Shown: positions 1 through 64,000 of the stretch, one piece after another | How positions within the stretch are numbered: position 1 is the first letter of the stretch | Layout: each line of letters starts with the position of its first letter | Source of the DNA: Nitrososphaeraceae archaeon | GTDB lineage: Archaea; Thermoproteota; Nitrososphaeria; Nitrososphaerales; Nitrososphaeraceae | Direction of reading: 5' to 3' | Length of the DNA stretch: 64,000 nucleotides | Assembly: GCA_031316115.1 (NCBI GenBank) | Contig: JALDRC010000005.1 | Span: 1-64,000, forward strand | Made by a program: the position numbers and the translations under genes | The notes under the pieces: model-generated | Databases searched by the model: none | The model's input: only the letters and a program-made list of their open reading frames with translations | What the model was told of the DNA's origin: nothing

Positions 1-450
1 AATTATAATGAAGTATTTGTTACTGACACTAATATAATTATAGTTAAAGATGTAAACGACATTTGATAAATGAAAGGTTTAGTCTTAACCCATAATTCCA
101 ATTATATTATTGTGTCTTGAAATAACACTATAAGATAGACCAATGACCACCATTCATATATTCAAATCTCATTCAATCCATTTTTAATAAATTACAATAA
201 TTTAAATGAAAAATTCCAATCATTTAGATAATCAATAGTTTATCAAATTTACATATTATCTTTATCTAAATATATTGTAAAAATATAGACTCCAAATAAC
301 GACTTTGAGATTCGAGTTCCTTCTTCCCGCTGAACTTGTAATCAAAATATTATGAAGCACACGACCTAAAATCACATCTTTCATTTTGTAATTATTATAA
401 TTTTTTTATTGTTATTGTAGTGTTATATAGGATTTTGAACAATATAAAAT
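1..450. other. AT-rich intergenic stretch
   Basis: No convincing gene or RNA was found in this stretch. It is very AT-rich and carries stops in all frames. A TATA-like GTTATATAG lies about 25 bases before the start codon at 451 and probably serves that gene. Confidence 0.5.
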
Positions 451-702
451 ATGTCAAATGATATTCCTCTAAATGAATCTAATATACAAGATATTATAAA
501 AAAAGAAGCAAGAGGGCTTGGCGATGATAGTGATTTTGGTGAAGTTCAAGAGGTTTTAGGAGAACACGTGATAACTAAAAAAGGAACGGTAGGCTCAGAC
601 AGATTCTACTTTCCTAAAAATCTAATCGAAAGATTTGATGGTAATACTGTATACTTTAAGATAACCAAAGATGAATCAAAAGAATATAAAAGAGATTATT
701 GA
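451..702 (+). CDS. small PRC-barrel-like hypothetical protein (83 aa)
   Basis: This is a short acidic/basic soluble protein without signal peptide or membrane segment. After a polar N-terminal stretch of about 30 residues it has a beta-rich pattern (residues ~33-70: VQEVLGEHVITKKG, then RFYFPKNLIERFDGNTVYF). This resembles the PRC-barrel-like folds that occur as small proteins in Nitrososphaeria. In that pattern a charged strand is followed by a Y-F/I-P motif and a final strand. The ATG at 451 lies just downstream of a TATA-like box, so the mRNA may be nearly leaderless. The protein at 979-1551 shows a comparable pattern with a YDIP motif. Function is unknown; the fold assignment is inference from the strand pattern only. 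Confidence 0.6.
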   Translation: MSNDIPLNESNIQDIIKKEARGLGDDSDFGEVQEVLGEHVITKKGTVGSDRFYFPKNLIERFDGNTVYFKITKDESKEYKRDY

Positions 703-978
703 TTAATTGTTATCCAAAACAAAATACATAATACTGTTTAGTATGTATCCGTAAATATTTAACTAGCTAATCTATAAATCAGACTTTGAATTATCCTGTT
801 TCATCTGGTTTCATTTCAAAATTTTTTATTTTTTTAATAAATTAAATCTATCTATATCTAGATATAAATATAGAACTTAATTTGTAATGAAATAATCAAT
901 AATTTGATATTATCCAAATCAAGGGATATTATATGATTTGTATCATACTTAAAATAATGATTTGTATTATTCTCTTTA

Positions 979-1551
979 CTATTTTTTATCTTCTGGATAA
1001 GCCTCTTCGGCAATTGTCTCTATTGGTTCTCCTGTAGGTAATGGGGTGTCTCTATTGACTTTATATTTTGATAATTCTGGAAAATTTTTTCCAATTATGA
1101 CATTCATTCCAACTGCGATTATTTCAGATTTAGGAATATCGTATCTATCATTAGAATATCCAAAAACGATTATCTTATCAGGAGTTTCTTTTACGACATA
1201 ACCTAAATCATCTTCATTCTCCGCGCGTACCCCTTTGTTAAAAAGGGATTTAGGATATTTGCCTTCATAAGTTGCTAGATCAACTTGATTATCATTAGCT
1301 CCCCATGGATCAGTTCTACTTGTTGGTAGAGGATCATCTCGTTTTGCGGCATATCTATTTTCTACATCTGAAAATTGAAGACCAATAAGAACATTTGCAC
1401 CTACTTGTTGAATATCAGATATTGGTATATCATATCTTTTTCCTTTTCCGCCAAAAACAATTATCTTATCAGGGGTTTCTCTCACAACATATCCAATATC
1501 AGGATTATCTAAAGTTTTAACTCCTCTGTTAAAATATTTACCTGAAACCAT
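979..1551 (-). CDS. tandem-repeat PRC-barrel-like protein (190 aa)
   Basis: The protein is built from two internal repeats, residues about 5-78 and 98-174. Each contains the near-identical core ETPDKIIVFG, then RYDIP, a V-G-x-N-V-x-I-G segment, and an R-D-x-P-L-P-T end. The pattern of short beta strands around a YDIP motif resembles PRC-barrel domains, so the protein is probably a double barrel. No signal peptide or membrane helix is visible, so it is likely cytoplasmic. The acidic C-terminal tail (EEAYPEDKK) looks disordered. It is transcribed away from the 451-702 gene and has no operon partner. The repeat is seen directly; the fold is inferred and the function is unknown, though such proteins are common in soil ammonia-oxidizing archaea. 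Confidence 0.65.
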   Translation of the reverse strand: MVSGKYFNRGVKTLDNPDIGYVVRETPDKIIVFGGKGKRYDIPISDIQQVGANVLIGLQFSDVENRYAAKRDDPLPTSRTDPWGANDNQVDLATYEGKYPKSLFNKGVRAENEDDLGYVVKETPDKIIVFGYSNDRYDIPKSEIIAVGMNVIIGKNFPELSKYKVNRDTPLPTGEPIETIAEEAYPEDKK

Positions 1552-1993
1552 ATTTTTTATATATTATGGTTATATAAAAAAGATTCTCGGGATAATCATT
1601 TTACCGATTCTAAATCAGGAGATCACTATAATATGTAAAAATCTCGTAATTCAGGATTGTGAACTATTTAGGTGGAATTCCTGAACGATTGAATATATTT
1701 CTCAACATTTTATTTTCGCAATAAAGTAGAAAATAATAGATATAAATAATAGAGGTGTGGTTTTAGGAGTTATTGTGAATGTAAAAAAAGTTTTAAGTTA
1801 CTATCAAGTAAAATTCTAAAAACTTTCGGTTTAGAGGATCTAGTTTTAAATTAATTTAAAATATTACCAGAGCAAGTGGCTAGGAAATATATGCTATTTT
1901 TTACTTTTTAAAAGATATAAATTTTTTTTATGTGCACTACCTCCCCGCCAATTTAGTAATATTAGAGTATAGTTATCAAAAAAAATAGAAAAA
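1552..1993. other. intergenic stretch, no gene seen
   Basis: This AT-rich spacer lies upstream of the tandem-repeat protein (minus strand) and downstream of the 1994-2398 gene. Neither strand carries a supported reading frame or RNA. Confidence 0.45.
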
Positions 1994-2398
1994 TTACTTC
2001 CATTCCCATATCTTTACAATGCCATTACCTGATTCGTCTACCTCTGTTTCAAATATTCCGACGGTGTTGTTTAGGAAAGCAAGTTTGCCATCTGAAGATG
2101 CTTTATAAAAATTTGATCCACGAAAACTACTACCATGTTGTCCTTTCGACCTTCCTATTCCATATCCAGTAAAAATTGCAGTTTCTCCTCCATGCTTAGT
2201 AGTTATTATATGTTGGCCTTCGCCATAGACTACATCATCATCTACTGAAACAGTCCAAAAAGTTCCTAAAAATGTAGTATCAATGTCTTTGAATTTTCCT
2301 TCTGATGTAATAGTGTGTTCAATCTTGTTTTCTTTTGTATCTAATACTCGTGAATGTACAATCCTAGTCGCCCCTTCATATATTAAATCTCCTAACAT
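1994..2398 (-). CDS. conserved-looking beta-rich hypothetical protein (134 aa)
   Basis: I do not recognise a named family with certainty. The protein is soluble, lacks a signal peptide, and reads as a continuous series of beta strands with Gly-rich turns (for example GYGIGRSKGQHGSSFRGSNF around residues 78-97), ending in VKIWEWK. This composition suits a single beta-barrel of lipocalin-like or DUF3224-like architecture, which is inference. Codon use and length look genuine: the frame is long, uninterrupted and has a balanced amino-acid composition unlike the Phe/Leu/Ile-rich shadow frames of this AT-rich DNA. It stands alone between two spacers. Confidence 0.6.
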   Translation of the reverse strand: MLGDLIYEGATRIVHSRVLDTKENKIEHTITSEGKFKDIDTTFLGTFWTVSVDDDVVYGEGQHIITTKHGGETAIFTGYGIGRSKGQHGSSFRGSNFYKASSDGKLAFLNNTVGIFETEVDESGNGIVKIWEWK

Positions 2399-2917
2399 AT
2401 CTGAATATCAACTACTAATAATATTAAATAAATAGTATGGGTTCTAGAAAAATCAACTTATATTATCATATACATTCATAGTATTTTTTAATAGCTAAAT
2501 TAATGTTATTAGAATAAGTACTTAAAAATATCAAACTTTATAATATTTCGAATTATAAAACTCTAATGTTGTGTCTAGTGTTTTAGTGATTAAATCTACG
2601 GTGAAAAATTGTTTTTAATGTATGACAAACTTCTGATAAGTTTTATCTGGAAGGATTATTGTCAGGTTTGTTGTTGGTAAAGTTAATTAAGCATTTTAGT
2701 AATGATAGTTCACGTTTAAATTTGGCGGGATTTTATTAATTTTCAATTTGAGAAACAGTAACAAGTCTATTTGGACTAACAATTACACCAATTCCCTGTT
2801 CTCCTTGTGAAGTTACAAAATAAATACTAATAAATATAAATATTTAAGTTGTTTTATTCTTTAGACATAATCTTCTTTATTTATGAAATGGAATATCAAT
2901 AATAAAAACAATCCAAA
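2399..2917. other. intergenic stretch with a possible gene remnant
   Basis: No complete gene was found. On the minus strand about 2736-2840 a frame reads GEQGIGVIVSPNRLVTVSQIEN and then stop. It looks protein-like but has no start codon in reach, so it may be the C-terminal scrap of a decayed gene. Confidence 0.35.
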
Positions 2918-3073
2918 TTAATAGTCAGGACTAGGTCTAGTTATCCATTCAGAAAAAGAATACTTAAATTCAAAGGTACAATAACAATATACACATTCTT
3001 TAAATAACCAGTAATCATTAAAAAATTCAATTTCATTTAATTTTCCACACTTAGGGCATCCTACAGCGTCCAT
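2918..3073 (-). CDS. tiny zinc-ribbon protein (51 aa)
   Basis: The reading frame starts with ATG at 3073 and ends with TAA at 2918. The product begins MDAVGCPKCGKLNEIEFF and contains two Cys pairs: C6-x2-C9 (CPKC) and C27-x2-C30 (CVYC, followed by another Cys at 32). These fit a single zinc ribbon. A middle segment rich in aromatic residues (EFFNDYWLF) separates the pairs. Such mini zinc ribbons are frequent in archaea and usually have unknown partners. The paired CxxC motifs in a frame this short are strong evidence that it is real. Function is not known. Confidence 0.65.
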   Translation of the reverse strand: MDAVGCPKCGKLNEIEFFNDYWLFKECVYCYCTFEFKYSFSEWITRPSPDY

Positions 3074-3887
3074 TTTCAAGTATTGGTTATTTTAAATAAT
3101 AATTTTATGTTTACGCCATTTTATTCTCTTATTTTTTTCTATATCTCTTTATCTATCTATAACCTTCATACCTTAGTTGATTTCGTTTGAAAGTACTATA
3201 CATATATGGATCTATTTGTTAGAAATATCTAAAAGGTTTGTTCATACGTTATAGATATATTCTATATCATCTACTATTACAATGAATAGTACGATAAAAA
3301 TTGATCCGTCTTTCGGAAAGCAGCGATATTGACAACAGCGGCAATATAAATGACCATCCCTAAGTCATTAGCTCGATTTCTAATACTCGATTGTCAAAGA
3401 TCAAAAAAAGGGTCCAGATGTAAGCATACAGAAAATATCTCAAAGATATCCATTCTGTGTCTATATATACAGTGAAAACAACATTATATGAGATGATAAA
3501 TTTTGAAATGTTAATCTGCACTGGTTGAATATTTCTTCGATTAATTTAACTAATCAGCTACGTAGATACAAAGACTTGTGAACAAATGATAGTGGTTTAG
3601 TTCTAAAATTAGAAGATAGCCCAGCATGTGAAGTAGATGTAAGACCACGATATATGAAAGAGATATAGGAGACAAAATTTGAATAATAACCTATCATTTA
3701 GAATCAAAAAAGAAGTAAAAATTAGAAAATGGCCTTATCTGTTAATATGTAAGATAGAAGATTTTAGATGATAATAATAATGCTTAATACTAAACCTGCT
3801 CATTCCATATTTTTAAAAATAAAATCACTTACGTAATGGTAAGCCGATATATATTAAATCACTTACTAATTTATATATACTTACTTT
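3074..3887. other. AT-rich region, possibly decayed DNA
   Basis: No supported gene was found. The middle part (about 3290-3680) is slightly richer in G and C than the flanks and may be an old decayed element, but I could not match it to a family. Confidence 0.35.
3871..3879 (+). promoter_or_regulatory. TATA box candidate
   Basis: TTATATATA lies here, about 29 bases before an in-frame GTG at 3900. That is typical archaeal TATA-to-start spacing for a leaderless message. It suggests translation of the next gene may begin at 3900 rather than at the GTG at 3888. Confidence 0.4.
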
Positions 3888-4643
3888 GTGATAGTTATAG
3901 TGGTTTGTGAACTAAAAATAGAAAACGATTTTGAAATCAAGAAAGGAAATAACAATACAACAAAGGATAATTTACCTAATTTATTAACTTCGAATATAGA
4001 TAAATATAAACAAACAGTATGTGAAGATAAATACATATCTATAACTGATTTGCGACAGACTGATATAGATATATTAAATATTTTATCAGGGAATAAAGTT
4101 GAAAACACAATAACTATTTTGTCATTCAATGGTTTAAAGATTCGATTAAATTTACATCAAGAAAAGTTATCAAGATCCTTAAAAAGATTGAAACAATTAG
4201 AATTAATTGAGAAAACTCAAACTGGATATAAATCAACAATTACTGGTAAAAAAATTTTTTCACGATTATTTAAGACAAAGCAGCATACATCTAGAAAAAA
4301 TATACAAATCCTTGAAATGTATCTTCCATTTAAAGTACTCAATAAAAAGGTAGTGGATACTATAGAAGGGAGATGGTTTGGAAATTTAAGGTGGATAGGA
4401 ATGATTCAAAGTTTAACTGGTTATCAATTACAATGGAGAGATATAGAAAATTTTATTGAAATAACATTACATATTTCTGATAATAATATAATAGTCGAAA
4501 CAAATGATAATAATCCATTACATATGTCCAAAGCATTTAGTTATTCTACAAAAATAATAGCTTGGATTAGTGATATAATAATGAGAAAAAAGTTATGGAT
4601 AAATTCAATTAATGATATGAAATTTAACAGAATGCAAAATTAG
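3888..4643 (+). CDS. winged-helix transcriptional regulator (up to 251 aa)
   Basis: The protein carries a winged helix-turn-helix around residues 53-125. A first helix (RQTDIDILNILSG) is followed by a recognition region (LNLHQEKLSRSLKRLKQLELIEKTQTGYKSTITGKKIF) of the kind seen in MarR-like archaeal regulators. The C-terminal half (about 140-251) is a globular domain of unknown function with conserved-looking aromatic residues (GRWFGNLRWIG). No membrane segment is present. The longest frame starts with GTG at 3888; an in-frame GTG at 3900 fits the upstream TATA box better. The gene stands alone, so its target is unknown. DNA binding is inferred from the winged-helix pattern. Confidence 0.65.
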   Translation: MIVIVVCELKIENDFEIKKGNNNTTKDNLPNLLTSNIDKYKQTVCEDKYISITDLRQTDIDILNILSGNKVENTITILSFNGLKIRLNLHQEKLSRSLKRLKQLELIEKTQTGYKSTITGKKIFSRLFKTKQHTSRKNIQILEMYLPFKVLNKKVVDTIEGRWFGNLRWIGMIQSLTGYQLQWRDIENFIEITLHISDNNIIVETNDNNPLHMSKAFSYSTKIIAWISDIIMRKKLWINSINDMKFNRMQN

Positions 4644-5110
4644 TAAAGAAAATAAAAAATTGATCAAGAAAAATATTTAAGAACTGTTATAAAATATATC
4701 TTCGATAGAGCAAATTAAATTTCAATTCTAGAATAATAATAAACACATCAAAATATTTTATCAATTTAAATACTAACAAACATACGAAAAAGAGTACGAA
4801 AAATTTGTTTGATTTTAATGAAATTATTTTGCAATATGAATCGATTAAAAAATTAAAATGAAATCTAAAGAAAAAAAAAGAAATGTAATACAAGCAATTA
4901 TAGATATGTGATCTCTTTATTCAATAAAATAGTTCTTTCACAAATTTTCATGGGTCCGTTCAAGAAAATTTATTATTTGAATCAAGTAAAAATATTCTAC
5001 ATATACATTCTGAACAGACAGGGCATAACCAAAAAATTTAAATGTATATATTAAAAATGTTTCTAAAATAAAATGATCAAGACCTAAGTAACCTTATAAA
5101 TTCAGTTATT
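4644..5110. other. AT-rich intergenic stretch
   Basis: The DNA is very AT-rich. A minus-strand open frame at 4687-4893 is a Phe/Ile/Lys-rich run typical of non-coding AT-rich DNA and was not accepted. Nothing else is visible. Confidence 0.45.
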
Positions 5111-5722
5111 CTATATTATTCCATTTCCGATTTTTTCCAGAAATGCAATTTCTGATAATGGTTTTCTCTCTCTTGGTAAATCAGCTTTCTCTTTAAATCT
5201 TTCAGGCAGGATTTCATGAGAATCTTGATATCCTATTGCTATCATTATCCCAACTTCATAGTCGTCAGGAACTTCAAAGACTTTTCTTGCTTTCTCTCGA
5301 TCAAAACCACCCATCTCATGCATGATTAAACCTTGATTAAATGATTCAAGAAACATATTTTCATTAGCAGCACCTAGATCATGGAAATGAAGTCTGTTAT
5401 AAACTGCCGTGTCAGTATATGTTTTTTTTGTTATTGCACAGATTAAAATTGGAGCTCTTTTTGCATAATCATTTATTTCTAATAAAACAGATCTTGCTTT
5501 ATCCATCTCAGTCCTATTTGCATCAGTAAAAATTATGTAACCCCACGGTTGTTCATTTCTTGATGACGGGGCCCATCTTGCCGCCTCTAAAATTGACAAT
5601 AGTTTTGATTTTTCAACCGGTTTTGTTGAAAAAGCTCTTGCACTCCATCTTTTTGCTATTATTTCATGTATAGGGAAGTTTGTAAGTGCCTTTTTAGATA
5701 TAAGGTTTTTTCTACTAGACAA
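5111..5722 (-). CDS. nitroreductase-family flavoprotein (203 aa)
   Basis: This is an FMN-dependent oxidoreductase of the nitroreductase fold, which transfers electrons from NAD(P)H to nitro compounds, quinones or similar acceptors. The FMN-binding motifs are present: R25-W-S-A-R (the R-x-S-x-R phosphate-binding motif) and P-S-S-R-N-x-Q-P-W-G at about 52-61. A later segment (MIMHEMGGFD-like, then DDYEVGIMIAIGY) matches the family's C-terminal strand and helix. Length is normal for the family and no signal peptide is visible, so it is cytoplasmic. It is a single gene whose 3' side faces the AT-rich spacer. The physiological substrate cannot be read from the sequence. Confidence 0.85.
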   Translation of the reverse strand: MSSRKNLISKKALTNFPIHEIIAKRWSARAFSTKPVEKSKLLSILEAARWAPSSRNEQPWGYIIFTDANRTEMDKARSVLLEINDYAKRAPILICAITKKTYTDTAVYNRLHFHDLGAANENMFLESFNQGLIMHEMGGFDREKARKVFEVPDDYEVGIMIAIGYQDSHEILPERFKEKADLPRERKPLSEIAFLEKIGNGII

Positions 5723-5989
5723 ACAAAATCACCGATTAATTTTGCACTTGACTCTTTTTTATTGTTCTTCCTTCCTACTAATTTTATATCTCTTTTCCCG
5801 TAAACTCATTGATTGAAAAATATCATCTGATATTGGCATACGTCTCATGAGAAGAACAGAAGACTATCAAAATACACATGAGAAGAGTTTGTCATATTAT
5901 CCGGTACATATACATCAAGCACAATCTATTATCAATTAGTGGACTGGACCCATGTTTTTGGGAACACTTTTCCCATTTTCATATAGATA

Positions 5990-6931
5990 CTAATATTTTC
6001 TTTCATTACCAATATTTATCACCTTCTCCTTCTCATTCTCAATGTCAATAATTTGTTGTTGCAGTTTCCATTTTGAAATAAACTCATAGGGTGTAAGATA
6101 CCTTAGTGCAGAGTGTATTCTGTTCTGGTTGTAATCAGTGAATGCATCTCTGATTGCTGATTCTGCTTCCTGATAGTTCTGGAAATCATTTGACCAAATA
6201 TACTCCTTCTTCAGTGTCTTGTGGAATGATTCAATGTGTCCGTTTTGTTCTGGTGTATTGTAGTAGATATGTTCCAGTTTCAATCCTAGTACAGATATAG
6301 CTTTTCTAAATGCTTTGCTTGTATACTGTGAACCGTTGTCTGTTCTGATAACCAGGTTTTCAGGTGTTATACCTTTATGTGTTACAAGAGCATTTTCTAT
6401 CGCTATTATTGCATTTTCTTTTACTGCAGACAGATCAAAACAGTAGCCAACCCATTCCCTTGTAAATACATCAAACACATTGAATAGGTAGCCCCATCCA
6501 TCAATACCACAATGTACGTATGTTAGATCTGCTTCCCATACTTGGTTTGGTCTATTTGCTTTTACATTGGGTACTTTTGAACGAAGGATTTCCCTCTTAC
6601 TTTTAGATGGCGTAATGTAACCCATCTTTCTGAAGATTCTTTGTACCCTCTTTCTGTTGATGGGTATTCCTAATGCTCTTGTCAGCATTGGAGCCATTCT
6701 TCGGGTACCATAAGTTGGTCTTTGTAGGGAGATTCTTTGTATCTCTTTTTCTATCGTTTTTGTTGTTGATGGTATTTCTGCAGTAACTGCAGTTACTGCA
6801 TTAGCAATAGCATATCTGTGAATTTTATTTCGGTAGTACATATTTTTACTACATCCAGAATATCTCAATGCCTTTCTAATGCTAATTCTTCTTGTTGTGC
6901 TGTTATTGTTGTTTATTATTGTCCTTACCAC
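5990..6931 (-). CDS. IS3-type transposase OrfB, DDE integrase domain (313 aa)
   Basis: This is the catalytic half of an IS3-family transposase. It has an N-terminal HTH_21-like region (about 60-110, with YGTRRM and RKRVQRIFRKMGY) and an rve integrase core with the full catalytic triad D135 (WEADLTYV), D198 (IRTDNGSQY) and E234 (QNGHIESFHKTLKKEY). D198 and E234 are separated by 35 residues, the classic D-35-E spacing. The nominal start is GTG at 6931. The frame stays open upstream to the A7 run of OrfA, so the protein is probably made mainly as a fused OrfAB by -1 frameshifting. No inactivating change is visible. Confidence 0.92.
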   Translation of the reverse strand: MVRTIINNNNSTTRRISIRKALRYSGCSKNMYYRNKIHRYAIANAVTAVTAEIPSTTKTIEKEIQRISLQRPTYGTRRMAPMLTRALGIPINRKRVQRIFRKMGYITPSKSKREILRSKVPNVKANRPNQVWEADLTYVHCGIDGWGYLFNVFDVFTREWVGYCFDLSAVKENAIIAIENALVTHKGITPENLVIRTDNGSQYTSKAFRKAISVLGLKLEHIYYNTPEQNGHIESFHKTLKKEYIWSNDFQNYQEAESAIRDAFTDYNQNRIHSALRYLTPYEFISKWKLQQQIIDIENEKEKVINIGNERKY

Positions 6932-6933
6932 TG

Positions 6934-7266
6934 CTAACCTTTCCTTCCTGTTTCTAACGTTTTTTTAAAAGCATCTATTGCTATTGTCTGTTCACCGATG
7001 ATCCTCTTTAGACGTTCATTTTCTGTTTCCATAACTTTGTTGATGTTATCTTTACTGGTACCTGACAATGCAATCTTACCTCCTTCTATGAATTTCTGTT
7101 TCCAGTTATAGAACACATTTGGATTTAGATTGTACTTTCTACATAGTTCTGCTACTGTGATGTTTGTAGTCAGTGATTCCATTACAATCCTTGTCTTGTC
7201 TTCTGGTGTCCATCTTCTACTCTTAGTATTTCTGTTGTGGTTATTGTTTTTACTAACACCTTGCAT
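6934..7266 (-). CDS. IS3-type OrfA, helix-turn-helix protein (110 aa)
   Basis: OrfA binds the element's terminal repeats. Residues about 15-70 form a transposase_8-type helix-turn-helix (RRWTPEDKTRIVMESL ... AELCRKYNLNPNVFYNWKQKFIEGG). The C-terminal part (80-108) is a leucine-zipper-like coiled coil (ENERLKRIIGEQTIAIDAFKKTL). Near its 3' end a run of seven A (plus-strand T run 6960-6966) precedes ACG in the message. Slipping -1 on this run joins OrfA to OrfB, whose frame has no stop between the run and its own GTG. This is the usual expression mode of the family. Confidence 0.88.
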   Translation of the reverse strand: MQGVSKNNNHNRNTKSRRWTPEDKTRIVMESLTTNITVAELCRKYNLNPNVFYNWKQKFIEGGKIALSGTSKDNINKVMETENERLKRIIGEQTIAIDAFKKTLETGRKG

Positions 7267-7350
7267 CTGTCTGACCTCCTATTCTATTAACACTGTTAGG
7301 AGTAAAAAAGTCTCCATTACAAGGTGTTCTCATTTTTAATGGGTCCAGAC

Positions 7351-8303
7351 CATTAGATCTGTATCATTTACTATTTTAGATGCTATCTTGTTCTCCATCA
7401 TTCCTCATGAATATGTCGTGAATTTGGATTCTATCTTCTTAAATTTGGTTTAATATGCTTTGTAGTCTATGCATAGCAGTATTAATGGTCGAGCTTATAT
7501 TTGAGAGAATGTTTTAACAAAATGGTATTTTCTTTGTGTTAGTATTCTACGTGCTATTTTTATGACCTTGCTAGATATAGAGATTTTATTTTCCTGTAAT
7601 TAATTATTTTGTATGTATCCTTTTATACAGTAATATATTTGAGATTTTAAATGTGCTGATGTTCAAGTCGATACCACACAGACATGTGCCAGATCTCTTA
7701 TTATCTCCTATACATTATGGGCTTCAAAACGTACCTAGAAACTGGAACCATAATATGTTACCATTATCGTAAACTTAAATTTGATACAGTAATTATAAGT
7801 TACTATAATATCGATTTATCTCTTATTGGTAACATGTGTAATTTTCAATGTGATCAGCTATTTACAATCAAAAGCCATGAAGTTAGCTTTATCTATATAC
7901 AAGTACTAAGATGCTATTTGAAAATGGCTTAATAATGCCTGGTTCTGGTACAGATTCAATATAATTGATAAAGAACAACAGATATGTCAAAAGAATCTAA
8001 CTGGGCTCAATTAGCTTTTGAATGTTATCAAAGACTTTTATAACATTAAAAAATGCGGATAACAACCCCCTGATATGTTTTAGAGAGGTAAATAATCAAT
8101 ATATTTTTCATGAAATTTTTTTGTATTACCTTGGTCTAAACATTTACAATAATCTGAATCTTGAACACCCACAGAGAATGAAAAAACAGGAAAATGTAAG
8201 TTTCAAGATGAGATAAACTTTCTGATGTCTCATTTTTTGTAGAACCTCTGCAGCACATCAATAAACATCATCTCAAAAGGCACAGATAAAAGGGAAAAAG
8301 AGA
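7351..8303. other. long spacer after the IS3-type element
   Basis: No supported gene was found. Two plus-strand frames (7684-7932 and 8022-8216) have no recognisable domain and a composition like translated AT-rich DNA. A 17-base string, AGAGAATGAAAAAACAG, occurs at 8173-8189 and again over the start codon of the next gene at 8300-8316, a small local duplication. Confidence 0.4.
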
Positions 8304-9341
8304 ATGAAAAAACAGATGAAAAATAATAATAATGCAAATAATCTAATAAATGGAATTCATCATGTTACAGCAATCTGCAGCGATCCACAAAAAAATATTG
8401 ATTTTTATACAAAATTATTAGGACTCAGATTAGTAAAGTTAACTGTAAATTTTGATGATCCTACGACATATCATCTATATTATGGAGACGAGACTGGGCA
8501 TCCAGGTACTATACTAACCTTCTTTCCGTGGAAAGATGCCCCTAAGGGTTATAGAGGAACTGGTCAAACCATAACTACATCTTTTCTAATACCTAAAGAC
8601 TCTGTAGATTTTTGGAAGGCTCGTCTAAAAAAAAATGATATTTGTTTTGAAGGACCTATAAACAGATTTGATAACGAGGAGCAAGTAATAAAACTATATG
8701 ATCCAGATGGACTCGAGTTGGAACTTGTTGCTCATTCATCAGCTAAGGAAAATGATGAAAGATTTTGGAAAGATGGTCCAATTCTCTATGAAAACGGCAT
8801 AAGGGGTTTTTATTCTGTAAGTTTATGTGAGGAAGGATATGAACGTACTTCAGAAATATTAAAAGAATTAGGGTACAAAATGATTTTAAATGAGGGTAAT
8901 CGATTTCGATTTCAACAAGACAAATCACAAAATAGCACAAGAGCTGCCAGAATAGATGTACTATGTTTACCTGATATTGCTCATGGAAGAATTGGAATAG
9001 GAACAGTTCATCATATAGCTTTTAGGACATCAAGCGATCAAAATCAATTATTAATTCGGAAAAATATTGCAAAGATTGGTCTAAATCCTACACCTGTGTT
9101 GGATAGAACCTATTTTCATTCAGTTTATTTTAGAGAACCTGGAGGAGTATTATTCGAAATTGCCACCGACCCACCTGGCTTTACAGTAGATCAAACAGTA
9201 GAAGACCTAGGAAAAAGACTCATGTTACCTAAATGGCTTGAAGATGTACGCGAAAGGTTAGAAAAAGTATTGCAAAAAATAGAATTACCTCAATATGAGA
9301 ATGTAGATAATGAAATAAGAGGATATAACAGCCTTGATTAA
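8304..9341 (+). CDS. ring-cleaving dioxygenase, glyoxalase/VOC fold (345 aa)
   Basis: The protein has two vicinal-oxygen-chelate modules, residues about 16-150 and 165-300. The first begins NGIHHVTAICSDPQKNIDFYT, the hallmark opening of the MhqO/MhqA-type extradiol dioxygenase family. Expected metal ligands are visible: a His of the HH pair at 19-20, a His of HH at 236-237 (GTVHHIAFRT) and E285 (GVLFEIATD). In Bacillus, relatives act on hydroquinones and help quinone detoxification, which is family knowledge. The downstream esterase-like gene overlaps it by 8 bases, so the two are co-translated. The N-terminus contains an Asn run (residues 7-13). The substrate in this organism is inferred. 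Confidence 0.85.
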   Translation: MKKQMKNNNNANNLINGIHHVTAICSDPQKNIDFYTKLLGLRLVKLTVNFDDPTTYHLYYGDETGHPGTILTFFPWKDAPKGYRGTGQTITTSFLIPKDSVDFWKARLKKNDICFEGPINRFDNEEQVIKLYDPDGLELELVAHSSAKENDERFWKDGPILYENGIRGFYSVSLCEEGYERTSEILKELGYKMILNEGNRFRFQQDKSQNSTRAARIDVLCLPDIAHGRIGIGTVHHIAFRTSSDQNQLLIRKNIAKIGLNPTPVLDRTYFHSVYFREPGGVLFEIATDPPGFTVDQTVEDLGKRLMLPKWLEDVRERLEKVLQKIELPQYENVDNEIRGYNSLD

Positions 9342-10014
9342 ATCAAACAGTTTAGGTTTTCATCATATATTTGTTAAATCATCTCATGCTTCCAATAATA
9401 ATTCCAATAACAAAAAAAAATCTTACCAAACATATAGTAAATTAACACTTGTATTATTACATGGAACTGGTGGAAATGAAGAAGATCTTCTTCTCATAGG
9501 AAAGGAAATAGAACCTACTGCAGCAATATTAAGTCCAAGAGGTAAAGTTTTAGAAAATGGTATGCCTAGATTCTTTAGAAGACTATCGGAAGGAGTGTTT
9601 GATATTAAAGATCTTAAATTTAGAACTTGTGAGCTTTCAGAATTTATACAAAAAGCTTCTTTACATTATAAATTTGATTTAAACCAAACGATAGCAGTAG
9701 GATTTTCCAATGGAGCCAATATCGCTGCTAGTTTACTCCTACTCCGGCCGAACATACTTCATGGTGCAATACTTTACAGAGCCATGATACCCCTAATTCC
9801 AGATCCTTTGCCTAATCTTTCAGACAAAAAAATTCTATTATCATCTGGTATAAACGATCCCATAGTTTCTAAAACTGAAACGGAACGTCTTTTTAAATTA
9901 CTTTTAAAAACTAATGCAAATGTAATGTTAAAGTGGCAAAATTCAAGTCATAATTTAGTTCAAGAAGATATACTAATTGCAAATAAATGGATTTCAAATC
10001 GTGTTACTTTATAA
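9334..10014 (+). CDS. alpha/beta hydrolase, MhqD-like phospholipase/carboxylesterase (226 aa)
   Basis: This is a serine hydrolase with LLHGTGGNEEDLL (residues 41-53, oxyanion region) and the nucleophile elbow GFSNGAN with S126. D175 (GINDPIVS) and H206 (SSHNLV) complete the triad. It belongs to the YpfH/MhqD carboxylesterase group, often encoded beside MhqO-type dioxygenases. It starts with TTG at 9334, inside the end of the dioxygenase gene, which supports translational coupling. Residues 15-37 form an Asn/Lys/Ser-rich low-complexity stretch, so the mature fold begins at about residue 37. The likely role is hydrolysis of ester or ring-cleavage products; the exact substrate is unknown. Confidence 0.85.
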   Translation: MIKSNSLGFHHIFVKSSHASNNNSNNKKKSYQTYSKLTLVLLHGTGGNEEDLLLIGKEIEPTAAILSPRGKVLENGMPRFFRRLSEGVFDIKDLKFRTCELSEFIQKASLHYKFDLNQTIAVGFSNGANIAASLLLLRPNILHGAILYRAMIPLIPDPLPNLSDKKILLSSGINDPIVSKTETERLFKLLLKTNANVMLKWQNSSHNLVQEDILIANKWISNRVTL

Positions 10015-10456
10015 TATTCAAAATTAATAACATGCAATATCATTCTAGTTTTTTTAACACATATAATATTATTTGTCTCATATGTTCTAATTAAGAATTT
10101 AACTTAGTTTAAACAATTAATATCAGTATACTACTAGGAGATAACATTGATCACCAAAAAAATATTATTTATATAATACAAATAGGTTCAAAATAAATTC
10201 TGTTTTGGAAAAGTTGAATCTGGATATGGTGAGAAATGTGAAGTTGAGATTTGAAAACCATGAATTCTCAGATTATAAAAATATGTTATAGATTTCTATT
10301 AATGTAGAATTTTAATTTCTAGGTAAAAATAAGAATTGGATTTTTATAGAATTACGATTCTTAGAGAACGTTGTTAAACAATATTTATATGAAAATGGAA
10401 AATACTGGTTTTAGTAGAATGATCACTTATATATTGAATCCAGAAATTGAAGAAAT
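10015..10456. other. AT-rich spacer upstream of the Bat-like operon
   Basis: No gene was recognised. The region ends in a tandem duplication that spans the start of the downstream moxR gene and is listed separately. Confidence 0.45.
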
Positions 10457-10494
10457 ATGATGACCGATATATTGAATCCAGAAATTCAAGAGTT
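10419..10494 (+). repeat. 38-bp tandem duplication over the moxR start, creating a short upstream ORF
   Basis: The segment beginning ATGATCAC at 10419 is repeated with a period of 38 bases at 10457 (ATGATGACC). Both copies contain TATTGAATCCAGAAATT. Because 38 is not a multiple of three, the upstream copy is out of frame. It forms a 13-codon reading frame resembling the protein's own N-terminus and ends in TGA at 10458-10460, overlapping the moxR start codons (ATGATGA). This could couple or dampen translation, or be a neutral duplication. Confidence 0.7.
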
Positions 10495-11458
10495 AAATAG
10501 AAAAGCAGAGCAATATTGCCAACTTCTTTCTAATATACACAATGAGATTAGCAAAGTAATTGTAGGTCAAGATAAAATCATTGTCAAATTGATATTGGCA
10601 TTATTGTCAAAGGGTCATGTATTATTAGAGGGAGTTCCAGGTCTTGCCAAAACTTTATTGATAAAGACATTATCCGAATGCATCGACTCCAATTTTGTAA
10701 GATTGCAATTTACTCCAGATTTATTACCCGCAGATATTATTGGAACCAAAATTTATGACCATAATTCTACTTCATTTAGAACAGTAAAAGGACCAATCTT
10801 TTCTCATTTTGTTTTAGCAGATGAAATAAACAGAGCTCCGCCAAAAGTCCAATCCGCATTATTAGAAGCAATGCAAGAAAAACAAGTAACTATACAAGGT
10901 GATACGTTTCCACTCAAGGAGCCATTTTTTGTTATGGCTACTCAAAATCCCCTTGAATCAGAGGGTACCTACAAGCTACCTGAAGCACAAATTGATCGAT
11001 TTATGTTTAAACTCTTGATTTCATACCCTCGAAAAGATGAAGAATCAGAAATTATTCATAGATTTACAGAAGGGATTGATGTTAAAATCCAAGAAATAAT
11101 CTCTACTGATCAATTAATGGAAATTCAAAAATTTAATCACCAAATCTATACCGATCAAAAAATTCGTGACTATGTTGCACAGATTGTTGATGCTACAAGA
11201 CATCCAGAAGATTATGATCTTGACATAGACAACAATATAGAATATGGTGCATCACCTAGGGCTTCTCTCTGGCTAACAGTGGGTGCGAAATCCAATGCAA
11301 TTCTTAATGGTAGGGGATACGTAATTCCACAAGATATTCAAGATATTGCCTATGATGTATTACGCCACAGAATTCTTCTTACCTATGATGCAGAAGCAGA
11401 ATATATTACTACCGATCAGATAATTAAAACCATACTAGAGAAAATACCTGTTCCTTAG
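10457..11458 (+). CDS. MoxR-family AAA+ ATPase (333 aa)
   Basis: This is an AAA+ chaperone-type ATPase of the MoxR (APE2220/MRP) group, which works with VWA-domain proteins in maturing or assembling protein complexes. Walker A is GVPGLAKT at 59-66, Walker B is VLADEINRAPPK at 119-130 with D122 and E123, and sensor 1 is ATQNP at 161-165. The C-terminal lid domain (about 205-333) includes the sensor-2-like GASPRASLW. It is the first gene of a run with DUF58, VWA and Gln-rich membrane proteins, the Bat (aerotolerance)-type arrangement. Two adjacent ATGs (10457, 10460) are possible starts. The client is unknown. Confidence 0.9.
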   Translation: MMTDILNPEIQELNRKAEQYCQLLSNIHNEISKVIVGQDKIIVKLILALLSKGHVLLEGVPGLAKTLLIKTLSECIDSNFVRLQFTPDLLPADIIGTKIYDHNSTSFRTVKGPIFSHFVLADEINRAPPKVQSALLEAMQEKQVTIQGDTFPLKEPFFVMATQNPLESEGTYKLPEAQIDRFMFKLLISYPRKDEESEIIHRFTEGIDVKIQEIISTDQLMEIQKFNHQIYTDQKIRDYVAQIVDATRHPEDYDLDIDNNIEYGASPRASLWLTVGAKSNAILNGRGYVIPQDIQDIAYDVLRHRILLTYDAEAEYITTDQIIKTILEKIPVP

Positions 11459-11488
11459 GTATTTTTACAATCTTCTGGAAGTGATTTT

Positions 11489-12364
11489 TTGCAACAAACA
11501 CAAGAAATTCTAAAACAAATCAAAAAATTAGAAATTTCTACAAAATATCTAGTGAACGAATTGATTACTGGAAATTATCGATCTACATTTAAGGGACAAG
11601 GTATTGAATTTTCAGAAATTAGAGAATATAGAACAGGAGACGATATACGTTCTATAGATTGGAATGTTACTGCTAGATACAATCAACCTTACATTAAAGA
11701 ATTTGTTGAAGAACGAGATCTGCAAGTATATTTTCTTTTAGATATGTCAAGTTCTGGAAGTTTTGGAAATAAAATTCCTAAAAAAAGAAAAGCATTAGAA
11801 ATTGTAGCAAGCTTGATGTTTGCAGCACTGAAGAATAATGATAATATCGGTATTTTTTTATTTACTGAGAAAATTGAAAAATTTATTCCTGCTAGAAAAG
11901 GGAAAAAACATGTCATGCAAATTCTAAGCTCAATCATTTCTTTCAAACCAAAATCAAAGACTACTAACTTGAAAACAACACTCGTTCAAATCACACAAAT
12001 TCTAAAAAAAAGATGTATTTTGTTTATACTTTCGGATTTTTTTGATTCAAATGATTATATAAAACCGTTAAAAATACTGAGGAGAAAACATGATGTCATT
12101 ATCTTAAAAATCTCGGATTTACGTGAGCAAGAAATTCCAAAAATAGGTTTAATAGAGCTTGAGGATGAAGAAACAGGAGAACAGCTTCTTGTAGATACAT
12201 CCGATCCAGTTTTTCAAAAAAAATATACCGAGATTGTATCAAATAATGAGTCACAATTGATTTTAAATCTTACAAAATTGAAAATAGATTTCATAAAGAT
12301 TTTATCTGATGAAAATTACGAGATCCCTTTAAGAAAATTCTTTAAAAAGAGAACTAGGAGATAA
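11489..12364 (+). CDS. DUF58 domain protein (291 aa)
   Basis: This protein contains the DUF58 signature (EIREYRTGDDIRSIDWNVTARYNQPYIKEF split around residues 39-70). A VWA-like half follows, with FLLDMSSSGSFG around residues 88-99 that resembles a MIDAS (D-x-S-x-S). No membrane helix is visible. DUF58 proteins are regularly encoded directly after moxR and before membrane-bound VWA proteins. The gene starts with TTG at 11489, 30 bases after moxR, and ends 4 bases before the next gene. Its role as an adaptor between the ATPase and the VWA components is inferred from this conserved context. Confidence 0.87.
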   Translation: MQQTQEILKQIKKLEISTKYLVNELITGNYRSTFKGQGIEFSEIREYRTGDDIRSIDWNVTARYNQPYIKEFVEERDLQVYFLLDMSSSGSFGNKIPKKRKALEIVASLMFAALKNNDNIGIFLFTEKIEKFIPARKGKKHVMQILSSIISFKPKSKTTNLKTTLVQITQILKKRCILFILSDFFDSNDYIKPLKILRRKHDVIILKISDLREQEIPKIGLIELEDEETGEQLLVDTSDPVFQKKYTEIVSNNESQLILNLTKLKIDFIKILSDENYEIPLRKFFKKRTRR

Positions 12365-12368
12365 CAAT

Positions 12369-13319
12369 TTGGCTGGATTCGATTCTCAGATTGTTTTAAT
12401 TGCACTTCTTGTTATTCCTGGATTGTATTTTCTTTATTATAAAATAATATCTAAAAAGAGAAAGGAAGCGATTAAATTCAGTAATTTAGAATTTGTAAAA
12501 TCTGCAATAGGTAATAAAAGAAAATTACGGAGGGATCTATGGATATTTTGTCTGTCTTTAACAACAATTGGATTGATGATTATAGGCTTTGCTAATCCAC
12601 ACATCCCACTTGAACAAAGTAAAGAGGGAGTAAATGTAGTGCTTGTAATCGATGTTTCAGGTAGTATGCAAGCTACTGATTATGAACCTGATAGATTGGA
12701 GGCAGCAAAAAATTCTGCAAAAATTCTTGTAGAGTCATTACCTCCTAAAGATAATGCAGGAATTGTAATATTTGGGACAGGTGCAACTACTGCAGCATAT
12801 CTGAGTCCAGATAAGGACAAGGTCTTAGAAAAACTCACTAATATTGCGCCAACAAACGGGGAAACGGCTATTGGGGATGGATTAAGTCTTGGAATTGATA
12901 TGGCAACATCTATTCAGAATAAGAAAAAAGTTGTGATTTTACTCAGTGATGGAGTAAGTAATGCAGGAGTAATCTCTCCATCAGAGGCCGTATCTTTTGC
13001 TAAATCAAACAATATTCAAGTTTACACAATTGGACTTGGGTCTGAAGGAAAAACCATTCTTGGTTATGATTTTTTTGGGAGACCGCAATATGCAGAACTT
13101 GACGAAAATACACTCAAAGCAATCGCTGAGCAAACAGGTGGGAAATATTTCAAGTCTGTTGATATCAAAACATTAAATGAGATTTATCAAAATATAAGTA
13201 CTGATATAAAACGAGAAAAAGAAGAAACTAACATTAAAGATTGGTTTTTTGTCTTTGCACTCGGCTTTTTATTTTTACAGATATATTTGAGATATGGCAG
13301 GGGTAGAATAATACAATGA
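12369..13319 (+). CDS. membrane-anchored VWA protein, BatA-like (316 aa)
   Basis: Two N-terminal hydrophobic segments (about 7-24 and 57-75) anchor the protein. A von Willebrand A domain follows with a complete MIDAS: D95-V-S-G-S99, T of GETAIGDG and D of LLSDGVSNAG. A third membrane helix lies near residues 291-308. The membrane-VWA-membrane layout is that of BatA/BatB proteins. The start codon is TTG at 12369. The 3' end overlaps the next start by four bases (ATGA at 13316-13319), which indicates co-translation. It probably forms a membrane complex with the Gln-rich partner downstream and is acted on by the MoxR ATPase. Confidence 0.88.
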   Translation: MAGFDSQIVLIALLVIPGLYFLYYKIISKKRKEAIKFSNLEFVKSAIGNKRKLRRDLWIFCLSLTTIGLMIIGFANPHIPLEQSKEGVNVVLVIDVSGSMQATDYEPDRLEAAKNSAKILVESLPPKDNAGIVIFGTGATTAAYLSPDKDKVLEKLTNIAPTNGETAIGDGLSLGIDMATSIQNKKKVVILLSDGVSNAGVISPSEAVSFAKSNNIQVYTIGLGSEGKTILGYDFFGRPQYAELDENTLKAIAEQTGGKYFKSVDIKTLNEIYQNISTDIKREKEETNIKDWFFVFALGFLFLQIYLRYGRGRIIQ

Positions 13320-14950
13320 AAATAATTGGTATTTTATTCTTATTCATCTTTTTAGTTTCCCTTCAAGTTGTTGATGCACAAGATATTTTGTTCTCATCTG
13401 AAAAAACTGAATATTATTTTAATATTGGTGAAGAGGCTATAATACCAATTGAAATAAACAATACTTATGGAAAACAGATTTCTGGCATCTTACAATATAC
13501 TATGACACAACAAATCAACCAAGGAAATGTTCAATTCTCAAATTCTAATACAGAAGCAAAATCCCTTGTATTAAACGAAGAATCCCAAAAAATTACTTTG
13601 GATTTAGGTACGTCTGATAATCCTTCTGATTTAATCATGAATCTAAATTTCAATTATAATGAAAACGGAGATCGAACTGTTCCACTAGGCCCTATAATAA
13701 TTCATTTTGTATCAGATGATTCTCAAAAAAATAATCAACAAAATAAATTACAAAGCTCTTCTCAACCAAACACACAGTCTCAGCAACAAGATTTCTTTTC
13801 CCAACAAGAACAACAAATGCAACAAAGGCTAGATGAACTACTTGCCAATCCAGAAGATTTCTTTTCCCAACAAGAACAACAAATGCAACAAAGGCTAGAT
13901 GAACTACTTGCCAATCAACAAAACCCTTTACAAAATCAGCAACAACGGCTTCAAAATAACCAGTTATCTCAAGATAGCAACGCATTAAAGCAACAGATAC
14001 AGAAACAGTTACAGCAAGATGAACAAATAAAAAAAGAGTTTGAAAAGAAAGTATTATCTAATGATGATTTTCGTAATAGACATCAATATCTTTTAAAGAA
14101 TGGTTATAACGTAACTAATGGTAGTTTTAATCCCATCTCTAATGATACTGGCAGTTTTGATATAAGATACAACAATACCAATGGAAAATGGGCTACGTTA
14201 CAAGGAAATATGAAAGATGGAACAATAACTGATCTCAAACAACAGACACAAGAACAACAAGAAAAACTTTTGGAAAAATTAAAGCAAAATAAACAATTTC
14301 AACAATTCCATAATCAGTTAGTTACAGAAGGATTTTCTCAAAATGATGTTAATTTTCGATCTAATGAAAATGAAACTGATATAAGACTTCAATATGAGAA
14401 TCAAAAACATGATAACGCAACAATTACAGCAAATTTTGAAAATGATGAGATTAAGAATGTTACATTAGAAGATAATAGTTCTAACACCTATGATCTAATC
14501 CTTTTATTAATATCTGTGATAGTTATTGTATCTGCAATTTCTATTTATTTTGTAATAAAAAAATTCAAGAAAAAAACATTTACTGTTATCAATGATTCAT
14601 CTCCAATTCCAAAATTAAAATCCTATGAATACCTTACTGAATCAAAAAAACTAATATCGCAAGCTCAACAGTATCATGATAAAGGAGAGTACAAGGAAGC
14701 TTTTGGAATTGCAGGAAAAGCAATTAGATTATTTTTGAGTTACGATGCCGGTTTTAAAAGAGAAACAACCAGTGAGGAATTAATAAGATTAATACAAAAA
14801 CATAATTACCCTATAGAGACTATTAGAGAATGCTTGAAAATTATTGATTTAGTAGAATTTGCTAAATCTAATACGACCCCGGATGATTTTAAAAAAATTA
14901 TATCACTTTTTAACAAGTTATCAAATAAACAAAACATCAATAAAACTTAA
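13316..14950 (+). CDS. secreted/membrane Gln-rich protein, BatD-like position (544 aa)
   Basis: An N-terminal signal sequence (residues 1-21, ending VVDA) is followed by a beta-rich extracellular region (about 24-135). Next come a Gln/Asn-rich linker (about 140-240), a further globular part, a transmembrane helix at about 392-413, and a cytoplasmic alpha-helical domain (about 430-540, SQAQQYHDKGEYKEAFGIAGKAI) like the tail of BatD/DUF4129-type proteins. The linker contains two identical 21-residue units encoded by a 63-base exact repeat. It overlaps the BatA-like gene by four bases. I infer it is the extracytoplasmic partner of the VWA protein, although the sequence itself is not a confident BatD match. 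Confidence 0.7.
   Translation: MKIIGILFLFIFLVSLQVVDAQDILFSSEKTEYYFNIGEEAIIPIEINNTYGKQISGILQYTMTQQINQGNVQFSNSNTEAKSLVLNEESQKITLDLGTSDNPSDLIMNLNFNYNENGDRTVPLGPIIIHFVSDDSQKNNQQNKLQSSSQPNTQSQQQDFFSQQEQQMQQRLDELLANPEDFFSQQEQQMQQRLDELLANQQNPLQNQQQRLQNNQLSQDSNALKQQIQKQLQQDEQIKKEFEKKVLSNDDFRNRHQYLLKNGYNVTNGSFNPISNDTGSFDIRYNNTNGKWATLQGNMKDGTITDLKQQTQEQQEKLLEKLKQNKQFQQFHNQLVTEGFSQNDVNFRSNENETDIRLQYENQKHDNATITANFENDEIKNVTLEDNSSNTYDLILLLISVIVIVSAISIYFVIKKFKKKTFTVINDSSPIPKLKSYEYLTESKKLISQAQQYHDKGEYKEAFGIAGKAIRLFLSYDAGFKRETTSEELIRLIQKHNYPIETIRECLKIIDLVEFAKSNTTPDDFKKIISLFNKLSNKQNINKT
13788..13916 (+). repeat. 63-bp exact tandem repeat coding Gln-rich units
   Basis: Positions 13788-13850 and 13854-13916 are identical, with a period of 66 bases. 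The repeat encodes FFSQQEQQMQQRLDELLAN twice. The perfect identity at the DNA level indicates a recent slippage or duplication event within the Gln-rich linker, which keeps the reading frame. Confidence 0.95.
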
Positions 14951-15508
14951 AACTCGGCTTTTCCAAGATAGTATCAAGATCATCATAAAATCAAAAAATG
15001 AGAATTATGCATAAATAATTTGGTTTAGTGTGGCTTGTACAACTTTTGTTTTCTTTGATTCTCAGCATTTTTCAGGACTTATTTTCTATCAATTTATCAA
15101 ACTATCTTTAGATTTCATTTCAACTGTCTTTGATGAATAGCTTGCTTTTCCCTTAAATAGCATCTGGATTCTAGAATATATCACACAAAGAATAGACATC
15201 TTTTCATAATAATTAACTGATAAAAGTAAGCGATATAGCAATTTGAATTTAGGTTTAAATAAAGATCTCAAAGGTAAAAACTACTATTTTATCGAATTTA
15301 GTTGGATACATTTTTTAGAGTCTAAAAATATATTAACTAACTACAAAATCTCTATTTAACAATATAGACTAAATTGTCATACTTAAAATTTCAAATCATT
15401 AGTAATGCTATCAGCTAGTTTCACTACAACTTCCAAAGGAAAACAAGTAATGCAAAGTTTCAGTAATATTTTAAGAATATTTATTAATGTTCACAAATAA
15501 TTCGTAAT
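14951..15508. other. AT-rich spacer
   Basis: Nothing was recognised. A minus-strand frame at 15089-15271 has no domain and was not accepted. Confidence 0.45.
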
Positions 15509-16471
15509 ATGAAATTTAATTTACTATTTTCTTTAAAATATACTAGATTAATATTGTTTGCAAGTACTGTTTTGGCTTGTCTATTTTCTATTTCGATTGC
15601 CGATATAGACTACATTCAGGCTGCGACTGAAAAAGAGTATGATTTGCAAGAGATAAAGGATGGAGTATACATTCTATCTGCAAATGGATACAACGTCATG
15701 TTTTTGACAACTGGAGAGGGTATTATTGTAGTTGATGCTCCACCAAGCATAGGTGATAAAATCTTCAAAGCTATATCAGAGGTCACTAACGAACCTATAA
15801 AATATCTTATTTATAGTCATGCACACAGAGATCACATAGGAGCTGCACATCTTTTTCAACCATTTATCCAAATAATAGCAGAAAAGAATACTGGAGATAT
15901 TTTAAAAGCAGTTAATGATCCTGAAAGACCTATTCCAACAACAACATTTATAGACAATACCACTCTGACAGTAGGAGATAAAACATTACAATTGACATAT
16001 CCAGGACAGTATCATCAAAGAGGTGACATTTTCATATACGTTCCAGATCAAAAAATCATAATGGTAGTTGATCAACTTACTCCAGGTGAAGTACCATGGA
16101 AACATCTTGCTGCTACGCCAGAAGTACCTGCATTGATGAGATCGTATGATCAAGTTTTAGAATATGACTTTGATGTGTACGTACCTGGACATGGTAATAC
16201 GGGTACAAAAAAAGATGTCAATATACAAAAAGAATATGTATCTGATCTAAAAAATAATGCACAATTAGCCATAAATAATGTTAATTTCACTGAGGTAACC
16301 AAAAATGTAGATAGACAAAATAATGCTGCTATTACAGAAGCATATTTTGATGCATTAACAAATGCATGTGTAGAAAAAACAGAAGAAAAGTGGAAAGGTA
16401 AATTACATGGTGTTGGGGTTTGGACAGATGAACATTGCGAAAAAATGATTCAAAGTGTAAGAGTAGATTGA
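15509..16471 (+). CDS. secreted metallo-beta-lactamase-fold hydrolase (320 aa)
   Basis: An N-terminal hydrophobic segment (residues ~12-38) looks like a signal peptide or anchor, so the enzyme acts outside the cytoplasm. The MBL zinc motif is H104-A-H106-R-D108-H109, followed by H169 (GQYHQRGD), an Asp in MVVDQLTPGE and a final His in YVPGHGNTG. This is the full ligand set of a two-metal MBL-fold enzyme. The layout resembles secreted MBL hydrolases related to class B lactamases and quinoprotein-relay hydrolases. The substrate is unknown and the gene stands alone. The C-terminal 60 residues contain two Cys (ACVEKTEEKW and DEHCEK) that could form a disulphide. Confidence 0.83.
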   Translation: MKFNLLFSLKYTRLILFASTVLACLFSISIADIDYIQAATEKEYDLQEIKDGVYILSANGYNVMFLTTGEGIIVVDAPPSIGDKIFKAISEVTNEPIKYLIYSHAHRDHIGAAHLFQPFIQIIAEKNTGDILKAVNDPERPIPTTTFIDNTTLTVGDKTLQLTYPGQYHQRGDIFIYVPDQKIIMVVDQLTPGEVPWKHLAATPEVPALMRSYDQVLEYDFDVYVPGHGNTGTKKDVNIQKEYVSDLKNNAQLAINNVNFTEVTKNVDRQNNAAITEAYFDALTNACVEKTEEKWKGKLHGVGVWTDEHCEKMIQSVRVD

Positions 16472-17257
16472 TTAAATAAAATTGTAGAAATCCTCAATTT
16501 TATAATAAAGTGAAATTAACAACATTGAGATGAGATAGTATTCAATTAAGTTATTGTACTATTAACTTTCCAATTATCAGTGATGTATTTTATTTTATCA
16601 AACAGGATATTACTATTTAATTGGATTGATTTAATTAAAAATAATGGTCGTAGAATTTTCCTATGTTTTCTATGTGATTTACCTTCATCTAACAATAGAC
16701 CATTCCCTAAAAATGGTAAGTCTGCTGCTATTGTTTTATAAAATAATTTGTTTTTCTTGTCAAAATTTGTTCTATATGGATTGAATTACTTAATATCTAC
16801 ATCATTTTGTTTTAAATTTATGTAAATTATATTTCCATATTTTTTGTATCACGAATATTAGAGAATTGAAATGAGTGTCATTAACTGTCCATAAATTCAA
16901 AAATAGAAATTAGACTCCATGGTGAAAGTTGTTGTCTGTTATTATTTGTCAATAATATATTTAAAATAATAATATAACTTTATAAAAATTTTTTTTTATA
17001 ATGAGTTTTGTTAATGAGATCTGATTATGTATTAATCCTAATAGTTTATTGGCTAATCCACTTGTGACTTTGAATATAATTAGATTTCAGATTCTTGGAG
17101 TGTAACTAATACTCTTATTTATACAAATCTTTATGCGTCAAATTTTGAAGTAAAGAAGCAAAGAGTGTAGAAAAGCCAATTGTGAAAGCCTCAGAACACT
17201 TTGCGTCAAATTTTTATGTTAGATATTTGTGACATAAAAATATAGAGAAAAAGTAGA
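16472..17257. other. spacer before the aldo/keto reductase gene
   Basis: No gene was found. The last 130 bases carry a spaced direct repeat, listed separately. Confidence 0.45.
17134..17214 (+). promoter_or_regulatory. spaced direct repeat, possible operator
   Basis: TGCGTCAAATTTT occurs at 17134-17146 and again at 17202-17214, 68 bases apart, in the DNA just before the aldo/keto reductase start at 17258. A 13-base exact repeat containing GCGTC is unlikely by chance in this AT-rich spacer. It may be a pair of regulator-binding sites; the regulator is unknown. Confidence 0.4.
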
Positions 17258-18277
17258 ATGAATGATATGATTAAAAGATCTTACCAATTAGCTCCTGATT
17301 TGACGATATACAGAATGGTCAATGGTATGTGGCAGGTTGCAGGCGGACATGGATATATCGACCATGAATTGGCAATAGCAGATATGATGAGATATCATGA
17401 TGCTGGATTTACGAGTTGGGATCTAGCAGATATTTATGGTCCAGCAGAAGATGTTATTGGTCAGTTCCGGCACGAAGTATTAAGATTAAAAGGAGAAGAA
17501 GAACTCAAAAGAATTCAGGCATTAACAAAATGGGTTCCACATCCAGGAAGGATTACACGTTCCATGGTTAATGAAAATATACAAAGATCCCTTCGCAGGA
17601 TGAATGTTGACTCTATTGATTTACTTCAATTCCACTGGTGGGATTATAACAATCCGTATTACATGGATGCTCTCAAATACCTATCTGACATTCGCGATGA
17701 AGGAGTAATAAAGCACATAGGCCTTACAAATTTTGATACTGAACATATACAGATCATAATAGATTCAGATATAAGAGTTGTATCCAATCAAGTTCAGTAT
17801 TCAATTATAGACCGTAGGCCTGAAATGAAGATGATACCTTTTTGCTTGGAACATAATATCAGTATTTTGGCTTATGGAAGCATTTGTGGAGGACTTTTGT
17901 CAGACCGCTATCTAGGAAGAACACAACCACCATCCATAGCTGAGTTGAATACATCAAGCTTACGAAAGTACAGAAAAATGATAGAGGCATGGGGAGGATG
18001 GAATTTGTTTCAAGAGCTCTTATCAACTCTAAATGGAATAGCACAAAAATACAAAGTAAGCATTGCAAATGTAGCAACACGATACATACTTGACAAAGCA
18101 GGAGTAGCAGGCGTTATAATAGGAGTTAGACTTGGAATAACTGATCATAGAAACAATAATGCACAGATCTTCAACTTTAGTTTGGATAAGTCAGATTATT
18201 ATGATATAGATGCTGTATGTAAAAAGTCAAATGATTTGTTTGAGGTAATTGGAGATTGCGGAGATGAATATAGATGA
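17258..18277 (+). CDS. aldo/keto reductase (339 aa)
   Basis: This is an NAD(P)H-dependent oxidoreductase with a TIM barrel. The catalytic tetrad is complete: D55 (SWDLADIYG), Y60, K91 (ALTKWVP) and H126 (LLQFHWWDY). The C-terminal cofactor region follows (VAGVIIGVRLG, then DHRNNNAQIF). Length is usual for the family. The reaction reduces a carbonyl, or the reverse; the substrate is not evident. The gene is single, with a repeated motif upstream that may mark specific regulation. In-frame ATGs lie at 17258 and at codon 4, and either could be used. Confidence 0.88.
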   Translation: MNDMIKRSYQLAPDLTIYRMVNGMWQVAGGHGYIDHELAIADMMRYHDAGFTSWDLADIYGPAEDVIGQFRHEVLRLKGEEELKRIQALTKWVPHPGRITRSMVNENIQRSLRRMNVDSIDLLQFHWWDYNNPYYMDALKYLSDIRDEGVIKHIGLTNFDTEHIQIIIDSDIRVVSNQVQYSIIDRRPEMKMIPFCLEHNISILAYGSICGGLLSDRYLGRTQPPSIAELNTSSLRKYRKMIEAWGGWNLFQELLSTLNGIAQKYKVSIANVATRYILDKAGVAGVIIGVRLGITDHRNNNAQIFNFSLDKSDYYDIDAVCKKSNDLFEVIGDCGDEYR

Positions 18278-19196
18278 TAATCACGTCAGTTTGTATTACC
18301 TATATCTTCAGAAGGTCTATTATAATTGCTTTCCTAATTTTTTTATTAATTAAATTACATTGCTCTATTAGTTCTAGTGATTTTCTAGTTTGATAGCATT
18401 GCAGAAAGTTACAATATTGTCTTCATATAAAAAAAATTTACAAAATTACAAGTCATTAAACTATTGTTATTTACAAAATAAAGATAATTTTCAATCTTTA
18501 AATTTGTTTTAATATTAGATTACAATAATCTAAGAAATATGTTTTTATACTATTTATTAGCTAGAGTAAAATTCTGTTTTTTGAATTTGTGGTTTCATCT
18601 CAAAATTAATACTAAATAGTCATTAGATCTTCCGACATATACCTAATACACATATTAAATATTTGATCAATAATATTAGTATTTTAACTAACATATTAAT
18701 TATTATTTGATATGGAATATTATTTAATATAGTAGTTGAATTATAAAAAATGTTTATTATCTTGAAAATTTTTAAGAACATAATCTTTCTGAAGTGTTTA
18801 TTACTACATAATTCAAGTACATGACGTCAAAACTGTGCCTCCACATAACTATTTTGATATCTGAAATCATCGTTTCGAAAATTGACTATATTATTTTATC
18901 ACAGCTTATTCTAGTGGATTTTTAAACATAAATTATTATTTTATTAAATGCCTAAATTTATTTGCATGAGAAAAAGGATTTATGAACATCTATGCCGACT
19001 TGTTCTCTATTTTCATTGTTTGTATTTACCGCCATAAATTCCACTTTATTTTTTCTATTGACAACCGGTGTTATTGCAAAAAATTCTGTTTTCAATTATT
19101 GTAATCATCTAGTTCTAAAAGTATAAGAAAATATAAAATTACTTAATATTATCCATTTTAATGCAAAGGGTAAGAATATAGAATAAAAGCAAATAT
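18278..19196. other. long AT-rich spacer
   Basis: More than 900 bases without a supported gene on either strand. No repeat, RNA-like GC island or transposon trace was seen. Confidence 0.45.
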
Positions 19197-19583
19197 TTAC
19201 GACATCAATGAATATACATGATTTATAAAAATTTCTTTAGAAACACCCTTAGAAACATAGCATTCTTCACCTAAATCAGGGTAAACTTCTGCTAATGCTT
19301 TGTAATTTATGCTTGATGCTGTCATGAAACATATATGAAATTGTTTTATGGTATCACTTTTTACTTTTTTTTCTATTTCTCGTAGTTTATTATAAAGATC
19401 AAAACCTTCTCTCATAGACATTTTAAAACCAATAAGAACAAGATCATAGTATTGAGGTTTAAATTTCTGCTCTGCAAGATTTGGATCGTTTATTATTGTT
19501 AAATCGAATCCCTCATCTTCTAACCATTTTTTATAAGTTAAGGAACTATAGATATCGTCATCCACTATTAATATGTTTTTCAT
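19197..19583 (-). CDS. stand-alone receiver domain without phosphoacceptor Asp (128 aa)
   Basis: The protein is a single response-regulator receiver domain. The acidic pocket (V-D8-D9-D10) is present, as are the Thr/Ser position (FMTASS) and the conserved Lys (VSKGVS, about residue 112). At the position of the phosphorylated Asp (family pattern DLVLLDxxMP) the sequence reads DLVLIGFKMS, with Gly52 (codon GGT, plus-strand ACC at 19428-19430). It therefore cannot be phosphorylated in the canonical way. Pseudo-receivers of this kind act by protein binding or by other signals. No output domain or histidine kinase lies nearby. Confidence 0.82.
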   Translation of the reverse strand: MKNILIVDDDIYSSLTYKKWLEDEGFDLTIINDPNLAEQKFKPQYYDLVLIGFKMSMREGFDLYNKLREIEKKVKSDTIKQFHICFMTASSINYKALAEVYPDLGEECYVSKGVSKEIFINHVYSLMS

Positions 19584-19958
19584 TGAATATTATATCTAAC
19601 AAGTAATAAACACCAAAGGATATAAAGACTTAAAGATAAACCATTATGATGAAGGTTTTGCGCTAACTGTGTTAATTATTAATACATAAAAAGGCATGAA
19701 TACAATAACACTATATAAGAAAAAAGATAGAGGAATATCGATATAAATAAAACAATATTGAATAATATGAGAATAAAAATGCTAATAGCTTGATCTAATA
19801 CTCTAAAAATAGGCAAGCGTAACTAAATAAAATCAAAATTATTTAATAATAAGAACAATAAACAAACAATTAGCTTAAACACTTAAAACTTTTGCAGATC
19901 CTAGTATTACCTTAAATTATTTATATCTAAATGAAATATAAGTTGTTGTTATATATCT
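19584..19958. other. divergent intergenic region
   Basis: This is the shared upstream region of the minus-strand receiver gene and the plus-strand helicase. A TATA-like TTATTTATATC at about 19917-19927 lies 30-40 bases before the helicase start. Confidence 0.4.
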
Positions 19959-22283
19959 TTGAACGATAATAACCGTCACAGTATTTCCGATATCAAATAT
20001 GTCAACCATCCTTTAATTAAAAAAAATTCGATTGAATATAGATCATATCAAGACAATATTGTAAAGTCAGCAAGATATAAAAATACGATGATTATTCTTC
20101 CAACCGCTTTAGGTAAAACAGTTATTTCTGCTTTAATTTGTGCAGATATAATGTATAATTATAAAAAATTAAAGATATTAATATTGGCTCCAACCAGGCC
20201 ATTAGTTTTACAACACATGAATTCATTTTTATCTTTTCTCCAAGTCATAGATGATCAAAAAATTATAATGACGGGAAAAACCACCCCTAATTTGAGAAAA
20301 TCAATTTGGAAAAATGATCATATCAAATTAATTTTCGCTACTCCTGAAATCGTAAGGAATGATTTATTACAAAATAGGATAAATTTGGGCGATTTCGGTT
20401 TAGTGGTTTTCGATGAAGCTCATAGAGCTGTTAAAGATTATGCTTATACTTTTATAGCAAAAAAATATCTTGAATCTGAAAAAAATCCAACTATTCTAGC
20501 TATGACAGCCAGTCCAGGTTCAGATAGTGAAAGAATAGAACAGGTTTGTGATAACTTGAATATAGAACACATTGAATACAGAAATGAAGAAGATAGAGAT
20601 GTTAAGGCTTATATCAATCCTATTAATATCAAATGGGAATGGCTTGTTCTTCCAGATGAATATATTTCTATTGCAACAATTCTTAAATCTATGTTGAATG
20701 AAAAACTTTGGTGGTTATCTTCTCGAGGTTTGCTAAGAAAGAAAAATACTGATTATGTATTTAAAAAAGATTTGATTGAGCTTGGGAACATATTGAAACA
20801 AAATTTAAAGTATTCGAATCCCCAAAATCAAGGATCTCTTTTTTACGCAATGATGACTCAATCAGCAGCATTATCATTAATGTATTGTATAGAATTGATT
20901 GAAAGTCAAGGATCTTTTTCTTTAACCACATTTATGAAGAGGATGGAAAATAGTGAAGGTAAAACTCATTCTATACTTCTAAAAGACTTACGAATGATAG
21001 AAATTAAAAATAGACTATTAAAGAATAAGATTGTTCATCCTAAAATTGAATATATTGTAGATTTACTAAAGAAATATAATGATAATAATAAATCAATTTC
21101 TAACACAAAATCAAAAGTATTAATTTTTACCCATTATAGAGATACTGCAAAATTTCTGGTAGACATATTGGAACAAAATAAAATTAAAGCGTTTCGTTTT
21201 GTAGGACAAGCTAATAGGAAAGATGACATTGGAATGAAACAAGATGAACAATCTACCATATTGAACTCATTTAGACAAGGAGAATTCAATGTATTAATTG
21301 CAACATCCATAGCTGAAGAAGGATTAGATATTCCGCAAGTCGATCTAGTAATATTTTATGAACCAATTGCTAGTGAAATTAGATATATTCAACGTAGGGG
21401 CAGAACAGGAAGAAAATCTATGGGATCTGTAATTATTTTAGCTGCAAATGATACTGTTGATGCTCGAATTCTATATGCTAGCAAAAGAAGGATGGAAAAT
21501 ATGAAAATATTATTAAATAATATAAAATCTAAATTAAAACCTATAGATAGACATTTACCAAAACTTGATCTGTATAGTGAAGATGATCTAAATAATTTGT
21601 ATAAAGTCACTGAAAAACAGAAGAAAAGTGATTCTGGTACTCTTTATAATGAATATGAAGATTTTTTATCATCAAAATATATACAAAAACATGGTAACAA
21701 AAGAATTATAACAATGGAGAAAGAAGAAATACAGCATAATGATCTTGATGATGATTCTAAAGTTTTAAAGAAAAAGGTAGAAAGAACAAGTAGATTTATT
21801 TATAATGAATTATTAAAGATCTATACTTCACAATCATTACAACATAAGTCATTATTAGATAAATCTTATTTTTATGATAATATTAATAATGTAGATCCTG
21901 ATATAATTGATGAATCATTAAATCATCTAGAAAATAAGAGATTAATTAAAATCAATAATAATGATGACACAATTGATCTATATTTTAAAAATGTAAGTGA
22001 GATTAATTTCTCTAATAACAATTTTAAAAATAATAATAACAATATAAATTTGCAAGGCAAAAAAAAGAATAATGGTTGTTATTATATTTGTGTAGAAAAA
22101 GTTATCTCGGGCAAAGCAATAGTTCTAGTAGATGGTAAATGGCATGCTACATTGAATTATTATGATTATGAAGGTCCACGAAGGCTTTTAAAACGAGGAT
22201 CTGAATTTAAAGCTACTTCGGAACTATATTATGATACAAGCGGTGTTTTTTGTGTTAGAATTAAAGATGTACTATTAATGTAA
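19959..22283 (+). CDS. Hef-like superfamily 2 DNA helicase (774 aa)
   Basis: This is an SF2 helicase of the Hef/FANCM/MPH1 type that remodels stalled forks and branched DNA. Motif I is LPTALGKT (47-54), motif II is D152-E-A-H155 (VVFDEAHRAVKDYAY), motif III lies in MTASPGS, and motif VI is QRRGRTGR (478-485), preceded by EEGLDIP. Between the two RecA domains lies the helical Hef insert (about 235-370). Euryarchaeal Hef carries an ERCC4 nuclease at the C-terminus. Here the tail (560-774) has no nuclease motif (no ERKxxxD) and includes an Asn-rich stretch (about 667-709) before a beta-rich end. The start codon is TTG at 19959. Confidence 0.88.
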   Translation: MNDNNRHSISDIKYVNHPLIKKNSIEYRSYQDNIVKSARYKNTMIILPTALGKTVISALICADIMYNYKKLKILILAPTRPLVLQHMNSFLSFLQVIDDQKIIMTGKTTPNLRKSIWKNDHIKLIFATPEIVRNDLLQNRINLGDFGLVVFDEAHRAVKDYAYTFIAKKYLESEKNPTILAMTASPGSDSERIEQVCDNLNIEHIEYRNEEDRDVKAYINPINIKWEWLVLPDEYISIATILKSMLNEKLWWLSSRGLLRKKNTDYVFKKDLIELGNILKQNLKYSNPQNQGSLFYAMMTQSAALSLMYCIELIESQGSFSLTTFMKRMENSEGKTHSILLKDLRMIEIKNRLLKNKIVHPKIEYIVDLLKKYNDNNKSISNTKSKVLIFTHYRDTAKFLVDILEQNKIKAFRFVGQANRKDDIGMKQDEQSTILNSFRQGEFNVLIATSIAEEGLDIPQVDLVIFYEPIASEIRYIQRRGRTGRKSMGSVIILAANDTVDARILYASKRRMENMKILLNNIKSKLKPIDRHLPKLDLYSEDDLNNLYKVTEKQKKSDSGTLYNEYEDFLSSKYIQKHGNKRIITMEKEEIQHNDLDDDSKVLKKKVERTSRFIYNELLKIYTSQSLQHKSLLDKSYFYDNINNVDPDIIDESLNHLENKRLIKINNNDDTIDLYFKNVSEINFSNNNFKNNNNNINLQGKKKNNGCYYICVEKVISGKAIVLVDGKWHATLNYYDYEGPRRLLKRGSEFKATSELYYDTSGVFCVRIKDVLLM

Positions 22284-22335
22284 AAATCAGTATTGATGAT
22301 ATGAAAATATTCTGGTTTGTTTAATCGTTTATATT

Positions 22336-22640
22336 TGCAGGTTCCAACCTTACTTTTTGAGAATAACTCATTGAATATTCTTGATATAAGGAATCTTCAG
22401 ATAGATTCCGAGCACAGAATTTAAGAGCCGAATACATGACCATAGCAAAAAAAACTGGTTTGCTGCATGAACAAAGATTTCATCTATAATGATCTCGTAT
22501 ACTCTTTTACGTTCGAAGATCTAAGAGGATCCAAATATCCAAAGGTTTTATTTCTTTCAAATTTGATTTTTTTAAATGATAAATAGGAGGTTGTTAGCTA
22601 TATCTTTTTCTGCCTATCTGAACAGAGCCAAATGAGCCTT
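22336..22640 (-). pseudogene. decayed IS6-type transposase remnant
   Basis: Minus-strand translation in changing frames gives pieces that match the IS6-type transposase at 34.06-34.72 kb. They are KIKFERNKT (N-terminus), KRVYEIIIDEIFVHA (first-Asp region) and SVLGIYL (middle). AACAGAGCC at 22621-22629 matches the terminal repeat of that element. An internal deletion and several frameshifts make it an old, inactive copy. The other end is lost. Confidence 0.6.
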
Positions 22641-22716
22641 GTATAAAAAATAATTAATAGAACAATATCATTTCAAAATTAAAAATATAATCAGGTTCTT
22701 TTTATATTATTGTATT

Positions 22717-22962
22717 TTATTTATTAAAACATACAGAACATTTGTCAGAGGTATCGATTGTACCTTTTTGGCCACAAATTGAACATTTTTTTCCGTAATT
22801 AACAGTATTTTTTGGAGCTTTGATTTTTTGTAGGCAATAACCGCAAATAGGAGCTTCCATTGAATAACTTGAAAGAAAGCCTTTACCACATTGATTGCAT
22901 TTTAAACTATACATTTTACCCTTAGGTTTCCACGTAAGTCTTCTAATCCAATTAAGAATCAT
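22717..22962 (-). CDS. double zinc-ribbon small protein (81 aa)
   Basis: The protein contains two zinc-binding units: CNQCGKG ... CGYC (residues about 22-42) and CSICGQKG ... CSVC (about 60-78). Each has two CxxC pairs. The N-terminus is basic with Trp residues (WIRRLTWKPKGK). No signal peptide is visible. Small multi-zinc-ribbon proteins are common in archaea and usually bind nucleic acids or act as rubredoxin-like or structural modules; which applies here cannot be told. ATG at 22962 is the natural start. Confidence 0.72.
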   Translation of the reverse strand: MILNWIRRLTWKPKGKMYSLKCNQCGKGFLSSYSMEAPICGYCLQKIKAPKNTVNYGKKCSICGQKGTIDTSDKCSVCFNK

Positions 22963-24123
22963 TTTATTATTATATCACTCTTAATTATCTATATTTCTTT
23001 AGATAAGGAATCAATGTCTAACGAAAATAATATAAGAATATCCAATAAACAAGTAGAGAAAGTTCTTTTTTATCTCAAGAAATTTAATTAGTTATCTTAA
23101 TAAAGTTCTGTAAGCGTATTTTGTGAATACTAATATTTATTTCGATCATCAATATCTTAATTTATTTGCTTATATGAATAAGAGATTTCAAATGGATCTG
23201 AATTTGTATTGTTCTTATTAATATTATTACAAATAACATGTGATTTAAGGTCTTGATTATATGAAAATTAGTGGATACAGCGACTTTGTATACATACTAT
23301 GTTCAACCTAGTTATAGTTTATTGGTAGACATCTTGTAAAGCAAGCATTACTACTATTTGTTATTATAATTGTTATTATATAGAGTAATTGATATAGTGA
23401 GATTTTACTGCTTAATTTAGAGTATAAATTAAGAGTGATCTAATAATCTAGTGAATAAGATTAACGAGAGTAGATTATTTAAATCAAGTCATACAATGAA
23501 TATTTGTCTACATTTATTTATATAGAGCTTTTTCTCAGCTCTCTAGTTCTTCTTCCAATTATTAAAATTCCTAGTTTTTTCCATAATATAAAAATAAGTA
23601 GAATTATAAAATGAAATCTAATATCACACTAGAACATTGTTAAGTTATCAAAACTAAACAAGTGAAGTTTAGTATTGACTGCATTCATGTGAAAAAAATA
23701 ATAATTTAACCAAATTGATATATAATAAATATGATAACATATTTTAATGTATTCATTACTAGAATTTTTCACTAATTTACAAAATAAATGTATTGAATTT
23801 AAAAAGTTTTATTTCTCAAAAGATAATTTGTAATTTAAGATATTTGACTGTTATATTTCTGCAATACTTTTAGGATGTAGTTCTCAGCACTCTCCTATCT
23901 TATTTTGTCATGCTTTAAAGAAGATTACTTGTAGTAGAAAATACTGGATGAACTTTAAATCCAATTTAACAGAATAACCAGATTATAGTTTAACTTAGTT
24001 TTATTTTTTCGATATATTATAACACTTAAAAGTATGAATTCTATTTGGAATGTCATATTATAAGAGATTACCAAAAGAGATAACTTTTAAGTAATATTAA
24101 TAAATTATAAATGATTTTGATTA
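22963..24123. other. long AT-rich spacer
   Basis: About 1.16 kb without a supported gene. No transposon trace or structured GC-rich island was recognised. It separates the zinc-ribbon gene from the phosphomevalonate dehydratase genes. Confidence 0.45.
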
Positions 24124-25275
24124 ATGGATCTTACAAAAGAAGAAGAAAATGCTCTTAATGGTAAATATGGATCTGGATTAGAAAAAGCCTATAAAATACT
24201 AGAAGCTATAGGGAAAGCCAATAATGCTACTAAATTTATTCCTATCAAATGGGCGCATATTTCTGGAGTAAATTTTAATACTATCGGAGAAGCAGGAGTA
24301 AAATTTCTTAAAGATCTTGATAAAAATACAAGTGTTTCGGTAACAACTACTTTAAATCCCATGGGATATGATTCAAGATTAGATAACGATTTAAGTGCTA
24401 ATTTTAAGGAAAAACAAAGAGATATAATTAATTCCTATACTCAATTAGGAGTAAACCCTACATTTACTTGTATACCATATGAGATATTTGATCTTCCTAA
24501 AGAAGGTAATGTTAGTTTTGCCGAAAGCAATGCGGCAGTCTTCAGCAACTCCATTTTAGGGATAAAGACAAATAAAGAAAGTGCAATAAGTGCGTTAGCA
24601 AGTGCGTTAACTGGAAAAGTGCCATATTCGGATTTACTAATTGATGAAATGAGAAAGCCGAGAATAAAAATAAAACTAGAAACAAAAGTAGAGTCTGAAA
24701 CTGATTATGGACTATTAGGTTATTTTGCAGGGAAAACTATTAATGAAAATAGTGTTGGCATAGAAAAAATTAAAGATCTAAACCTTATGAACGGTAAAGC
24801 TCTTTCTGCGGGCTTGGGTACTTCTGGTATGTGTGGAATGTTTAGTATTAAAAATCACAACAATGCAGAACTAATATCATTTGGAAAGGAAGAAATGAAT
24901 AAAACGAGAGAAGAATTAGATACTGCCGAAAAAGGGGAATTAATAGTTTTTGGAAGTCCACAGCTAGGTCATACTGAATTAGATAATTTGTCCAAAATAA
25001 CAAAGGATAAAACTTTTAAAAAGAAATGCATGATTTTCTGTCCGCGTATTGTTTCTGAATCCGTACGAAATAGAGAGATAATACTTAAATTACAAAAAGC
25101 TGGAGCGGAAATTATATGTGATGCATGTACATGTTTAACCCCGCTTATTACTAGAGATAATTATGATTCTATAGTAACAAATAGTATAAAATGTGCATAT
25201 TATATGAAAAAATCGAATAAAATAGATGTAGCATTAAAGGATATGCGCACCATCGTCACAGAATATTGCGAGTAG
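24124..25275 (+). CDS. phosphomevalonate dehydratase large subunit (aconitase X, 383 aa)
   Basis: This is the large subunit of archaeal aconitase X, AcnX/DUF521. In the archaeal mevalonate pathway it dehydrates 5-phosphomevalonate to trans-anhydromevalonate 5-phosphate for isoprenoid lipid synthesis (established for Aeropyrum; transferred here by family). Visible landmarks are the N-terminal EEENALNGKYG, VTTTLNPMGYD, the SNAAVFSNS segment, GTSGMCGMF and the Cys-rich ICDACTCLTP near residue 338, which supplies iron-sulphur ligands. The small subunit follows 7 bases downstream, as in other archaea. Length is normal for the separate large subunit. Confidence 0.87.
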   Translation: MDLTKEEENALNGKYGSGLEKAYKILEAIGKANNATKFIPIKWAHISGVNFNTIGEAGVKFLKDLDKNTSVSVTTTLNPMGYDSRLDNDLSANFKEKQRDIINSYTQLGVNPTFTCIPYEIFDLPKEGNVSFAESNAAVFSNSILGIKTNKESAISALASALTGKVPYSDLLIDEMRKPRIKIKLETKVESETDYGLLGYFAGKTINENSVGIEKIKDLNLMNGKALSAGLGTSGMCGMFSIKNHNNAELISFGKEEMNKTREELDTAEKGELIVFGSPQLGHTELDNLSKITKDKTFKKKCMIFCPRIVSESVRNREIILKLQKAGAEIICDACTCLTPLITRDNYDSIVTNSIKCAYYMKKSNKIDVALKDMRTIVTEYCE

Positions 25276-25282
25276 AAATAGG

Positions 25283-25693
25283 TTGATTGAAATTAAATGT
25301 AGGAAAATAGTTGGAGGAAAAGCTAAAGGTCAAGTATTGATAACTACTCAGCCTTTGAATATGCTTTCAATGATTGATAATGTTTCAGGTGTGATAAAGG
25401 ATGAAAAGCATGAATTATTTAAAAAAACATTAAAGAACAAGATACTCATTTTTCCGAATTCAGTTGGTAGTAGCGTTGGTGCATACGCCTTTTATTCCTT
25501 AAAAGTAAATGGAGTTAATCCACTAGCTATTATTTGTACCCATAAATGTGATACAATTACAGCATCAGGATGTGCGATTTCAGATATCCCATTGGTAGAT
25601 AATCTAAATTTTAAAACAGAATTAATGATCGAAAATGGTACAGAGATATTTCTTGATGCAGATAACGAAAAAATCGTTATAAATAAAGTTTAA
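25283..25693 (+). CDS. phosphomevalonate dehydratase small subunit (DUF126, 136 aa)
   Basis: This is the swivelling small subunit of aconitase X. Diagnostic segments are KIVGGKAKGQVLITTQPL (residues ~7-24), GVIKDEKHELF, ILIFPNSVGSSVGAYAFY (about 51-68), and the end segment IFLDADNEKIVI. It pairs with the large subunit immediately upstream to form the active site. The frame begins with TTG at 25283, 7 bases after the upstream stop, so the two are one transcription unit. Nothing is missing against the family. Confidence 0.87.
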   Translation: MIEIKCRKIVGGKAKGQVLITTQPLNMLSMIDNVSGVIKDEKHELFKKTLKNKILIFPNSVGSSVGAYAFYSLKVNGVNPLAIICTHKCDTITASGCAISDIPLVDNLNFKTELMIENGTEIFLDADNEKIVINKV

Positions 25694-25720
25694 GTTAGAA
25701 AGTATTCCTGATTAATAATT

Positions 25721-25787
25721 GGTACGTGGCACTCGATGGGCGAACTGACTGTAAAATATGCAGGATGAAGATCAAAGTCCACGTACC
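25721..25787 (+). other. unassigned 67-nt structured element (9-bp closing stem)
   Basis: GGTACGTGG at 25721-25729 is perfectly complementary to CCACGTACC at 25779-25787. The 49 bases between them are more GC-rich than the surrounding spacer and include CTG...CAG pairing around a TAAAATAT loop. It sits between convergent genes (the small dehydratase subunit and LSm), so it could be a bidirectional terminator or a small RNA, and the strand is uncertain. It is not a proper tRNA: no T-arm consensus is present. The C and D boxes are not in the order needed for a C/D guide RNA. Confidence 0.45.
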
Positions 25788-25841
25788 ATATCATCTATAA
25801 AAAAATAATAGATGATAAAATCATGATTTAATCGTATATCA

Positions 25842-26084
25842 TTACTCTTGTGGAGAAATTATTATGATATTATCACCTTTCAGTAAAAGATTTCCAAGTT
25901 TAGATTCCTGATTATTTTTATATTCTGATGCATTACTTAAAATAAGATTCATATGTTGATCAAATTTTTCCAGTATTCCTTTAACAATTTTATCCCCTTT
26001 TAATTTTATCATTATTTTCTTTCCAACATTTTCTTTCAAAACTTGAACAGTTACGTCTATTGACAATAAGATATTAAGAAACAA
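25842..26084 (-). CDS. archaeal Sm-like (LSm) RNA-binding protein (80 aa)
   Basis: This is a ring-forming Sm fold protein that binds U-rich RNA. Sm motif 1 is GKKIMIKLKGDKIVKGILE followed by FDQHMNLILSNA (residues ~21-52). Sm motif 2 is LGNLLLKGDNIIIISP (63-78), containing the diagnostic KGDN. Length and layout are those of archaeal SmAP proteins, which form heptamers involved in RNA processing. It faces the phosphomevalonate dehydratase operon convergently. The first residues up to about 14 are less typical, so a later start is possible, but no other ATG lies before the fold. Confidence 0.9.
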   Translation of the reverse strand: MFLNILLSIDVTVQVLKENVGKKIMIKLKGDKIVKGILEKFDQHMNLILSNASEYKNNQESKLGNLLLKGDNIIIISPQE

Positions 26085-26237
26085 AACAGTATATAACTTA
26101 ATTTATTTTTATCCACATTGCTAAATTTATCAAATAATTCCTGTTTTTTATTAGAGTTCAAAAAAATGAAATTTTGTATTAAATATCATTACGAAGCAAA
26201 TTTTTGACTCTGGGCTTCATTAATGATAGAATGATAC

Positions 26238-27668
26238 TCACATTAATGAAACATCATGAGGTTGACTTTCAAGATATCCAGCTGAAGTAATTCGTATGAA
26301 TTCTGCATTATTTTGCATTTCTGAGATATTCTTTGCACCACAGTAACTTAATCCTGATCGCAAACCTCCCACTAATTGACGAATTATTTCTACAACACTT
26401 CCTTTGTAGGGCACCATAGCTTCTACGCCCTCAGGAATGTAGTCGTTAAGATCGTCAGAATCAATAGTTTTTCCTTCTTCTCTGTACCTTCTTCCCAATG
26501 AAGCATAAAGAGACGCCATACCTCTATAAATTTTATATTTTTTTCCGTTTTTGACTAGAGTTTTCCCTGGACTCTCGTCTGTTCCTCCTAATAGACTTCC
26601 TATCATGATAGATGAAGAACCAGCAGCTAGAGCCTTGGTAACATCTCCTGAATTTCTTATTCCTCCATCAGAAATTATTGGAATGTCATAATCTCTAGCG
26701 GTTTGAACACTATCCAATATAGCGGTCAACTGTGGTACCCCCGAACCTGTTATTACCCTTGTAATACATATGGAACCTGATCCTACTCCAACTTTAACTG
26801 CATCTACACCGGCTTTGATTAGATCTTCTGCCCCTCTTCCAGTAGCAACATTTCCGGCGATCAGTTCACAGTTCTTGAATGCTTTTTTTATTAGCCGAAT
26901 GCAATTTATGGCATTTTCGCTATGACCGTGGGCGATATCTACTACGATAACATCTGCACCTGCATCAAGTAATGCCTCAGTTCTTTCTAGGTAGTCTCCT
27001 TTTACTCCAACTGCTGCGCCTACTAATAAATGGCCTTTCTTATCTTTAGAGGCATAAGGATATTGTTCCATTTTTAAGATATCCTTGCTTGTGATAAGAC
27101 CTACTATTTGTTTATATTTATCAATTATAGGTAATTTTTCAATTTTATTCTTATGAAGAATTTCTTTGGCTTGATCAATTGTAGTTCCTACTTCTGCATA
27201 AACTACATCCTTGCTCATTACTTCAGATACATTGCTGTCTTGATTTTTCTCAAATAATATGTCTCTCTTTGTGAGAATTCCTATGAGTTTTTTATCTTTC
27301 TCTACCAGCAAACCCGAAACACCGTAATCTCGCATTGTTTTTTTTGCTTGTTTTATGGAAGATTCTATAGATATGGTATAAGGCTGTTCTATCATAACAG
27401 ATTCGGATCTTTTTACTCGCAACACTTCGTCTACCTGGTCTTGAATGGTCAAGAATCTATGAATTATTCCGATCCCACCTTCTCTTGCTAGTGCTATAGC
27501 CATTGATGACTCCGTTACTGTATCCATATTAGCACTTATTATAGGAATATTCAGCTTGATGTTTTTCGATATTCTTGTTTTTAGATCTGTTTGAGATCGT
27601 GATACAATTGGAGAATACTTAGGTACTAATAATACATCATCAAAAGTGAGACCTTCTTTGATATTCAT
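26238..27668 (-). CDS. guaB: IMP dehydrogenase (476 aa)
   Basis: The enzyme oxidises IMP to XMP with NAD+, the committed step of guanine nucleotide synthesis. The protein has the TIM-barrel IMPDH core split by a pair of CBS domains (about residues 92-205). The catalytic loop is [12 protein letters not shown] with the active-site Cys301. The flap and IMP-binding segments are present ([38 protein letters not shown]). Length is normal. It begins at ATG 27668 and is separated from the folP-like gene by 94 bases on the same strand, so the two may share a transcript. Confidence 0.95.
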
Positions 27669-27762
27669 TAAATGCGTCTTTATAATATAGACTTGAAGAA
27701 GGATTATAAGCGTTTTGAACTCTTATCTACTCATAAATCTTGATAGATCCATTTTATACAGA

Positions 27763-28632
27763 TTAAATTTGAATATTATCAAAACGGTTTAGAATCTTGA
27801 GCATTTGGGCTGTATGTTGAACGTTATGTGTTCTAATTATATTGATTCCATTAATTATGGCTAGTGCTTCCAAAATTAATGAGGGCAATAGTCGTTCTTC
27901 AGGTTTAAGATGGAGTATTTCTCCTATAAACGATTTATTTGATATTGATAGACATAATGGAAATCCTAAGTTCGTTAACTGTTTTATTTCTGAGATAATA
28001 TGTAGGTCTCTTAAATACCACGGTATATTGATTTTGGTAAAAAATGGATTTTTTCCTTCTTGACGGAAAAAACCAATCGATGGATCTAAAATAATGTTGT
28101 GATTCTTAATTCCAGAATCTATTGCTTTTTTTATACTTCCGTACAATATTCTATATGTAGAATTAATATCTCCCTTTGAGATCTGTCTCTTTGAGTACGC
28201 ACCAAGTATTATTTTTACCCCGTATTTTGCTACTATTTCTGCCATTCTATCATCGTATTTCAACCCACATACGTCGTTGATAATATCAACACCATGACTT
28301 ATTGCATTTTCAGCTACTATTGCCCTCGGGGTATCGATAGATAATGGCAAGTCTGATACTCTTTTTATTGCCTTCACAGCTTTTACTAAACGTCTACTTT
28401 CCTCTTCAGGAGAAATTATTGTATCTAGATATGGAGCTGTAGACATTCCACCTAGATCTATAATATTAGCTCCTTCATCTTCTAATTTTTTTGTATAAGA
28501 AGAAATATCATCCTTACTAATCTTAATTGAAGGGATGTAAAATGATTCTTTACTGCAATTTATAATGCCCATGATTTTTATAGCGCGGTTTTTTTGGAAA
28601 TTCAAATCTGTATTTTGATTACCAATATACAA
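27763..28632 (-). CDS. folP: dihydropteroate synthase (289 aa)
   Basis: The enzyme condenses a pterin diphosphate with p-aminobenzoate or a related arylamine for folate or methanopterin-like cofactors. Family motifs are visible. GIINCSKESF (residues ~22-31) corresponds to G-I-x-N-x-T-P-D-S-F, with Ser-Lys-Glu replacing Thr-Pro-Asp. Others are IIDLGGMSTAP (57-67), SIDTPRA, DIINDVCGL, ILDPSIGF, SISNKSFIG (equivalent of SRKSFIG) and a terminal RTHNV (equivalent of RVHDV). The gene is divergent from dph2 with about 110 bases between them. The variant first motif may reflect archaeal substrate differences. Confidence 0.85.
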   Translation of the reverse strand: MYIGNQNTDLNFQKNRAIKIMGIINCSKESFYIPSIKISKDDISSYTKKLEDEGANIIDLGGMSTAPYLDTIISPEEESRRLVKAVKAIKRVSDLPLSIDTPRAIVAENAISHGVDIINDVCGLKYDDRMAEIVAKYGVKIILGAYSKRQISKGDINSTYRILYGSIKKAIDSGIKNHNIILDPSIGFFRQEGKNPFFTKINIPWYLRDLHIISEIKQLTNLGFPLCLSISNKSFIGEILHLKPEERLLPSLILEALAIINGINIIRTHNVQHTAQMLKILNRFDNIQI

Positions 28633-28743
28633 TATTATTCAATGTAATTCCTTTTTTCCTATGACATTAAATTATATCATAAATTTGGTAAAATCAAAAG
28701 GAAGATATAGGAAATATAAAATATTATTTAAATATATTACAGA

Positions 28744-29748
28744 ATGATTCTAATAGACGAAGAAAAGATTTTTGAGATAATTAATAGAAGAAAACCCTTG
28801 TCTGTTGCTATAAATGGTCCTGAAGCTCTTTTTCCAAAGATCCAAGATACAGCAAAAAAAATTATGAAAATCTTTGCAATACCTGCCTATGTAATAGGAG
28901 ATCCGTGTTGGGGATCATGTGATCTAAATACACATGCAGCAGATGTTCTTGGTGTAGATTTATTATTTAACGTTGCTCATACTATATCATTCGAAACTTT
29001 AGGTACGAAAGTAGTCATGATTAATGCATATGACGATATCACATTTACTAAAATTGTCACCAAATTTGCTACTGAAATAAATAATAAACATATTAAATCA
29101 ATAGGATTAGTTACAGACAGTCAGCATCTTACACAAATTGAACCTGTTAAAAAATTGTTTGAAAAATTTGGTTTCAAGGTGATAATAGGGAAAGCAAAAG
29201 GACAGCTTAATCAAGGACAGGTTTTTGGATGTGAATTCTATCCTGCTTATGATATACAAAAACAAATAGACGCTTATGTATTTTTAGGTCAAAGTATGTT
29301 TCACTCTATAAGCATAGCTATGTCTACTGAAAAGTTGACCTTTATGTTGGACCCTTATTTAAATGAATATAAAGAGATAAATGAATATGCAATTAAATTT
29401 GAAAAAAAAGCAGTCTTATCTATCTATAAAGCTCAGGAAGCTGAGAAAATTGGAATAATAATTGGTTTAAAAGAAGGTCAATTTGCAAAAGCTAAAGCAT
29501 TAAAATTAAAAAAAATCCTTGAAGAACTCGGTAAAGAAATACAACTTTTTGCTATAACTGAGATTACGGAGGAACGACTAAGAAACTTCAAAGATATTGA
29601 CGCATATATCCAAGTAGCTTGTCCCAGAATCGCTACAGATAATCATTTTACAAAACCAGTTCTTTCAGTTCCACAAGCAGAGGCGTTAATAAAAATTTTA
29701 AAACATCAACCAATAGAAAATTTTTTGCAAATACGCCACTGGTTGTAA
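28744..29748 (+). CDS. dph2: 2-(3-amino-3-carboxypropyl)histidine synthase, diphthamide step 1 (334 aa)
   Basis: This is a radical enzyme that transfers the 3-amino-3-carboxypropyl group of S-adenosylmethionine to a histidine of elongation factor 2. The three Cys that bind the unusual [4Fe-4S] cluster fall in the expected places: C59 (DPCWGSCD, with C55 beside it), C163 (GQVFGCEFYP) and C293 (QVACPRIATDN). The archaeal homodimeric Dph2 length is matched. It starts at ATG 28744 and is followed closely by the SRP RNA gene on the other strand. Confidence 0.92.
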   Translation: MILIDEEKIFEIINRRKPLSVAINGPEALFPKIQDTAKKIMKIFAIPAYVIGDPCWGSCDLNTHAADVLGVDLLFNVAHTISFETLGTKVVMINAYDDITFTKIVTKFATEINNKHIKSIGLVTDSQHLTQIEPVKKLFEKFGFKVIIGKAKGQLNQGQVFGCEFYPAYDIQKQIDAYVFLGQSMFHSISIAMSTEKLTFMLDPYLNEYKEINEYAIKFEKKAVLSIYKAQEAEKIGIIIGLKEGQFAKAKALKLKKILEELGKEIQLFAITEITEERLRNFKDIDAYIQVACPRIATDNHFTKPVLSVPQAEALIKILKHQPIENFLQIRHWL

Positions 29749-29774
29749 ATTAGCTGAAAAAGTATTTACAATTT

Positions 29775-30093
29775 GCGGAGACAGCCTATTGGTACCACCA
29801 TAAATAACAATCCCAATCTCACACCTTGTATGATCCACCACGTAGACGAACCAGCATGGATACGTCACCTTAGGGTTGCTCCCTCCCGGACCTGACCCAT
29901 TTCGAGGATTAACAGTCAAGACCATACCTTCGTATAGTCTGCTGCTCATACCCATCCAATTCGGCGTAATTTCATTTCAACTTGGTATGTAGGAAATCAC
30001 TATCTAAGGATTTACCCAACAGTTACTGACCCCAGCATAAAGCCGATTTCCAGAAAGGGGTACGGCTAACACCCCAGTCCTCCCTGCCTCCGC
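29775..30093 (-). ncRNA. ffs: signal recognition particle RNA (7S RNA), about 319 nt
   Basis: The minus strand reads as an archaeal 7S RNA. The 5' end GCGGAGGCAG (plus 30084-30093) pairs perfectly over ten positions, including one G-U, with the 3' end CTGTCTCCGC (plus 29775-29784), giving helix 1. The helix 8 core is unmistakable: GGGTCAGGTCCGGGAGGGAG followed by CAACCC, the SRP54-binding motif. The region is far more GC-rich than its surroundings. The RNA scaffolds SRP19 and SRP54 for membrane targeting. Boundaries are set by the terminal helix and could extend by a base or two. Confidence 0.95.
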
Positions 30094-30129
30094 GTATTAT
30101 ATTCGAAGATGAAACATTATATTTGTTTA

Positions 30130-31062
30130 TTAATTAGATTGTAAAATAATAAGATTCTTACAAACAGAGCAAATACCATGGTTGGATTCATGTCCACATC
30201 GGTTGCATTTATTATGCTTGATATCTGAATTGAATTTAGAGATCTTTGAAATCTTTAACAGAGAACTAAATGTATTGTATTTTATTCCAGGTCTTTGTTC
30301 TTCTAGTAAATTAAAGAAATTTCTTAAATCTGTTCTTATACCTTCATTCATATATGGACATTGTTCGGTTTGAAATGGAATATTTTGTTGGAGGGCATAG
30401 AAAACTATTTCTTTTTCATAGATTTCTATAAAGGGTTTAATCTTCTTCATTCCATTAAAATGATAGTTTACCGGTTCTGGATTAAGCCACCCTATCCTAT
30501 TTACATCTCCAGAAATAATATTGATTAAGAAGGATTGTAACTGATCATCCAGATTATGTCCAGTCGCTATGATATTTGCACCTACATTCTGAGCAGCAAT
30601 GTCTATAGCTCTTCTTCGAAATGTTCCACAAATAGAACAGGATGTCATCTTTTTTGAAGGTCTCGATGAAATGGCGTCATCCATATTCATACCAAATAGG
30701 TCTTTATATGAAAAAATTTCATTTTTAACATTTAGTTTTGCACAAAAATCCTTTACCAGTTTGAGGGATTCATCTCTGTATCCCATTATTCCCTCATCTA
30801 TAGTTATGGCAACTAATGTACAAATATTCTTTCTTGTTGTTATCTCTTTCAATATATATAAAAGAGAAAGGCTATCTTTTCCTCCAGAAACACCTACTGC
30901 AATTTTATCATCGTAGTTGATCATAGAAAACTTGGAGATAGTTCTTGATGTCTTTTCTTCGATCGATATAATAAAACAAGATTTGCATAAAGTTTCTCCA
31001 GAGTAAGGTCTAAAATAAATACCATTTTTATTTTTACACTTTGAACAAGATAGCGAAGACAT
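30130..31062 (-). CDS. TtuA/NcsA-type tRNA 2-thiolation enzyme (310 aa)
   Basis: This PP-loop ATPase activates tRNA uridine for sulphur insertion. The PP-loop is SGGKDS at 59-64. An N-terminal zinc knuckle (C6, C9, C26, C29) and a C-terminal one (C285, C288, C297, C300) flank the catalytic domain. C141 (CSIC), C144 and C234 (TEQCPY) match the three Cys that hold the [4Fe-4S] cluster in TtuA-type enzymes. GHNLDDQ (167-173) is also characteristic. Choosing between position 54 (TtuA) and position 34 (Ncs6) substrates is not possible from sequence reading. It is encoded 36 bases upstream of the SRP RNA on the same strand. Confidence 0.88.
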   Translation of the reverse strand: MSSLSCSKCKNKNGIYFRPYSGETLCKSCFIISIEEKTSRTISKFSMINYDDKIAVGVSGGKDSLSLLYILKEITTRKNICTLVAITIDEGIMGYRDESLKLVKDFCAKLNVKNEIFSYKDLFGMNMDDAISSRPSKKMTSCSICGTFRRRAIDIAAQNVGANIIATGHNLDDQLQSFLINIISGDVNRIGWLNPEPVNYHFNGMKKIKPFIEIYEKEIVFYALQQNIPFQTEQCPYMNEGIRTDLRNFFNLLEEQRPGIKYNTFSSLLKISKISKFNSDIKHNKCNRCGHESNHGICSVCKNLIILQSN

Positions 31063-32813
31063 CTTACAAGGAAAATTAGTGAATAGTAGCCGTTATTATT
31101 GTTATGGTGTTTTTCTTAGCTTAAAATTCTAATCATAACTTTTTATCATAATTTTGGATATTAGTAAATCTATTATCACAAAAATTTACTAAGAGGGTTT
31201 ATTCGTTTGGATTCCTGTATTTAATTAAATTGAAAGGATTTTAGAAAATGAGAAAATATGCAATAAATCGTTTATCAAAAAACAATTGGTGAAGATAAAA
31301 AACAGATAATTAGTCCTATAGAAACAATCATCTCTAACAACACCCCATAGTTAATTATGAAGACTAAACAACAATCAAAATACGATAGTTTATACCAACA
31401 ATGCTTCGTATTTTAAAGCATTATAGGATTATTCCTAGATATTCATATACATACCTACAAAAGTAATCATATTATATCTTGTTCTGGCAGTCCATATAGT
31501 ACGTTCTACAATAAAATAGTATGAAAGATATAGAATATTTAAAGATTGATTGGGTAAAGCGATAATATTTAAGATTATTCTTAATACTATCGAATATTTC
31601 ACATAATACTAACATACAGAAATTTACAGGTATAGTAATTGGTTCAAAAATTCTATTATGCTTGTAATAATATTATTTTCTCCTTTTACCTTTTTTATAA
31701 ATACGAGACACATATTTACTAATATTTATGCTACTGGATTAAAAATAACAAATGCACCAGAATACTATAGAAATAGAGCAAAATTATAGTGAGAATATGG
31801 AAGAAAAAAGAAAATATACTTCATTGTAAATAGTAGTAGATGTTCTAAAACATGCAATAACAAGAGGTAGTTAACTTCAAAATAACCCATTTAAAGCCAA
31901 AACAAAAAAATAACACAACATAGATTTAATATTGACTGCAACAAAAATATCAAAAATAAAATTTGCTATCTGTCATTGTTGTTTGTGTTTTTTGTTGTTA
32001 CATATAAAGCAGATTGCGACAGTGGATGATATAATCATGTACGTGTTGGATGATAGAAATTACATGGCCACCAGGATTATCTGAACAATTATGAATTATA
32101 GATGTCAACAGAATTTTCAATTCGTAGAAGATACAGAAATGAGTCCAAACATGATTAATACAAGGTGGTGTACTAACAAAGAAACGAGTATGAGACTATT
32201 TATTGTATTTGTTTTAACTAAACTCTTTGGAGAACATATTACATTTATACTCCAAATCAGATAACTAATATCGGATGTTATTATAAAATCCTCAAATAAT
32301 GGAGATTTTGGCTATTATGTTGTGGTTTCTATATAGCCAGCATATAAACAATAATCAAATATAATAAAGGTCAGTAATAAAAAAATGTTATTTTTATTAC
32401 AATAATTGTTACATATTTAATAATATAAAACTACTTCTATGACTATTATTATGAAATAAAAATGAGATTAGAAAATAAAATCTTCAATAATTATATAGAT
32501 TGGTCGGTTCTGGGAGGAGTAATCAACATATAATATAAGAGAAGATTATGTTAGAAGTAAAAATAGAAAAGATGGACTACGCAAATTATGTTTAATGTCA
32601 AGATAGGAATAAAATTGATGAGAAAATATCAAACATTCTAAGTAGCACAATTGTGGATCTTATCAATTCGATACTATTAATATTATTATTATGTATATAA
32701 TATGCCAAAATATTCCTATTCTGACTGATGACTTTTCCGAATTAGGAATTAACTTCCATAAAAAGGTACATTTAGCCATTAAAATTAATATATTATAAAA
32801 ATAAATGTGAGAT
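31063..32813. other. 1.75-kb gene-poor region
   Basis: This is the longest stretch in the window without a supported gene. All frames are broken by stops and no family could be recognised. Composition is like other spacers. It may hold fully decayed genes or unrecognised small RNAs, but I see no positive evidence for either. Confidence 0.45.
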
Positions 32814-33320
32814 ATGACTGCAAAAAATGTACTAGATTATGTTAATTTCAAGATAATAGATATACTTAATGAAAATTCATCAGTGCCATTTGTTGAACTA
32901 GCAAAACAGATAGGTATTTCTGATGCAACAGTTCATACAAGAGTTAAAAAATTAATATCTATGGGAATAATAAAGAAATTCTCGATATTTGTAGATAATA
33001 ATTTGATAGGTTATGATCATCTTGCGTTTATTATGGTAAAAGTGGAGAAAGGAAAGGCTGACCAGGCCGTTATGGTATTGGAAACCATTGAAGAGATATT
33101 AGAAATCCATGAAATATATGATAAGTTTGATCTATTAGTAAAAATAAGGGCAAAAAGTCTGAAGAACATGAGAGATACAATAGTAAACAAAATTCTAACA
33201 ATTTCGTTTGTTAAAGAGATCGAGTTAATGACTGTTTTGAGAACTAGAAAAGAAGAACAGATGGTATCGTTAAGAAATGATCTTTATGAAAAATCAAAAG
33301 ATTTTTTTGGGATCGGTTGA
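32814..33320 (+). CDS. Lrp/AsnC-family transcriptional regulator (168 aa)
   Basis: The N-terminal helix-turn-helix (VPFVELAKQIGISDATVHTRVKKLISMGIIKK split at about residues 24-53) is followed by the RAM/AsnC ligand-binding alpha/beta domain (about 62-140: LAFIMVKVEKGKADQAV, ILEIHEIYDKFDLLVKIRAKSLKNM). The overall length matches the family. Such regulators form octamers that sense amino acids or act as global regulators. The gene is isolated by long spacers on both sides, so its target is unknown. It starts at ATG 32814. Confidence 0.9.
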   Translation: MTAKNVLDYVNFKIIDILNENSSVPFVELAKQIGISDATVHTRVKKLISMGIIKKFSIFVDNNLIGYDHLAFIMVKVEKGKADQAVMVLETIEEILEIHEIYDKFDLLVKIRAKSLKNMRDTIVNKILTISFVKEIELMTVLRTRKEEQMVSLRNDLYEKSKDFFGIG

Positions 33321-33424
33321 TTTAAGCAGTAAAACATGTAGATTATATTCTTATAAAGAAGCTATGAAAATTAAATTTGAAAGAATATAACATCTATCTT
33401 CAATGTTATCTATTCGCCGTATCT

Positions 33425-33610
33425 GTATTTTCTAGTGGTTAGTCTACGAAATTCTCTAAGATGTCAACGCTATTTAGAGATAATACAAGGAAAAAAGTGT
33501 ATGTGCAGAACTGGATTCAAATAGTAGGCAGTTCTCAAATATACAAATAAATACAGAAGATTTTTTGGATTCAGTATATATGAAACGATTATTTAGATAG
33601 GAGAAATATT
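33425..33610 (+). pseudogene. decayed IS6-type transposase remnant, plus orientation
   Basis: DNA and frame-shifted translations align with the transposase of the element at 34.05-34.77 kb. VSLRNS matches LSLRNT, and VQNWIQIVGSSQIYK matches VWNWIQRFSSCQIYK. SIYETII matches IDETII. Several stops break it and both ends are gone. It lies only about 450 bases from the better-preserved element and points the opposite way. Confidence 0.55.
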
Positions 33611-33753
33611 TCACGTATATAACTGAATAAATTTTTTGTCCCCCTATAATGAAAAAATCATATCAAATAATAGTCGATATTTTTAGTTAAAGGATTTTAG
33701 TAGTAAATAATCTAGTATTTTAATCTAGCATTTTTGTGATTTCAATTTTAAAA

Positions 33754-33969
33754 CTAGATTTTTTGTTTGTCCTTCTTAGAGGCTTGCCACCAGTCTAAAT
33801 AATCTTCACGAATCCTTTTTTTATGGTCTTCATAATTTATCTCTGATTTATTACGTAATTCATCCATTTTTTCGCGAGAGGCGTAGAGTCCACAACTCTT
33901 ACAAATAAAATTCTTTGTTGATGGATCTAATTTTAAATCTCCCCCACATTCTGGACAAAATTTAACCAA
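33754..33969 (-). CDS. single zinc-ribbon protein with charged tail (71 aa)
   Basis: C5-x2-C8 (CPEC) and C23-x2-C26 (CKSC) form one zinc ribbon of the TFIIB/TFIIS-like type (MVKFCPECGG ... FICKSCGLY). After it comes a long charged helix ending in EDYLDWWQASKKDKQKI. No signal peptide or membrane segment is present. Small proteins of this build recur in Nitrososphaeria and may associate with the transcription machinery, but that is inference from the ribbon type. It begins at ATG 33969 and is not part of an operon. Confidence 0.75.
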   Translation of the reverse strand: MVKFCPECGGDLKLDPSTKNFICKSCGLYASREKMDELRNKSEINYEDHKKRIREDYLDWWQASKKDKQKI

Positions 33970-34053
33970 TTATATAAAAATATATCAAGACCTAATAAAA
34001 GGATTATCAGTAATTATATTACATTACTGCTACTTTTTATCTGCCAAATTTTA

Positions 34054-34772
34054 GGCTCTGTTAATTTAAGATAATACTCATCTCCTTTTCTAACTCAAAA
34101 TGATTATTGTTTGCTATAGTATCATTATACATAGATACAAAGAATTGTATCCAGTTATGAACATGAAATAAATTACATTCCTCTTGTCTACATGGATAGT
34201 AATCATCAAAACTTTCTATACGATCTTTCAGGTACTGATTTAATCTTTCCATCAAACTTTTCTCTATTGAAGAATGCAAATAGTGTTTTAATCCAATTAC
34301 ATTGCATGCTTCACTATACCAGGTACCACCATCTGTATAGATGGTATGTTTTCCATATATTGATACAAGAGATCATGAATTTTTCAGCTACAAGCATGTT
34401 TCTATCTTCAGAGATATAGATTCCAAGCACAGTGTTATGTACTGGTTCAATACAAAATCATAACCAGAAATTTTTCTGTCCTATCTGAATAATGGTTTCA
34501 TCTATAATAAAAGCGGTTACTCTTTTTCTTTTGTAGATCTGACAAGAACTAAATCTTTGTATCCAATTCCAAACAGAAACATGACTTCGCTTTTCATCTC
34601 TAAATATTACTAATGCTTTAGATGTATTACGTAAACTCAATCCAAGAAAGTACAGATAAAGAGAATACATTACTATACACGTAACTGTTCTGTTTCTTTC
34701 AAATTTGATTTGATTCATATGATAAATTGAATGTTCTTAGCTATAGCTGTTTCTGATTAAATTAACAGAGCC
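34054..34772 (-). mobile_element. IS6-type insertion sequence with perfect ends but a broken transposase
   Basis: The 719-bp element is bounded by 15-bp perfect inverted repeats, GGCTCTGTTAATTTA (34054-34068) and TAAATTAACAGAGCC (34758-34772). Outside lies a perfect 8-bp direct repeat AAATTTTA (34046-34053 and 34773-34780). Length, 8-bp duplication and transposase type all fit the IS6 family. The transposase has one in-frame stop and one frameshift, so the copy cannot move by itself. The intact ends and target duplication indicate recent insertion. Related remnants lie near 22.4, 33.5 and 46.5 kb. Confidence 0.9.
34061..34718 (-). pseudogene. IS6-type DDE transposase, one stop and one frameshift
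   Basis: The N-terminal frame runs from ATG 34718 (MNQIKFERNRTV) through the first catalytic Asp (AFIIDETIIQIG) to a TGA at 34458-34460. That TGA sits where relatives have Trp (WLW). Reading through gives FCIEPVHNTVLGIYISEDRNMLVAEKF. A frameshift near 34.36-34.39 kb then moves the frame to IYGKHTIYTDGGTWYSEACN (second Asp) and on to SIEKSLMERLNQYLKDR with the catalytic Glu, ending at TAA 34061. All catalytic residues are still readable, so only two mutations separate it from a working gene. Confidence 0.88.
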
Positions 34773-34881
34773 AAATTTTAAGTATTTTTTATAAAAATTG
34801 TTAAATATTATATTAATACGTGTTACCCTTGTAAATTTCAATACTTATTTTATGAGATGAGATCAAACAATTATATATAAT

Positions 34882-35556
34882 TTGAAACTTATCAATAAAA
34901 AATATTTTGGGATTAAATTGAAATCATTAGATAAGATAATACTTGGTTCCTTATTCATTAGTAATTTAGACAAAAGTTTAGGATTTTTAGATCGACTGCA
35001 AGAGAGACATCAAATAGATAAAAAATTTTTTTATCCACGGATTTTACAACTATTGGAAATCGGTTTAATAGAAAAAGAAAAAACTAATAATAACAATTAT
35101 AGGTTAAGCATTTTAGGAAGAGAGGCACTAAAGGTTGTTCTTGTTGGAGGTGTATTTGACATACTACATCCAGGTCACATATCTACATTAAAGGCAGCTA
35201 AATCCTATGGAGATCTGCTCATAGTAGTAATTGCAACCACATCTACTGCGGTTAAAATTAAAAATAATCGGAGGATTTACCACTCTGAGGAATTAAGGAA
35301 GGAACTAGTATCTGCTCTCAGCTTTGTTGATCTTGCATTGATAGGAAAAGAAGGAACATTGTTTGATACCGTAGAATTTGTTAAACCTGACATTATTGCC
35401 TTAGGATATGATCAGACGCACACAGAGAAATATATTTCGGAAAATTGTAAAATAAGAAATATTGATACTCAAGTTATTCGATTGAATACACCTATTCCTA
35501 GAAGTAAGAGCTCCGAAATAAAAAAGGAACTAGGTGAAGCTGTATATGATATTTAA
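34882..35556 (+). CDS. ribL: FAD synthase-type cytidylyltransferase RibL with N-terminal winged helix (224 aa)
   Basis: The C-terminal domain (about 85-224) is a nucleotidyltransferase. VVLVGGVFDILHPGHIS holds the H96-P-G-H99 motif, with SSEIKKEL near the end as the ISSSxIR-like motif. This is the archaeal RibL type that makes FAD from FMN. Residues about 15-82 form a winged helix (KIILGSLFISN ... ILQLLEIGLIEKEK), an uncommon extra domain suggesting DNA binding. The TTG at 34882 lies right after a TATA-like ATTATATATAA (34870-34880). An in-frame TTG at 34918 would suit a leaderless message better. It converges with ribK, the preceding step. Confidence 0.82.
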   Translation: MKLINKKYFGIKLKSLDKIILGSLFISNLDKSLGFLDRLQERHQIDKKFFYPRILQLLEIGLIEKEKTNNNNYRLSILGREALKVVLVGGVFDILHPGHISTLKAAKSYGDLLIVVIATTSTAVKIKNNRRIYHSEELRKELVSALSFVDLALIGKEGTLFDTVEFVKPDIIALGYDQTHTEKYISENCKIRNIDTQVIRLNTPIPRSKSSEIKKELGEAVYDI

Positions 35557-35572
35557 ATAAAAGATAGGAAAA

Positions 35573-36268
35573 TTAGAGTATATTATGGGTTTTAACTTTA
35601 AATTTTATGATATCTCCATTTTCCAATTTAAATTTATCTTTGATAGAAAATGGAGCTATGATTTCTATTATCGTGTCGTCATAATGAGTTCGTTCTAGGA
35701 TTAATACCATACCATTGATATCGTCACTTTCATTCAGCAATGCGGGATAGCATTTAACCCATCCATAAGTTCGAATCTCATCACTAAAGCCATCAATCAA
35801 TATGGCAGGGAATTTTAATATCTCTTTTTTTCTATCAACATATAACTTTGAATTTAATTTTATATTGAGTGTACCAGGATATGGTTCGTATCCCAATTTC
35901 TCTTTGAAACGTTTTTTATAACCCGGTAGAGACATGTAATATGATCCTTCGCCCATACCAGAAATTATTTCTCCTTCGAAATTCATTGTTTTTCTAAATG
36001 TCTCAATTGATGTCTTTAAAAAAAGATATAAATTATACACTTCTTGAAAGCCTTTTTCGGTAACTCTTATACTAAATTTCTTACTATTTTTGTTCCGTTC
36101 TATTAATCCTAATAATTCTAGATCCAGTAATTCTTTTGAAGCTAATTGTTGAGAACAATTAATTTTTTTTGCAAGTTCTGTAGTAGTAATTTCTATAAAA
36201 TTATTTCTGGCTCCGTATACTAAAAGATGAGATAAAATAAGAATGTATTTTATTTTTGGATCTTTCAT
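35573..36268 (-). CDS. ribK: CTP-dependent riboflavin kinase with winged helix (231 aa)
   Basis: This archaeal riboflavin kinase uses CTP to make FMN. The N-terminal winged helix (about 10-80: TTTELAKKINCSQQLASKELLDLELLGLIER, read in pieces) is fused to the kinase barrel (about 97-231). Kinase motifs are GEIISGMGEGSYYMSLPGY (99-117) and GYEPYPGTLNIKL (126-138), characteristic of the DUF120/RibK family. It follows dnaG by 8 bases, likely in one transcript, and converges with ribL, which uses its product. The winged-helix fusion is known in many archaeal RibK proteins (RbkR type) that also regulate transcription. Confidence 0.92.
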   Translation of the reverse strand: MKDPKIKYILILSHLLVYGARNNFIEITTTELAKKINCSQQLASKELLDLELLGLIERNKNSKKFSIRVTEKGFQEVYNLYLFLKTSIETFRKTMNFEGEIISGMGEGSYYMSLPGYKKRFKEKLGYEPYPGTLNIKLNSKLYVDRKKEILKFPAILIDGFSDEIRTYGWVKCYPALLNESDDINGMVLILERTHYDDTIIEIIAPFSIKDKFKLENGDIIKFKVKTHNIL

Positions 36269-36276
36269 TAAACTTG

Positions 36277-37545
36277 TTATTTTAGTCCTATTTCATTAAA
36301 GGTATTAATTTTAATTGATGGATTTCTTTTAATGTCAGCTAATCGATGACCTACTATCTGTGCTATTCCTGCTTTATCTGATGCGTCTATTAACCTTTGT
36401 GTGACTATACCGTCTAAGATAAGGACCTTCCCTCCTGTCGTATCATCTAATTTCTTTACTATTTCAGAAACAGGAACTTTAATTATTGTGTTCATTGAAC
36501 TATCCAAGAGTATTGCTTCAAGTGATTCATTGATTTGTGAATAGATTTCACGTATGACTGGATTATGTTCAATATTATCTTTAGAAGTATCATTTTCGAT
36601 AGCGACCGGTTCGATAATGTTTTGTTGTGATAAAACTTGCGGTACTTGCTGAGCAATTGTTTTTTCTTTATCACTTTTGTGATATTTTTTCTGCCCTGAG
36701 AATTGTGTGAGTTTACGAGATACAAGTTCCCCTTTTGGTGTCTCAGATATATTACCCAATATTTCGGATATTTCAAGAGGTGTACACTCTTCTACCTCTC
36801 TCCCCTGTGGAGCCCTGTAAACCTTTTCGATATTAACTAATCCTTGCAACTCCTTCAAGATCAAATCACCTGCACGATCTCCATCCAAAAATGCAATAAC
36901 TTTTTTACCATCTGTAAGAGTTTTGATACTTTCATCAATTTTTGCTCCTTCAATTGCTATAGCATTATCAAATCCTGCTCTCAGAAGGTTAATTACATCA
37001 GCTCGTCCTTCTACCAAAATAATCCATTCAGAGTTAAAAACACCTGTTCCGCAAGCTAGTTGAGCCTTACCGAAGGAAGTAAGCTTGCCAGGTTTACTAG
37101 CATCATAGACATCCTTAAGCATCTCTTCTCCTTCACTAATAGTTTTAGTTGCCCATTCTTGAACAATTTTTTTAGCTCTGTCAACGATAACTTTTTTCTT
37201 TATTGCTCTGATATCGTCTATTCCTGACAAAACAAATTGAGCTTGAAACGGTCCTACTTTGTCGATGCTTTCTATAGCTGCCGCGATAAGAGCTGCTGTA
37301 GAAATATCAGTACTCATTGGTATTAACGCGTCTCCCTTGGCAATATTTGATTTGGTATCTACATTAACTTCTATTCTACCAACTTTTGAGACCTTTTGTA
37401 ATTCATTTAAATTCATTTCAGGACCTAACAAACCTTCTGTCTGTCCAAATATAGCACCAATAATGTCTGCTTTTTCTACGAGTCCATCAACCTCGAAACT
37501 TAATTTAACGTGATATTTTACTATTCCAGTACTTGGCAAATCCAT
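36277..37545 (-). CDS. dnaG: archaeal DnaG-like protein, TOPRIM domain (422 aa)
   Basis: This is the archaeal DnaG primase homologue, often associated with the exosome. The N-terminal region (KYHVKLSFEVDGLVEKADIIGAIFGQTEGLLG, read in parts, residues 10-41) is the diagnostic archaeal DnaG start. The TOPRIM core follows with E179 (ILVEGRADV) and D221-x-D223 (AFLDGDRAGD). The C-terminal third (about 270-422) has a low-complexity linker and then a conserved end (GKVLILDGIVTQRLIDASDKAGI split). Length is normal. It is the first gene before ribK on the minus strand. Confidence 0.93.
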   Translation of the reverse strand: MDLPSTGIVKYHVKLSFEVDGLVEKADIIGAIFGQTEGLLGPEMNLNELQKVSKVGRIEVNVDTKSNIAKGDALIPMSTDISTAALIAAAIESIDKVGPFQAQFVLSGIDDIRAIKKKVIVDRAKKIVQEWATKTISEGEEMLKDVYDASKPGKLTSFGKAQLACGTGVFNSEWIILVEGRADVINLLRAGFDNAIAIEGAKIDESIKTLTDGKKVIAFLDGDRAGDLILKELQGLVNIEKVYRAPQGREVEECTPLEISEILGNISETPKGELVSRKLTQFSGQKKYHKSDKEKTIAQQVPQVLSQQNIIEPVAIENDTSKDNIEHNPVIREIYSQINESLEAILLDSSMNTIIKVPVSEIVKKLDDTTGGKVLILDGIVTQRLIDASDKAGIAQIVGHRLADIKRNPSIKINTFNEIGLK

Positions 37546-37791
37546 ACCCTCTTATTTATTGTAAAGTAAAAATAAGGTCAACTGGCACGCATATAAGTGC
37601 TTTGACTAATATTTTTGTATAAATCTTATATAACTTTAGTAAATTTGAACTTTTTTTTTAAAATTCATAATAAATATCTAATAAAATATATCATTATTTA
37701 TAGTTGTTAATTTTAAATCGTAATACATATCATAAATAATTGATGGAATGTAAAAATATTTTAGGTAAGAAATTATAATTTAATATCTCCA
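37546..37791. promoter_or_regulatory. divergent upstream region of dnaG and tatA
   Basis: This AT-rich segment separates the minus-strand dnaG start from the plus-strand tatA start and must hold both promoters. Several TATA-like runs are present, but I could not choose between them. Confidence 0.35.
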
Positions 37792-38142
37792 ATGGGCATA
37801 GGAGGATCTGAATGGATTATAATAATTTTAGTTACGATATTCCTGATTTTTGGATCCAAAAGATTACCAGAGATTTCAAGATTAATGGGAAGAGCAGTTG
37901 GTGAATACAATAAAGCTAAACAGAGTATAAATAAAGAGGTAAGGAATATTTCCAGTGCGAGTTCCGAGAATATCGAAGAGGCTAGTACTTCTAAAATAAC
38001 TAAGATTGCAAAAGGTCCAGTATCTTCTGAAAGAGAAAAACTAGAAATAATAGCAAAGTCATTGAATATAGATTTTGATGATAAATCAGACGAGGAACTC
38101 CGACTGATAATAGCAGAAAAAATGAAAAATAATAAAAACTAA
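37792..38142 (+). CDS. tatA: twin-arginine translocase subunit TatA-like (116 aa)
   Basis: The protein forms the protein-conducting element for export of folded proteins. It shows the TatA/E layout: a short N-terminus (MGIGGSEW), one membrane helix (about 8-22, IIIILVTIFLIF), the F-G hinge (FGSKRLPEISR) and an amphipathic helix (RLMGRAVGEYNKAKQ). The charged tail is longer than in small TatA proteins. No tatC lies nearby in the window. It is a single gene starting at ATG 37792. Confidence 0.9.
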   Translation: MGIGGSEWIIIILVTIFLIFGSKRLPEISRLMGRAVGEYNKAKQSINKEVRNISSASSENIEEASTSKITKIAKGPVSSEREKLEIIAKSLNIDFDDKSDEELRLIIAEKMKNNKN

Positions 38143-38447
38143 TGTATAAATTGTAATATGTATGCAGTTACCTAAAATTTTCTCAGATTAGTAAATGGAC
38201 ATTAGAAATTCAAAATTGCTATTTTAGGTCAATTTAGGTAAATTCCCTGTTATGATAATATTTATTGTAAATCTAATTGAGGAATATTCCTAAATCATAG
38301 ATATGAAAAGATAAGAGCAAGGGAATGAATATACATAGATTATTTTTAATAAATTATACAGATATATGTCCAGATAATTAAATCTACAGACTCATTATTA
38401 GATATATTTATTATTAACTATTCAATTAGATAGCTTGACACTAAAAT
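38143..38447. other. spacer upstream of glutamate dehydrogenase
   Basis: No gene is visible. A TATA-like TTAGATATATTTATTATTA at about 38397-38415 lies 33-50 bases before the start codon and probably contains the gdhA promoter. Confidence 0.4.
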
Positions 38448-39713
38448 ATGTCTTCGAATTTTAATGAAAAAATAAATCCATTTGAAGTAGCGTTAAAACA
38501 ATTAGAAGAAGCAGCCAAGATCATCAGTTTAGATAAAGGAATGTTAGATATTTTGGCTCATCCTAAAAGGGTATTGACCGTATCTCTTCCAGTCAAGATG
38601 GATGACGGATCTATCAAAGTCTTTACAGGATTTCGATCCCAACATAATGATGCACGAGGTCCACACAAAGGTGGAATTCGTTACCATCCAGATGTTACAA
38701 TAGAAGAAGTCAAAGCTTTGTCAATGTGGATGACATGGAAATGTGCAATAGCTGATATCCCTTACGGTGGCGGTAAAGGTGGGATAATTTGTAATCCCAA
38801 ATCTATGTCAGATAACGAACTTGAAAGATTGACCAGAAGATTTGCATATATGATTGCTGATATAATAGGTCCTCGTACAGATATTCCTGCGCCGGATGTA
38901 TATACTGGTGGAAAAGAAATGGCTTGGATAATGGATACATATTCTGCCCTAAAAGGCAATTATGGACAACCAGAAGTAATAACTGGAAAACCTATATCTG
39001 TAGGTGGTTCGTTAGGCAGAAATGAAGCCACAGGAAGAGGATTAGCATTTACTGTCAGGGAAGCAGCTAAAAAACTTAATATAAATATGAAGGAAGCTAC
39101 AATTGTTGTTCAAGGTTTTGGAAATGCAGGTCAATTTGCTTCAAAATTAGTAGAAGAACAAGGAGCTAAACTCATTGCTGTATCAGATTCTCAAGGATCT
39201 GTTCTGAACGATAATGGAATAAATGTAGATAGTGTAATAAAACACAAAAAAGAAACTGGATCGATTGTGGATTTTGAAGGATGTAGATCTATATCAAATG
39301 AAGAACTTTTGGAAACCGAGTGCACTATTTTAATACCGGCAGCATTAGAAAATCAGATTACTGAGAGGAACGCAGGTAAAATAAGAGCAAAGATAGTAGC
39401 AGAAGCAGCCAATGGCCCTACTACTCCCGAAGCAGATGAAATACTATACAATAACAAGATACTGACAATACCAGATGTTCTTGCAAATGGAGGAGGAGTA
39501 ACTGTATCTTACTTTGAATGGTTACAAAATTTGAGAAGAGATTATTGGACAGAAGAAGAAGTGAATAACAGACTAGAAAAAAATATAACCAAATCATTTC
39601 ACGATGTTTATGAAACTCATGACAAATATAATGTGGATATGAGAAAAGCTGCAACTGTTCTTGCGATAAATAGAGTAGCTGAGGCAACAAAGATCAGAGG
39701 AATTTGGCCATAA
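38448..39713 (+). CDS. gdhA: glutamate dehydrogenase (421 aa)
   Basis: The enzyme interconverts glutamate and 2-oxoglutarate plus ammonia, a main ammonium assimilation route. Catalytic lysines and motifs are present: GPHKGGIRYH (K74), MTWKCAIADIPYGGGKGG (K98, K110), and PAPDVYTGGKEMAW. The Rossmann dinucleotide motif is VVQGFGNAGQFA (about 223-234). Length is typical for archaeal hexameric Glu dehydrogenases. It stands alone with a clear spacer upstream. In an ammonia-oxidizing archaeon this would draw from the same ammonium pool as the energy metabolism. Coenzyme preference cannot be read with certainty. Confidence 0.95.
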   Translation: MSSNFNEKINPFEVALKQLEEAAKIISLDKGMLDILAHPKRVLTVSLPVKMDDGSIKVFTGFRSQHNDARGPHKGGIRYHPDVTIEEVKALSMWMTWKCAIADIPYGGGKGGIICNPKSMSDNELERLTRRFAYMIADIIGPRTDIPAPDVYTGGKEMAWIMDTYSALKGNYGQPEVITGKPISVGGSLGRNEATGRGLAFTVREAAKKLNINMKEATIVVQGFGNAGQFASKLVEEQGAKLIAVSDSQGSVLNDNGINVDSVIKHKKETGSIVDFEGCRSISNEELLETECTILIPAALENQITERNAGKIRAKIVAEAANGPTTPEADEILYNNKILTIPDVLANGGGVTVSYFEWLQNLRRDYWTEEEVNNRLEKNITKSFHDVYETHDKYNVDMRKAATVLAINRVAEATKIRGIWP

Positions 39714-39877
39714 ATATAAAATAACAAGAAATTTCAACGGATAATTTTATTTTTCCAATCTCAACTTTTATTTATCAAAACTCAACAATAAAATTTCAAA
39801 TTATTTTAATGACATTCTAGGTTTTTCCACCTAATAAAATTAATGTAATTATATAATTGATATAAAAAATAAATATA

Positions 39878-40228
39878 CTAATCGGTAGAGAATGAATGAC
39901 CACATGAACAGCTTTTTGTAACATTAGGATTATTTATCTTGAAGCCAGATCCCATAAGACTATCTATATAATCTATATTGGCTCCATTTAGGTATCTTTT
40001 GCTGTAGGTATCAATCAAAATTTTTACTCCATTTTGTTCTATTACATGATCATCTTCTTCTGAATTTTCTTCAAATCCCATTCCATAAGATAATCCTGAA
40101 CACCCCCCTCCAGTTACATAAACGCGTAAGAAAAGATTGTCTTTCCCTTCTTGCTTCATAAACTCTGCAACTTTTTCTGCAGCTTTTGGAGTAACAGTTA
40201 TTGTTTCTGATTGTTGAACATTTTCCAT
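39878..40228 (-). CDS. HesB/IscA-type iron-sulphur carrier (116 aa)
   Basis: This is an A-type carrier that delivers Fe-S clusters to target proteins. The three conserved Cys are present: GGGCSGLSYGM and the C-terminal SCSCGHSF. I chose the start at ATG 40228 (MENVQQSETITV), which opens the fold directly. A longer frame to 40309 would add 27 untypical residues and overlap the acyl-CoA synthetase gene. The gene follows the synthetase on the same strand at about 53 bases. It is a normal-length member of the family. Confidence 0.88.
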   Translation of the reverse strand: MENVQQSETITVTPKAAEKVAEFMKQEGKDNLFLRVYVTGGGCSGLSYGMGFEENSEEDDHVIEQNGVKILIDTYSKRYLNGANIDYIDSLMGSGFKINNPNVTKSCSCGHSFSTD

Positions 40229-40281
40229 AATATTTAAAATATCGTTTGAAACAATATAAGTTTTACGTGATTTGTAAGAGG

Positions 40282-42399
40282 TTAATTGGGGTTTGTTAGT
40301 TTTGACCATTGTGCTAAACTTCCGGCAGCTGTTACCCAGGAAATTACTGAATGATATACTGGTACGTTATTTTTTTCTATACGTGTTGAAATATCTTGAG
40401 TAAAAGGACCTCCTAGTGCTCCTATCAAAATAGGTTTTTTCTTCATATTTTGGAATTCAGATAAAATATCTACAATATCCTCTTCTAAAGGATCATCTTG
40501 AAATACAAACCAAGGCATGATGATATCTATTTCTGGATCATCTAAGAAAGTCTGGATAGCGAATTTATAGTCATCTGCATTTGCTGATCCAGTTACATCC
40601 AAAGGATTACCTATCACATATGTTGGAGGATAATGTTCATGAAATTTTTTCTTGCTTTCTTCGCTTAATTCTGCTATTTTTAATCCTAACCTTTCAAAAT
40701 GATCTATCGCGGCTATTATGGGTCCAGCTCCATTAGTTACCATTGCTACCCTATTTCCTTTGGGAATTGGTTGCAAAGTTAAAGCTTTTAATGAACCAGT
40801 TAATTCTTCATAACTATCAACAGAAATGATTCCTGACTGATCGAACGCACCCTTAACAACGGAATATGAACCTCCTAATGATCCAGTATGGGAGGCAGCT
40901 TGTTTAGCACCTCGTTGTGATCTGCCATTTTTAAATACGACTATGGGTTTTTTCTTGTCTTTTATTACTTTTTTAGCAGTATTCATGAATTTCCTTCCAT
41001 CACCAAGTCCCTCTACATATAATCCAATAACAGAAGTTTCAGGATCATCTGCCAAATACCATATCATATCTGCCTCGTCTACGTCTGAACGATTTCCATA
41101 TGAAATCATCTTGCTCATTCCAAACGAATCTGAAGTTTCCATAAATGCAATTCCAATAGTACCACTTTGTGAAAGGAATGCCACATTTCCATTTTTAGGT
41201 CTTAGCATTCGATCATGTCCCTGAAAAGCACAATCCAGTCTATTTTCACCATTAAACATACCTATACAATTTGGTCCTATTATTCTGACATTTAATTTTG
41301 AAGACAGGTTTTTGATTCTTTGTTCTATATCTGCTCGTTCTCCCCCCAGTTCTTTTCCGCCTCCAGAGATTATTACCATATTATGTATTCCTTTTTTTCC
41401 GCATGTTTCTAGGATATCAGGAACGAATTTTAGATCCACAGTAACTATTACTAAGTCCACTTGTTCAGAGATTTCATCTAAATTTTTATATGCTTTTAAA
41501 CCGAGTATTTCATCATATCCTTTAGCATTAATAGGAAAAATAGTACCTTTATAATCATATTTTGATAGGCTTTTAAGAACAGAATTACCTACTTTGCCTT
41601 CTTCTGGAGAGGCTCCCACTAACGCTATCGTTTTAGCATTAAAGAATTTATTCATATAGTTTGAATCTGGAACAGATTTTGAGACAGGGTCCTGTAAATT
41701 TGTATTTAAAAGAATTTTGGCATCTACTACATAGTAATTCTGTGGATATGCGATAATTGGATTAAAGTCTACGCTATCAATATATTTTGCCATATCTATC
41801 CCTAATTTACCAATTTTGACAATAGCATCACTTAAAATATTTAGATCAACAGGTTCTGATCCTCGAAATCCTTTTAAAATTTTATTTCCTTTTAAATCAT
41901 TAAACATTTCCATAGCATCCTCTTTTGTAATTGGAAGTACTCTGAAAGATACATCTTTGAATAATTCTGTATAAATGCCTCCTAGTCCTAGCATTATTAC
42001 AGGACCAAATTGAGGGTCATTTTGTAAACCTACTATTAATTCCACTCCCTTAGGAACCATCTTTTCAAGTAATACTCCTTTAACGTCATATTCTTTCGAA
42101 AGGCGATTATACATATCTAGAAATGATTCTTTTGCCTCTTCTTCATTTTTTATTCCAACTTTAACTCCTTGTACATCAGTCTTATGCAAAATTTGATCTG
42201 ATACTATCTTTGCAACTATTGGGAATCCAATTTCCTTTGCCTTTGATGAAGCTTCAGAATCGCTTGTAACTAAAGAATATTCTGGAACATTTATGCCGTA
42301 TTCAGAGAGAATAATCTTCGCAGATTCCTCAGTGATTATTTTATTTCCTTTCTTAATAGTGTCCTCAAAAATTCCTCGTACTTTTTCCCCATCTACCAT
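40282..42399 (-). CDS. ADP-forming acyl-CoA synthetase, fused beta-alpha subunits (705 aa)
   Basis: This is an acetyl-CoA synthetase (ADP-forming) family enzyme that couples CoA-ester formation to ATP use. The N-terminal ATP-grasp domain (about 1-235: [20 protein letters not shown] in part, [23 protein letters not shown]) precedes the CoA-binding domain (about 255 onward: [17 protein letters not shown]) and the ligase domain. A conserved [10 protein letters not shown] segment (H504) occurs, and [11 protein letters not shown] lies before it. In Nitrososphaeria, fused enzymes of this size activate 4-hydroxybutyrate or 3-hydroxypropionate in the CO2-fixation cycle; such a role is likely, but the substrate is not proven here. 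Confidence 0.83.
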
Positions 42400-42469
42400 A
42401 GAAATACGAAAAAACTTTAGTATAGTTTCTAATTAACTTTACTTATTATTCAATATTATTTAGTAAAAA

Positions 42470-43105
42470 TTAATGAATCTCTGACCTATTATTATTACTT
42501 ATCTTTTCTAAGTATCCAATAAGTAATGTCCTTCTAGATTCCTCAGTGATCAATTCTCTTGTATTTTCTATTAAAATTCTGCAAACATCTAATTTTTTTC
42601 TAATGCCAGATACAAAGTTATCGTATACAGCAAAGTGATATAAAGCATTATAGATTTCTTGCATCTGAGCAAATAAATTTTCAGCTTTTTGATAATCTCC
42701 GATTCTAATTTTGTCATATACCATCCTTTTAATTTCACCTATGCTATCTAAAAAACCTAGAAGATAGGATTGACTAGATACTTTCATTTCCTCTAAACTA
42801 GGAATTGGTCTATCTTCTGCAATAGATAGAATGATACTTGCTTCCACTAATTCTTGTTCAGAATTAGATAAATATCGTGATAAATCTTGTTTGGCAAAAT
42901 TTTGTAATGAAAAGTATAGTTCTTTTGCTTTGTTCAATTTTATTTTACTTTCATCAGTGTTGTTCTGATGTATGTCTATGATGGTTTGACTACATAATTT
43001 TATTAATTCTCGAGATTCCTTTATTAGATGTTCGCGTCTATTTTCTACATTTTTGAATTCCTCATTTATGATGTTTAAGGAAGATTTAATATTTGGAGGT
43101 AGCAC
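42470..43105 (-). CDS. translin-family protein (211 aa)
   Basis: This is an all-helical protein of the translin type that binds single-stranded RNA or DNA and, with trax in eukaryotes, forms a nuclease. It shows the N-terminal heptad-rich region (ENRREHLIKESRELIKLCSQT), the middle segment SEQELVEASIILSIAEDRPIPS, and LLGFLDSIGEIKRM (about 113-126), all typical of archaeal translin homologues. No membrane segment is present. It is upstream of the Hjc gene on the opposite strand. Function in archaea is not settled. Confidence 0.82.
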   Translation of the reverse strand: MLPPNIKSSLNIINEEFKNVENRREHLIKESRELIKLCSQTIIDIHQNNTDESKIKLNKAKELYFSLQNFAKQDLSRYLSNSEQELVEASIILSIAEDRPIPSLEEMKVSSQSYLLGFLDSIGEIKRMVYDKIRIGDYQKAENLFAQMQEIYNALYHFAVYDNFVSGIRKKLDVCRILIENTRELITEESRRTLLIGYLEKISNNNRSEIH

Positions 43106-43180
43106 AAATTGGTTTGATCTTTTTATAATATTATCTTTTATTATTGTTCATATTATTGAAATGTGAACCAAGGTTTTAAC

Positions 43181-43204
43181 ATGGGAAAAATAAAGAAAAT
43201 TTAA
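43181..43204 (+). other. short upstream ORF before hjc
   Basis: ATGGGAAAAATAAAG starts an eight-codon frame (MGKIKKI, stop TAA at 43202-43204) that ends one base before the GTG start of hjc, which begins with GTGGGAAATATACG. The two starts look alike, so it may be a small duplication or a decoy initiation site. Confidence 0.35.
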
Positions 43205-43205
43205 C

Positions 43206-43721
43206 GTGGGAAATATACGTAGGAGTAGAGGATATAGTTATGAATATCTTATTGTTAAAAGATTAAATAATAAACAATGGATAGCAAAGAGACTCGGAGG
43301 ATCAAGTGTTGGTTTGCCGGATATTGTTGCAGTTAATAATTATAAAGAAATTTTACTAGCTATTGAAGCCAAATCTGGAACTGGGGATGCATTATATGTC
43401 CCAAGTGACCAAATAGAGAGATGTTTTTCAATTATAAAGATGTTTAATCATTATAGTAATAAGCATGTTATTCTAGCCTTCAAATTTTTACGTAAAAAAA
43501 GGTTTAGAAGGAAAAATGCCACTGTATACGAGAGCAGGAGACTCGTTGAATATTACAAAATAGTAGATATTTTGGGGGGAAAGAAAAAAATTCCACAAAT
43601 CAAATGTAATTACATTGGTGAAACATTTATGGTTTCAGAAAGATTTACGAAACAAATTGAATTTCCCGAATTTAAAATGCCTTTTCAAACAAATATAAGA
43701 ATTGTTAATAATAAAGTATAG
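43206..43721 (+). CDS. hjc: Holliday junction resolvase Hjc (171 aa)
   Basis: This is a structure-specific endonuclease that resolves four-way junctions in recombination and fork repair. The restriction-enzyme-like active site is visible: E13 (GYSYEYLIVK), D39 (GLPDIVAV) and E54-x-K56 (AIEAKSG). Length is slightly above the usual 120-150 because of a longer C-terminus. The start codon is GTG at 43206. The neighbour 12 bases downstream is the NAD(P)HX epimerase gene, so both probably share a transcript. Confidence 0.93.
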   Translation: MGNIRRSRGYSYEYLIVKRLNNKQWIAKRLGGSSVGLPDIVAVNNYKEILLAIEAKSGTGDALYVPSDQIERCFSIIKMFNHYSNKHVILAFKFLRKKRFRRKNATVYESRRLVEYYKIVDILGGKKKIPQIKCNYIGETFMVSERFTKQIEFPEFKMPFQTNIRIVNNKV

Positions 43722-43733
43722 ATCGAATAGAAA

Positions 43734-44468
43734 ATGATTATCCAAGTTAAAAACCTGAATAAATATGACATTGACATAAGACAAAGATTCGAAGAGTTTT
43801 CTATTAGTTCTGAACAAATGTACAAGATTGAAGATATAGGTCACAACATTTTTGGTATGAAAAAAGTTTTAATGATGGAAAATGCAGGATATGGTATTGT
43901 CGAATTCATACTAAAGAAGTTTAAAAATATAGAGAATTTAAAAATAACGGCAATTTGTGGAACTGGGAATAATGGTGGCGATGCTATGGTTGCAGCTAGA
44001 CATTTATCTATTTATTGTAAAAACCAGATAAATGTAATTTTGCTAGGAAAAGTTAATAGAATAAAAACTGAAGAAGCTTCAATGAATTTTGAAACAATAA
44101 ATAAAATGAAAAAATCAATAAAACTAGAAATTTTTGAGGATTTAAATTCAAAAATCAAAAATAATATAATAAAATCAGATATAATAATAGATGGAGTTTT
44201 CGGAACTGGAATACAAGGAGATATCAAATATCCACATTCAATTGCTATTGATTTAATAAATAAATCTCAAGCTTATACTATTGCAGTAGATATTCCTTCA
44301 GGTTTAAACCCCAATACAGGAGAGATAAATTCTAATTGTGTTAGAGCTGACAGTACTATTACTTTTCATCGAGTTAAAAATGGCCTTTTGAATAATAAAA
44401 AGTATACAGGGGTAATCTATTTGAAGAAAATTGGATTACCGAAAGAAGTGGAGGATGATATTTTTTAA
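43734..44468 (+). CDS. nnrE: NAD(P)H-hydrate epimerase (244 aa)
   Basis: The enzyme repairs damaged hydrated NAD(P)H by equilibrating the R and S epimers. It carries the YjeF N-terminal domain. GTGNNGGDAMVAARHL (about 81-96) is the signature. IIDGVFGTG and VDIPSGLNPNTG hold the substrate- and cation-binding residues. The partner dehydratase domain (YjeF C-terminal, NnrD) is absent from this gene and from its neighbours. The next gene starts one base after its stop (44470), so translation is likely coupled. Confidence 0.88.
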   Translation: MIIQVKNLNKYDIDIRQRFEEFSISSEQMYKIEDIGHNIFGMKKVLMMENAGYGIVEFILKKFKNIENLKITAICGTGNNGGDAMVAARHLSIYCKNQINVILLGKVNRIKTEEASMNFETINKMKKSIKLEIFEDLNSKIKNNIIKSDIIIDGVFGTGIQGDIKYPHSIAIDLINKSQAYTIAVDIPSGLNPNTGEINSNCVRADSTITFHRVKNGLLNNKKYTGVIYLKKIGLPKEVEDDIF

Positions 44469-44469
44469 T

Positions 44470-45087
44470 ATGACTTTTGTTGTAGAACAGATTCAAGTAG
44501 GACAAATGGAAAATTTTACTTATCTTGTAATAGATAAAGACGAAAAAGAAATAGCAGTTATAGATCCTTCATGGGATTTAGAGAAAATATTTGAAATTAT
44601 CAAGAAAAATTCCTATCATGTAAAATACATAATAAATACACATTCTCATTTTGACCACATATTAGGGAATGAACAGATAGCCACTATTACTAAATGCCAA
44701 ATAATTCAACACGAAAATTCAAAGGATAAACATGATATCTCAGTAAAAGATAAGGATATAATTAAAGTTGGAAAGATAACAATGGAAGTAATATCTACTC
44801 CTGGACATTCAAAAGATAGTATTTGTCTGATAATTAATTCACAAATTATTATTACAGGAGATACATTATTTGTGGGAAATTGTGGCCGAATAGATTTACC
44901 AGGAGGAGACATTAACGATATGTATGAAAGTCTATTTGGAAAGATAATTAAGTTAAATGACGATTTAATAGTTTATCCCGGACATAATTATGGAAATAAA
45001 CCTGTTTCAACTATAGGAGAAGAAAAGAAGAATAATTATGTTCTATCGCCAAGAACTAAAAATGAATTTATTGAATTGATGTATTGA
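44470..45087 (+). CDS. MBL-fold hydrolase, glyoxalase II-like (205 aa)
   Basis: The zinc ligands are H58-S-H60-F-D62-H63, a His in STPGHSKDS, an Asp in GDTLFVG and a His in YPGHNYG. This order is that of hydroxyacylglutathione-hydrolase-like proteins. I set the start at ATG 44470 (MTFVVEQIQVGQMENFTYLV), which opens with the usual first strand, rather than the in-frame ATG at 44431 inside the upstream gene. The substrate is probably a thioester or persulphide but is not known. It sits between nnrE and cobT without gaps, so the cluster seems co-expressed. Confidence 0.87.
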   Translation: MTFVVEQIQVGQMENFTYLVIDKDEKEIAVIDPSWDLEKIFEIIKKNSYHVKYIINTHSHFDHILGNEQIATITKCQIIQHENSKDKHDISVKDKDIIKVGKITMEVISTPGHSKDSICLIINSQIIITGDTLFVGNCGRIDLPGGDINDMYESLFGKIIKLNDDLIVYPGHNYGNKPVSTIGEEKKNNYVLSPRTKNEFIELMY

Positions 45088-46214
45088 GAATAAAACATAT
45101 GGAACGTCTTTTTGAGGATATAATAGTAGTTAATAATTTAATAGATGTTAAAGAAATAAAGATTATTAATCCTATATTTATATGTGTCATTTCTCATACA
45201 GAAACTAGTAGAATACCAGGATTAACTATAGCTGGAGCTAACTTAGACTTGATCCAACAAACTCCTACTGCAGATGCAGAATTTCTTTATTATGGAAAAT
45301 GTAAATGTATTAATGGAGTGCCAGCAACTCCTGATGGAAAACCTACACCTGCCATCATCACTAGAACAGCTCTGAATATAGCTTCAATACCATTTTTGGT
45401 AGTAGATGCAGGTGTAAAAATTAAACCATCAATTCCATTTTATTCATTTGATTTGCATTGTGGTAACAATATTCTAAATAATTTAGCTATGATTCTTGAA
45501 GATGTAAAGAAAGGATATCAATATGGAAGAATTTTGGGTGAACAATTAACAAAGAGCAATGATTTAGTTATTTTAGGTGAAAGTATACCTTCAGGTACAA
45601 CGACAGCCCTAGGAGTGTTATTATCTTTAGGAATAGATGCCATTAATAAAACTAGTAGTAGTATGCCATGTAATCCACATGAATTGAAAAATCAGGTAAT
45701 TCGAAGTAGTATGCAAAGACATAACATCAAATTTGGGGAGTTTAAAAACAAACCATTTACTGCAATTTCATATATGGGAGATCCGATGATTCCATCTGTT
45801 GCAGGAATAGCTTCTGGAGTGCTTGATAATGGAGGAAGAGTAATGCTAGCTGGCGGGACACAAATGTGTGCAGTATTGGCATTTTTAAAGTGCCTTAAAA
45901 TCAATACCAAAAATATATCGATCGGTACTACTAAGTATATATTAGATGATTCTCAGGCTGGTTTTGAAGAATTAGTATATTCAATAGATAAAGAAATAGG
46001 TGTTTTGGCGGTTGATCTGCATATGAAAGAATCGAGTAAAAGAGGCTTAAAAGCATTTTCTGAGGGTTTCGTAAAAGAGGGCGTAGGTGCAGGAGGAGTA
46101 TCGATTGCATCGATTCTTAAAATGAAAGGGAAAATTAATGGTTCAAAACTTTTAAAAAGGATAGAGGAGGAGTATCAATTAAAAATAGGACAATTTTTTT
46201 CAGGAAGGATGTAA
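45084..46214 (+). CDS. cobT: archaeal CobT-type nicotinate-nucleotide dimethylbenzimidazole phosphoribosyltransferase (376 aa)
   Basis: The enzyme activates the lower ligand for cobalamin by transferring ribose phosphate from nicotinate mononucleotide. It matches the archaeal subfamily (TIGR00303-like). Landmarks are ISHTETSRIPGLTIAGA (about 32-48), TPDGKPTPAIITRTAL, GESIPSGTTTALGVLLSLG, AISYMGDPMIPSVAGIA and ASGVLDNGGRVMLAGGTQM. The TTG at 45084 overlaps the previous stop by four bases (TTGA). An ATG at 45099 is the alternative start. Nitrososphaeria are known cobalamin makers, so the assignment fits the lineage. Confidence 0.87.
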   Translation: MRIKHMERLFEDIIVVNNLIDVKEIKIINPIFICVISHTETSRIPGLTIAGANLDLIQQTPTADAEFLYYGKCKCINGVPATPDGKPTPAIITRTALNIASIPFLVVDAGVKIKPSIPFYSFDLHCGNNILNNLAMILEDVKKGYQYGRILGEQLTKSNDLVILGESIPSGTTTALGVLLSLGIDAINKTSSSMPCNPHELKNQVIRSSMQRHNIKFGEFKNKPFTAISYMGDPMIPSVAGIASGVLDNGGRVMLAGGTQMCAVLAFLKCLKINTKNISIGTTKYILDDSQAGFEELVYSIDKEIGVLAVDLHMKESSKRGLKAFSEGFVKEGVGAGGVSIASILKMKGKINGSKLLKRIEEEYQLKIGQFFSGRM

Positions 46215-46236
46215 ATATATAATTTACTATTTTTAG

Positions 46237-46793
46237 TACTCTTAATTTAAGATAACACTCATCTCCTCTAAATTAAAATCTTGATTATTGTTTGCTATTA
46301 CATCATAATAAATTGAAAGAATTGTATCCAGATATATATAAAATAAATTCCATTCATTTCTTTGCAAACATGAATAATAATTATCAAAACATTCTATTCT
46401 GTCTATCGAATTGTTACTATCCCGTTCCATCAAACTTTTTATAAATGAGAATTTAGATAATATTCAAAGCCAATTACATTAGATACTTTATAATACCACT
46501 TACCATCATCTACATAGACAGTATTTTTTCCATACTTTGCAACTAAGCTAATGAATTTTTCTGCAAGCATTTTCTCTCTTCAAAAATAGAGATTCCAAGA
46601 ACAGAATTTGAACTGGTTCAATACAGAATCATAACTAAAATGTTGGATACCGATCTTAATAATTCTTTCAGCTATGAAGGTATCTATTCTTTTTCTCTTG
46701 TAAATGTGAAATGAACCAAATTCTTGAATCTTGATTTATTCCTAACATATTTCTAACATTATTAGATATAGCTTTTACTGCTTAAATTAATAG
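46237..46793 (-). pseudogene. decayed IS6-type transposase remnant
   Basis: This is another relic of the 34.05-kb element. The 5' side of the plus strand (TTAATTTAAGATAACACTCAT, from about 46243) parallels the end of the intact-ended copy (TTAATTTAAGATAATACTCAT). Minus-strand pieces such as IYKRKRIDTFIAERIIKIG, and the last frame IECFDNYYSC, match its transposase. Terminal repeats have drifted (AAATTAATAG for AAATTAACAG) and the N-terminal part is shortened. The frame is broken many times, so the copy is dead. Confidence 0.7.
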
Positions 46794-46833
46794 TTATTTT
46801 TTCTTCCTCTTTCCTTAACTGAGCAATAAGAAA

Positions 46834-48594
46834 TCATCTTACGGTTACAGATTTAGCTAGATTTCTTGGATAATCAGGATTGGCATTATTTTTTAATGCC
46901 AAATAATAAGACAATATTTGTAAAGGAATAATTTCAATAATTGGATACAATAATTTATTTATTGTAGGAAGTTTTATAAAGTAGTCATATATCTCATTGG
47001 TCTGATTAGAGATTCCAATGATTGTTGCACCCCTTGATTTCATTTCATAAACGCTATTCAAGGTGTCAGTATATGTGTCATCGGATGGATTTAGAACAAT
47101 TACAACAGTATTGTTTTCAATCAATGCTAATGGACCATGTTTAATTTCTCCTGCAGCTATTCCTTCTGCATGTATATATGCTAATTCTTTGATTTTAAGA
47201 GATCCTTCTAATCCGATGGGATAATGTAGAGATTTACCCAATATGTATATGTCTTTAGTTTTTTTTATATCTTCAGCTATTTTTTCAATATGTGACTCTT
47301 GTTCTAAAACTTCATTAATAATATCACTGAAATCAGAAAACTTAATCTCAATTCTTGTAGAAGATAATTTATTAACAATAGAATAAAAGATTGCTAATTG
47401 TCCTGTAAAACTCTTCGTTGCAGCTACACCAATTTCAGGACCGCAATTAATTGTTAAGTAATGATCACTAAATCTTGCTAAAGAAGAAGTAGGAATATTA
47501 ATTATACTAAGAATTTTAGCATGATTTTGTTTTGCAATTTTTGCTGCGTGTAAAACATCAGCTGTTTCGCCACTTTGAGATATGGCAATTAAAACTGAAT
47601 TTTCGTCTAAAAGTCTTGACATGTATTCAAATTCACTTGACATTACTATTTCTGTTCTAATATCAGATAATTTATTTAACAAATATTTTGCTAGCATTGC
47701 ACAGTGATAACTTGTACCACTACCAGTAATGAAAATATTTTTAGATTTTAATATTACATCAATAAACTTGTTAATTGACTCTGTTTGTATTCCAAACGCT
47801 TTCTCTATTGAATACTGCTGTTCATGTATTTCCTTGTGAGTATAGTGTGCGTATTTACCTTTATCTATATCACCTAATTCCCATGCCACTTGAGTTACGT
47901 CTCTAGAAACAGGATTTCCATTAAAATCATAAATAGAGACATTATTTTCATTTAATATAACTATATCTTGGTTATCGAGAAAAATAGATTGGTCAGTATA
48001 TTCAATAAAACCCAAAACATCACTAGAAATAAAGTTTCCATCTTTTCCTAATCCTATAATCAGAGGTTCGTCCTGTCTAGCTCCTGCTACTAATCCTGAT
48101 TTAAAAATTACGACAAATGCATAAGAGCCTTTTAAATTCTTGCATGTTTCAATTACAGCTTGTTTAACGTCATTATATTTACTGTAATGGCATTCTATTA
48201 AATGTGCAATGACCTCACTATCAGTTTCACTTTTAAATACGTGTCCATTATTCTGTAGATCTACCTTTAATTGCTTATAATTTTCGATTATACCATTATG
48301 AACAACAACTATATTATTATTACAATCCATGTGAGGATGTGCATTAATTTTATTTATGCTTCCATGAGTAGCCCATCGAGTATGTCCAATCCCTATTTGA
48401 CCTGGCATTGCATCTAGTTGAAGAGATTTTTCTACTTCAATAACTTTACCTACGTCTTTTCGAACAAGTATTTTACTGCTTTCCATAGTAGCCATTCCTA
48501 CACTATCATATCCTCTATACTCCATTCTTTTTAAGCTACCAATTAATACAGAAGCAGCACCAAATCTTCCGGTATATCCTATAATTGAGCACAT
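46834..48594 (-). CDS. glmS: glutamine-fructose-6-phosphate aminotransferase (586 aa)
   Basis: The enzyme makes glucosamine-6-phosphate from fructose-6-phosphate and glutamine, the entry to amino sugars for glycans. The nucleophile Cys2 directly follows the start Met (MCSIIGYTG). The glutaminase domain (1-~220) includes HTRWATHG and GSYAFVV. The two SIS isomerase domains (about 270-430 and 440-586) show GSGTSYHCAM, SQSGETADVL, and EGSLKIKELAYIHAEG, with the C-terminal NLAKSVTVR. Length is complete. It is a single gene with its promoter in the divergent spacer toward 48770. Confidence 0.95.
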   Translation of the reverse strand: MCSIIGYTGRFGAASVLIGSLKRMEYRGYDSVGMATMESSKILVRKDVGKVIEVEKSLQLDAMPGQIGIGHTRWATHGSINKINAHPHMDCNNNIVVVHNGIIENYKQLKVDLQNNGHVFKSETDSEVIAHLIECHYSKYNDVKQAVIETCKNLKGSYAFVVIFKSGLVAGARQDEPLIIGLGKDGNFISSDVLGFIEYTDQSIFLDNQDIVILNENNVSIYDFNGNPVSRDVTQVAWELGDIDKGKYAHYTHKEIHEQQYSIEKAFGIQTESINKFIDVILKSKNIFITGSGTSYHCAMLAKYLLNKLSDIRTEIVMSSEFEYMSRLLDENSVLIAISQSGETADVLHAAKIAKQNHAKILSIINIPTSSLARFSDHYLTINCGPEIGVAATKSFTGQLAIFYSIVNKLSSTRIEIKFSDFSDIINEVLEQESHIEKIAEDIKKTKDIYILGKSLHYPIGLEGSLKIKELAYIHAEGIAAGEIKHGPLALIENNTVVIVLNPSDDTYTDTLNSVYEMKSRGATIIGISNQTNEIYDYFIKLPTINKLLYPIIEIIPLQILSYYLALKNNANPDYPRNLAKSVTVR

Positions 48595-48769
48595 TTAACT
48601 AATCAAGATAGGACAAATTAATTTAAATACTATTTTAAAAAAAAAATACTACTATTACAAAATTTGTTTCAATTGTTTGGTATTTCTACTCATAATTACC
48701 TGAAAAACACCCAAGAAAAATTAATACGGGTATAAAATAATTTATAATGCATAACAGGAGTAAAATCTA

Positions 48770-49711
48770 GTGAAAAAAAAGACCATAGTTTATGAAAGAG
48801 AGGGAACTACTTTTGGGAAAAAAATTTTATTGTTCGATAATTCCACAGATATGCGAATATTATCTAACCATATTGCATGGAAGATAATAGAACTATTAGC
48901 CAAAAAGCCAATGTATCCAGCACAAATTGCAAAAGAATTACGAATATATGAACAATCAGTATATTATTATGTTAGAAGACTTGTTAAAATCGGAGCTATA
49001 GAACAAACAAGTGTAAGTCAAATAAGAGGAGCTACTGCGAGATTATATAGTACAACTAGTTCATCTTTTGGTCTAGAACTTAACACTGAACAGGATGTTG
49101 ATTATCATTATGCAACCAAGGTTAAACAAAAAAACATTCCTGCATTACTAAATGATTATTATAAAGAAAATTCGTTTGATGGGTTGATTGTAGTAGGTGC
49201 TCCTGACCCCCATGGACCGTACAAATCATCGGCTAGAGATGGGCATTACGCTGTTCATTTAAGTTTTTACCTAGGTACATTCTGTGATAGATCTTCGAAT
49301 TTTATTGTAAAGCTTGATGTTGATGCTAAAGCAGAAAAAGACATAGACAACAAAAACCTAATTTTAATAGGGGGTCCAGGTACAAATATAGTCACTTCAG
49401 AATTTAATAGTTATCTACCGATTAAATTTAATGAGATGAATTATTGGTCTGGATTAACTGATAATGCAGGACGTATTTTTAATATGGATAACCATGGTTT
49501 GATAGCAAAAATTAAGAATCCATATAATAAAGATAAACGTATTATAGTATTAGCAGGGGTAAGATCTATAGGTACTAAATCTGCAATTATAGCGTTAACA
49601 GATAATGGAGAGAAATTGATGAATGATTCAAAAGAGGAATGGGCGATAGTTGTTCAAGGTTTTGATATGAATTCTGACGGAAAGATAGATCATGTTGACC
49701 TAGTCTCTTAA
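48770..49711 (+). CDS. winged-helix regulator with S-layer-like C-terminal module (313 aa)
   Basis: The N-terminal part holds an ArsR-like winged helix (about 28-90: HIAWKIIELLAKKPMYPAQIAKE, QSVYYYVRRLVKIGAIEQ, read in pieces). The rest (about 115-313) resembles the archaeal S-layer C-terminal/outer domain: LILIGGPGTNIVTSEFN, GLIAKIKNPYNKDKRIIVLAGV, then a Ca-binding-like end DMNSDGKIDHVDLVS. No signal peptide is visible, so this is a cytoplasmic DNA-binding protein with a surface-protein-like fold, an unusual combination. Start is GTG at 48770. It converges with rpsD. Confidence 0.75.
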   Translation: MKKKTIVYEREGTTFGKKILLFDNSTDMRILSNHIAWKIIELLAKKPMYPAQIAKELRIYEQSVYYYVRRLVKIGAIEQTSVSQIRGATARLYSTTSSSFGLELNTEQDVDYHYATKVKQKNIPALLNDYYKENSFDGLIVVGAPDPHGPYKSSARDGHYAVHLSFYLGTFCDRSSNFIVKLDVDAKAEKDIDNKNLILIGGPGTNIVTSEFNSYLPIKFNEMNYWSGLTDNAGRIFNMDNHGLIAKIKNPYNKDKRIIVLAGVRSIGTKSAIIALTDNGEKLMNDSKEEWAIVVQGFDMNSDGKIDHVDLVS

Positions 49712-49718
49712 TTCTCAT

Positions 49719-50225
49719 CTATTCAGGATTTGATGTATTTAATTTATTGATAAAATCCTGATTCAAAGAAATTCGAGATTCATCTTCCTTTTTAACAGGA
49801 TATCCAGGTATATTGATAATTCTTTCTCCAATAGAGACGTGACCATGAACTACTAACTGTCTAGCTTGATGTGGAGATTTTATTATAGCTTTCTTCATAA
49901 CAACGGTTTGAAGCCGTCTTTCCAATATATCCTCAATTTTTAAATTTAAGACATCATCCAAGGTAGCAGATTCTTGTACTAAACCTAGTCTTTGCAGATA
50001 TGTTAGAAGTTTTGTCTCCTTTTCTTGTCTGCCTTCTATAGTTAGTGCTAATAATTCTCGTGCTTGATTTCTAATATCAGCTACTTTAGTCTGTGCCTTC
50101 CATAATTCGTTTTTACTTCTAAGACCATAGGACCCGATTAAATATAATTCTGAATTTAACTGATCTGTTGTCCAAATCTGTCGAGGTCTTCGAAATGTTT
50201 TTTTAGATTTCTTAGGATCGCCCAT
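49719..50225 (-). CDS. rps4: 30S ribosomal protein S4 (168 aa)
   Basis: This small-subunit protein nucleates 16S assembly. The N-terminus (MGDPKKSKKTFRRPRQIW) is typical of archaeal S4. The S4 RNA-binding domain follows (RRLQTVVMKKAIIKSPHQARQ in part, then LVVHGHVSIGERIINIPGYPV, about 99-140). It starts in an overlapping TAATG with the rps13 stop (A shared at 50225), so the two are translationally coupled. The archaeal order S13-S4 is kept, but S11 does not follow here because a convergent gene comes next. Confidence 0.95.
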   Translation of the reverse strand: MGDPKKSKKTFRRPRQIWTTDQLNSELYLIGSYGLRSKNELWKAQTKVADIRNQARELLALTIEGRQEKETKLLTYLQRLGLVQESATLDDVLNLKIEDILERRLQTVVMKKAIIKSPHQARQLVVHGHVSIGERIINIPGYPVKKEDESRISLNQDFINKLNTSNPE

Positions 50226-50707
50226 TATTCACCACTTTTCTGCACTTTCTGAGTAGTTTGACCACTTTTGCGAACACCAACAGCGCTTCCCCTTCTACCG
50301 GTCGTACGAGTACATTGGCCTCTAACTCTCAACCCAAACATATGCCTATATCCTCTCCAGCTCATAATAGATTTCTCTCGTTCAATATCATTAGATATTA
50401 TAAAATCTAAATCAGAAGTAATCAGATGAACATCAGAACCGGTTTCCATATCTTTTCTTCTATTAAAATAGAAATTTGGAATACCAGCTTTATTTGGGTC
50501 CTTTAATGCCATTTCTATATCTCCTAATTCCTTATCTGTTAGAAATCCAACTCGAATATATGGATTGATATTTAATTTCTGAAGCAAAACTTGGGCAAAG
50601 TTGTAACCAAGCCCTTTTACCTTACTTAGTGCTACAATCACTTTTTTTTCTCCCTCTACATCTTTCCCTGCAATTCGAATGATATACTTATAGTCGCCTG
50701 ATGACAA
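50225..50707 (-). CDS. rps13: 30S ribosomal protein S13 (160 aa)
   Basis: This small-subunit head protein contacts the P-site region. It shows the archaeal S13 elements: YIIRIAGKDVEGEKKVIVAL (about 8-27), a helix-two-turn-helix (VKGLGYNFAQVLLQKLNI), and the C-terminal basic tail with HMFGLRVRGQCTRTTGRRGS (about 126-145). The length is standard for archaea. It lies upstream of rps4 in one transcript. The divergent gene at 51064 leaves about 350 bases for the promoter. Confidence 0.96.
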   Translation of the reverse strand: MSSGDYKYIIRIAGKDVEGEKKVIVALSKVKGLGYNFAQVLLQKLNINPYIRVGFLTDKELGDIEMALKDPNKAGIPNFYFNRRKDMETGSDVHLITSDLDFIISNDIEREKSIMSWRGYRHMFGLRVRGQCTRTTGRRGSAVGVRKSGQTTQKVQKSGE

Positions 50708-50800
50708 TCTTAGAAACTAAATTAAGATCCTAAATAAAAATCATACTAGAAACCTACCAATCATAGTCAAATAGAAGGAAAAATATATGATACAATAAAA

Positions 50801-51001
50801 TTAAGACTTCGATTTTTGCTTTTGTTTTTGATAGATAATTTCATTTATTGGAAGAATTGAGCCATAATACCAATAAATTTCTATTTTATAAAGTTTAAGG
50901 TATTTGAAGCGAATATCAGGATTATAAAAAATAGGAAGATCAACGAAATTATATTCAAAAATCTGTTTAGAAATTAGGATTGGCTCGGTAATAATTTTCA
51001 A
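50801..51001 (-). CDS. possible small protein upstream of rps13 (66 aa)
   Basis: An uninterrupted minus-strand frame begins at ATG 51001. It encodes a Tyr/Ile-rich protein that ends in a Lys/Gln-rich tail (IIYQKQKQKSKS). No domain or motif is recognised. It would lie in the promoter-side DNA of rps13 and opposite the 51064 gene. Composition is somewhat more protein-like than the usual shadow frames, but AT-rich DNA gives such frames easily. Uncertain. Confidence 0.3.
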   Translation of the reverse strand: MKIITEPILISKQIFEYNFVDLPIFYNPDIRFKYLKLYKIEIYWYYGSILPINEIIYQKQKQKSKS

Positions 51002-51063
51002 TTCCTATTTCTGAATATAACATCTGAAAATGTTTAAATTTTGTATTTAACAGCAAAAATTTA

Positions 51064-52725
51064 TTGATTTTTGAAGTTGAAAAATTAGTTTCTCAGTCGT
51101 ATTCTACACTGCCAGAATATACGGAAATAATGCCAGGAGTTCCCGAAAAATATAAAGAAATTGGGACTCTCGAAGACCTATTACTAATTAATTATAAACA
51201 TTCAGAAGTAAATAAGCAAATTAGAGGGAATTTGATAAGATTTCTTAAAAAAGAAAAAAATCCATATCCAGGTATAATTGGATATGACCAAGAGGTGATA
51301 CCTGCAATCAATAGGGGGATTCTATCAGGTCATGATTTATTATTTGTAGGACAAATAGGACAAGCAAAAACAAAACTTGCAGAAGTGATATCAAAAAATT
51401 TACTTTCACATATTCCCATTGTCAGAGGATCATTAACGAACGATATTCCCACTACAATTCCTGAAAGAGAACTCGTTTCTTTGATAGAAGATAAAGAAGT
51501 TATGCATTATTCTCCAAAATTTAACGTTTCAAAGGAAACTGAAGAAATTATACGTAACAATGGACTAGATACTAAGATTGATTGGATTAGTGGAAAGGAC
51601 AGATATAGATATATTTTAGCTACTCCGGATATCTCCGTAAAGGATCTAGTAGGACAAATTGATGCTATTAAAATTGCAAAAAAAGGTGTAGAAATATACA
51701 ATATCGAATCATATTCTCCTGGTCAGTTATTACAAGCTAGACATGGGATTTTATGTATAGATGAATTACCAGTGTTAGATCCTCGAAAACAAGTTGCGTT
51801 ATTAAGCATTCTTCAGGAGGGAAAATTTACTACAGGTTCTTATCCTGTATTTTTTGAACCAGATCTGAAAATTATAGCTACATCAAATCCAATAGATTAT
51901 ACCCACTCAGGGAAAATAATAGAACCTTTATTTGATAGATTACGTAGTCATATCGAAACTCAATATCCAAAAAAAATTGCAGATGAAATATTAATAATTG
52001 TCCAAGAAATAAGACCGATTAATCCAGAAAATATTATTTTACCTATTTTTATTTTAAAAACTATTGCATTAATTACTAACCTAGCTCGAAAACACTCGGA
52101 TATCAATCAAGAAAAAGGTGTTAGTGTAAGAATGTCAGTACATTCTACTGAAATAATCATAGCTGAAGCTGAAAGAGTAAGATCATTATTGTATGAGGTT
52201 AAAACTGTGCCAAGGTTTTCAGATATTCAATGTATTCATCAGACATCTAAATTTGAATTATCTGAATTAGAAGATACTAATAAAAATAGAATGGAAATAT
52301 TGAATAAAATTATTTCTGATTCAATAAAAATAATTTCCAAAGAATATATGGATGACTTGAATCCTAGACAATTCAAATTATTAAAAGATGAATTTCAAAA
52401 AAATAAACAATTTGTGGTATCGCAGACATTTGTTGGAAAAAATAATTCGGAATCCACAAATAATAACTATGAAAACCAATTAAAAAATTTCCCAAATTTA
52501 ATTCAAATAATAGATCAAATTTCAAAAAAATTAAAAAAAGAAAAAGATGAATTTGTAGAATTATTAATAAAAAATGGAATTCAAACCAATGGAATATTAT
52601 TTGCCGAAGATAATAATTTAGAATATATGTTTTCAATACTAGAACTTATTTTAGAAGGGTTAAGAAATTTAGACAATCCAATACTAGATAGAACGGAAAG
52701 AGATACTTATGAAAGTACAATATAA
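51064..52725 (+). CDS. magnesium-chelatase-like AAA+ ATPase (553 aa)
   Basis: This AAA+ protein belongs to the ChlI/BchI side of the MoxR-helix-2 insert clade. Walker A is GQIGQAKT (96-103), Walker B is LCIDELPVLD (D233, E234), with sensor-1-like ATSNPIDY and the arginine-finger region EPLFDRLRSHIETQ. The long C-terminal half (about 320-553) is helical and not recognised. It starts with TTG at 51064 and overlaps the next gene by 17 bases. No chelatase H subunit lies nearby, so metal insertion is only one possibility. It opens a four-gene operon with two ATPase/VWA pairs. Confidence 0.83.
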   Translation: MIFEVEKLVSQSYSTLPEYTEIMPGVPEKYKEIGTLEDLLLINYKHSEVNKQIRGNLIRFLKKEKNPYPGIIGYDQEVIPAINRGILSGHDLLFVGQIGQAKTKLAEVISKNLLSHIPIVRGSLTNDIPTTIPERELVSLIEDKEVMHYSPKFNVSKETEEIIRNNGLDTKIDWISGKDRYRYILATPDISVKDLVGQIDAIKIAKKGVEIYNIESYSPGQLLQARHGILCIDELPVLDPRKQVALLSILQEGKFTTGSYPVFFEPDLKIIATSNPIDYTHSGKIIEPLFDRLRSHIETQYPKKIADEILIIVQEIRPINPENIILPIFILKTIALITNLARKHSDINQEKGVSVRMSVHSTEIIIAEAERVRSLLYEVKTVPRFSDIQCIHQTSKFELSELEDTNKNRMEILNKIISDSIKIISKEYMDDLNPRQFKLLKDEFQKNKQFVVSQTFVGKNNSESTNNNYENQLKNFPNLIQIIDQISKKLKKEKDEFVELLIKNGIQTNGILFAEDNNLEYMFSILELILEGLRNLDNPILDRTERDTYESTI

Positions 52726-54094
52726 CACAGGAAAAGATTTTATATATTTTCCATTTGATGATAAACTAGATGGAACTCAAAGAAAAGAAGAAGAAGACGA
52801 ACAAAATTTATCTAATGAGGCTTTAGATGAACTGCTTAAAACAGTTGGAAGAGAGGTTCTGAAAGAAAGAACACCAGCATTAGAAGAGTTAGAATCAACA
52901 TTACAAGAGATATGGAAGAAAAATAAATTTAAAGATAATATTAGTAATATCAATAAAGTTGATGCGAATAAATTTAATATTAATGATAATGAAATAAAGG
53001 AGAAAAAACAAGGTCCTATAATTTCCTTGCTCATTAAGAAAGGATATTTGAAGAAATCAGATAAATGGTTGAGTAACAAAGGATTTACAATTGTTGGACA
53101 AAAAATTCTGCACGATGTCATGAAAGAGCTCAAAGGTGGAGATTTTGGATTACATGAAACAAGAAATCAAGGTAATGGCTCATTGATATTAGATACAACA
53201 AAGAGATATGAAGTTGGAGATGATATTAGGCTTATCGATGTACCAAAATCGTTGTTGAATTCTATCCAACGGCTTGCAAAAAATAAGAAAAAGATAGAGC
53301 TCCCGATAGAAGTTGATGTTGAAGATTTTGAAGAATATGAAACGGTAAAAGATGTTAGAGTTGCAATAGTTTATTGTATCGATCTCAGTTCTACGATGAG
53401 ATATTCAACTTTATATGGAGATTTAAGTAGAATCGAAGCAGCAAAAAAGGCGTTGTGGACTTTATATCTATTGAATAGAAAATATTTTCCATCTGATGTT
53501 ATTGAAATAATAGGATTTGGTGCTCTTGCTTCAAAAGTTAAGCCTACAGACATTCCCTATCTTAAAACATTCGAACCTGGAACCGATTTTCTTCATTACA
53601 CGAACTATCAGGCAGCTTTAAGATTGGCTAAAAAAATATTGAACAAGAACTCCTTTGAAAGTAAAAGAATAGTCTTGATTACAGATGGTCATCCGAGTGC
53701 ATGTTTTATTGATAATGAGGAAAAGGAAAAAATGATATCTCAAAGACCTTATTCAAATTTTTATATTCCCGATGATGAAACTAAAAATTATATAAAACAG
53801 ACCAGGAATATGGACCTGGATGTTAGATTTGGAGAACTAGTTTACTTATGTTATCGATACAGACAAGTAGATCAATTTATAGGCGAACACACTATTATAG
53901 AAGCAAAAAAATGCAAAAAAATAGGAATCGAAATTGATACAATAATGATAAGTGAAGAAGATTCTTTATTGAACTATGTGAATGAAATGGAAAGAATTGT
54001 GAATGGGAGATCGTATTACATAAACCCAGAGGTAATTGATAAAATATTACTAACAGATTATATTAACAATAAAAAATTAATGATAAGTAGATGA
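52709..54094 (+). CDS. VWA-domain protein paired with the AAA+ ATPase (461 aa)
   Basis: After a charged helical N-terminal half (about 1-215), a von Willebrand A domain begins with the MIDAS D225-L-S-S-T229 (IVYCIDLSSTMRYS) and continues with VLITDGHPSAC (D of the third MIDAS loop). It has no signal peptide, so it is cytoplasmic, like ChlD/BchD-type partners. The start lies 17 bases inside the ATPase gene, a strong sign of coupled production. The protein is probably the substrate-engaging partner of the ATPase. The client is unknown. Confidence 0.83.
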   Translation: MKVQYNTGKDFIYFPFDDKLDGTQRKEEEDEQNLSNEALDELLKTVGREVLKERTPALEELESTLQEIWKKNKFKDNISNINKVDANKFNINDNEIKEKKQGPIISLLIKKGYLKKSDKWLSNKGFTIVGQKILHDVMKELKGGDFGLHETRNQGNGSLILDTTKRYEVGDDIRLIDVPKSLLNSIQRLAKNKKKIELPIEVDVEDFEEYETVKDVRVAIVYCIDLSSTMRYSTLYGDLSRIEAAKKALWTLYLLNRKYFPSDVIEIIGFGALASKVKPTDIPYLKTFEPGTDFLHYTNYQAALRLAKKILNKNSFESKRIVLITDGHPSACFIDNEEKEKMISQRPYSNFYIPDDETKNYIKQTRNMDLDVRFGELVYLCYRYRQVDQFIGEHTIIEAKKCKKIGIEIDTIMISEEDSLLNYVNEMERIVNGRSYYINPEVIDKILLTDYINNKKLMISR

Positions 54095-54153
54095 ATATAT
54101 AATTTATTCATAGCTTAGGTTAATTTATAAATTAATTAATACAAATTCATTGT

Positions 54154-54963
54154 ATGAGTAGTGTAATTGAGAGTATCAAATATTTAGATTGGAATGGATC
54201 GATTGACATTTTAAATAGGGCTAATAAACTTAAGCTCTTTACTTTAATCATTGGACCAAAGGGTACTGGAAAGACATCACTTGTAAGAAAATTTGCAGAA
54301 GATGTTAAAAAAAATATTTTTTCAGTGAATTTTAGTTTAAGAACTAGGGAATCTCACCTCATTGGAACTAAAACTATAGAGAATGGCGATATTAAGTTTA
54401 TTGAAGGTATTTTAATAAAGTCAATGAGAGAGGGAGGAATCCTTTACCTAGACGAGTTAAATGCAGCTGAACCAGATATGCTTTTGAGATTGGATGAAGC
54501 ATTGGACGAAAGAAGACAATTAATACTAAAAGAAGCAGAGGGACAAACTATATATGCACATAATGAATGGTTTGTTATAGCTACCATTAATCCCTTATCA
54601 CATGTAGGAACAAAAGAGCTGCCTCCACAATTATTAAGTAGATTTCCCATCAGAATAAGTATGGACTATCCACCAGAAGACATTGAACTAGAAATAATTA
54701 AACATCATGCAGATGTAAATAACGAAAATATTGTTTTGGTGCAACGTGCAATAAAGTTAGCAAAGGGATTAAGAGAAGCAGCAGCTGTTGAAGAATTGTA
54801 TTATGGTCCAAGTCTAAGAGAAACAATAGCATTTTCTAAATTAATTAACATAGGAACCGATCCGAAATTATCTGCTGAGATAGTTTTTGCTAATGTATAT
54901 AATCAATGGGGAGAAGTAGAATTTAGAAAAGTAATGGATATGATAACTTCTATTTTTGGATGA
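54154..54963 (+). CDS. CbbQ/NorQ-like MoxR-type AAA+ ATPase (269 aa)
   Basis: This is a compact AAA+ ATPase: Walker A GPKGTGKT (34-41), Walker B ILYLDELNAAEPDM (D100, E101), sensor 1 ATINPLSHVGTKELPP and the arginine-finger segment QLLSRFPIRI. The short length and the VGTKELPPQLLSRF segment resemble CbbQ/NorQ proteins that remodel enzymes together with VWA partners (CbbO/NorD). It starts 59 bases after the first pair and overlaps the next gene by four bases. It is the second ATPase of the operon and clearly different from the first. Confidence 0.85.
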   Translation: MSSVIESIKYLDWNGSIDILNRANKLKLFTLIIGPKGTGKTSLVRKFAEDVKKNIFSVNFSLRTRESHLIGTKTIENGDIKFIEGILIKSMREGGILYLDELNAAEPDMLLRLDEALDERRQLILKEAEGQTIYAHNEWFVIATINPLSHVGTKELPPQLLSRFPIRISMDYPPEDIELEIIKHHADVNNENIVLVQRAIKLAKGLREAAAVEELYYGPSLRETIAFSKLINIGTDPKLSAEIVFANVYNQWGEVEFRKVMDMITSIFG

Positions 54964-56552
54964 TCATAAATATGTCATTAAGTAAAAGAAATTTAAGAAA
55001 TGACATACTTTTAGACATATCGATTTTTTTAGCAAGACGATGGTCTGAAAATCCTAAAGTTATTGTTTCAATATCTTCTGATAATCATCCGCATACTGAT
55101 ATCGACAAACAGCATATTTTTATTTCTACTTTGAATGATTTTCATGGGGAGGATTTTGATAAATATAGACAATGGAGGGTAACTCTATGGTACGAAGCTA
55201 TGAGGATAAAATATAGTACAAAAGTTAAAGCATCTAGCAAAGATCATGCATATGGTTTTATACTAAATTGTTTAGAATCGAAAAGAATTGAAACCCTAGG
55301 CCTTGAAACGTGGCAAGGTATGTTTAAAGAAATTATTTTCTATGAAGCAATGTCATGGATGTCAAAACCTTTACTAAATTCCATATACGGAAGACACAAA
55401 ATAATAGAGGCTTTTTCACAATATTTCCTTACTGGATATATTAAAGGTGAATTATTTGGTAATGAGTTTGATAGGGTAAAAAATGCCGTCGATTACGCGA
55501 ATAAATGTATAAATGATGCAATTGAACATAATCGAGGAACAGATTGGTTATATGGAGAAGTACGAGAAATCATAAAACGATTACAGATAGATCCTTTATT
55601 ATCAATTCCTATTATTACCCCCAGATCGAAATTAGGAATGGCTCTAAACAAGTCAGAATTGATAAAACAGTTAGAAAAAATTGTAAAATCTAAATTAGTG
55701 AGTAAAGAATTTGACAAATCAATTAAGGAAATAATAGAAGCTAAGGAGGTAGTAAAGGAGTATGAAACCCTGATAAAGGAAAGTAAAAAATCAGAGACAA
55801 AAGGATATGAAAGTTTAGAAAATTTTGATATAAGTACACCCAACAAGATGGATGTAGATGAATCAGAAATATATGATATAGAACTAATTCAAAAAGTAAA
55901 ATCTGCTTTTAGAGATTGGAAATCTGGTTGGATAGAAGTTCATGAAGAAAAAGGCGATGAATTGGATGTAGAAATTTATCTAGAGTCACAGAATAAACCT
56001 TTTCTAAAAGATTACAAAATTTCAATTAGAACAAAAGTTGTAATTTTACTGGATCATTCTAGTAGTATAGAGGATTCTGAACTAAAGTACAAACAAGCAA
56101 CTGTTGCATTATGCGAGGCATTAGATTATTTAGGAATAGATTTTTCTGTTTTTGCTTTTAGTACCGAGTCTAAAAAGGTAAAGTGTTGGCTAATCAAACC
56201 CCCAAAGATTCCATGGTCCACTGTAAATGCAAGAAGATTAGTTCAGATTAGAGCAAGTGGCGGAACACCATTAGCAGAAATCTATTCAATATTGCTATGG
56301 TTTATCAAATCGTTTAAGCCAAACATCATGATCACTCTTACAGATGGAGAACCATCCAATTATGATGCGGTGAAGGAAATGGTTTTGAAATATAGAAGTA
56401 TGTCAATACACATGGCAGCGCTTGGAGTTGGAAAAGACATTCAAGATTTGATAAACATAGGTCATAATTTGAAATATTTAAATTATAATAAGACATTGGC
56501 TAGTAGAGTCGAAGATATTCCAAAAAAAGTGATCAATTTGCTAAAAATTTAA
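54960..56552 (+). CDS. VWA-domain protein, CbbO/NorD/CobT-like (530 aa)
   Basis: The N-terminal two thirds (about 1-350) is helical. The C-terminal VWA domain carries a MIDAS D365-H-S-S-S369 (VVILLDHSSSIEDS), T of ASGGTPLAE and D of LTDGEPSN. This layout, a long helical region followed by a C-terminal VWA, is that of CbbO/NorD and of CobT-type cobaltochelatase subunits. It starts at ATG 54960, overlapping the CbbQ-like stop (ATGA). A second Met at codon 5 is the alternative. No signal peptide is present. It most likely acts with the preceding ATPase. Confidence 0.84.
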   Translation: MIINMSLSKRNLRNDILLDISIFLARRWSENPKVIVSISSDNHPHTDIDKQHIFISTLNDFHGEDFDKYRQWRVTLWYEAMRIKYSTKVKASSKDHAYGFILNCLESKRIETLGLETWQGMFKEIIFYEAMSWMSKPLLNSIYGRHKIIEAFSQYFLTGYIKGELFGNEFDRVKNAVDYANKCINDAIEHNRGTDWLYGEVREIIKRLQIDPLLSIPIITPRSKLGMALNKSELIKQLEKIVKSKLVSKEFDKSIKEIIEAKEVVKEYETLIKESKKSETKGYESLENFDISTPNKMDVDESEIYDIELIQKVKSAFRDWKSGWIEVHEEKGDELDVEIYLESQNKPFLKDYKISIRTKVVILLDHSSSIEDSELKYKQATVALCEALDYLGIDFSVFAFSTESKKVKCWLIKPPKIPWSTVNARRLVQIRASGGTPLAEIYSILLWFIKSFKPNIMITLTDGEPSNYDAVKEMVLKYRSMSIHMAALGVGKDIQDLINIGHNLKYLNYNKTLASRVEDIPKKVINLLKI

Positions 56553-56725
56553 GATATTCCATGGATATCGTTATCGAAATAGTCAACCTACAGATAGGCA
56601 TTCGTCTAGATGTTATTTTTTAAAGTTATTTTAAATTTCATATCGGAATAAACTAATAGAAAAGATATCAAGAGAGAGCATATAATGATAGTCATCATCA
56701 TAATGACCAACAATTATCAATCTCT

Positions 56726-57307
56726 ATGACAGAAAGCAAGAAAATTGATTCTATAACTCCTGCTTCTCCCTGCAGACCATATATCAAAAAGATGCTAACT
56801 AATTCAGAGATAAATAATTAAGAAAATGCCAATATCATTTGTGATTATATAATTGCTGAGTAAATTGAAATTAAGATTAAAGACAGAATTAAATATGGCA
56901 AAATCCAGGTGCTTTTGTATTTATCACGTTTCCGTGATGATAAGAAATCATATACTGAAATGACATCACAGGATATACTCAACTATTGAAATAAAGTTAT
57001 CGACTTATCTAAAAAAACTACTACTGCTACTACTATCAAGAAGGAAAAAATGTCAAGATGGTTAGACTAAGGAAATTAGTTTCAGTCACAATGACATCTA
57101 TATGGTTTTTTTGGAAACTTTAGACCATATTAACCTATAGAAGCAGACAAAGGAAACACAAGACAATTTCATAAAACACATCTTGATAGAATGGAAAATA
57201 TCCTAAAGAAGAGATAAAAGACTTGTTTGCAGAACTACATAATAACAAAAAGATAGATCAGTACGAGACTGAGTTAGAGAGATACAGAGTTATTATATGG
57301 ACTAACC
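56726..57307 (+). pseudogene. decayed tyrosine-type integrase remnant
   Basis: From ATG 56726 one frame reads with several stops. It gives RPYIKKMLTNSEINN, stop, ENANIICDYIIAE, stop, then YGKIQVLLYLSRFRDDKK and SYTEMTSQDILNY. The latter match the N-terminal SAM-like domain of integrases that are frequent in Nitrososphaeria genomes (GKIxxLLYLSRFxDDK, TSQDILNYL). Further downstream only weak fragments remain and the catalytic part (R..H..R..Y) is not recognised. It marks an old integrated element. Confidence 0.6.
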
Positions 57308-57915
57308 TACCAATCTAGGAACTATGCTAGTTATTTATTTAATTATTTATTATCTCTTTTTGTTTCTTTAATCCATTCTGAAAGTCAGTAAACCTGAGGT
57401 TTTTGTAATTAACTTTTATTTTAATATACATTAAAATATTTTTTTTAATTTTTTTTATTAGTTAGGATAGCAGTTGGAAGATTAAAAGTGTCAAATTCTA
57501 TATAAAATCAAGTGCGAGTACTATTCCGAGATCGCCAAGCTTGCTTTTTTATGCATATAAAAAATGTTGGAATTAAAATTATATTTTTATATAGACCTAT
57601 TAAGCTATTGATATTCCAATTAAGAGAAGGTATGCGTATCTTATTTTATAAAATAATCTTTACTAATTTTCTAATCTTCCCCAATTCCAAAAATCATGAT
57701 ACTACTATAGTCTAACAGTCTCTGAAATTTGTTTGTATATTAGATATATCATACATTACTCTGTAGAACATTGAACATTAATAATAAAATCAAAAACTGG
57801 AATCTTTATGTTAAATAAAATTATCATATTTTAATGATATTGATAAAACATATTCTATATAAAAAAAATTTGTGATTTGATTCACAAATAATATCCTATT
57901 ATTTTAGGTTAGTCC
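57308..57915. other. spacer after the integrase remnant
   Basis: No supported gene was found. A plus-strand frame at 57512-57715 lacks any motif and was not accepted. Confidence 0.45.
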
Positions 57916-58446
57916 TCAGTTGTATCCTTTACCGTACTTTTCTCCTTTGTCTTGACCGTAGTTCATTGTATGTTCATCATACCAAGTAATTTCCTTCTTA
58001 AACAAGACATCTCCGGTTCCAGGATCTACTCCTACCTTATACTTTTTCATGTTTTCGTCTACAACTTTAACTTTATAGATAAGATAGTTGTGTGCTTCAG
58101 TTAACTCTGCCTCCTTAACAAAGGAATTCGATCCTACACTATTTTGAGCAGTGGTTATTGCATCTGTTATGGTTACATTTATTTTAGATTTAAATGCCTC
58201 TCCAATTGTAGCATGTACATCAATTGTTCCTGTCCAATTCATCATCTGCTTTGATTCAGATTTATTAGACATTCCCATGGTACTGACTTCACCCATAGAT
58301 TGCATACTTTGAATATCTTCTGGTTCGATTTGAGCAAATGCCTTTACTAAATTGTCATTACTGTTGTTATTGTAGTTGATATTACTAATAGCACCAATAA
58401 CTAATAGCGACATCAGGGTTGTTGAATATGCTATAACTTTTTTCAT
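57916..58446 (-). CDS. secreted PepSY-domain protein (176 aa)
   Basis: An N-terminal hydrophobic segment (about 5-22, after MKKVI) is a signal peptide or anchor, followed by an Asn/Met/Ser-rich linker. The C-terminal part (about 85-163) is PepSY-like: ITDAITTAQNSVGSNSFVKEAELTE, HNYLIYKVKVVDENMKKYKVGVDPGTGDVL (read in pieces). The VDPGTGDVL motif is the family's terminal strand. Such proteins act outside the cell and may modulate proteases or bind metals. The tail is Tyr/Gly/Lys-rich. It is a single gene. Confidence 0.82.
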   Translation of the reverse strand: MKKVIAYSTTLMSLLVIGAISNINYNNNSNDNLVKAFAQIEPEDIQSMQSMGEVSTMGMSNKSESKQMMNWTGTIDVHATIGEAFKSKINVTITDAITTAQNSVGSNSFVKEAELTEAHNYLIYKVKVVDENMKKYKVGVDPGTGDVLFKKEITWYDEHTMNYGQDKGEKYGKGYN

Positions 58447-58835
58447 TATAAAAAATAGTGATTCATTATTAATAATAATTTTGTATATTTTCTATAGTTA
58501 GAATAGTTTTAGATATGATTTTTGAAACTTCTAAATTTATCACAAGGTGGAAAATTTTTAGGTTCTTGTAATAAAATATGATTTCATGAATTAAGTTCTG
58601 TGTTTGCATACTGATGAATGAATAAATTTAAAAGTATTTATCATGCATGCCCTCTATTTTGGAGAGCATAAAGTTCCAGACATAATCATAGAAAAGTGAA
58701 CCTTCTTAGATTAGAGAAATTGAAATGTTTGAAGATACCACATGATGATATAGGAATACAAATTTATCATTTAAGTCAGGGCAGAGTGGTTAGAATAATT
58801 TGATACCTAGTAATGATTGTTGTAAAGACAGATTA
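58447..58835. other. spacer between PepSY gene and transaldolase
   Basis: No gene or RNA was recognised in this spacer. The PepSY gene upstream region lies at its left end. Confidence 0.4.
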
Positions 58836-59498
58836 TTAGTTTTTAACTTTAATTTTGTTTTGTAAATTTTCCCAGTCAGCAAGAAATGTTTTTAGTCCTT
58901 TATCAGTTAATGGATGAGAAAGCATTTTTCCTAAAATTTCCGGAGGCATTGTAACTACATCTGCTCCTATTTTTGCAGATTGAATTACATGAATAGGATG
59001 TCGTATACTTGCAACGAGAATTTTTGCTGTATATTGATAATTTGTAAAAATTTGTTTTATTTCACTAATAATATTCATCCCATCTTGACCAGTATCATCG
59101 AGTCTACCGATAAACGGACTTACGTATGAAGCACCAGCTTTTGCTGCAAGAAGAGCTTGATTAGCAGAAAAAATCAAAGTGACATTAGTTTTTATACCCT
59201 CATTTTTTAAGATTTTTACTGCCTTCAAACCTGCTGGAATCATTGGAATTTTTACTATAACGTTTGAACCATACTTTGTAAGATTATGTGCTTCGTCAAT
59301 CATTTGTTCTGTTTCGGTTCCTATAACTTCTAAACTCACTGGTCCTTTAATAATATCTACTATTTTATGCATTATCTCTTCCGGATTTTCATCCTCTTTA
59401 GAGAGAAGAGTAGGATTAGTTGTGATTCCGTCTACCATACCCATTTCATTGTAATGACGTATAGCCTTCAAGCTAGCAGTGTCAAGAAATATTTCCAT
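58836..59498 (-). CDS. transaldolase, fructose-6-phosphate-aldolase-like subfamily (220 aa)
   Basis: This is a TIM-barrel Schiff-base enzyme transferring dihydroxyacetone units in the non-oxidative pentose phosphate pathway. The opening MEIFLDTASLKAIRHYN and GITTNPTLLSKE (24-35) are diagnostic. The Schiff-base Lys is K83 (NVIVKIPMI). The short length (about 220) is the TalC/FSA type. It overlaps the upstream transketolase C-subunit gene by 17 bases, and together with the fused N-subunit gene forms one operon. Whether it acts as transaldolase or as F6P aldolase is not decided by sequence; the neighbours favour transaldolase. Confidence 0.88.
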   Translation of the reverse strand: MEIFLDTASLKAIRHYNEMGMVDGITTNPTLLSKEDENPEEIMHKIVDIIKGPVSLEVIGTETEQMIDEAHNLTKYGSNVIVKIPMIPAGLKAVKILKNEGIKTNVTLIFSANQALLAAKAGASYVSPFIGRLDDTGQDGMNIISEIKQIFTNYQYTAKILVASIRHPIHVIQSAKIGADVVTMPPEILGKMLSHPLTDKGLKTFLADWENLQNKIKVKN

Positions 59499-60459
59499 TT
59501 ATTATTCTTGTTAAATTTAATACGTTCCGTTCTATTTCTTTTTCGCTTAGGCCATATTTTTCAAGCAATAAATCTAACTCTGTATCTCTAGCAGATTCAC
59601 CAAATGTGTCCATAATACCAATACGTTTTACATGACAAGGGTATTCATCACAACATACTTCAGCAACTGCACTTCCTAGACCTCCAATATAATTATGTTC
59701 TTCTACAGTAATTATAGAACCTGTTTCTTTAGCAGCTTTGATAATCATCTTCCTATCAATTGGTTTTATGGAATAACAATCTATTACCCTGCATGAAATA
59801 CCATAATCCTTTTTCAAGTTATTTGCAACTTTTAAAGATTTGTAAACCATTAATCCACAACTGATAATAGTCATATCAGAGCCATCCCTCAAAATATTTC
59901 CTTGCCCAATTTTAAAATCTGAATCATTTTCGTCATATATTACTTCGCTTGATGGTCGAGCAAGTCGCATGTAAAAAGGTCCTTGAGTTTCTACTATATT
60001 TTTTATAAGTTTTGTAACAGCGACGGCATCAGAGGGCGTTATTACCTTCATATTAGGGATTGATCGCATTATAGATAAATCTTCTATCTGCTGATGTGAA
60101 GCCCCATCAGGACCTACCGTTAAACCTGCATGAGAGACAACTAGCTTTACATTTAGATCTGGATAACATATTGCATTCCTTATTTGATCTAGACATCTCC
60201 CTGGTAAAAAGGCTGCATATGTACTAGCAAATGCGATTTTTCCTCCGATAGCTAAACCCGCAGCAATTGAAACTAAATTAGCTTCTGCTATTCCTATATT
60301 AAAAAATCTTTCAGGAAATTTATCCCCAAATTTCTTTGTTTTAAGGGAATCAGTAGTATCCGATCCTACACAAACAATATCCTTATTAACAGAACCTAAT
60401 TCTACCAATGTGTTACCATAAGCAGAACGCATATCTGCATATTTGATATCAGAGTTCAT
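59482..60459 (-). CDS. transketolase C-terminal subunit (325 aa)
   Basis: This is the pyrimidine-binding plus C-terminal half of transketolase, as the separate subunit used in archaea. Landmarks are IGIAEANLVSIAAGLAIGGK (about 56-75, catalytic Glu of the TPP-activating motif), HAGLTVGPDGASHQQIEDL (110-128), SDAVAVTKLI and, in the C-terminal domain, VEEHNYIGGLGSAVAEV. It pairs with the N-terminal subunit encoded upstream (11-base overlap) to make one active enzyme. Length is normal for the split form. Confidence 0.93.
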   Translation of the reverse strand: MNSDIKYADMRSAYGNTLVELGSVNKDIVCVGSDTTDSLKTKKFGDKFPERFFNIGIAEANLVSIAAGLAIGGKIAFASTYAAFLPGRCLDQIRNAICYPDLNVKLVVSHAGLTVGPDGASHQQIEDLSIMRSIPNMKVITPSDAVAVTKLIKNIVETQGPFYMRLARPSSEVIYDENDSDFKIGQGNILRDGSDMTIISCGLMVYKSLKVANNLKKDYGISCRVIDCYSIKPIDRKMIIKAAKETGSIITVEEHNYIGGLGSAVAEVCCDEYPCHVKRIGIMDTFGESARDTELDLLLEKYGLSEKEIERNVLNLTRIINGNIS

Positions 60460-62086
60460 TTAGTTCTCCCTCTATACCAAGTTCATTTGCCAATGGAATC
60501 AAAATATGTTTTCGTGCAATTAACCAATCTTTTCTTATATTATTTTCATCTGCCTTTCTTAAAAGATTTCTCTCAAGTGTTACATTTGTTTTGTGTCTTA
60601 ATTGGATAATAGCTGCATTTATATCATTATTCGAAAAGACAGCACTTCCTGCTACTAATATTCTTGCCCCGGCATCATAAACCTGTTGAACTGTAGATGC
60701 ATCGATCCCCCCGTCTGCCTCAATATATCCTTTAAATCCTTGAATTTGTAAAAACTTATTTAAACTAGCAATTTTAGATGTTATTTCTGGAATAAACTTT
60801 TGGCCTGAAAATCCTGGATGTACTGACATTACTATTATTACATCGATAGAATTCAGAAAAGGTATAATCCAGCTTGGAATATTGGATTCGGGGTTAATGG
60901 CTATGCCTAAACTAATCCCGTTAGACAACACTTTATCTCTTATCAACATGAATTGCTCTTTATTGCAAGTCTCAGTATGAACAGTAATGATATCACAAGC
61001 TGCGTCAATATAATCATCGATATAAAGATGTGGCTTTTCAATCATAAGATGAGCATCGAATGGAAGATTGGTTATTGGGCGTAATTTCTTGATTGTATCT
61101 GCCAAAAAAGTTCTATTAGGCACAAACTTGCCATCCATTACATCTAAGTGAACAATATCAGCTCCGGCTCGTTCAGCCTTCTTTATTTTTTCCTCATAAT
61201 TTTCTTTTTTACCGGCAATAATTGATGGAGCAATCATATAATCGCCTACTAATTCTTCTAGCAACAATGGTAGTTGTTCAGGGTTAGGCGCTTTTCCATG
61301 CCATTTTGGATTATTTGCCATATGTTTTATTCCATTGCCTTTTATTGTATTAGCAATTATAATTGTAGGCTTATCTTTTATTTGATTTGCTTTATTCAAA
61401 GCTTCCATGATTTGTTCTAATTTGTGTCCATTTATTTCAATTACATTCCAATTAAATGCAAGCCATTTATCTCTAACTGGATTTAATGGCATAACATCTT
61501 CAGTAAAACCGTCTTGTTGTATACTATTTCTATCAAGAAATGCAATTAGCTTATCAAGTTTATATTTTGGGGCTGTCATTGCAGCTTCCCATACTTGACC
61601 TTCATTAGTCTCACCATCACCTAATAACACATAAACATAGTTGTTTCTGTTGTTAATTATATTGGCTAAAGATAACCCAATTGATACTGAAAGACCTATA
61701 CCTTCTGAACCAGCAGAAAATTCTACACCAGGCAAAGAGTGATTTTCTAGATATTTAGAATACATTACAGGATGACCTTGCAGTCTTGATCCCAGTTTTC
61801 TCAAATCCTTCATTTCTTCCGTTGGAAAATAACCTGCAACCGCCAAAGTTGCGTAATAACCAGGAGCAGAATGACCTTTTGAGTTTATAAAGTAATCTCG
61901 TTCTGACCATTCGGGATCCAATGGATTGTGTTTTAGTATTCTAAAGTATAAAACACCCATTATTTCTGCTGCAGAAAATGATGCTCCTGGATGACCAGAT
62001 CCAGCCTCAGATATACCTTTTATGGCATTTATCCTAACTTGACGGACTTTTTCTCTCAGATCCAAATAGCGCATACCGAATTTCAT
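60449..62086 (-). CDS. transketolase N-terminal subunit fused to ribulose-phosphate 3-epimerase (545 aa)
   Basis: Residues 1-~282 are the TPP-pyrophosphate half of transketolase: GSGHPGASFSAAEIMG (29-44), KGHSAPGYYATLAVAG (70-85), and the TPP motif GDGETNEG (156-163). From M284 a complete ribulose-phosphate 3-epimerase follows. Its metal and active-site residues are visible: IVHLDVMDGKFVPN (H313, D315), AHLMIEKP (H346), MSVHPGFSGQKF and EADGGID (D458). The remaining ~45 residues (500-545) form a helical tail. One polypeptide thus carries two steps of the same pathway. It opens the operon with the C-subunit and transaldolase. Confidence 0.93.
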   Translation of the reverse strand: MKFGMRYLDLREKVRQVRINAIKGISEAGSGHPGASFSAAEIMGVLYFRILKHNPLDPEWSERDYFINSKGHSAPGYYATLAVAGYFPTEEMKDLRKLGSRLQGHPVMYSKYLENHSLPGVEFSAGSEGIGLSVSIGLSLANIINNRNNYVYVLLGDGETNEGQVWEAAMTAPKYKLDKLIAFLDRNSIQQDGFTEDVMPLNPVRDKWLAFNWNVIEINGHKLEQIMEALNKANQIKDKPTIIIANTIKGNGIKHMANNPKWHGKAPNPEQLPLLLEELVGDYMIAPSIIAGKKENYEEKIKKAERAGADIVHLDVMDGKFVPNRTFLADTIKKLRPITNLPFDAHLMIEKPHLYIDDYIDAACDIITVHTETCNKEQFMLIRDKVLSNGISLGIAINPESNIPSWIIPFLNSIDVIIVMSVHPGFSGQKFIPEITSKIASLNKFLQIQGFKGYIEADGGIDASTVQQVYDAGARILVAGSAVFSNNDINAAIIQLRHKTNVTLERNLLRKADENNIRKDWLIARKHILIPLANELGIEGELNEL

Positions 62087-62224
62087 TTACCATATCTCCC
62101 GACCATGTAAGTTGGATAATGGAACAAAATATTAAGATAGATAAAAATCTAGCTGGTTCATTTTTTATATCTATTATTTTAAAGTATACAATAGTTTAAA
62201 ATATTCAAGCTATAATTCAAAAAC

Positions 62225-63691
62225 ATGTTAAGAATTATAGCAGATAATATTGCAAAAAAAATAAATTCTCAATTGTTAGTTATAGGTTGTTTTGCAAATG
62301 AAGATTACTCGGTAATCTTTGAGAAAATACAGCCAGAATTAGGTAAAATCGGAAAAGAATTTATAGAAAAATCTAGCTCAAAGTTCGGTTTGATCAATGG
62401 ATTTTCTACATTAAGAACTTCTCAAAAAATATTATTTGTTGGTTTACAAAATAGAAAAGATTTTACTCAGGAAAAGGCTAGAATAATTACAGGAAAAATA
62501 ATAAATCACTTAAAAGAATTTGAAATCAGAGAATTTTCCATTATTGCATTTGATTCATCTGAAGAAACAATTGAAGCCATAACTGATGGAATTATTCTTT
62601 CAACTTACTCCTTCAATAAATATAAATCAAAGATTGAAAAAAATGTTCTTCAGAAGGTAACAATAATTTGTGAGTCAAAAATAAAAAATCCTCAGAAAAT
62701 TATTGATAAAACGTGTATAATATCTGAAACAATAAATTTTGCTAAAGATATAGCTAATATGCCTCCTAATGAATGCTCTCCAGAGTATCTAGCTAGACTT
62801 GCTATGAATATGAATAAAGAACGAGTAAAAACAACAATTATTGATTACAAGGAGATGGAATCAGTTAAACTAAATGGAATAATCTCCGTAGGGAAAGGAA
62901 GTAAAAATGAACCAAAATTTATAATCTTAAAATATATTGGAACTAAAATTAGTGAAAAACCGGTTCTATTGGTAGGAAAGGCAGTAACTTTTGATTCTGG
63001 AGGATTGTCTATTAAACCAAGTGAAAAAATGGATGAAATGAAATTTGACAAATGTGGAGGAGTGAATATTATCTCAATCATCAAAGCTCTATCACTTTTA
63101 AAGCCTAGGATGAATGTAATAGGAATAATCCCAGCTGTAGAAAATATGCCTTCTGGCTATTCATATAGGCCAAGTGATATTATTGAGATGTATAATGGAA
63201 AAAAGGTGGAAGTATTGAATACCGATGCAGAAGGCAGGTTAATACTAGCAGATGCATTATCCTATGGAATATCTACGTTTAACCCTAAATATGTAATAGA
63301 TATGGCAACATTGACTGGCGCTTGTATAATTGCTTTAGGATCTAATGTAGCTGGAATAATGGGAAATAATTCAAATTTAATTAAAAAAATTTTATCAATT
63401 TCTAATACAACCGGAGAGAAAATGTGGGAATTGCCTTTATTCGATGATTTCCATGAACAGATCAAAAGTAATTATGCCGATATAAAAAATATAGGAGGCA
63501 GGGCAGGTGGAGCAATAACTGCAGCTGCTTTTTTGTCAAATTTTGTAGAAAATGTTCCATGGGTACATATTGACATAGCTGGAACTGCATGGATTCAGGA
63601 GGGAACAATTTCTAAATCTTATAATACTAATGGAGCAACAGGATTTGGAATAAAAACTATTATCAAATTGTTAATAGGAGATTCCAAATAA
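62225..63691 (+). CDS. pepA: leucyl aminopeptidase, M17 family (488 aa)
   Basis: This is a two-metal aminopeptidase that removes N-terminal residues during peptide turnover. The C-terminal catalytic domain carries GKAVTFDSGGLSIKPS (metal-binding Lys and Asp), MKFDKCGG and the signature NTDAEGRLILADAL (N332, D334, E336, R338). The N-terminal macro-like domain (1-~170) is present, and the length is complete. It starts at ATG 62225 and is divergent from the pentose phosphate operon. It is followed by the 5S rRNA gene on the opposite strand. Confidence 0.94.
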   Translation: MLRIIADNIAKKINSQLLVIGCFANEDYSVIFEKIQPELGKIGKEFIEKSSSKFGLINGFSTLRTSQKILFVGLQNRKDFTQEKARIITGKIINHLKEFEIREFSIIAFDSSEETIEAITDGIILSTYSFNKYKSKIEKNVLQKVTIICESKIKNPQKIIDKTCIISETINFAKDIANMPPNECSPEYLARLAMNMNKERVKTTIIDYKEMESVKLNGIISVGKGSKNEPKFIILKYIGTKISEKPVLLVGKAVTFDSGGLSIKPSEKMDEMKFDKCGGVNIISIIKALSLLKPRMNVIGIIPAVENMPSGYSYRPSDIIEMYNGKKVEVLNTDAEGRLILADALSYGISTFNPKYVIDMATLTGACIIALGSNVAGIMGNNSNLIKKILSISNTTGEKMWELPLFDDFHEQIKSNYADIKNIGGRAGGAITAAAFLSNFVENVPWVHIDIAGTAWIQEGTISKSYNTNGATGFGIKTIIKLLIGDSK

Positions 63692-63727
63692 TAAAAATTT
63701 TTGAAAGCAATACCAAGTCAATTTAAC

Positions 63728-63839
63728 GCCAGCACTGCCCCTTCCCAACCACTCTCGTAGATCAGTACTAGGCAGCGACGACAGGTTTGACTTCCGGGTT
63801 CGGTATGGGACCGGGTCGCGCCCTGCCACTATGACCGGC
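63728..63839 (-). rRNA. rrf: 5S ribosomal RNA
   Basis: The minus strand gives GCCGGTCATAGTGGCAGGG, then GGTCCCATACCGAACCCGGAAG with the classic loop B/C sequence, then a TAGTACTGATCTACGAGAGTG segment and the end GTGCTGGC. The 5' GCCGGT pairs with the 3' end to form helix I, which sets the limits at 63839 and 63728 to within a few bases. The GC content jumps above the neighbouring DNA. No tRNA or 23S gene lies directly upstream in the same orientation inside this window. Confidence 0.93.
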
Positions 63840-63961
63840 TGTTATAGAGAATCAAGGTGGTTAATTTAATCCTTTTTGAAAAGTTAATTAAAAATAAATG
63901 CAATGAATATAAACCCAGCAAGAGATATAATACATATTTATAAAATTAAAGTGAATAATTA

Positions 63962-64000
63962 ACTTGATAGAACCGTCTTCTAGGGTAGCTGTGTTGGATG
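63962..64000 (+). rRNA. possible partial 23S rRNA segment at window edge
   Basis: The last bases include a small hairpin (TAGAACCGTCTTCTA) followed by GGGTAGCTGTGTTGGATG. This resembles the conserved 23S domain VI stretch that reads GGGTAGCTA-GT-CGGA before the GATAA-CGCTGAAAGC motif in other organisms. The DNA before it is ordinary AT-rich spacer, so it is not a continuous 23S gene from the left. It may be a fragment, a split rRNA gene or chance. The window ends here. Confidence 0.25.

Follow-up and report, generated by a model that had tools for sequence, protein, structure and literature searches.

Two independent AAA+ ATPase/VWA gene pairs of known kinds lie side by side in a Nitrososphaeraceae archaeon

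The locus described here holds two independent gene pairs, each coding for an AAA+ ATPase and a VWA-domain partner of an already-known kind, which merely adjoin each other in this genome and are not one new four-gene machine. We consider it quite probable that the two are separate AAA+/VWA co-chaperone modules, pair A being the archaeal branch of a bacterial pair and pair B the CbbQ/NorQ-like pair of almost all ammonia-oxidising archaea (AOA). Among the 150 Nitrososphaeria genomes surveyed, 51 carry both pairs, 58 carry pair B without pair A, and two carry pair A without pair B. Where both are present, they are contiguous in 3 of the 51 genomes (the window genome, G114 and G139), ∼9-10 kb apart in 5 and located elsewhere in 43. 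Each pair is kept as a pair across dozens of genomes, and the association of ATPase with VWA partner is therefore not due to chance. The surroundings differ as well: pair A and uS13-uS4-glmS diverge in each of the AOA families sampled, whereas pair B is found beside transaldolase/transketolase genes.

All four ORFs are present and intact in the window (the whole 64,000-nucleotide stretch of DNA that was analysed), as listed in Table 1. The A1 and A2 genes overlap by 17 bases and the B1 and B2 genes by 4 bases, with a 59-base gap between A2 and B1; the genes, their sizes and order, and these overlaps and gap reproduce the account given by an earlier sequence-only reading of the locus. The Pfam domain AAA_5 was matched in both ATPases (3e-8 in A1 and 5e-25 in B1) and VWA domains were matched in both partners (3e-8 in A2 and 1.7e-5 in B2). 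The catalytic motifs of the four proteins are unchanged among the relatives compared.

Table 1. Features of the two ATPase/VWA pairs and their conserved neighbours (positions in the window).
Feature	Position	Strand	Remarks
uS4 and uS13 ribosomal proteins	49719..50707	-	clusters c2, c3; names by reading translations; conserved neighbours, divergent from pair A and outside it
TATA-like element	51033..51041	+	TTTAAATTT; ∼27 bp 5' of A1 start codon
Pair A	51064-54094	+	A1 and A2
A1, pair A ATPase	51064..52725	+	TTG start, 553 aa
A2, pair A VWA protein	52709..54094	+	461 aa
TATA-like element	54124..54133	+	TTTATAAATT; in the gap between the pairs, ∼25 bp 5' of B1 start codon
Pair B	54154-56552	+	B1 and B2
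B1, pair B ATPase	54154..54963	+	269 aa
B2, pair B VWA protein	54960..56552	+	530 aa
Transaldolase; transketolase C-terminal half; transketolase N-terminal half fused to ribulose-phosphate epimerase	58836..62086	-	clusters c10, c12, c11; names by reading translations; conserved neighbours of pair B, outside the pair itself

B1 is a MoxR AAA+ protein of the CbbQ/GvpN/NorQ type with Walker A GPKGTGKT and Walker B LYLDE, and its Walker A, Walker B, sensor 1 and Arg finger are invariant in 16 orthologs. Its best solved relatives are the midasin AAA domains (5e-69), followed by NorQ (9e-20) and CbbQ (1e-19). B2 ends in a VWA domain with the MIDAS motifs DHSSS / GGTPL / TDGEP; a fold search with this domain gave NorD chains as the top four PDB matches (best E 3e-8), and the N-terminal part of B2 (∼340 residues) gave no PDB match. 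The NorQ helix-2-insert (pore-insert) motif GRxLL/IxxxxT, which grips the VWA finger, is absent from B1, and the contact of B1 with its VWA partner may therefore differ from that of NorQ. In PdNorQ, R80 of this insert lies 29 residues before the Walker B residue E109 (PMC13036017). The B1 residue at the same distance is T72 (GTKTIENGDI), and neither the R nor the final T occurs in any of the 16 orthologs. The second pair had been called CbbQ/CbbO (NorQ/NorD)-like: the closeness to the NorQ/CbbQ clade holds, but the likeness does not extend to the NorQ pore insert.

NorQ/NorD homologues have been reported in ammonia-oxidising archaea (PMC4084955, PMC6790972), and in N. evergladensis they were reported near a NirK-like copper enzyme (PMC4084955). 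Pair B is very likely this published pair, since it is found in nearly all AOA and stands near a NirK-like copper oxidase in two genomes, G131 and G135. In our survey pair B was present in 105 of the 107 AmoA-positive genomes (both present in 105, neither in 39, AmoA only in 2, pair B only in 4), and the four genomes with pair B only are MAGs of AOA genera. Because the pair is nearly universal in AOA and its textbook client was not found, the true client of pair B is probably something central to these archaea.

One candidate for such a client is the archaeal ammonia monooxygenase (AMO), for which pair B would be a dedicated maturation or copper-insertion factor, the ring and adaptor opening the AMO apo-complex for copper. 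We regard this as unlikely. It would account for the 105 genomes with both and the 39 with neither, for the position of pair B 10-17 kb from amoA in many Nitrosopumilaceae, and it has a parallel in CoxD/CoxE, an AAA+/VWA pair that acts in copper-cluster assembly (PMC4240915). However, pair B and AmoA mark the same clade, so the co-occurrence has little power, and the 10-17 kb linkage falls in a housekeeping region that is itself conserved; the other families do not show this linkage. Two genomes of another lineage (G209 and G221) carry a full pair B, with B1 63-64% identical, and no AmoA, which weakens a strict tie to AMO; conversely, two others (G127 and G136) have AmoA and lack pair B. A linkage and blue-native study of AMO names AmoX/Y/Z, without any mention of NorQ, MoxR or chaperones (PMC10030591). 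In its boldest form, in which archaeal AMO would owe its assembly or copper insertion to pair B, a missing chaperone mis-named NorQ/NorD that serves a second client in the few non-nitrifying carriers, the proposal is likewise one to which we give only a small chance.

Quite improbable is the reading that the published name suggests, namely that pair B activates a nitric oxide reductase, as a true NorQ/NorD, or the NirK-type copper enzyme that adjoins it in some Nitrososphaera. Such a link was proposed earlier (PMC4084955) and is in keeping with the NorQ match of B1 and the NorD matches of the B2 VWA domain; in G131 and G135, moreover, a two-domain copper oxidase whose best NCBIfam match is copper nitrite reductase lies ∼1 kb from pair B. 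Against it, this neighbour is confined to a few genomes of one genus, the pore-insert motif of NorQ is missing, and a search of the genome for a NorB-type oxidase (PF00115) found two heme-copper oxidases that both keep the HPxVY motif of O2 reductases, by which nitric oxide reductase was rejected as the client of pair B. The earlier remark that no nitric oxide reductase lies nearby can thus be extended to the genome.

A1 is a ChlI/MoxR-type AAA+ protein in which a long insert separates Walker A (GQIGQAKT) from a TPDxxxxDLvG motif; its Walker B is CIDELP, its sensor 1 SNP and its Arg finger FDR. A2 consists of a helical N-terminal part and a C-terminal VWA domain with the MIDAS motifs DLSST / TNY / TDG. 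Walker motifs and MIDAS sites had been described as intact, and the invariance of the catalytic motifs in relatives agrees with this, with two qualifications: in the A1 Walker A the residue preceding K is A where G is usual, the G, Q, K and T around it being invariant in 20 relatives, and the A2 MIDAS is of the DxSxT type (DLSST), not DxSxS. In profile searches neither A1 nor A2 had a close match among solved structures; the A1 matches were weak, and the A2 fold search gave generic VWA matches only, uninformative on the N-terminal part.

Judged from sequence, pair A forms the archaeal branch of an uncharacterised ATPase/VWA family that is widespread in bacteria. The family counts at least 578 loci in GTDB genomes; in 37 of 84 family loci a VWA homologue is directly adjacent, and in most it lies within the same stretch. 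A1 is 36% identical over 407 aa to the Thermomicrobium ATPase (E 4e-59 to 5e-69), and the profile match spans positions 35-438, the insert and C-terminal domain included. The Thermomicrobium VWA gene adjoining this ATPase matches A2 at 3e-45 (profile match over positions 48-446), and A2 is thus homologous, beyond the VWA domain, to the VWA gene adjoining the bacterial ATPases. The bacterial A1 homologues are annotated as 'sigma 54-interacting regulator' or 'magnesium chelatase'. The Tsukamurella homologue pair adjoins purN-purH, a neighbourhood which we take to be that of mycobacterial Rv0958/Rv0959 as well, and by which we link pair A to these genes. Gene length was also used for this link (PMC11237697). 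A literature search on what the bacterial pair does turned up no more than incidental mentions of Rv0958/Rv0959. In Acidimicrobiia and related MAGs succinate dehydrogenase genes lie close to pair A, which reflects lineage synteny. The idea that pair A is coupled to the multicopper oxidase and ZIP transporter adjoining it in part of the Nitrosopumilaceae was rejected because the oxidase occurs in many genomes that lack pair A (e.g., G007, G011 and most of group g11) and was undetected in pair-A-positive g13.

It is very improbable that pair A serves as ATPase module in a magnesium or cobalt chelatase of the ChlI/ChlD or CobS/CobT type that has an unrecognised large subunit, and this reading was rejected because the genome has no CobN/ChlH match and A2 has no AAA domain. 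It draws on weak Mg_chelatase and BchD-ChlD profile matches in pair A, on the database name 'magnesium chelatase' of mycobacterial Rv0958, and on a B12-resistance screen that recovered a transposon insertion 49 bp upstream of the M. marinum Rv0958 ortholog (PMC11237697). The BchD-ChlD score, however, reaches 19.8 bits where the cut-off is 499.6, the sole A2 match above the Pfam cut-off is VWA_2, and whole AOA genera, Nitrosopumilus-like ones among them, lack pair A. CobN/ChlH was not found by PF02514 search in this 98.8% complete genome, which broadens the earlier statement that no chelatase large subunit lies nearby; the description of the first pair as ChlI/ChlD-like is misleading, as A2 lacks the N-terminal AAA domain of ChlD.

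The sequence-only reading had proposed that the four genes form one dedicated, undescribed metal-insertion or complex-maturation machine, transcribed as a single operon. This we now hold to be extremely improbable. In three genomes (that of the window, G114 and G139) the genes are indeed contiguous and co-directional and the gap is short, and the order pair A-pair B-transaldolase may date back to the ancestor of Nitrososphaeraceae and Nitrosopumilaceae, so that the pairs may once have been linked. On the other side, the four-gene block is broken in 48 of the 51 genomes with both pairs and 60 genomes hold one pair alone, so that the conservation survey of Nitrososphaeria, set beforehand as the refuting test, found the pairs independent in most relatives. 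A single operon is doubtful since each pair has its own TATA-like element 25-27 bp ahead of its start codon; similar elements precede A1 in most relatives listed, and comparable AT-rich elements precede many B1 orthologs irrespective of the preceding gene. Nor are the systems new, pair B being the reported AOA homologue of NorQ/NorD and pair A belonging to a family widespread in bacteria. What survives of the proposal is that both are AAA+/VWA pairs of the metalloenzyme- or complex-maturing kind. It is scarcely credible that one pair acts as switch in a MoxR-vWA ternary conflict (defence) system, as a weak bpMoxR match of B1 (6e-7) might hint: neither VMAP, iSTAND, FtsH nor a beta-propeller protein was found nearby as a third component, the neighbours being ribosomal-protein and pentose-phosphate genes, PADLOC matches were weak only, and the inheritance of the pairs is vertical and core-like.

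We return to the preferred reading of two separate modules. Most likely, both pairs work as an AAA+ ring with a VWA adaptor, acting on separate clients by remodelling them or by inserting metal. If NorQD is taken as the model, either ATPase would assemble into a hexameric ring and grip the VWA domain of the partner encoded beside it, the client would be held by the N-terminal part of the VWA protein, and ATP-driven motion would lead to client remodelling or, possibly, metal insertion. Precedents for such a mechanism are NorQD (PMC13036017), CoxD/CoxE in assembly of the Mo/Cu cluster of CO dehydrogenase (PMC4240915), and RavA/ViaA (PMC10585395). The present analysis removes a false 'four-gene system' and replaces the misleading labels 'nitric oxide reductase accessory' and 'magnesium chelatase' by testable statements. 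The pair A family includes genetically tractable actinobacteria, in which its function could be worked out.

Compared with known systems, pair B shares with bacterial NorQ/NorD (FeB insertion into cNOR) the layout of a MoxR ATPase and a partner with C-terminal VWA domain, but differs in the pore-insert motif, the NorB match and a structural match for the N-terminal part of B2, all of which it lacks. The published name of the AOA 'NorQ/NorD' pair implies a part in nitric oxide reduction, for which our evidence gives no support. CbbQ/CbbO (Rubisco activase) has the same ATPase/VWA layout; the CbbQ C-terminal domain (PF08406) scores in B1 under the Pfam cut-off (15.8 vs. 20.6 bits), and no Rubisco was seen among the window ORFs. 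CoxD/CoxE differs in its client and in CoxE, which has been described as bound to the membrane; near the locus no CO dehydrogenase was seen. For pair A the comparison is with the Rv0958/Rv0959-type pair (Thermomicrobium TRD_RS11480/TRD_RS11485 and Tsukamurella EL451_RS20575/RS20570), both members of which are homologous to pair A well beyond the ATP-binding core and the VWA fold, with the same gene order and with adjacent or overlapping genes. The bacterial VWA partners are longer than A2 (about 650-750 aa), whereas the archaeal A1 carries an N-terminal extension and is longer than the bacterial ATPase (553 vs. 466 aa).

The four ORFs of the locus, which we call pair A (A1 and A2) and pair B (B1 and B2), lie where the sequence-only reading had placed them, with overlaps of 17 bases (A1/A2) and 4 bases (B1/B2) and a spacing of 59 bases from A to B. 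Pfam assigned A1 (weakly) and B1 (strongly) to AAA_5, and A2 and B2, both weakly, to VWA families. In alignments of 16-20 relatives the catalytic positions of both ATPases were invariant and the MIDAS sites of both VWA proteins complete. The motifs had been described as intact, which holds; the A1 Walker A (GQIGQAKT) and the A2 MIDAS (a DxSxT variant) are non-standard, but since both variants are kept across the family, they are not damage. A TATA-like element was found 25-27 bp before each of the start codons of A1 and B1 in the window, and similar AT-rich stretches occur ahead of many B1 orthologs irrespective of the preceding gene. A third, apparently unrelated MoxR/VWA-type cluster was noted at 10457-14950 of the window (MoxR ATPase of 333 aa, DUF58-like protein, BatA-like membrane VWA protein and large membrane protein).

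ORFs of the two ATPase/VWA pairs in the window
ORF	Product	Position	Pair
A1	ATPase	51064-52725	A
A2	VWA protein	52709-54094	A
B1	ATPase	54154-54963	B
B2	VWA protein	54960-56552	B

Pairs A and B are two modules, not one. When 150 Nitrososphaeria genomes were searched with each of the four proteins, A1 and A2 orthologs were found in the same 53 genomes, B2 in 109 and an orthologous B1 in 108, the one lacking B1 being a fragmentary MAG. Both pairs were present in 51 genomes, A alone in two (G127 and G136) and B alone in 58. They abut in only three of the 51 (the window genome, G114 and G139), are separated by ~9-10 kb in five genomes that belong to a single genus (G070, G092, G099, G113 and G126), and in the remaining 43 are elsewhere on the chromosome or on separate contigs. 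No positive A-B association was detected inside families of ammonia-oxidising archaea (AOA). The pairs thus occur independently in most relatives, and the single dedicated four-gene system proposed earlier is largely refuted. We concluded that the neighbouring pairs each represent a known kind: one has been described before in AOA, and the other belongs to a large, uncharacterised family of bacterial proteins.

Gene calling and clustering of 56 fetched regions and the window showed that, in each of the AOA families sampled, pair A is divergent from the uS13 and uS4 ribosomal-protein genes, usually with glmS there too. Transaldolase and split transketolase genes adjoin pair B in the Nitrososphaeraceae-like genomes and in some of the Nitrosopumilaceae-like ones; in family f3, probably Nitrosocaldaceae from its fitting gene content, it is pair A that neighbours transaldolase, and pair B is located elsewhere. 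The most parsimonious history would be an old A-B-transaldolase order repeatedly broken between A and B, which argues against selection keeping the pairs together. The B1 and B2 trees group mostly by family, consistent with vertical inheritance of pair B. The transketolase N-terminal half in the window is fused to ribulose-phosphate 3-epimerase (60449-62086, single 545-aa ORF), beside a separate C-terminal half and transaldolase, and an ORF of this size class (cluster c11, ~549 aa) is found again at many AOA loci. Two minus-strand ORFs at 5990-7266 read as a two-ORF (IS3-like) insertion sequence.

A1 matched bacterial proteins at 30-36% identity (E-values to 4e-59), and in Thermomicrobium and Tsukamurella the adjacent gene encodes a VWA protein with homology to A2 beyond the VWA domain. 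A GTDB scan gave at least 578 confirmed relatives; the best 80 of these came mostly from Chloroflexota and Actinomycetota, also from Rokubacteria, Nitrospinota and Proteobacteria. Of the 84 loci examined, 37 had a VWA homologue directly beside the ATPase, and most had one on the same stretch. Judged by homology, pair A belongs to a large bacterial family for which no function was found in the literature; in database annotation its ATPase appears as a 'sigma 54-interacting transcriptional regulator'. In Tsukamurella the copy comes after purN-purH, an arrangement shared by Mycobacterium tuberculosis Rv0958/Rv0959, and the M. marinum gene listed as Rv0958 ortholog (1,392 bp) has a fitting length. 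Pair A had been called ChlI/ChlD-like; a chelatase is rejected because the 98.8% complete genome has no CobN/ChlH match, A2 has no AAA domain and equivalog scores fall far under cut-off. In some genomes a multicopper oxidase and a ZIP transporter are linked to pair A; a functional tie was rejected by a profile test. In ~13-16 loci of Acidimicrobiia and related MAGs, succinate dehydrogenase genes are found a few kb away from the bacterial pair A homologues. A handful of other Thermoproteota have an ATPase/VWA pair that is more distant; one copy (G166) is directly 3' of genes reading as grpE-dnaK-dnaJ, an adjacency hinting at a general protein-folding role.

A role of pair B in the maturation of ammonia monooxygenase would fit the co-occurrence of AmoA (107 of 150 genomes) and B2 in 105 genomes, with 39 having neither, and the distance of 10-17 kb between pair B and amoA in many Nitrosopumilaceae-like genomes. 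However, the association says little alone because both mark one clade, and the linkage falls in a housekeeping block. AmoA occurs without pair B in G127 and G136, and B2 without AmoA in four genomes (G138, G144, G147 and G148), all MAGs of AOA genera. A wider search found whole pair B in two AmoA-lacking genomes from another lineage, non-AOA Thermoproteota (G209 and G221; B1 63-64% identical to that of the window, B2 33% in G221). Given the one-clade association and this lineage, we consider such a role improbable. In both of these genomes pair B adjoins, as read, a small CxxC thioredoxin-like gene and a permease.

Both pairs hold the parts for a NorQD-like machine. Cryo-EM of NorQD shows a hexameric ATPase ring that grips a VWA-domain finger; the authors of that work proposed that a linker is stretched, opening the client for metal insertion (PMC13036017). 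CoxD/CoxE take part in assembling a Mo/Cu cluster (PMC4240915), and fumarate reductase is a target of RavA/ViaA (PMC10585395). By analogy, the ATPases of pairs A and B may form rings that would contact the finger of the VWA partner, and the machine might insert metal into a client. The earlier interpretation is partly supported: remodelling of a client, or metal insertion into it, is the likely role, but for two pairs instead of one system.

Pair B, once proposed as part of an undescribed system, is already listed in AOA as NorQ/NorD, without catalytic NorB (PMC4084955; PMC6790972). The genes norD/norQ were stated to be absent from Nitrosotenuis cloacae SAT1 (PMC4814877); a 1,620,156-bp genome (G003) that may be this strain, to judge from its genus pattern, carries pair B. 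At the corresponding distance from Walker B, none of 16 B1 orthologs has the NorQ pore-insert motif GRxLL/IxxxxT (PMC13036017), and both heme-copper oxidases detected in the genome carry the oxygen-reductase motif HPxVY; on these two tests pair B appears to fall outside NorQ proper. The second, divergent oxidase (contig C17, ~31.1-32.6 kb, 736 aa) lies beside a CuA-type subunit II, and has a GHPIVY motif similar to that of B-type (ba3) oxygen reductases. The AlphaFold model of B2 (mean pLDDT 79) gave no structural match for its N-terminal part and matched NorD VWA domains best (E 3e-8). Among solved relatives B1 is closest to midasin (5e-69), followed by NorQ (9e-20) and CbbQ (1e-19).
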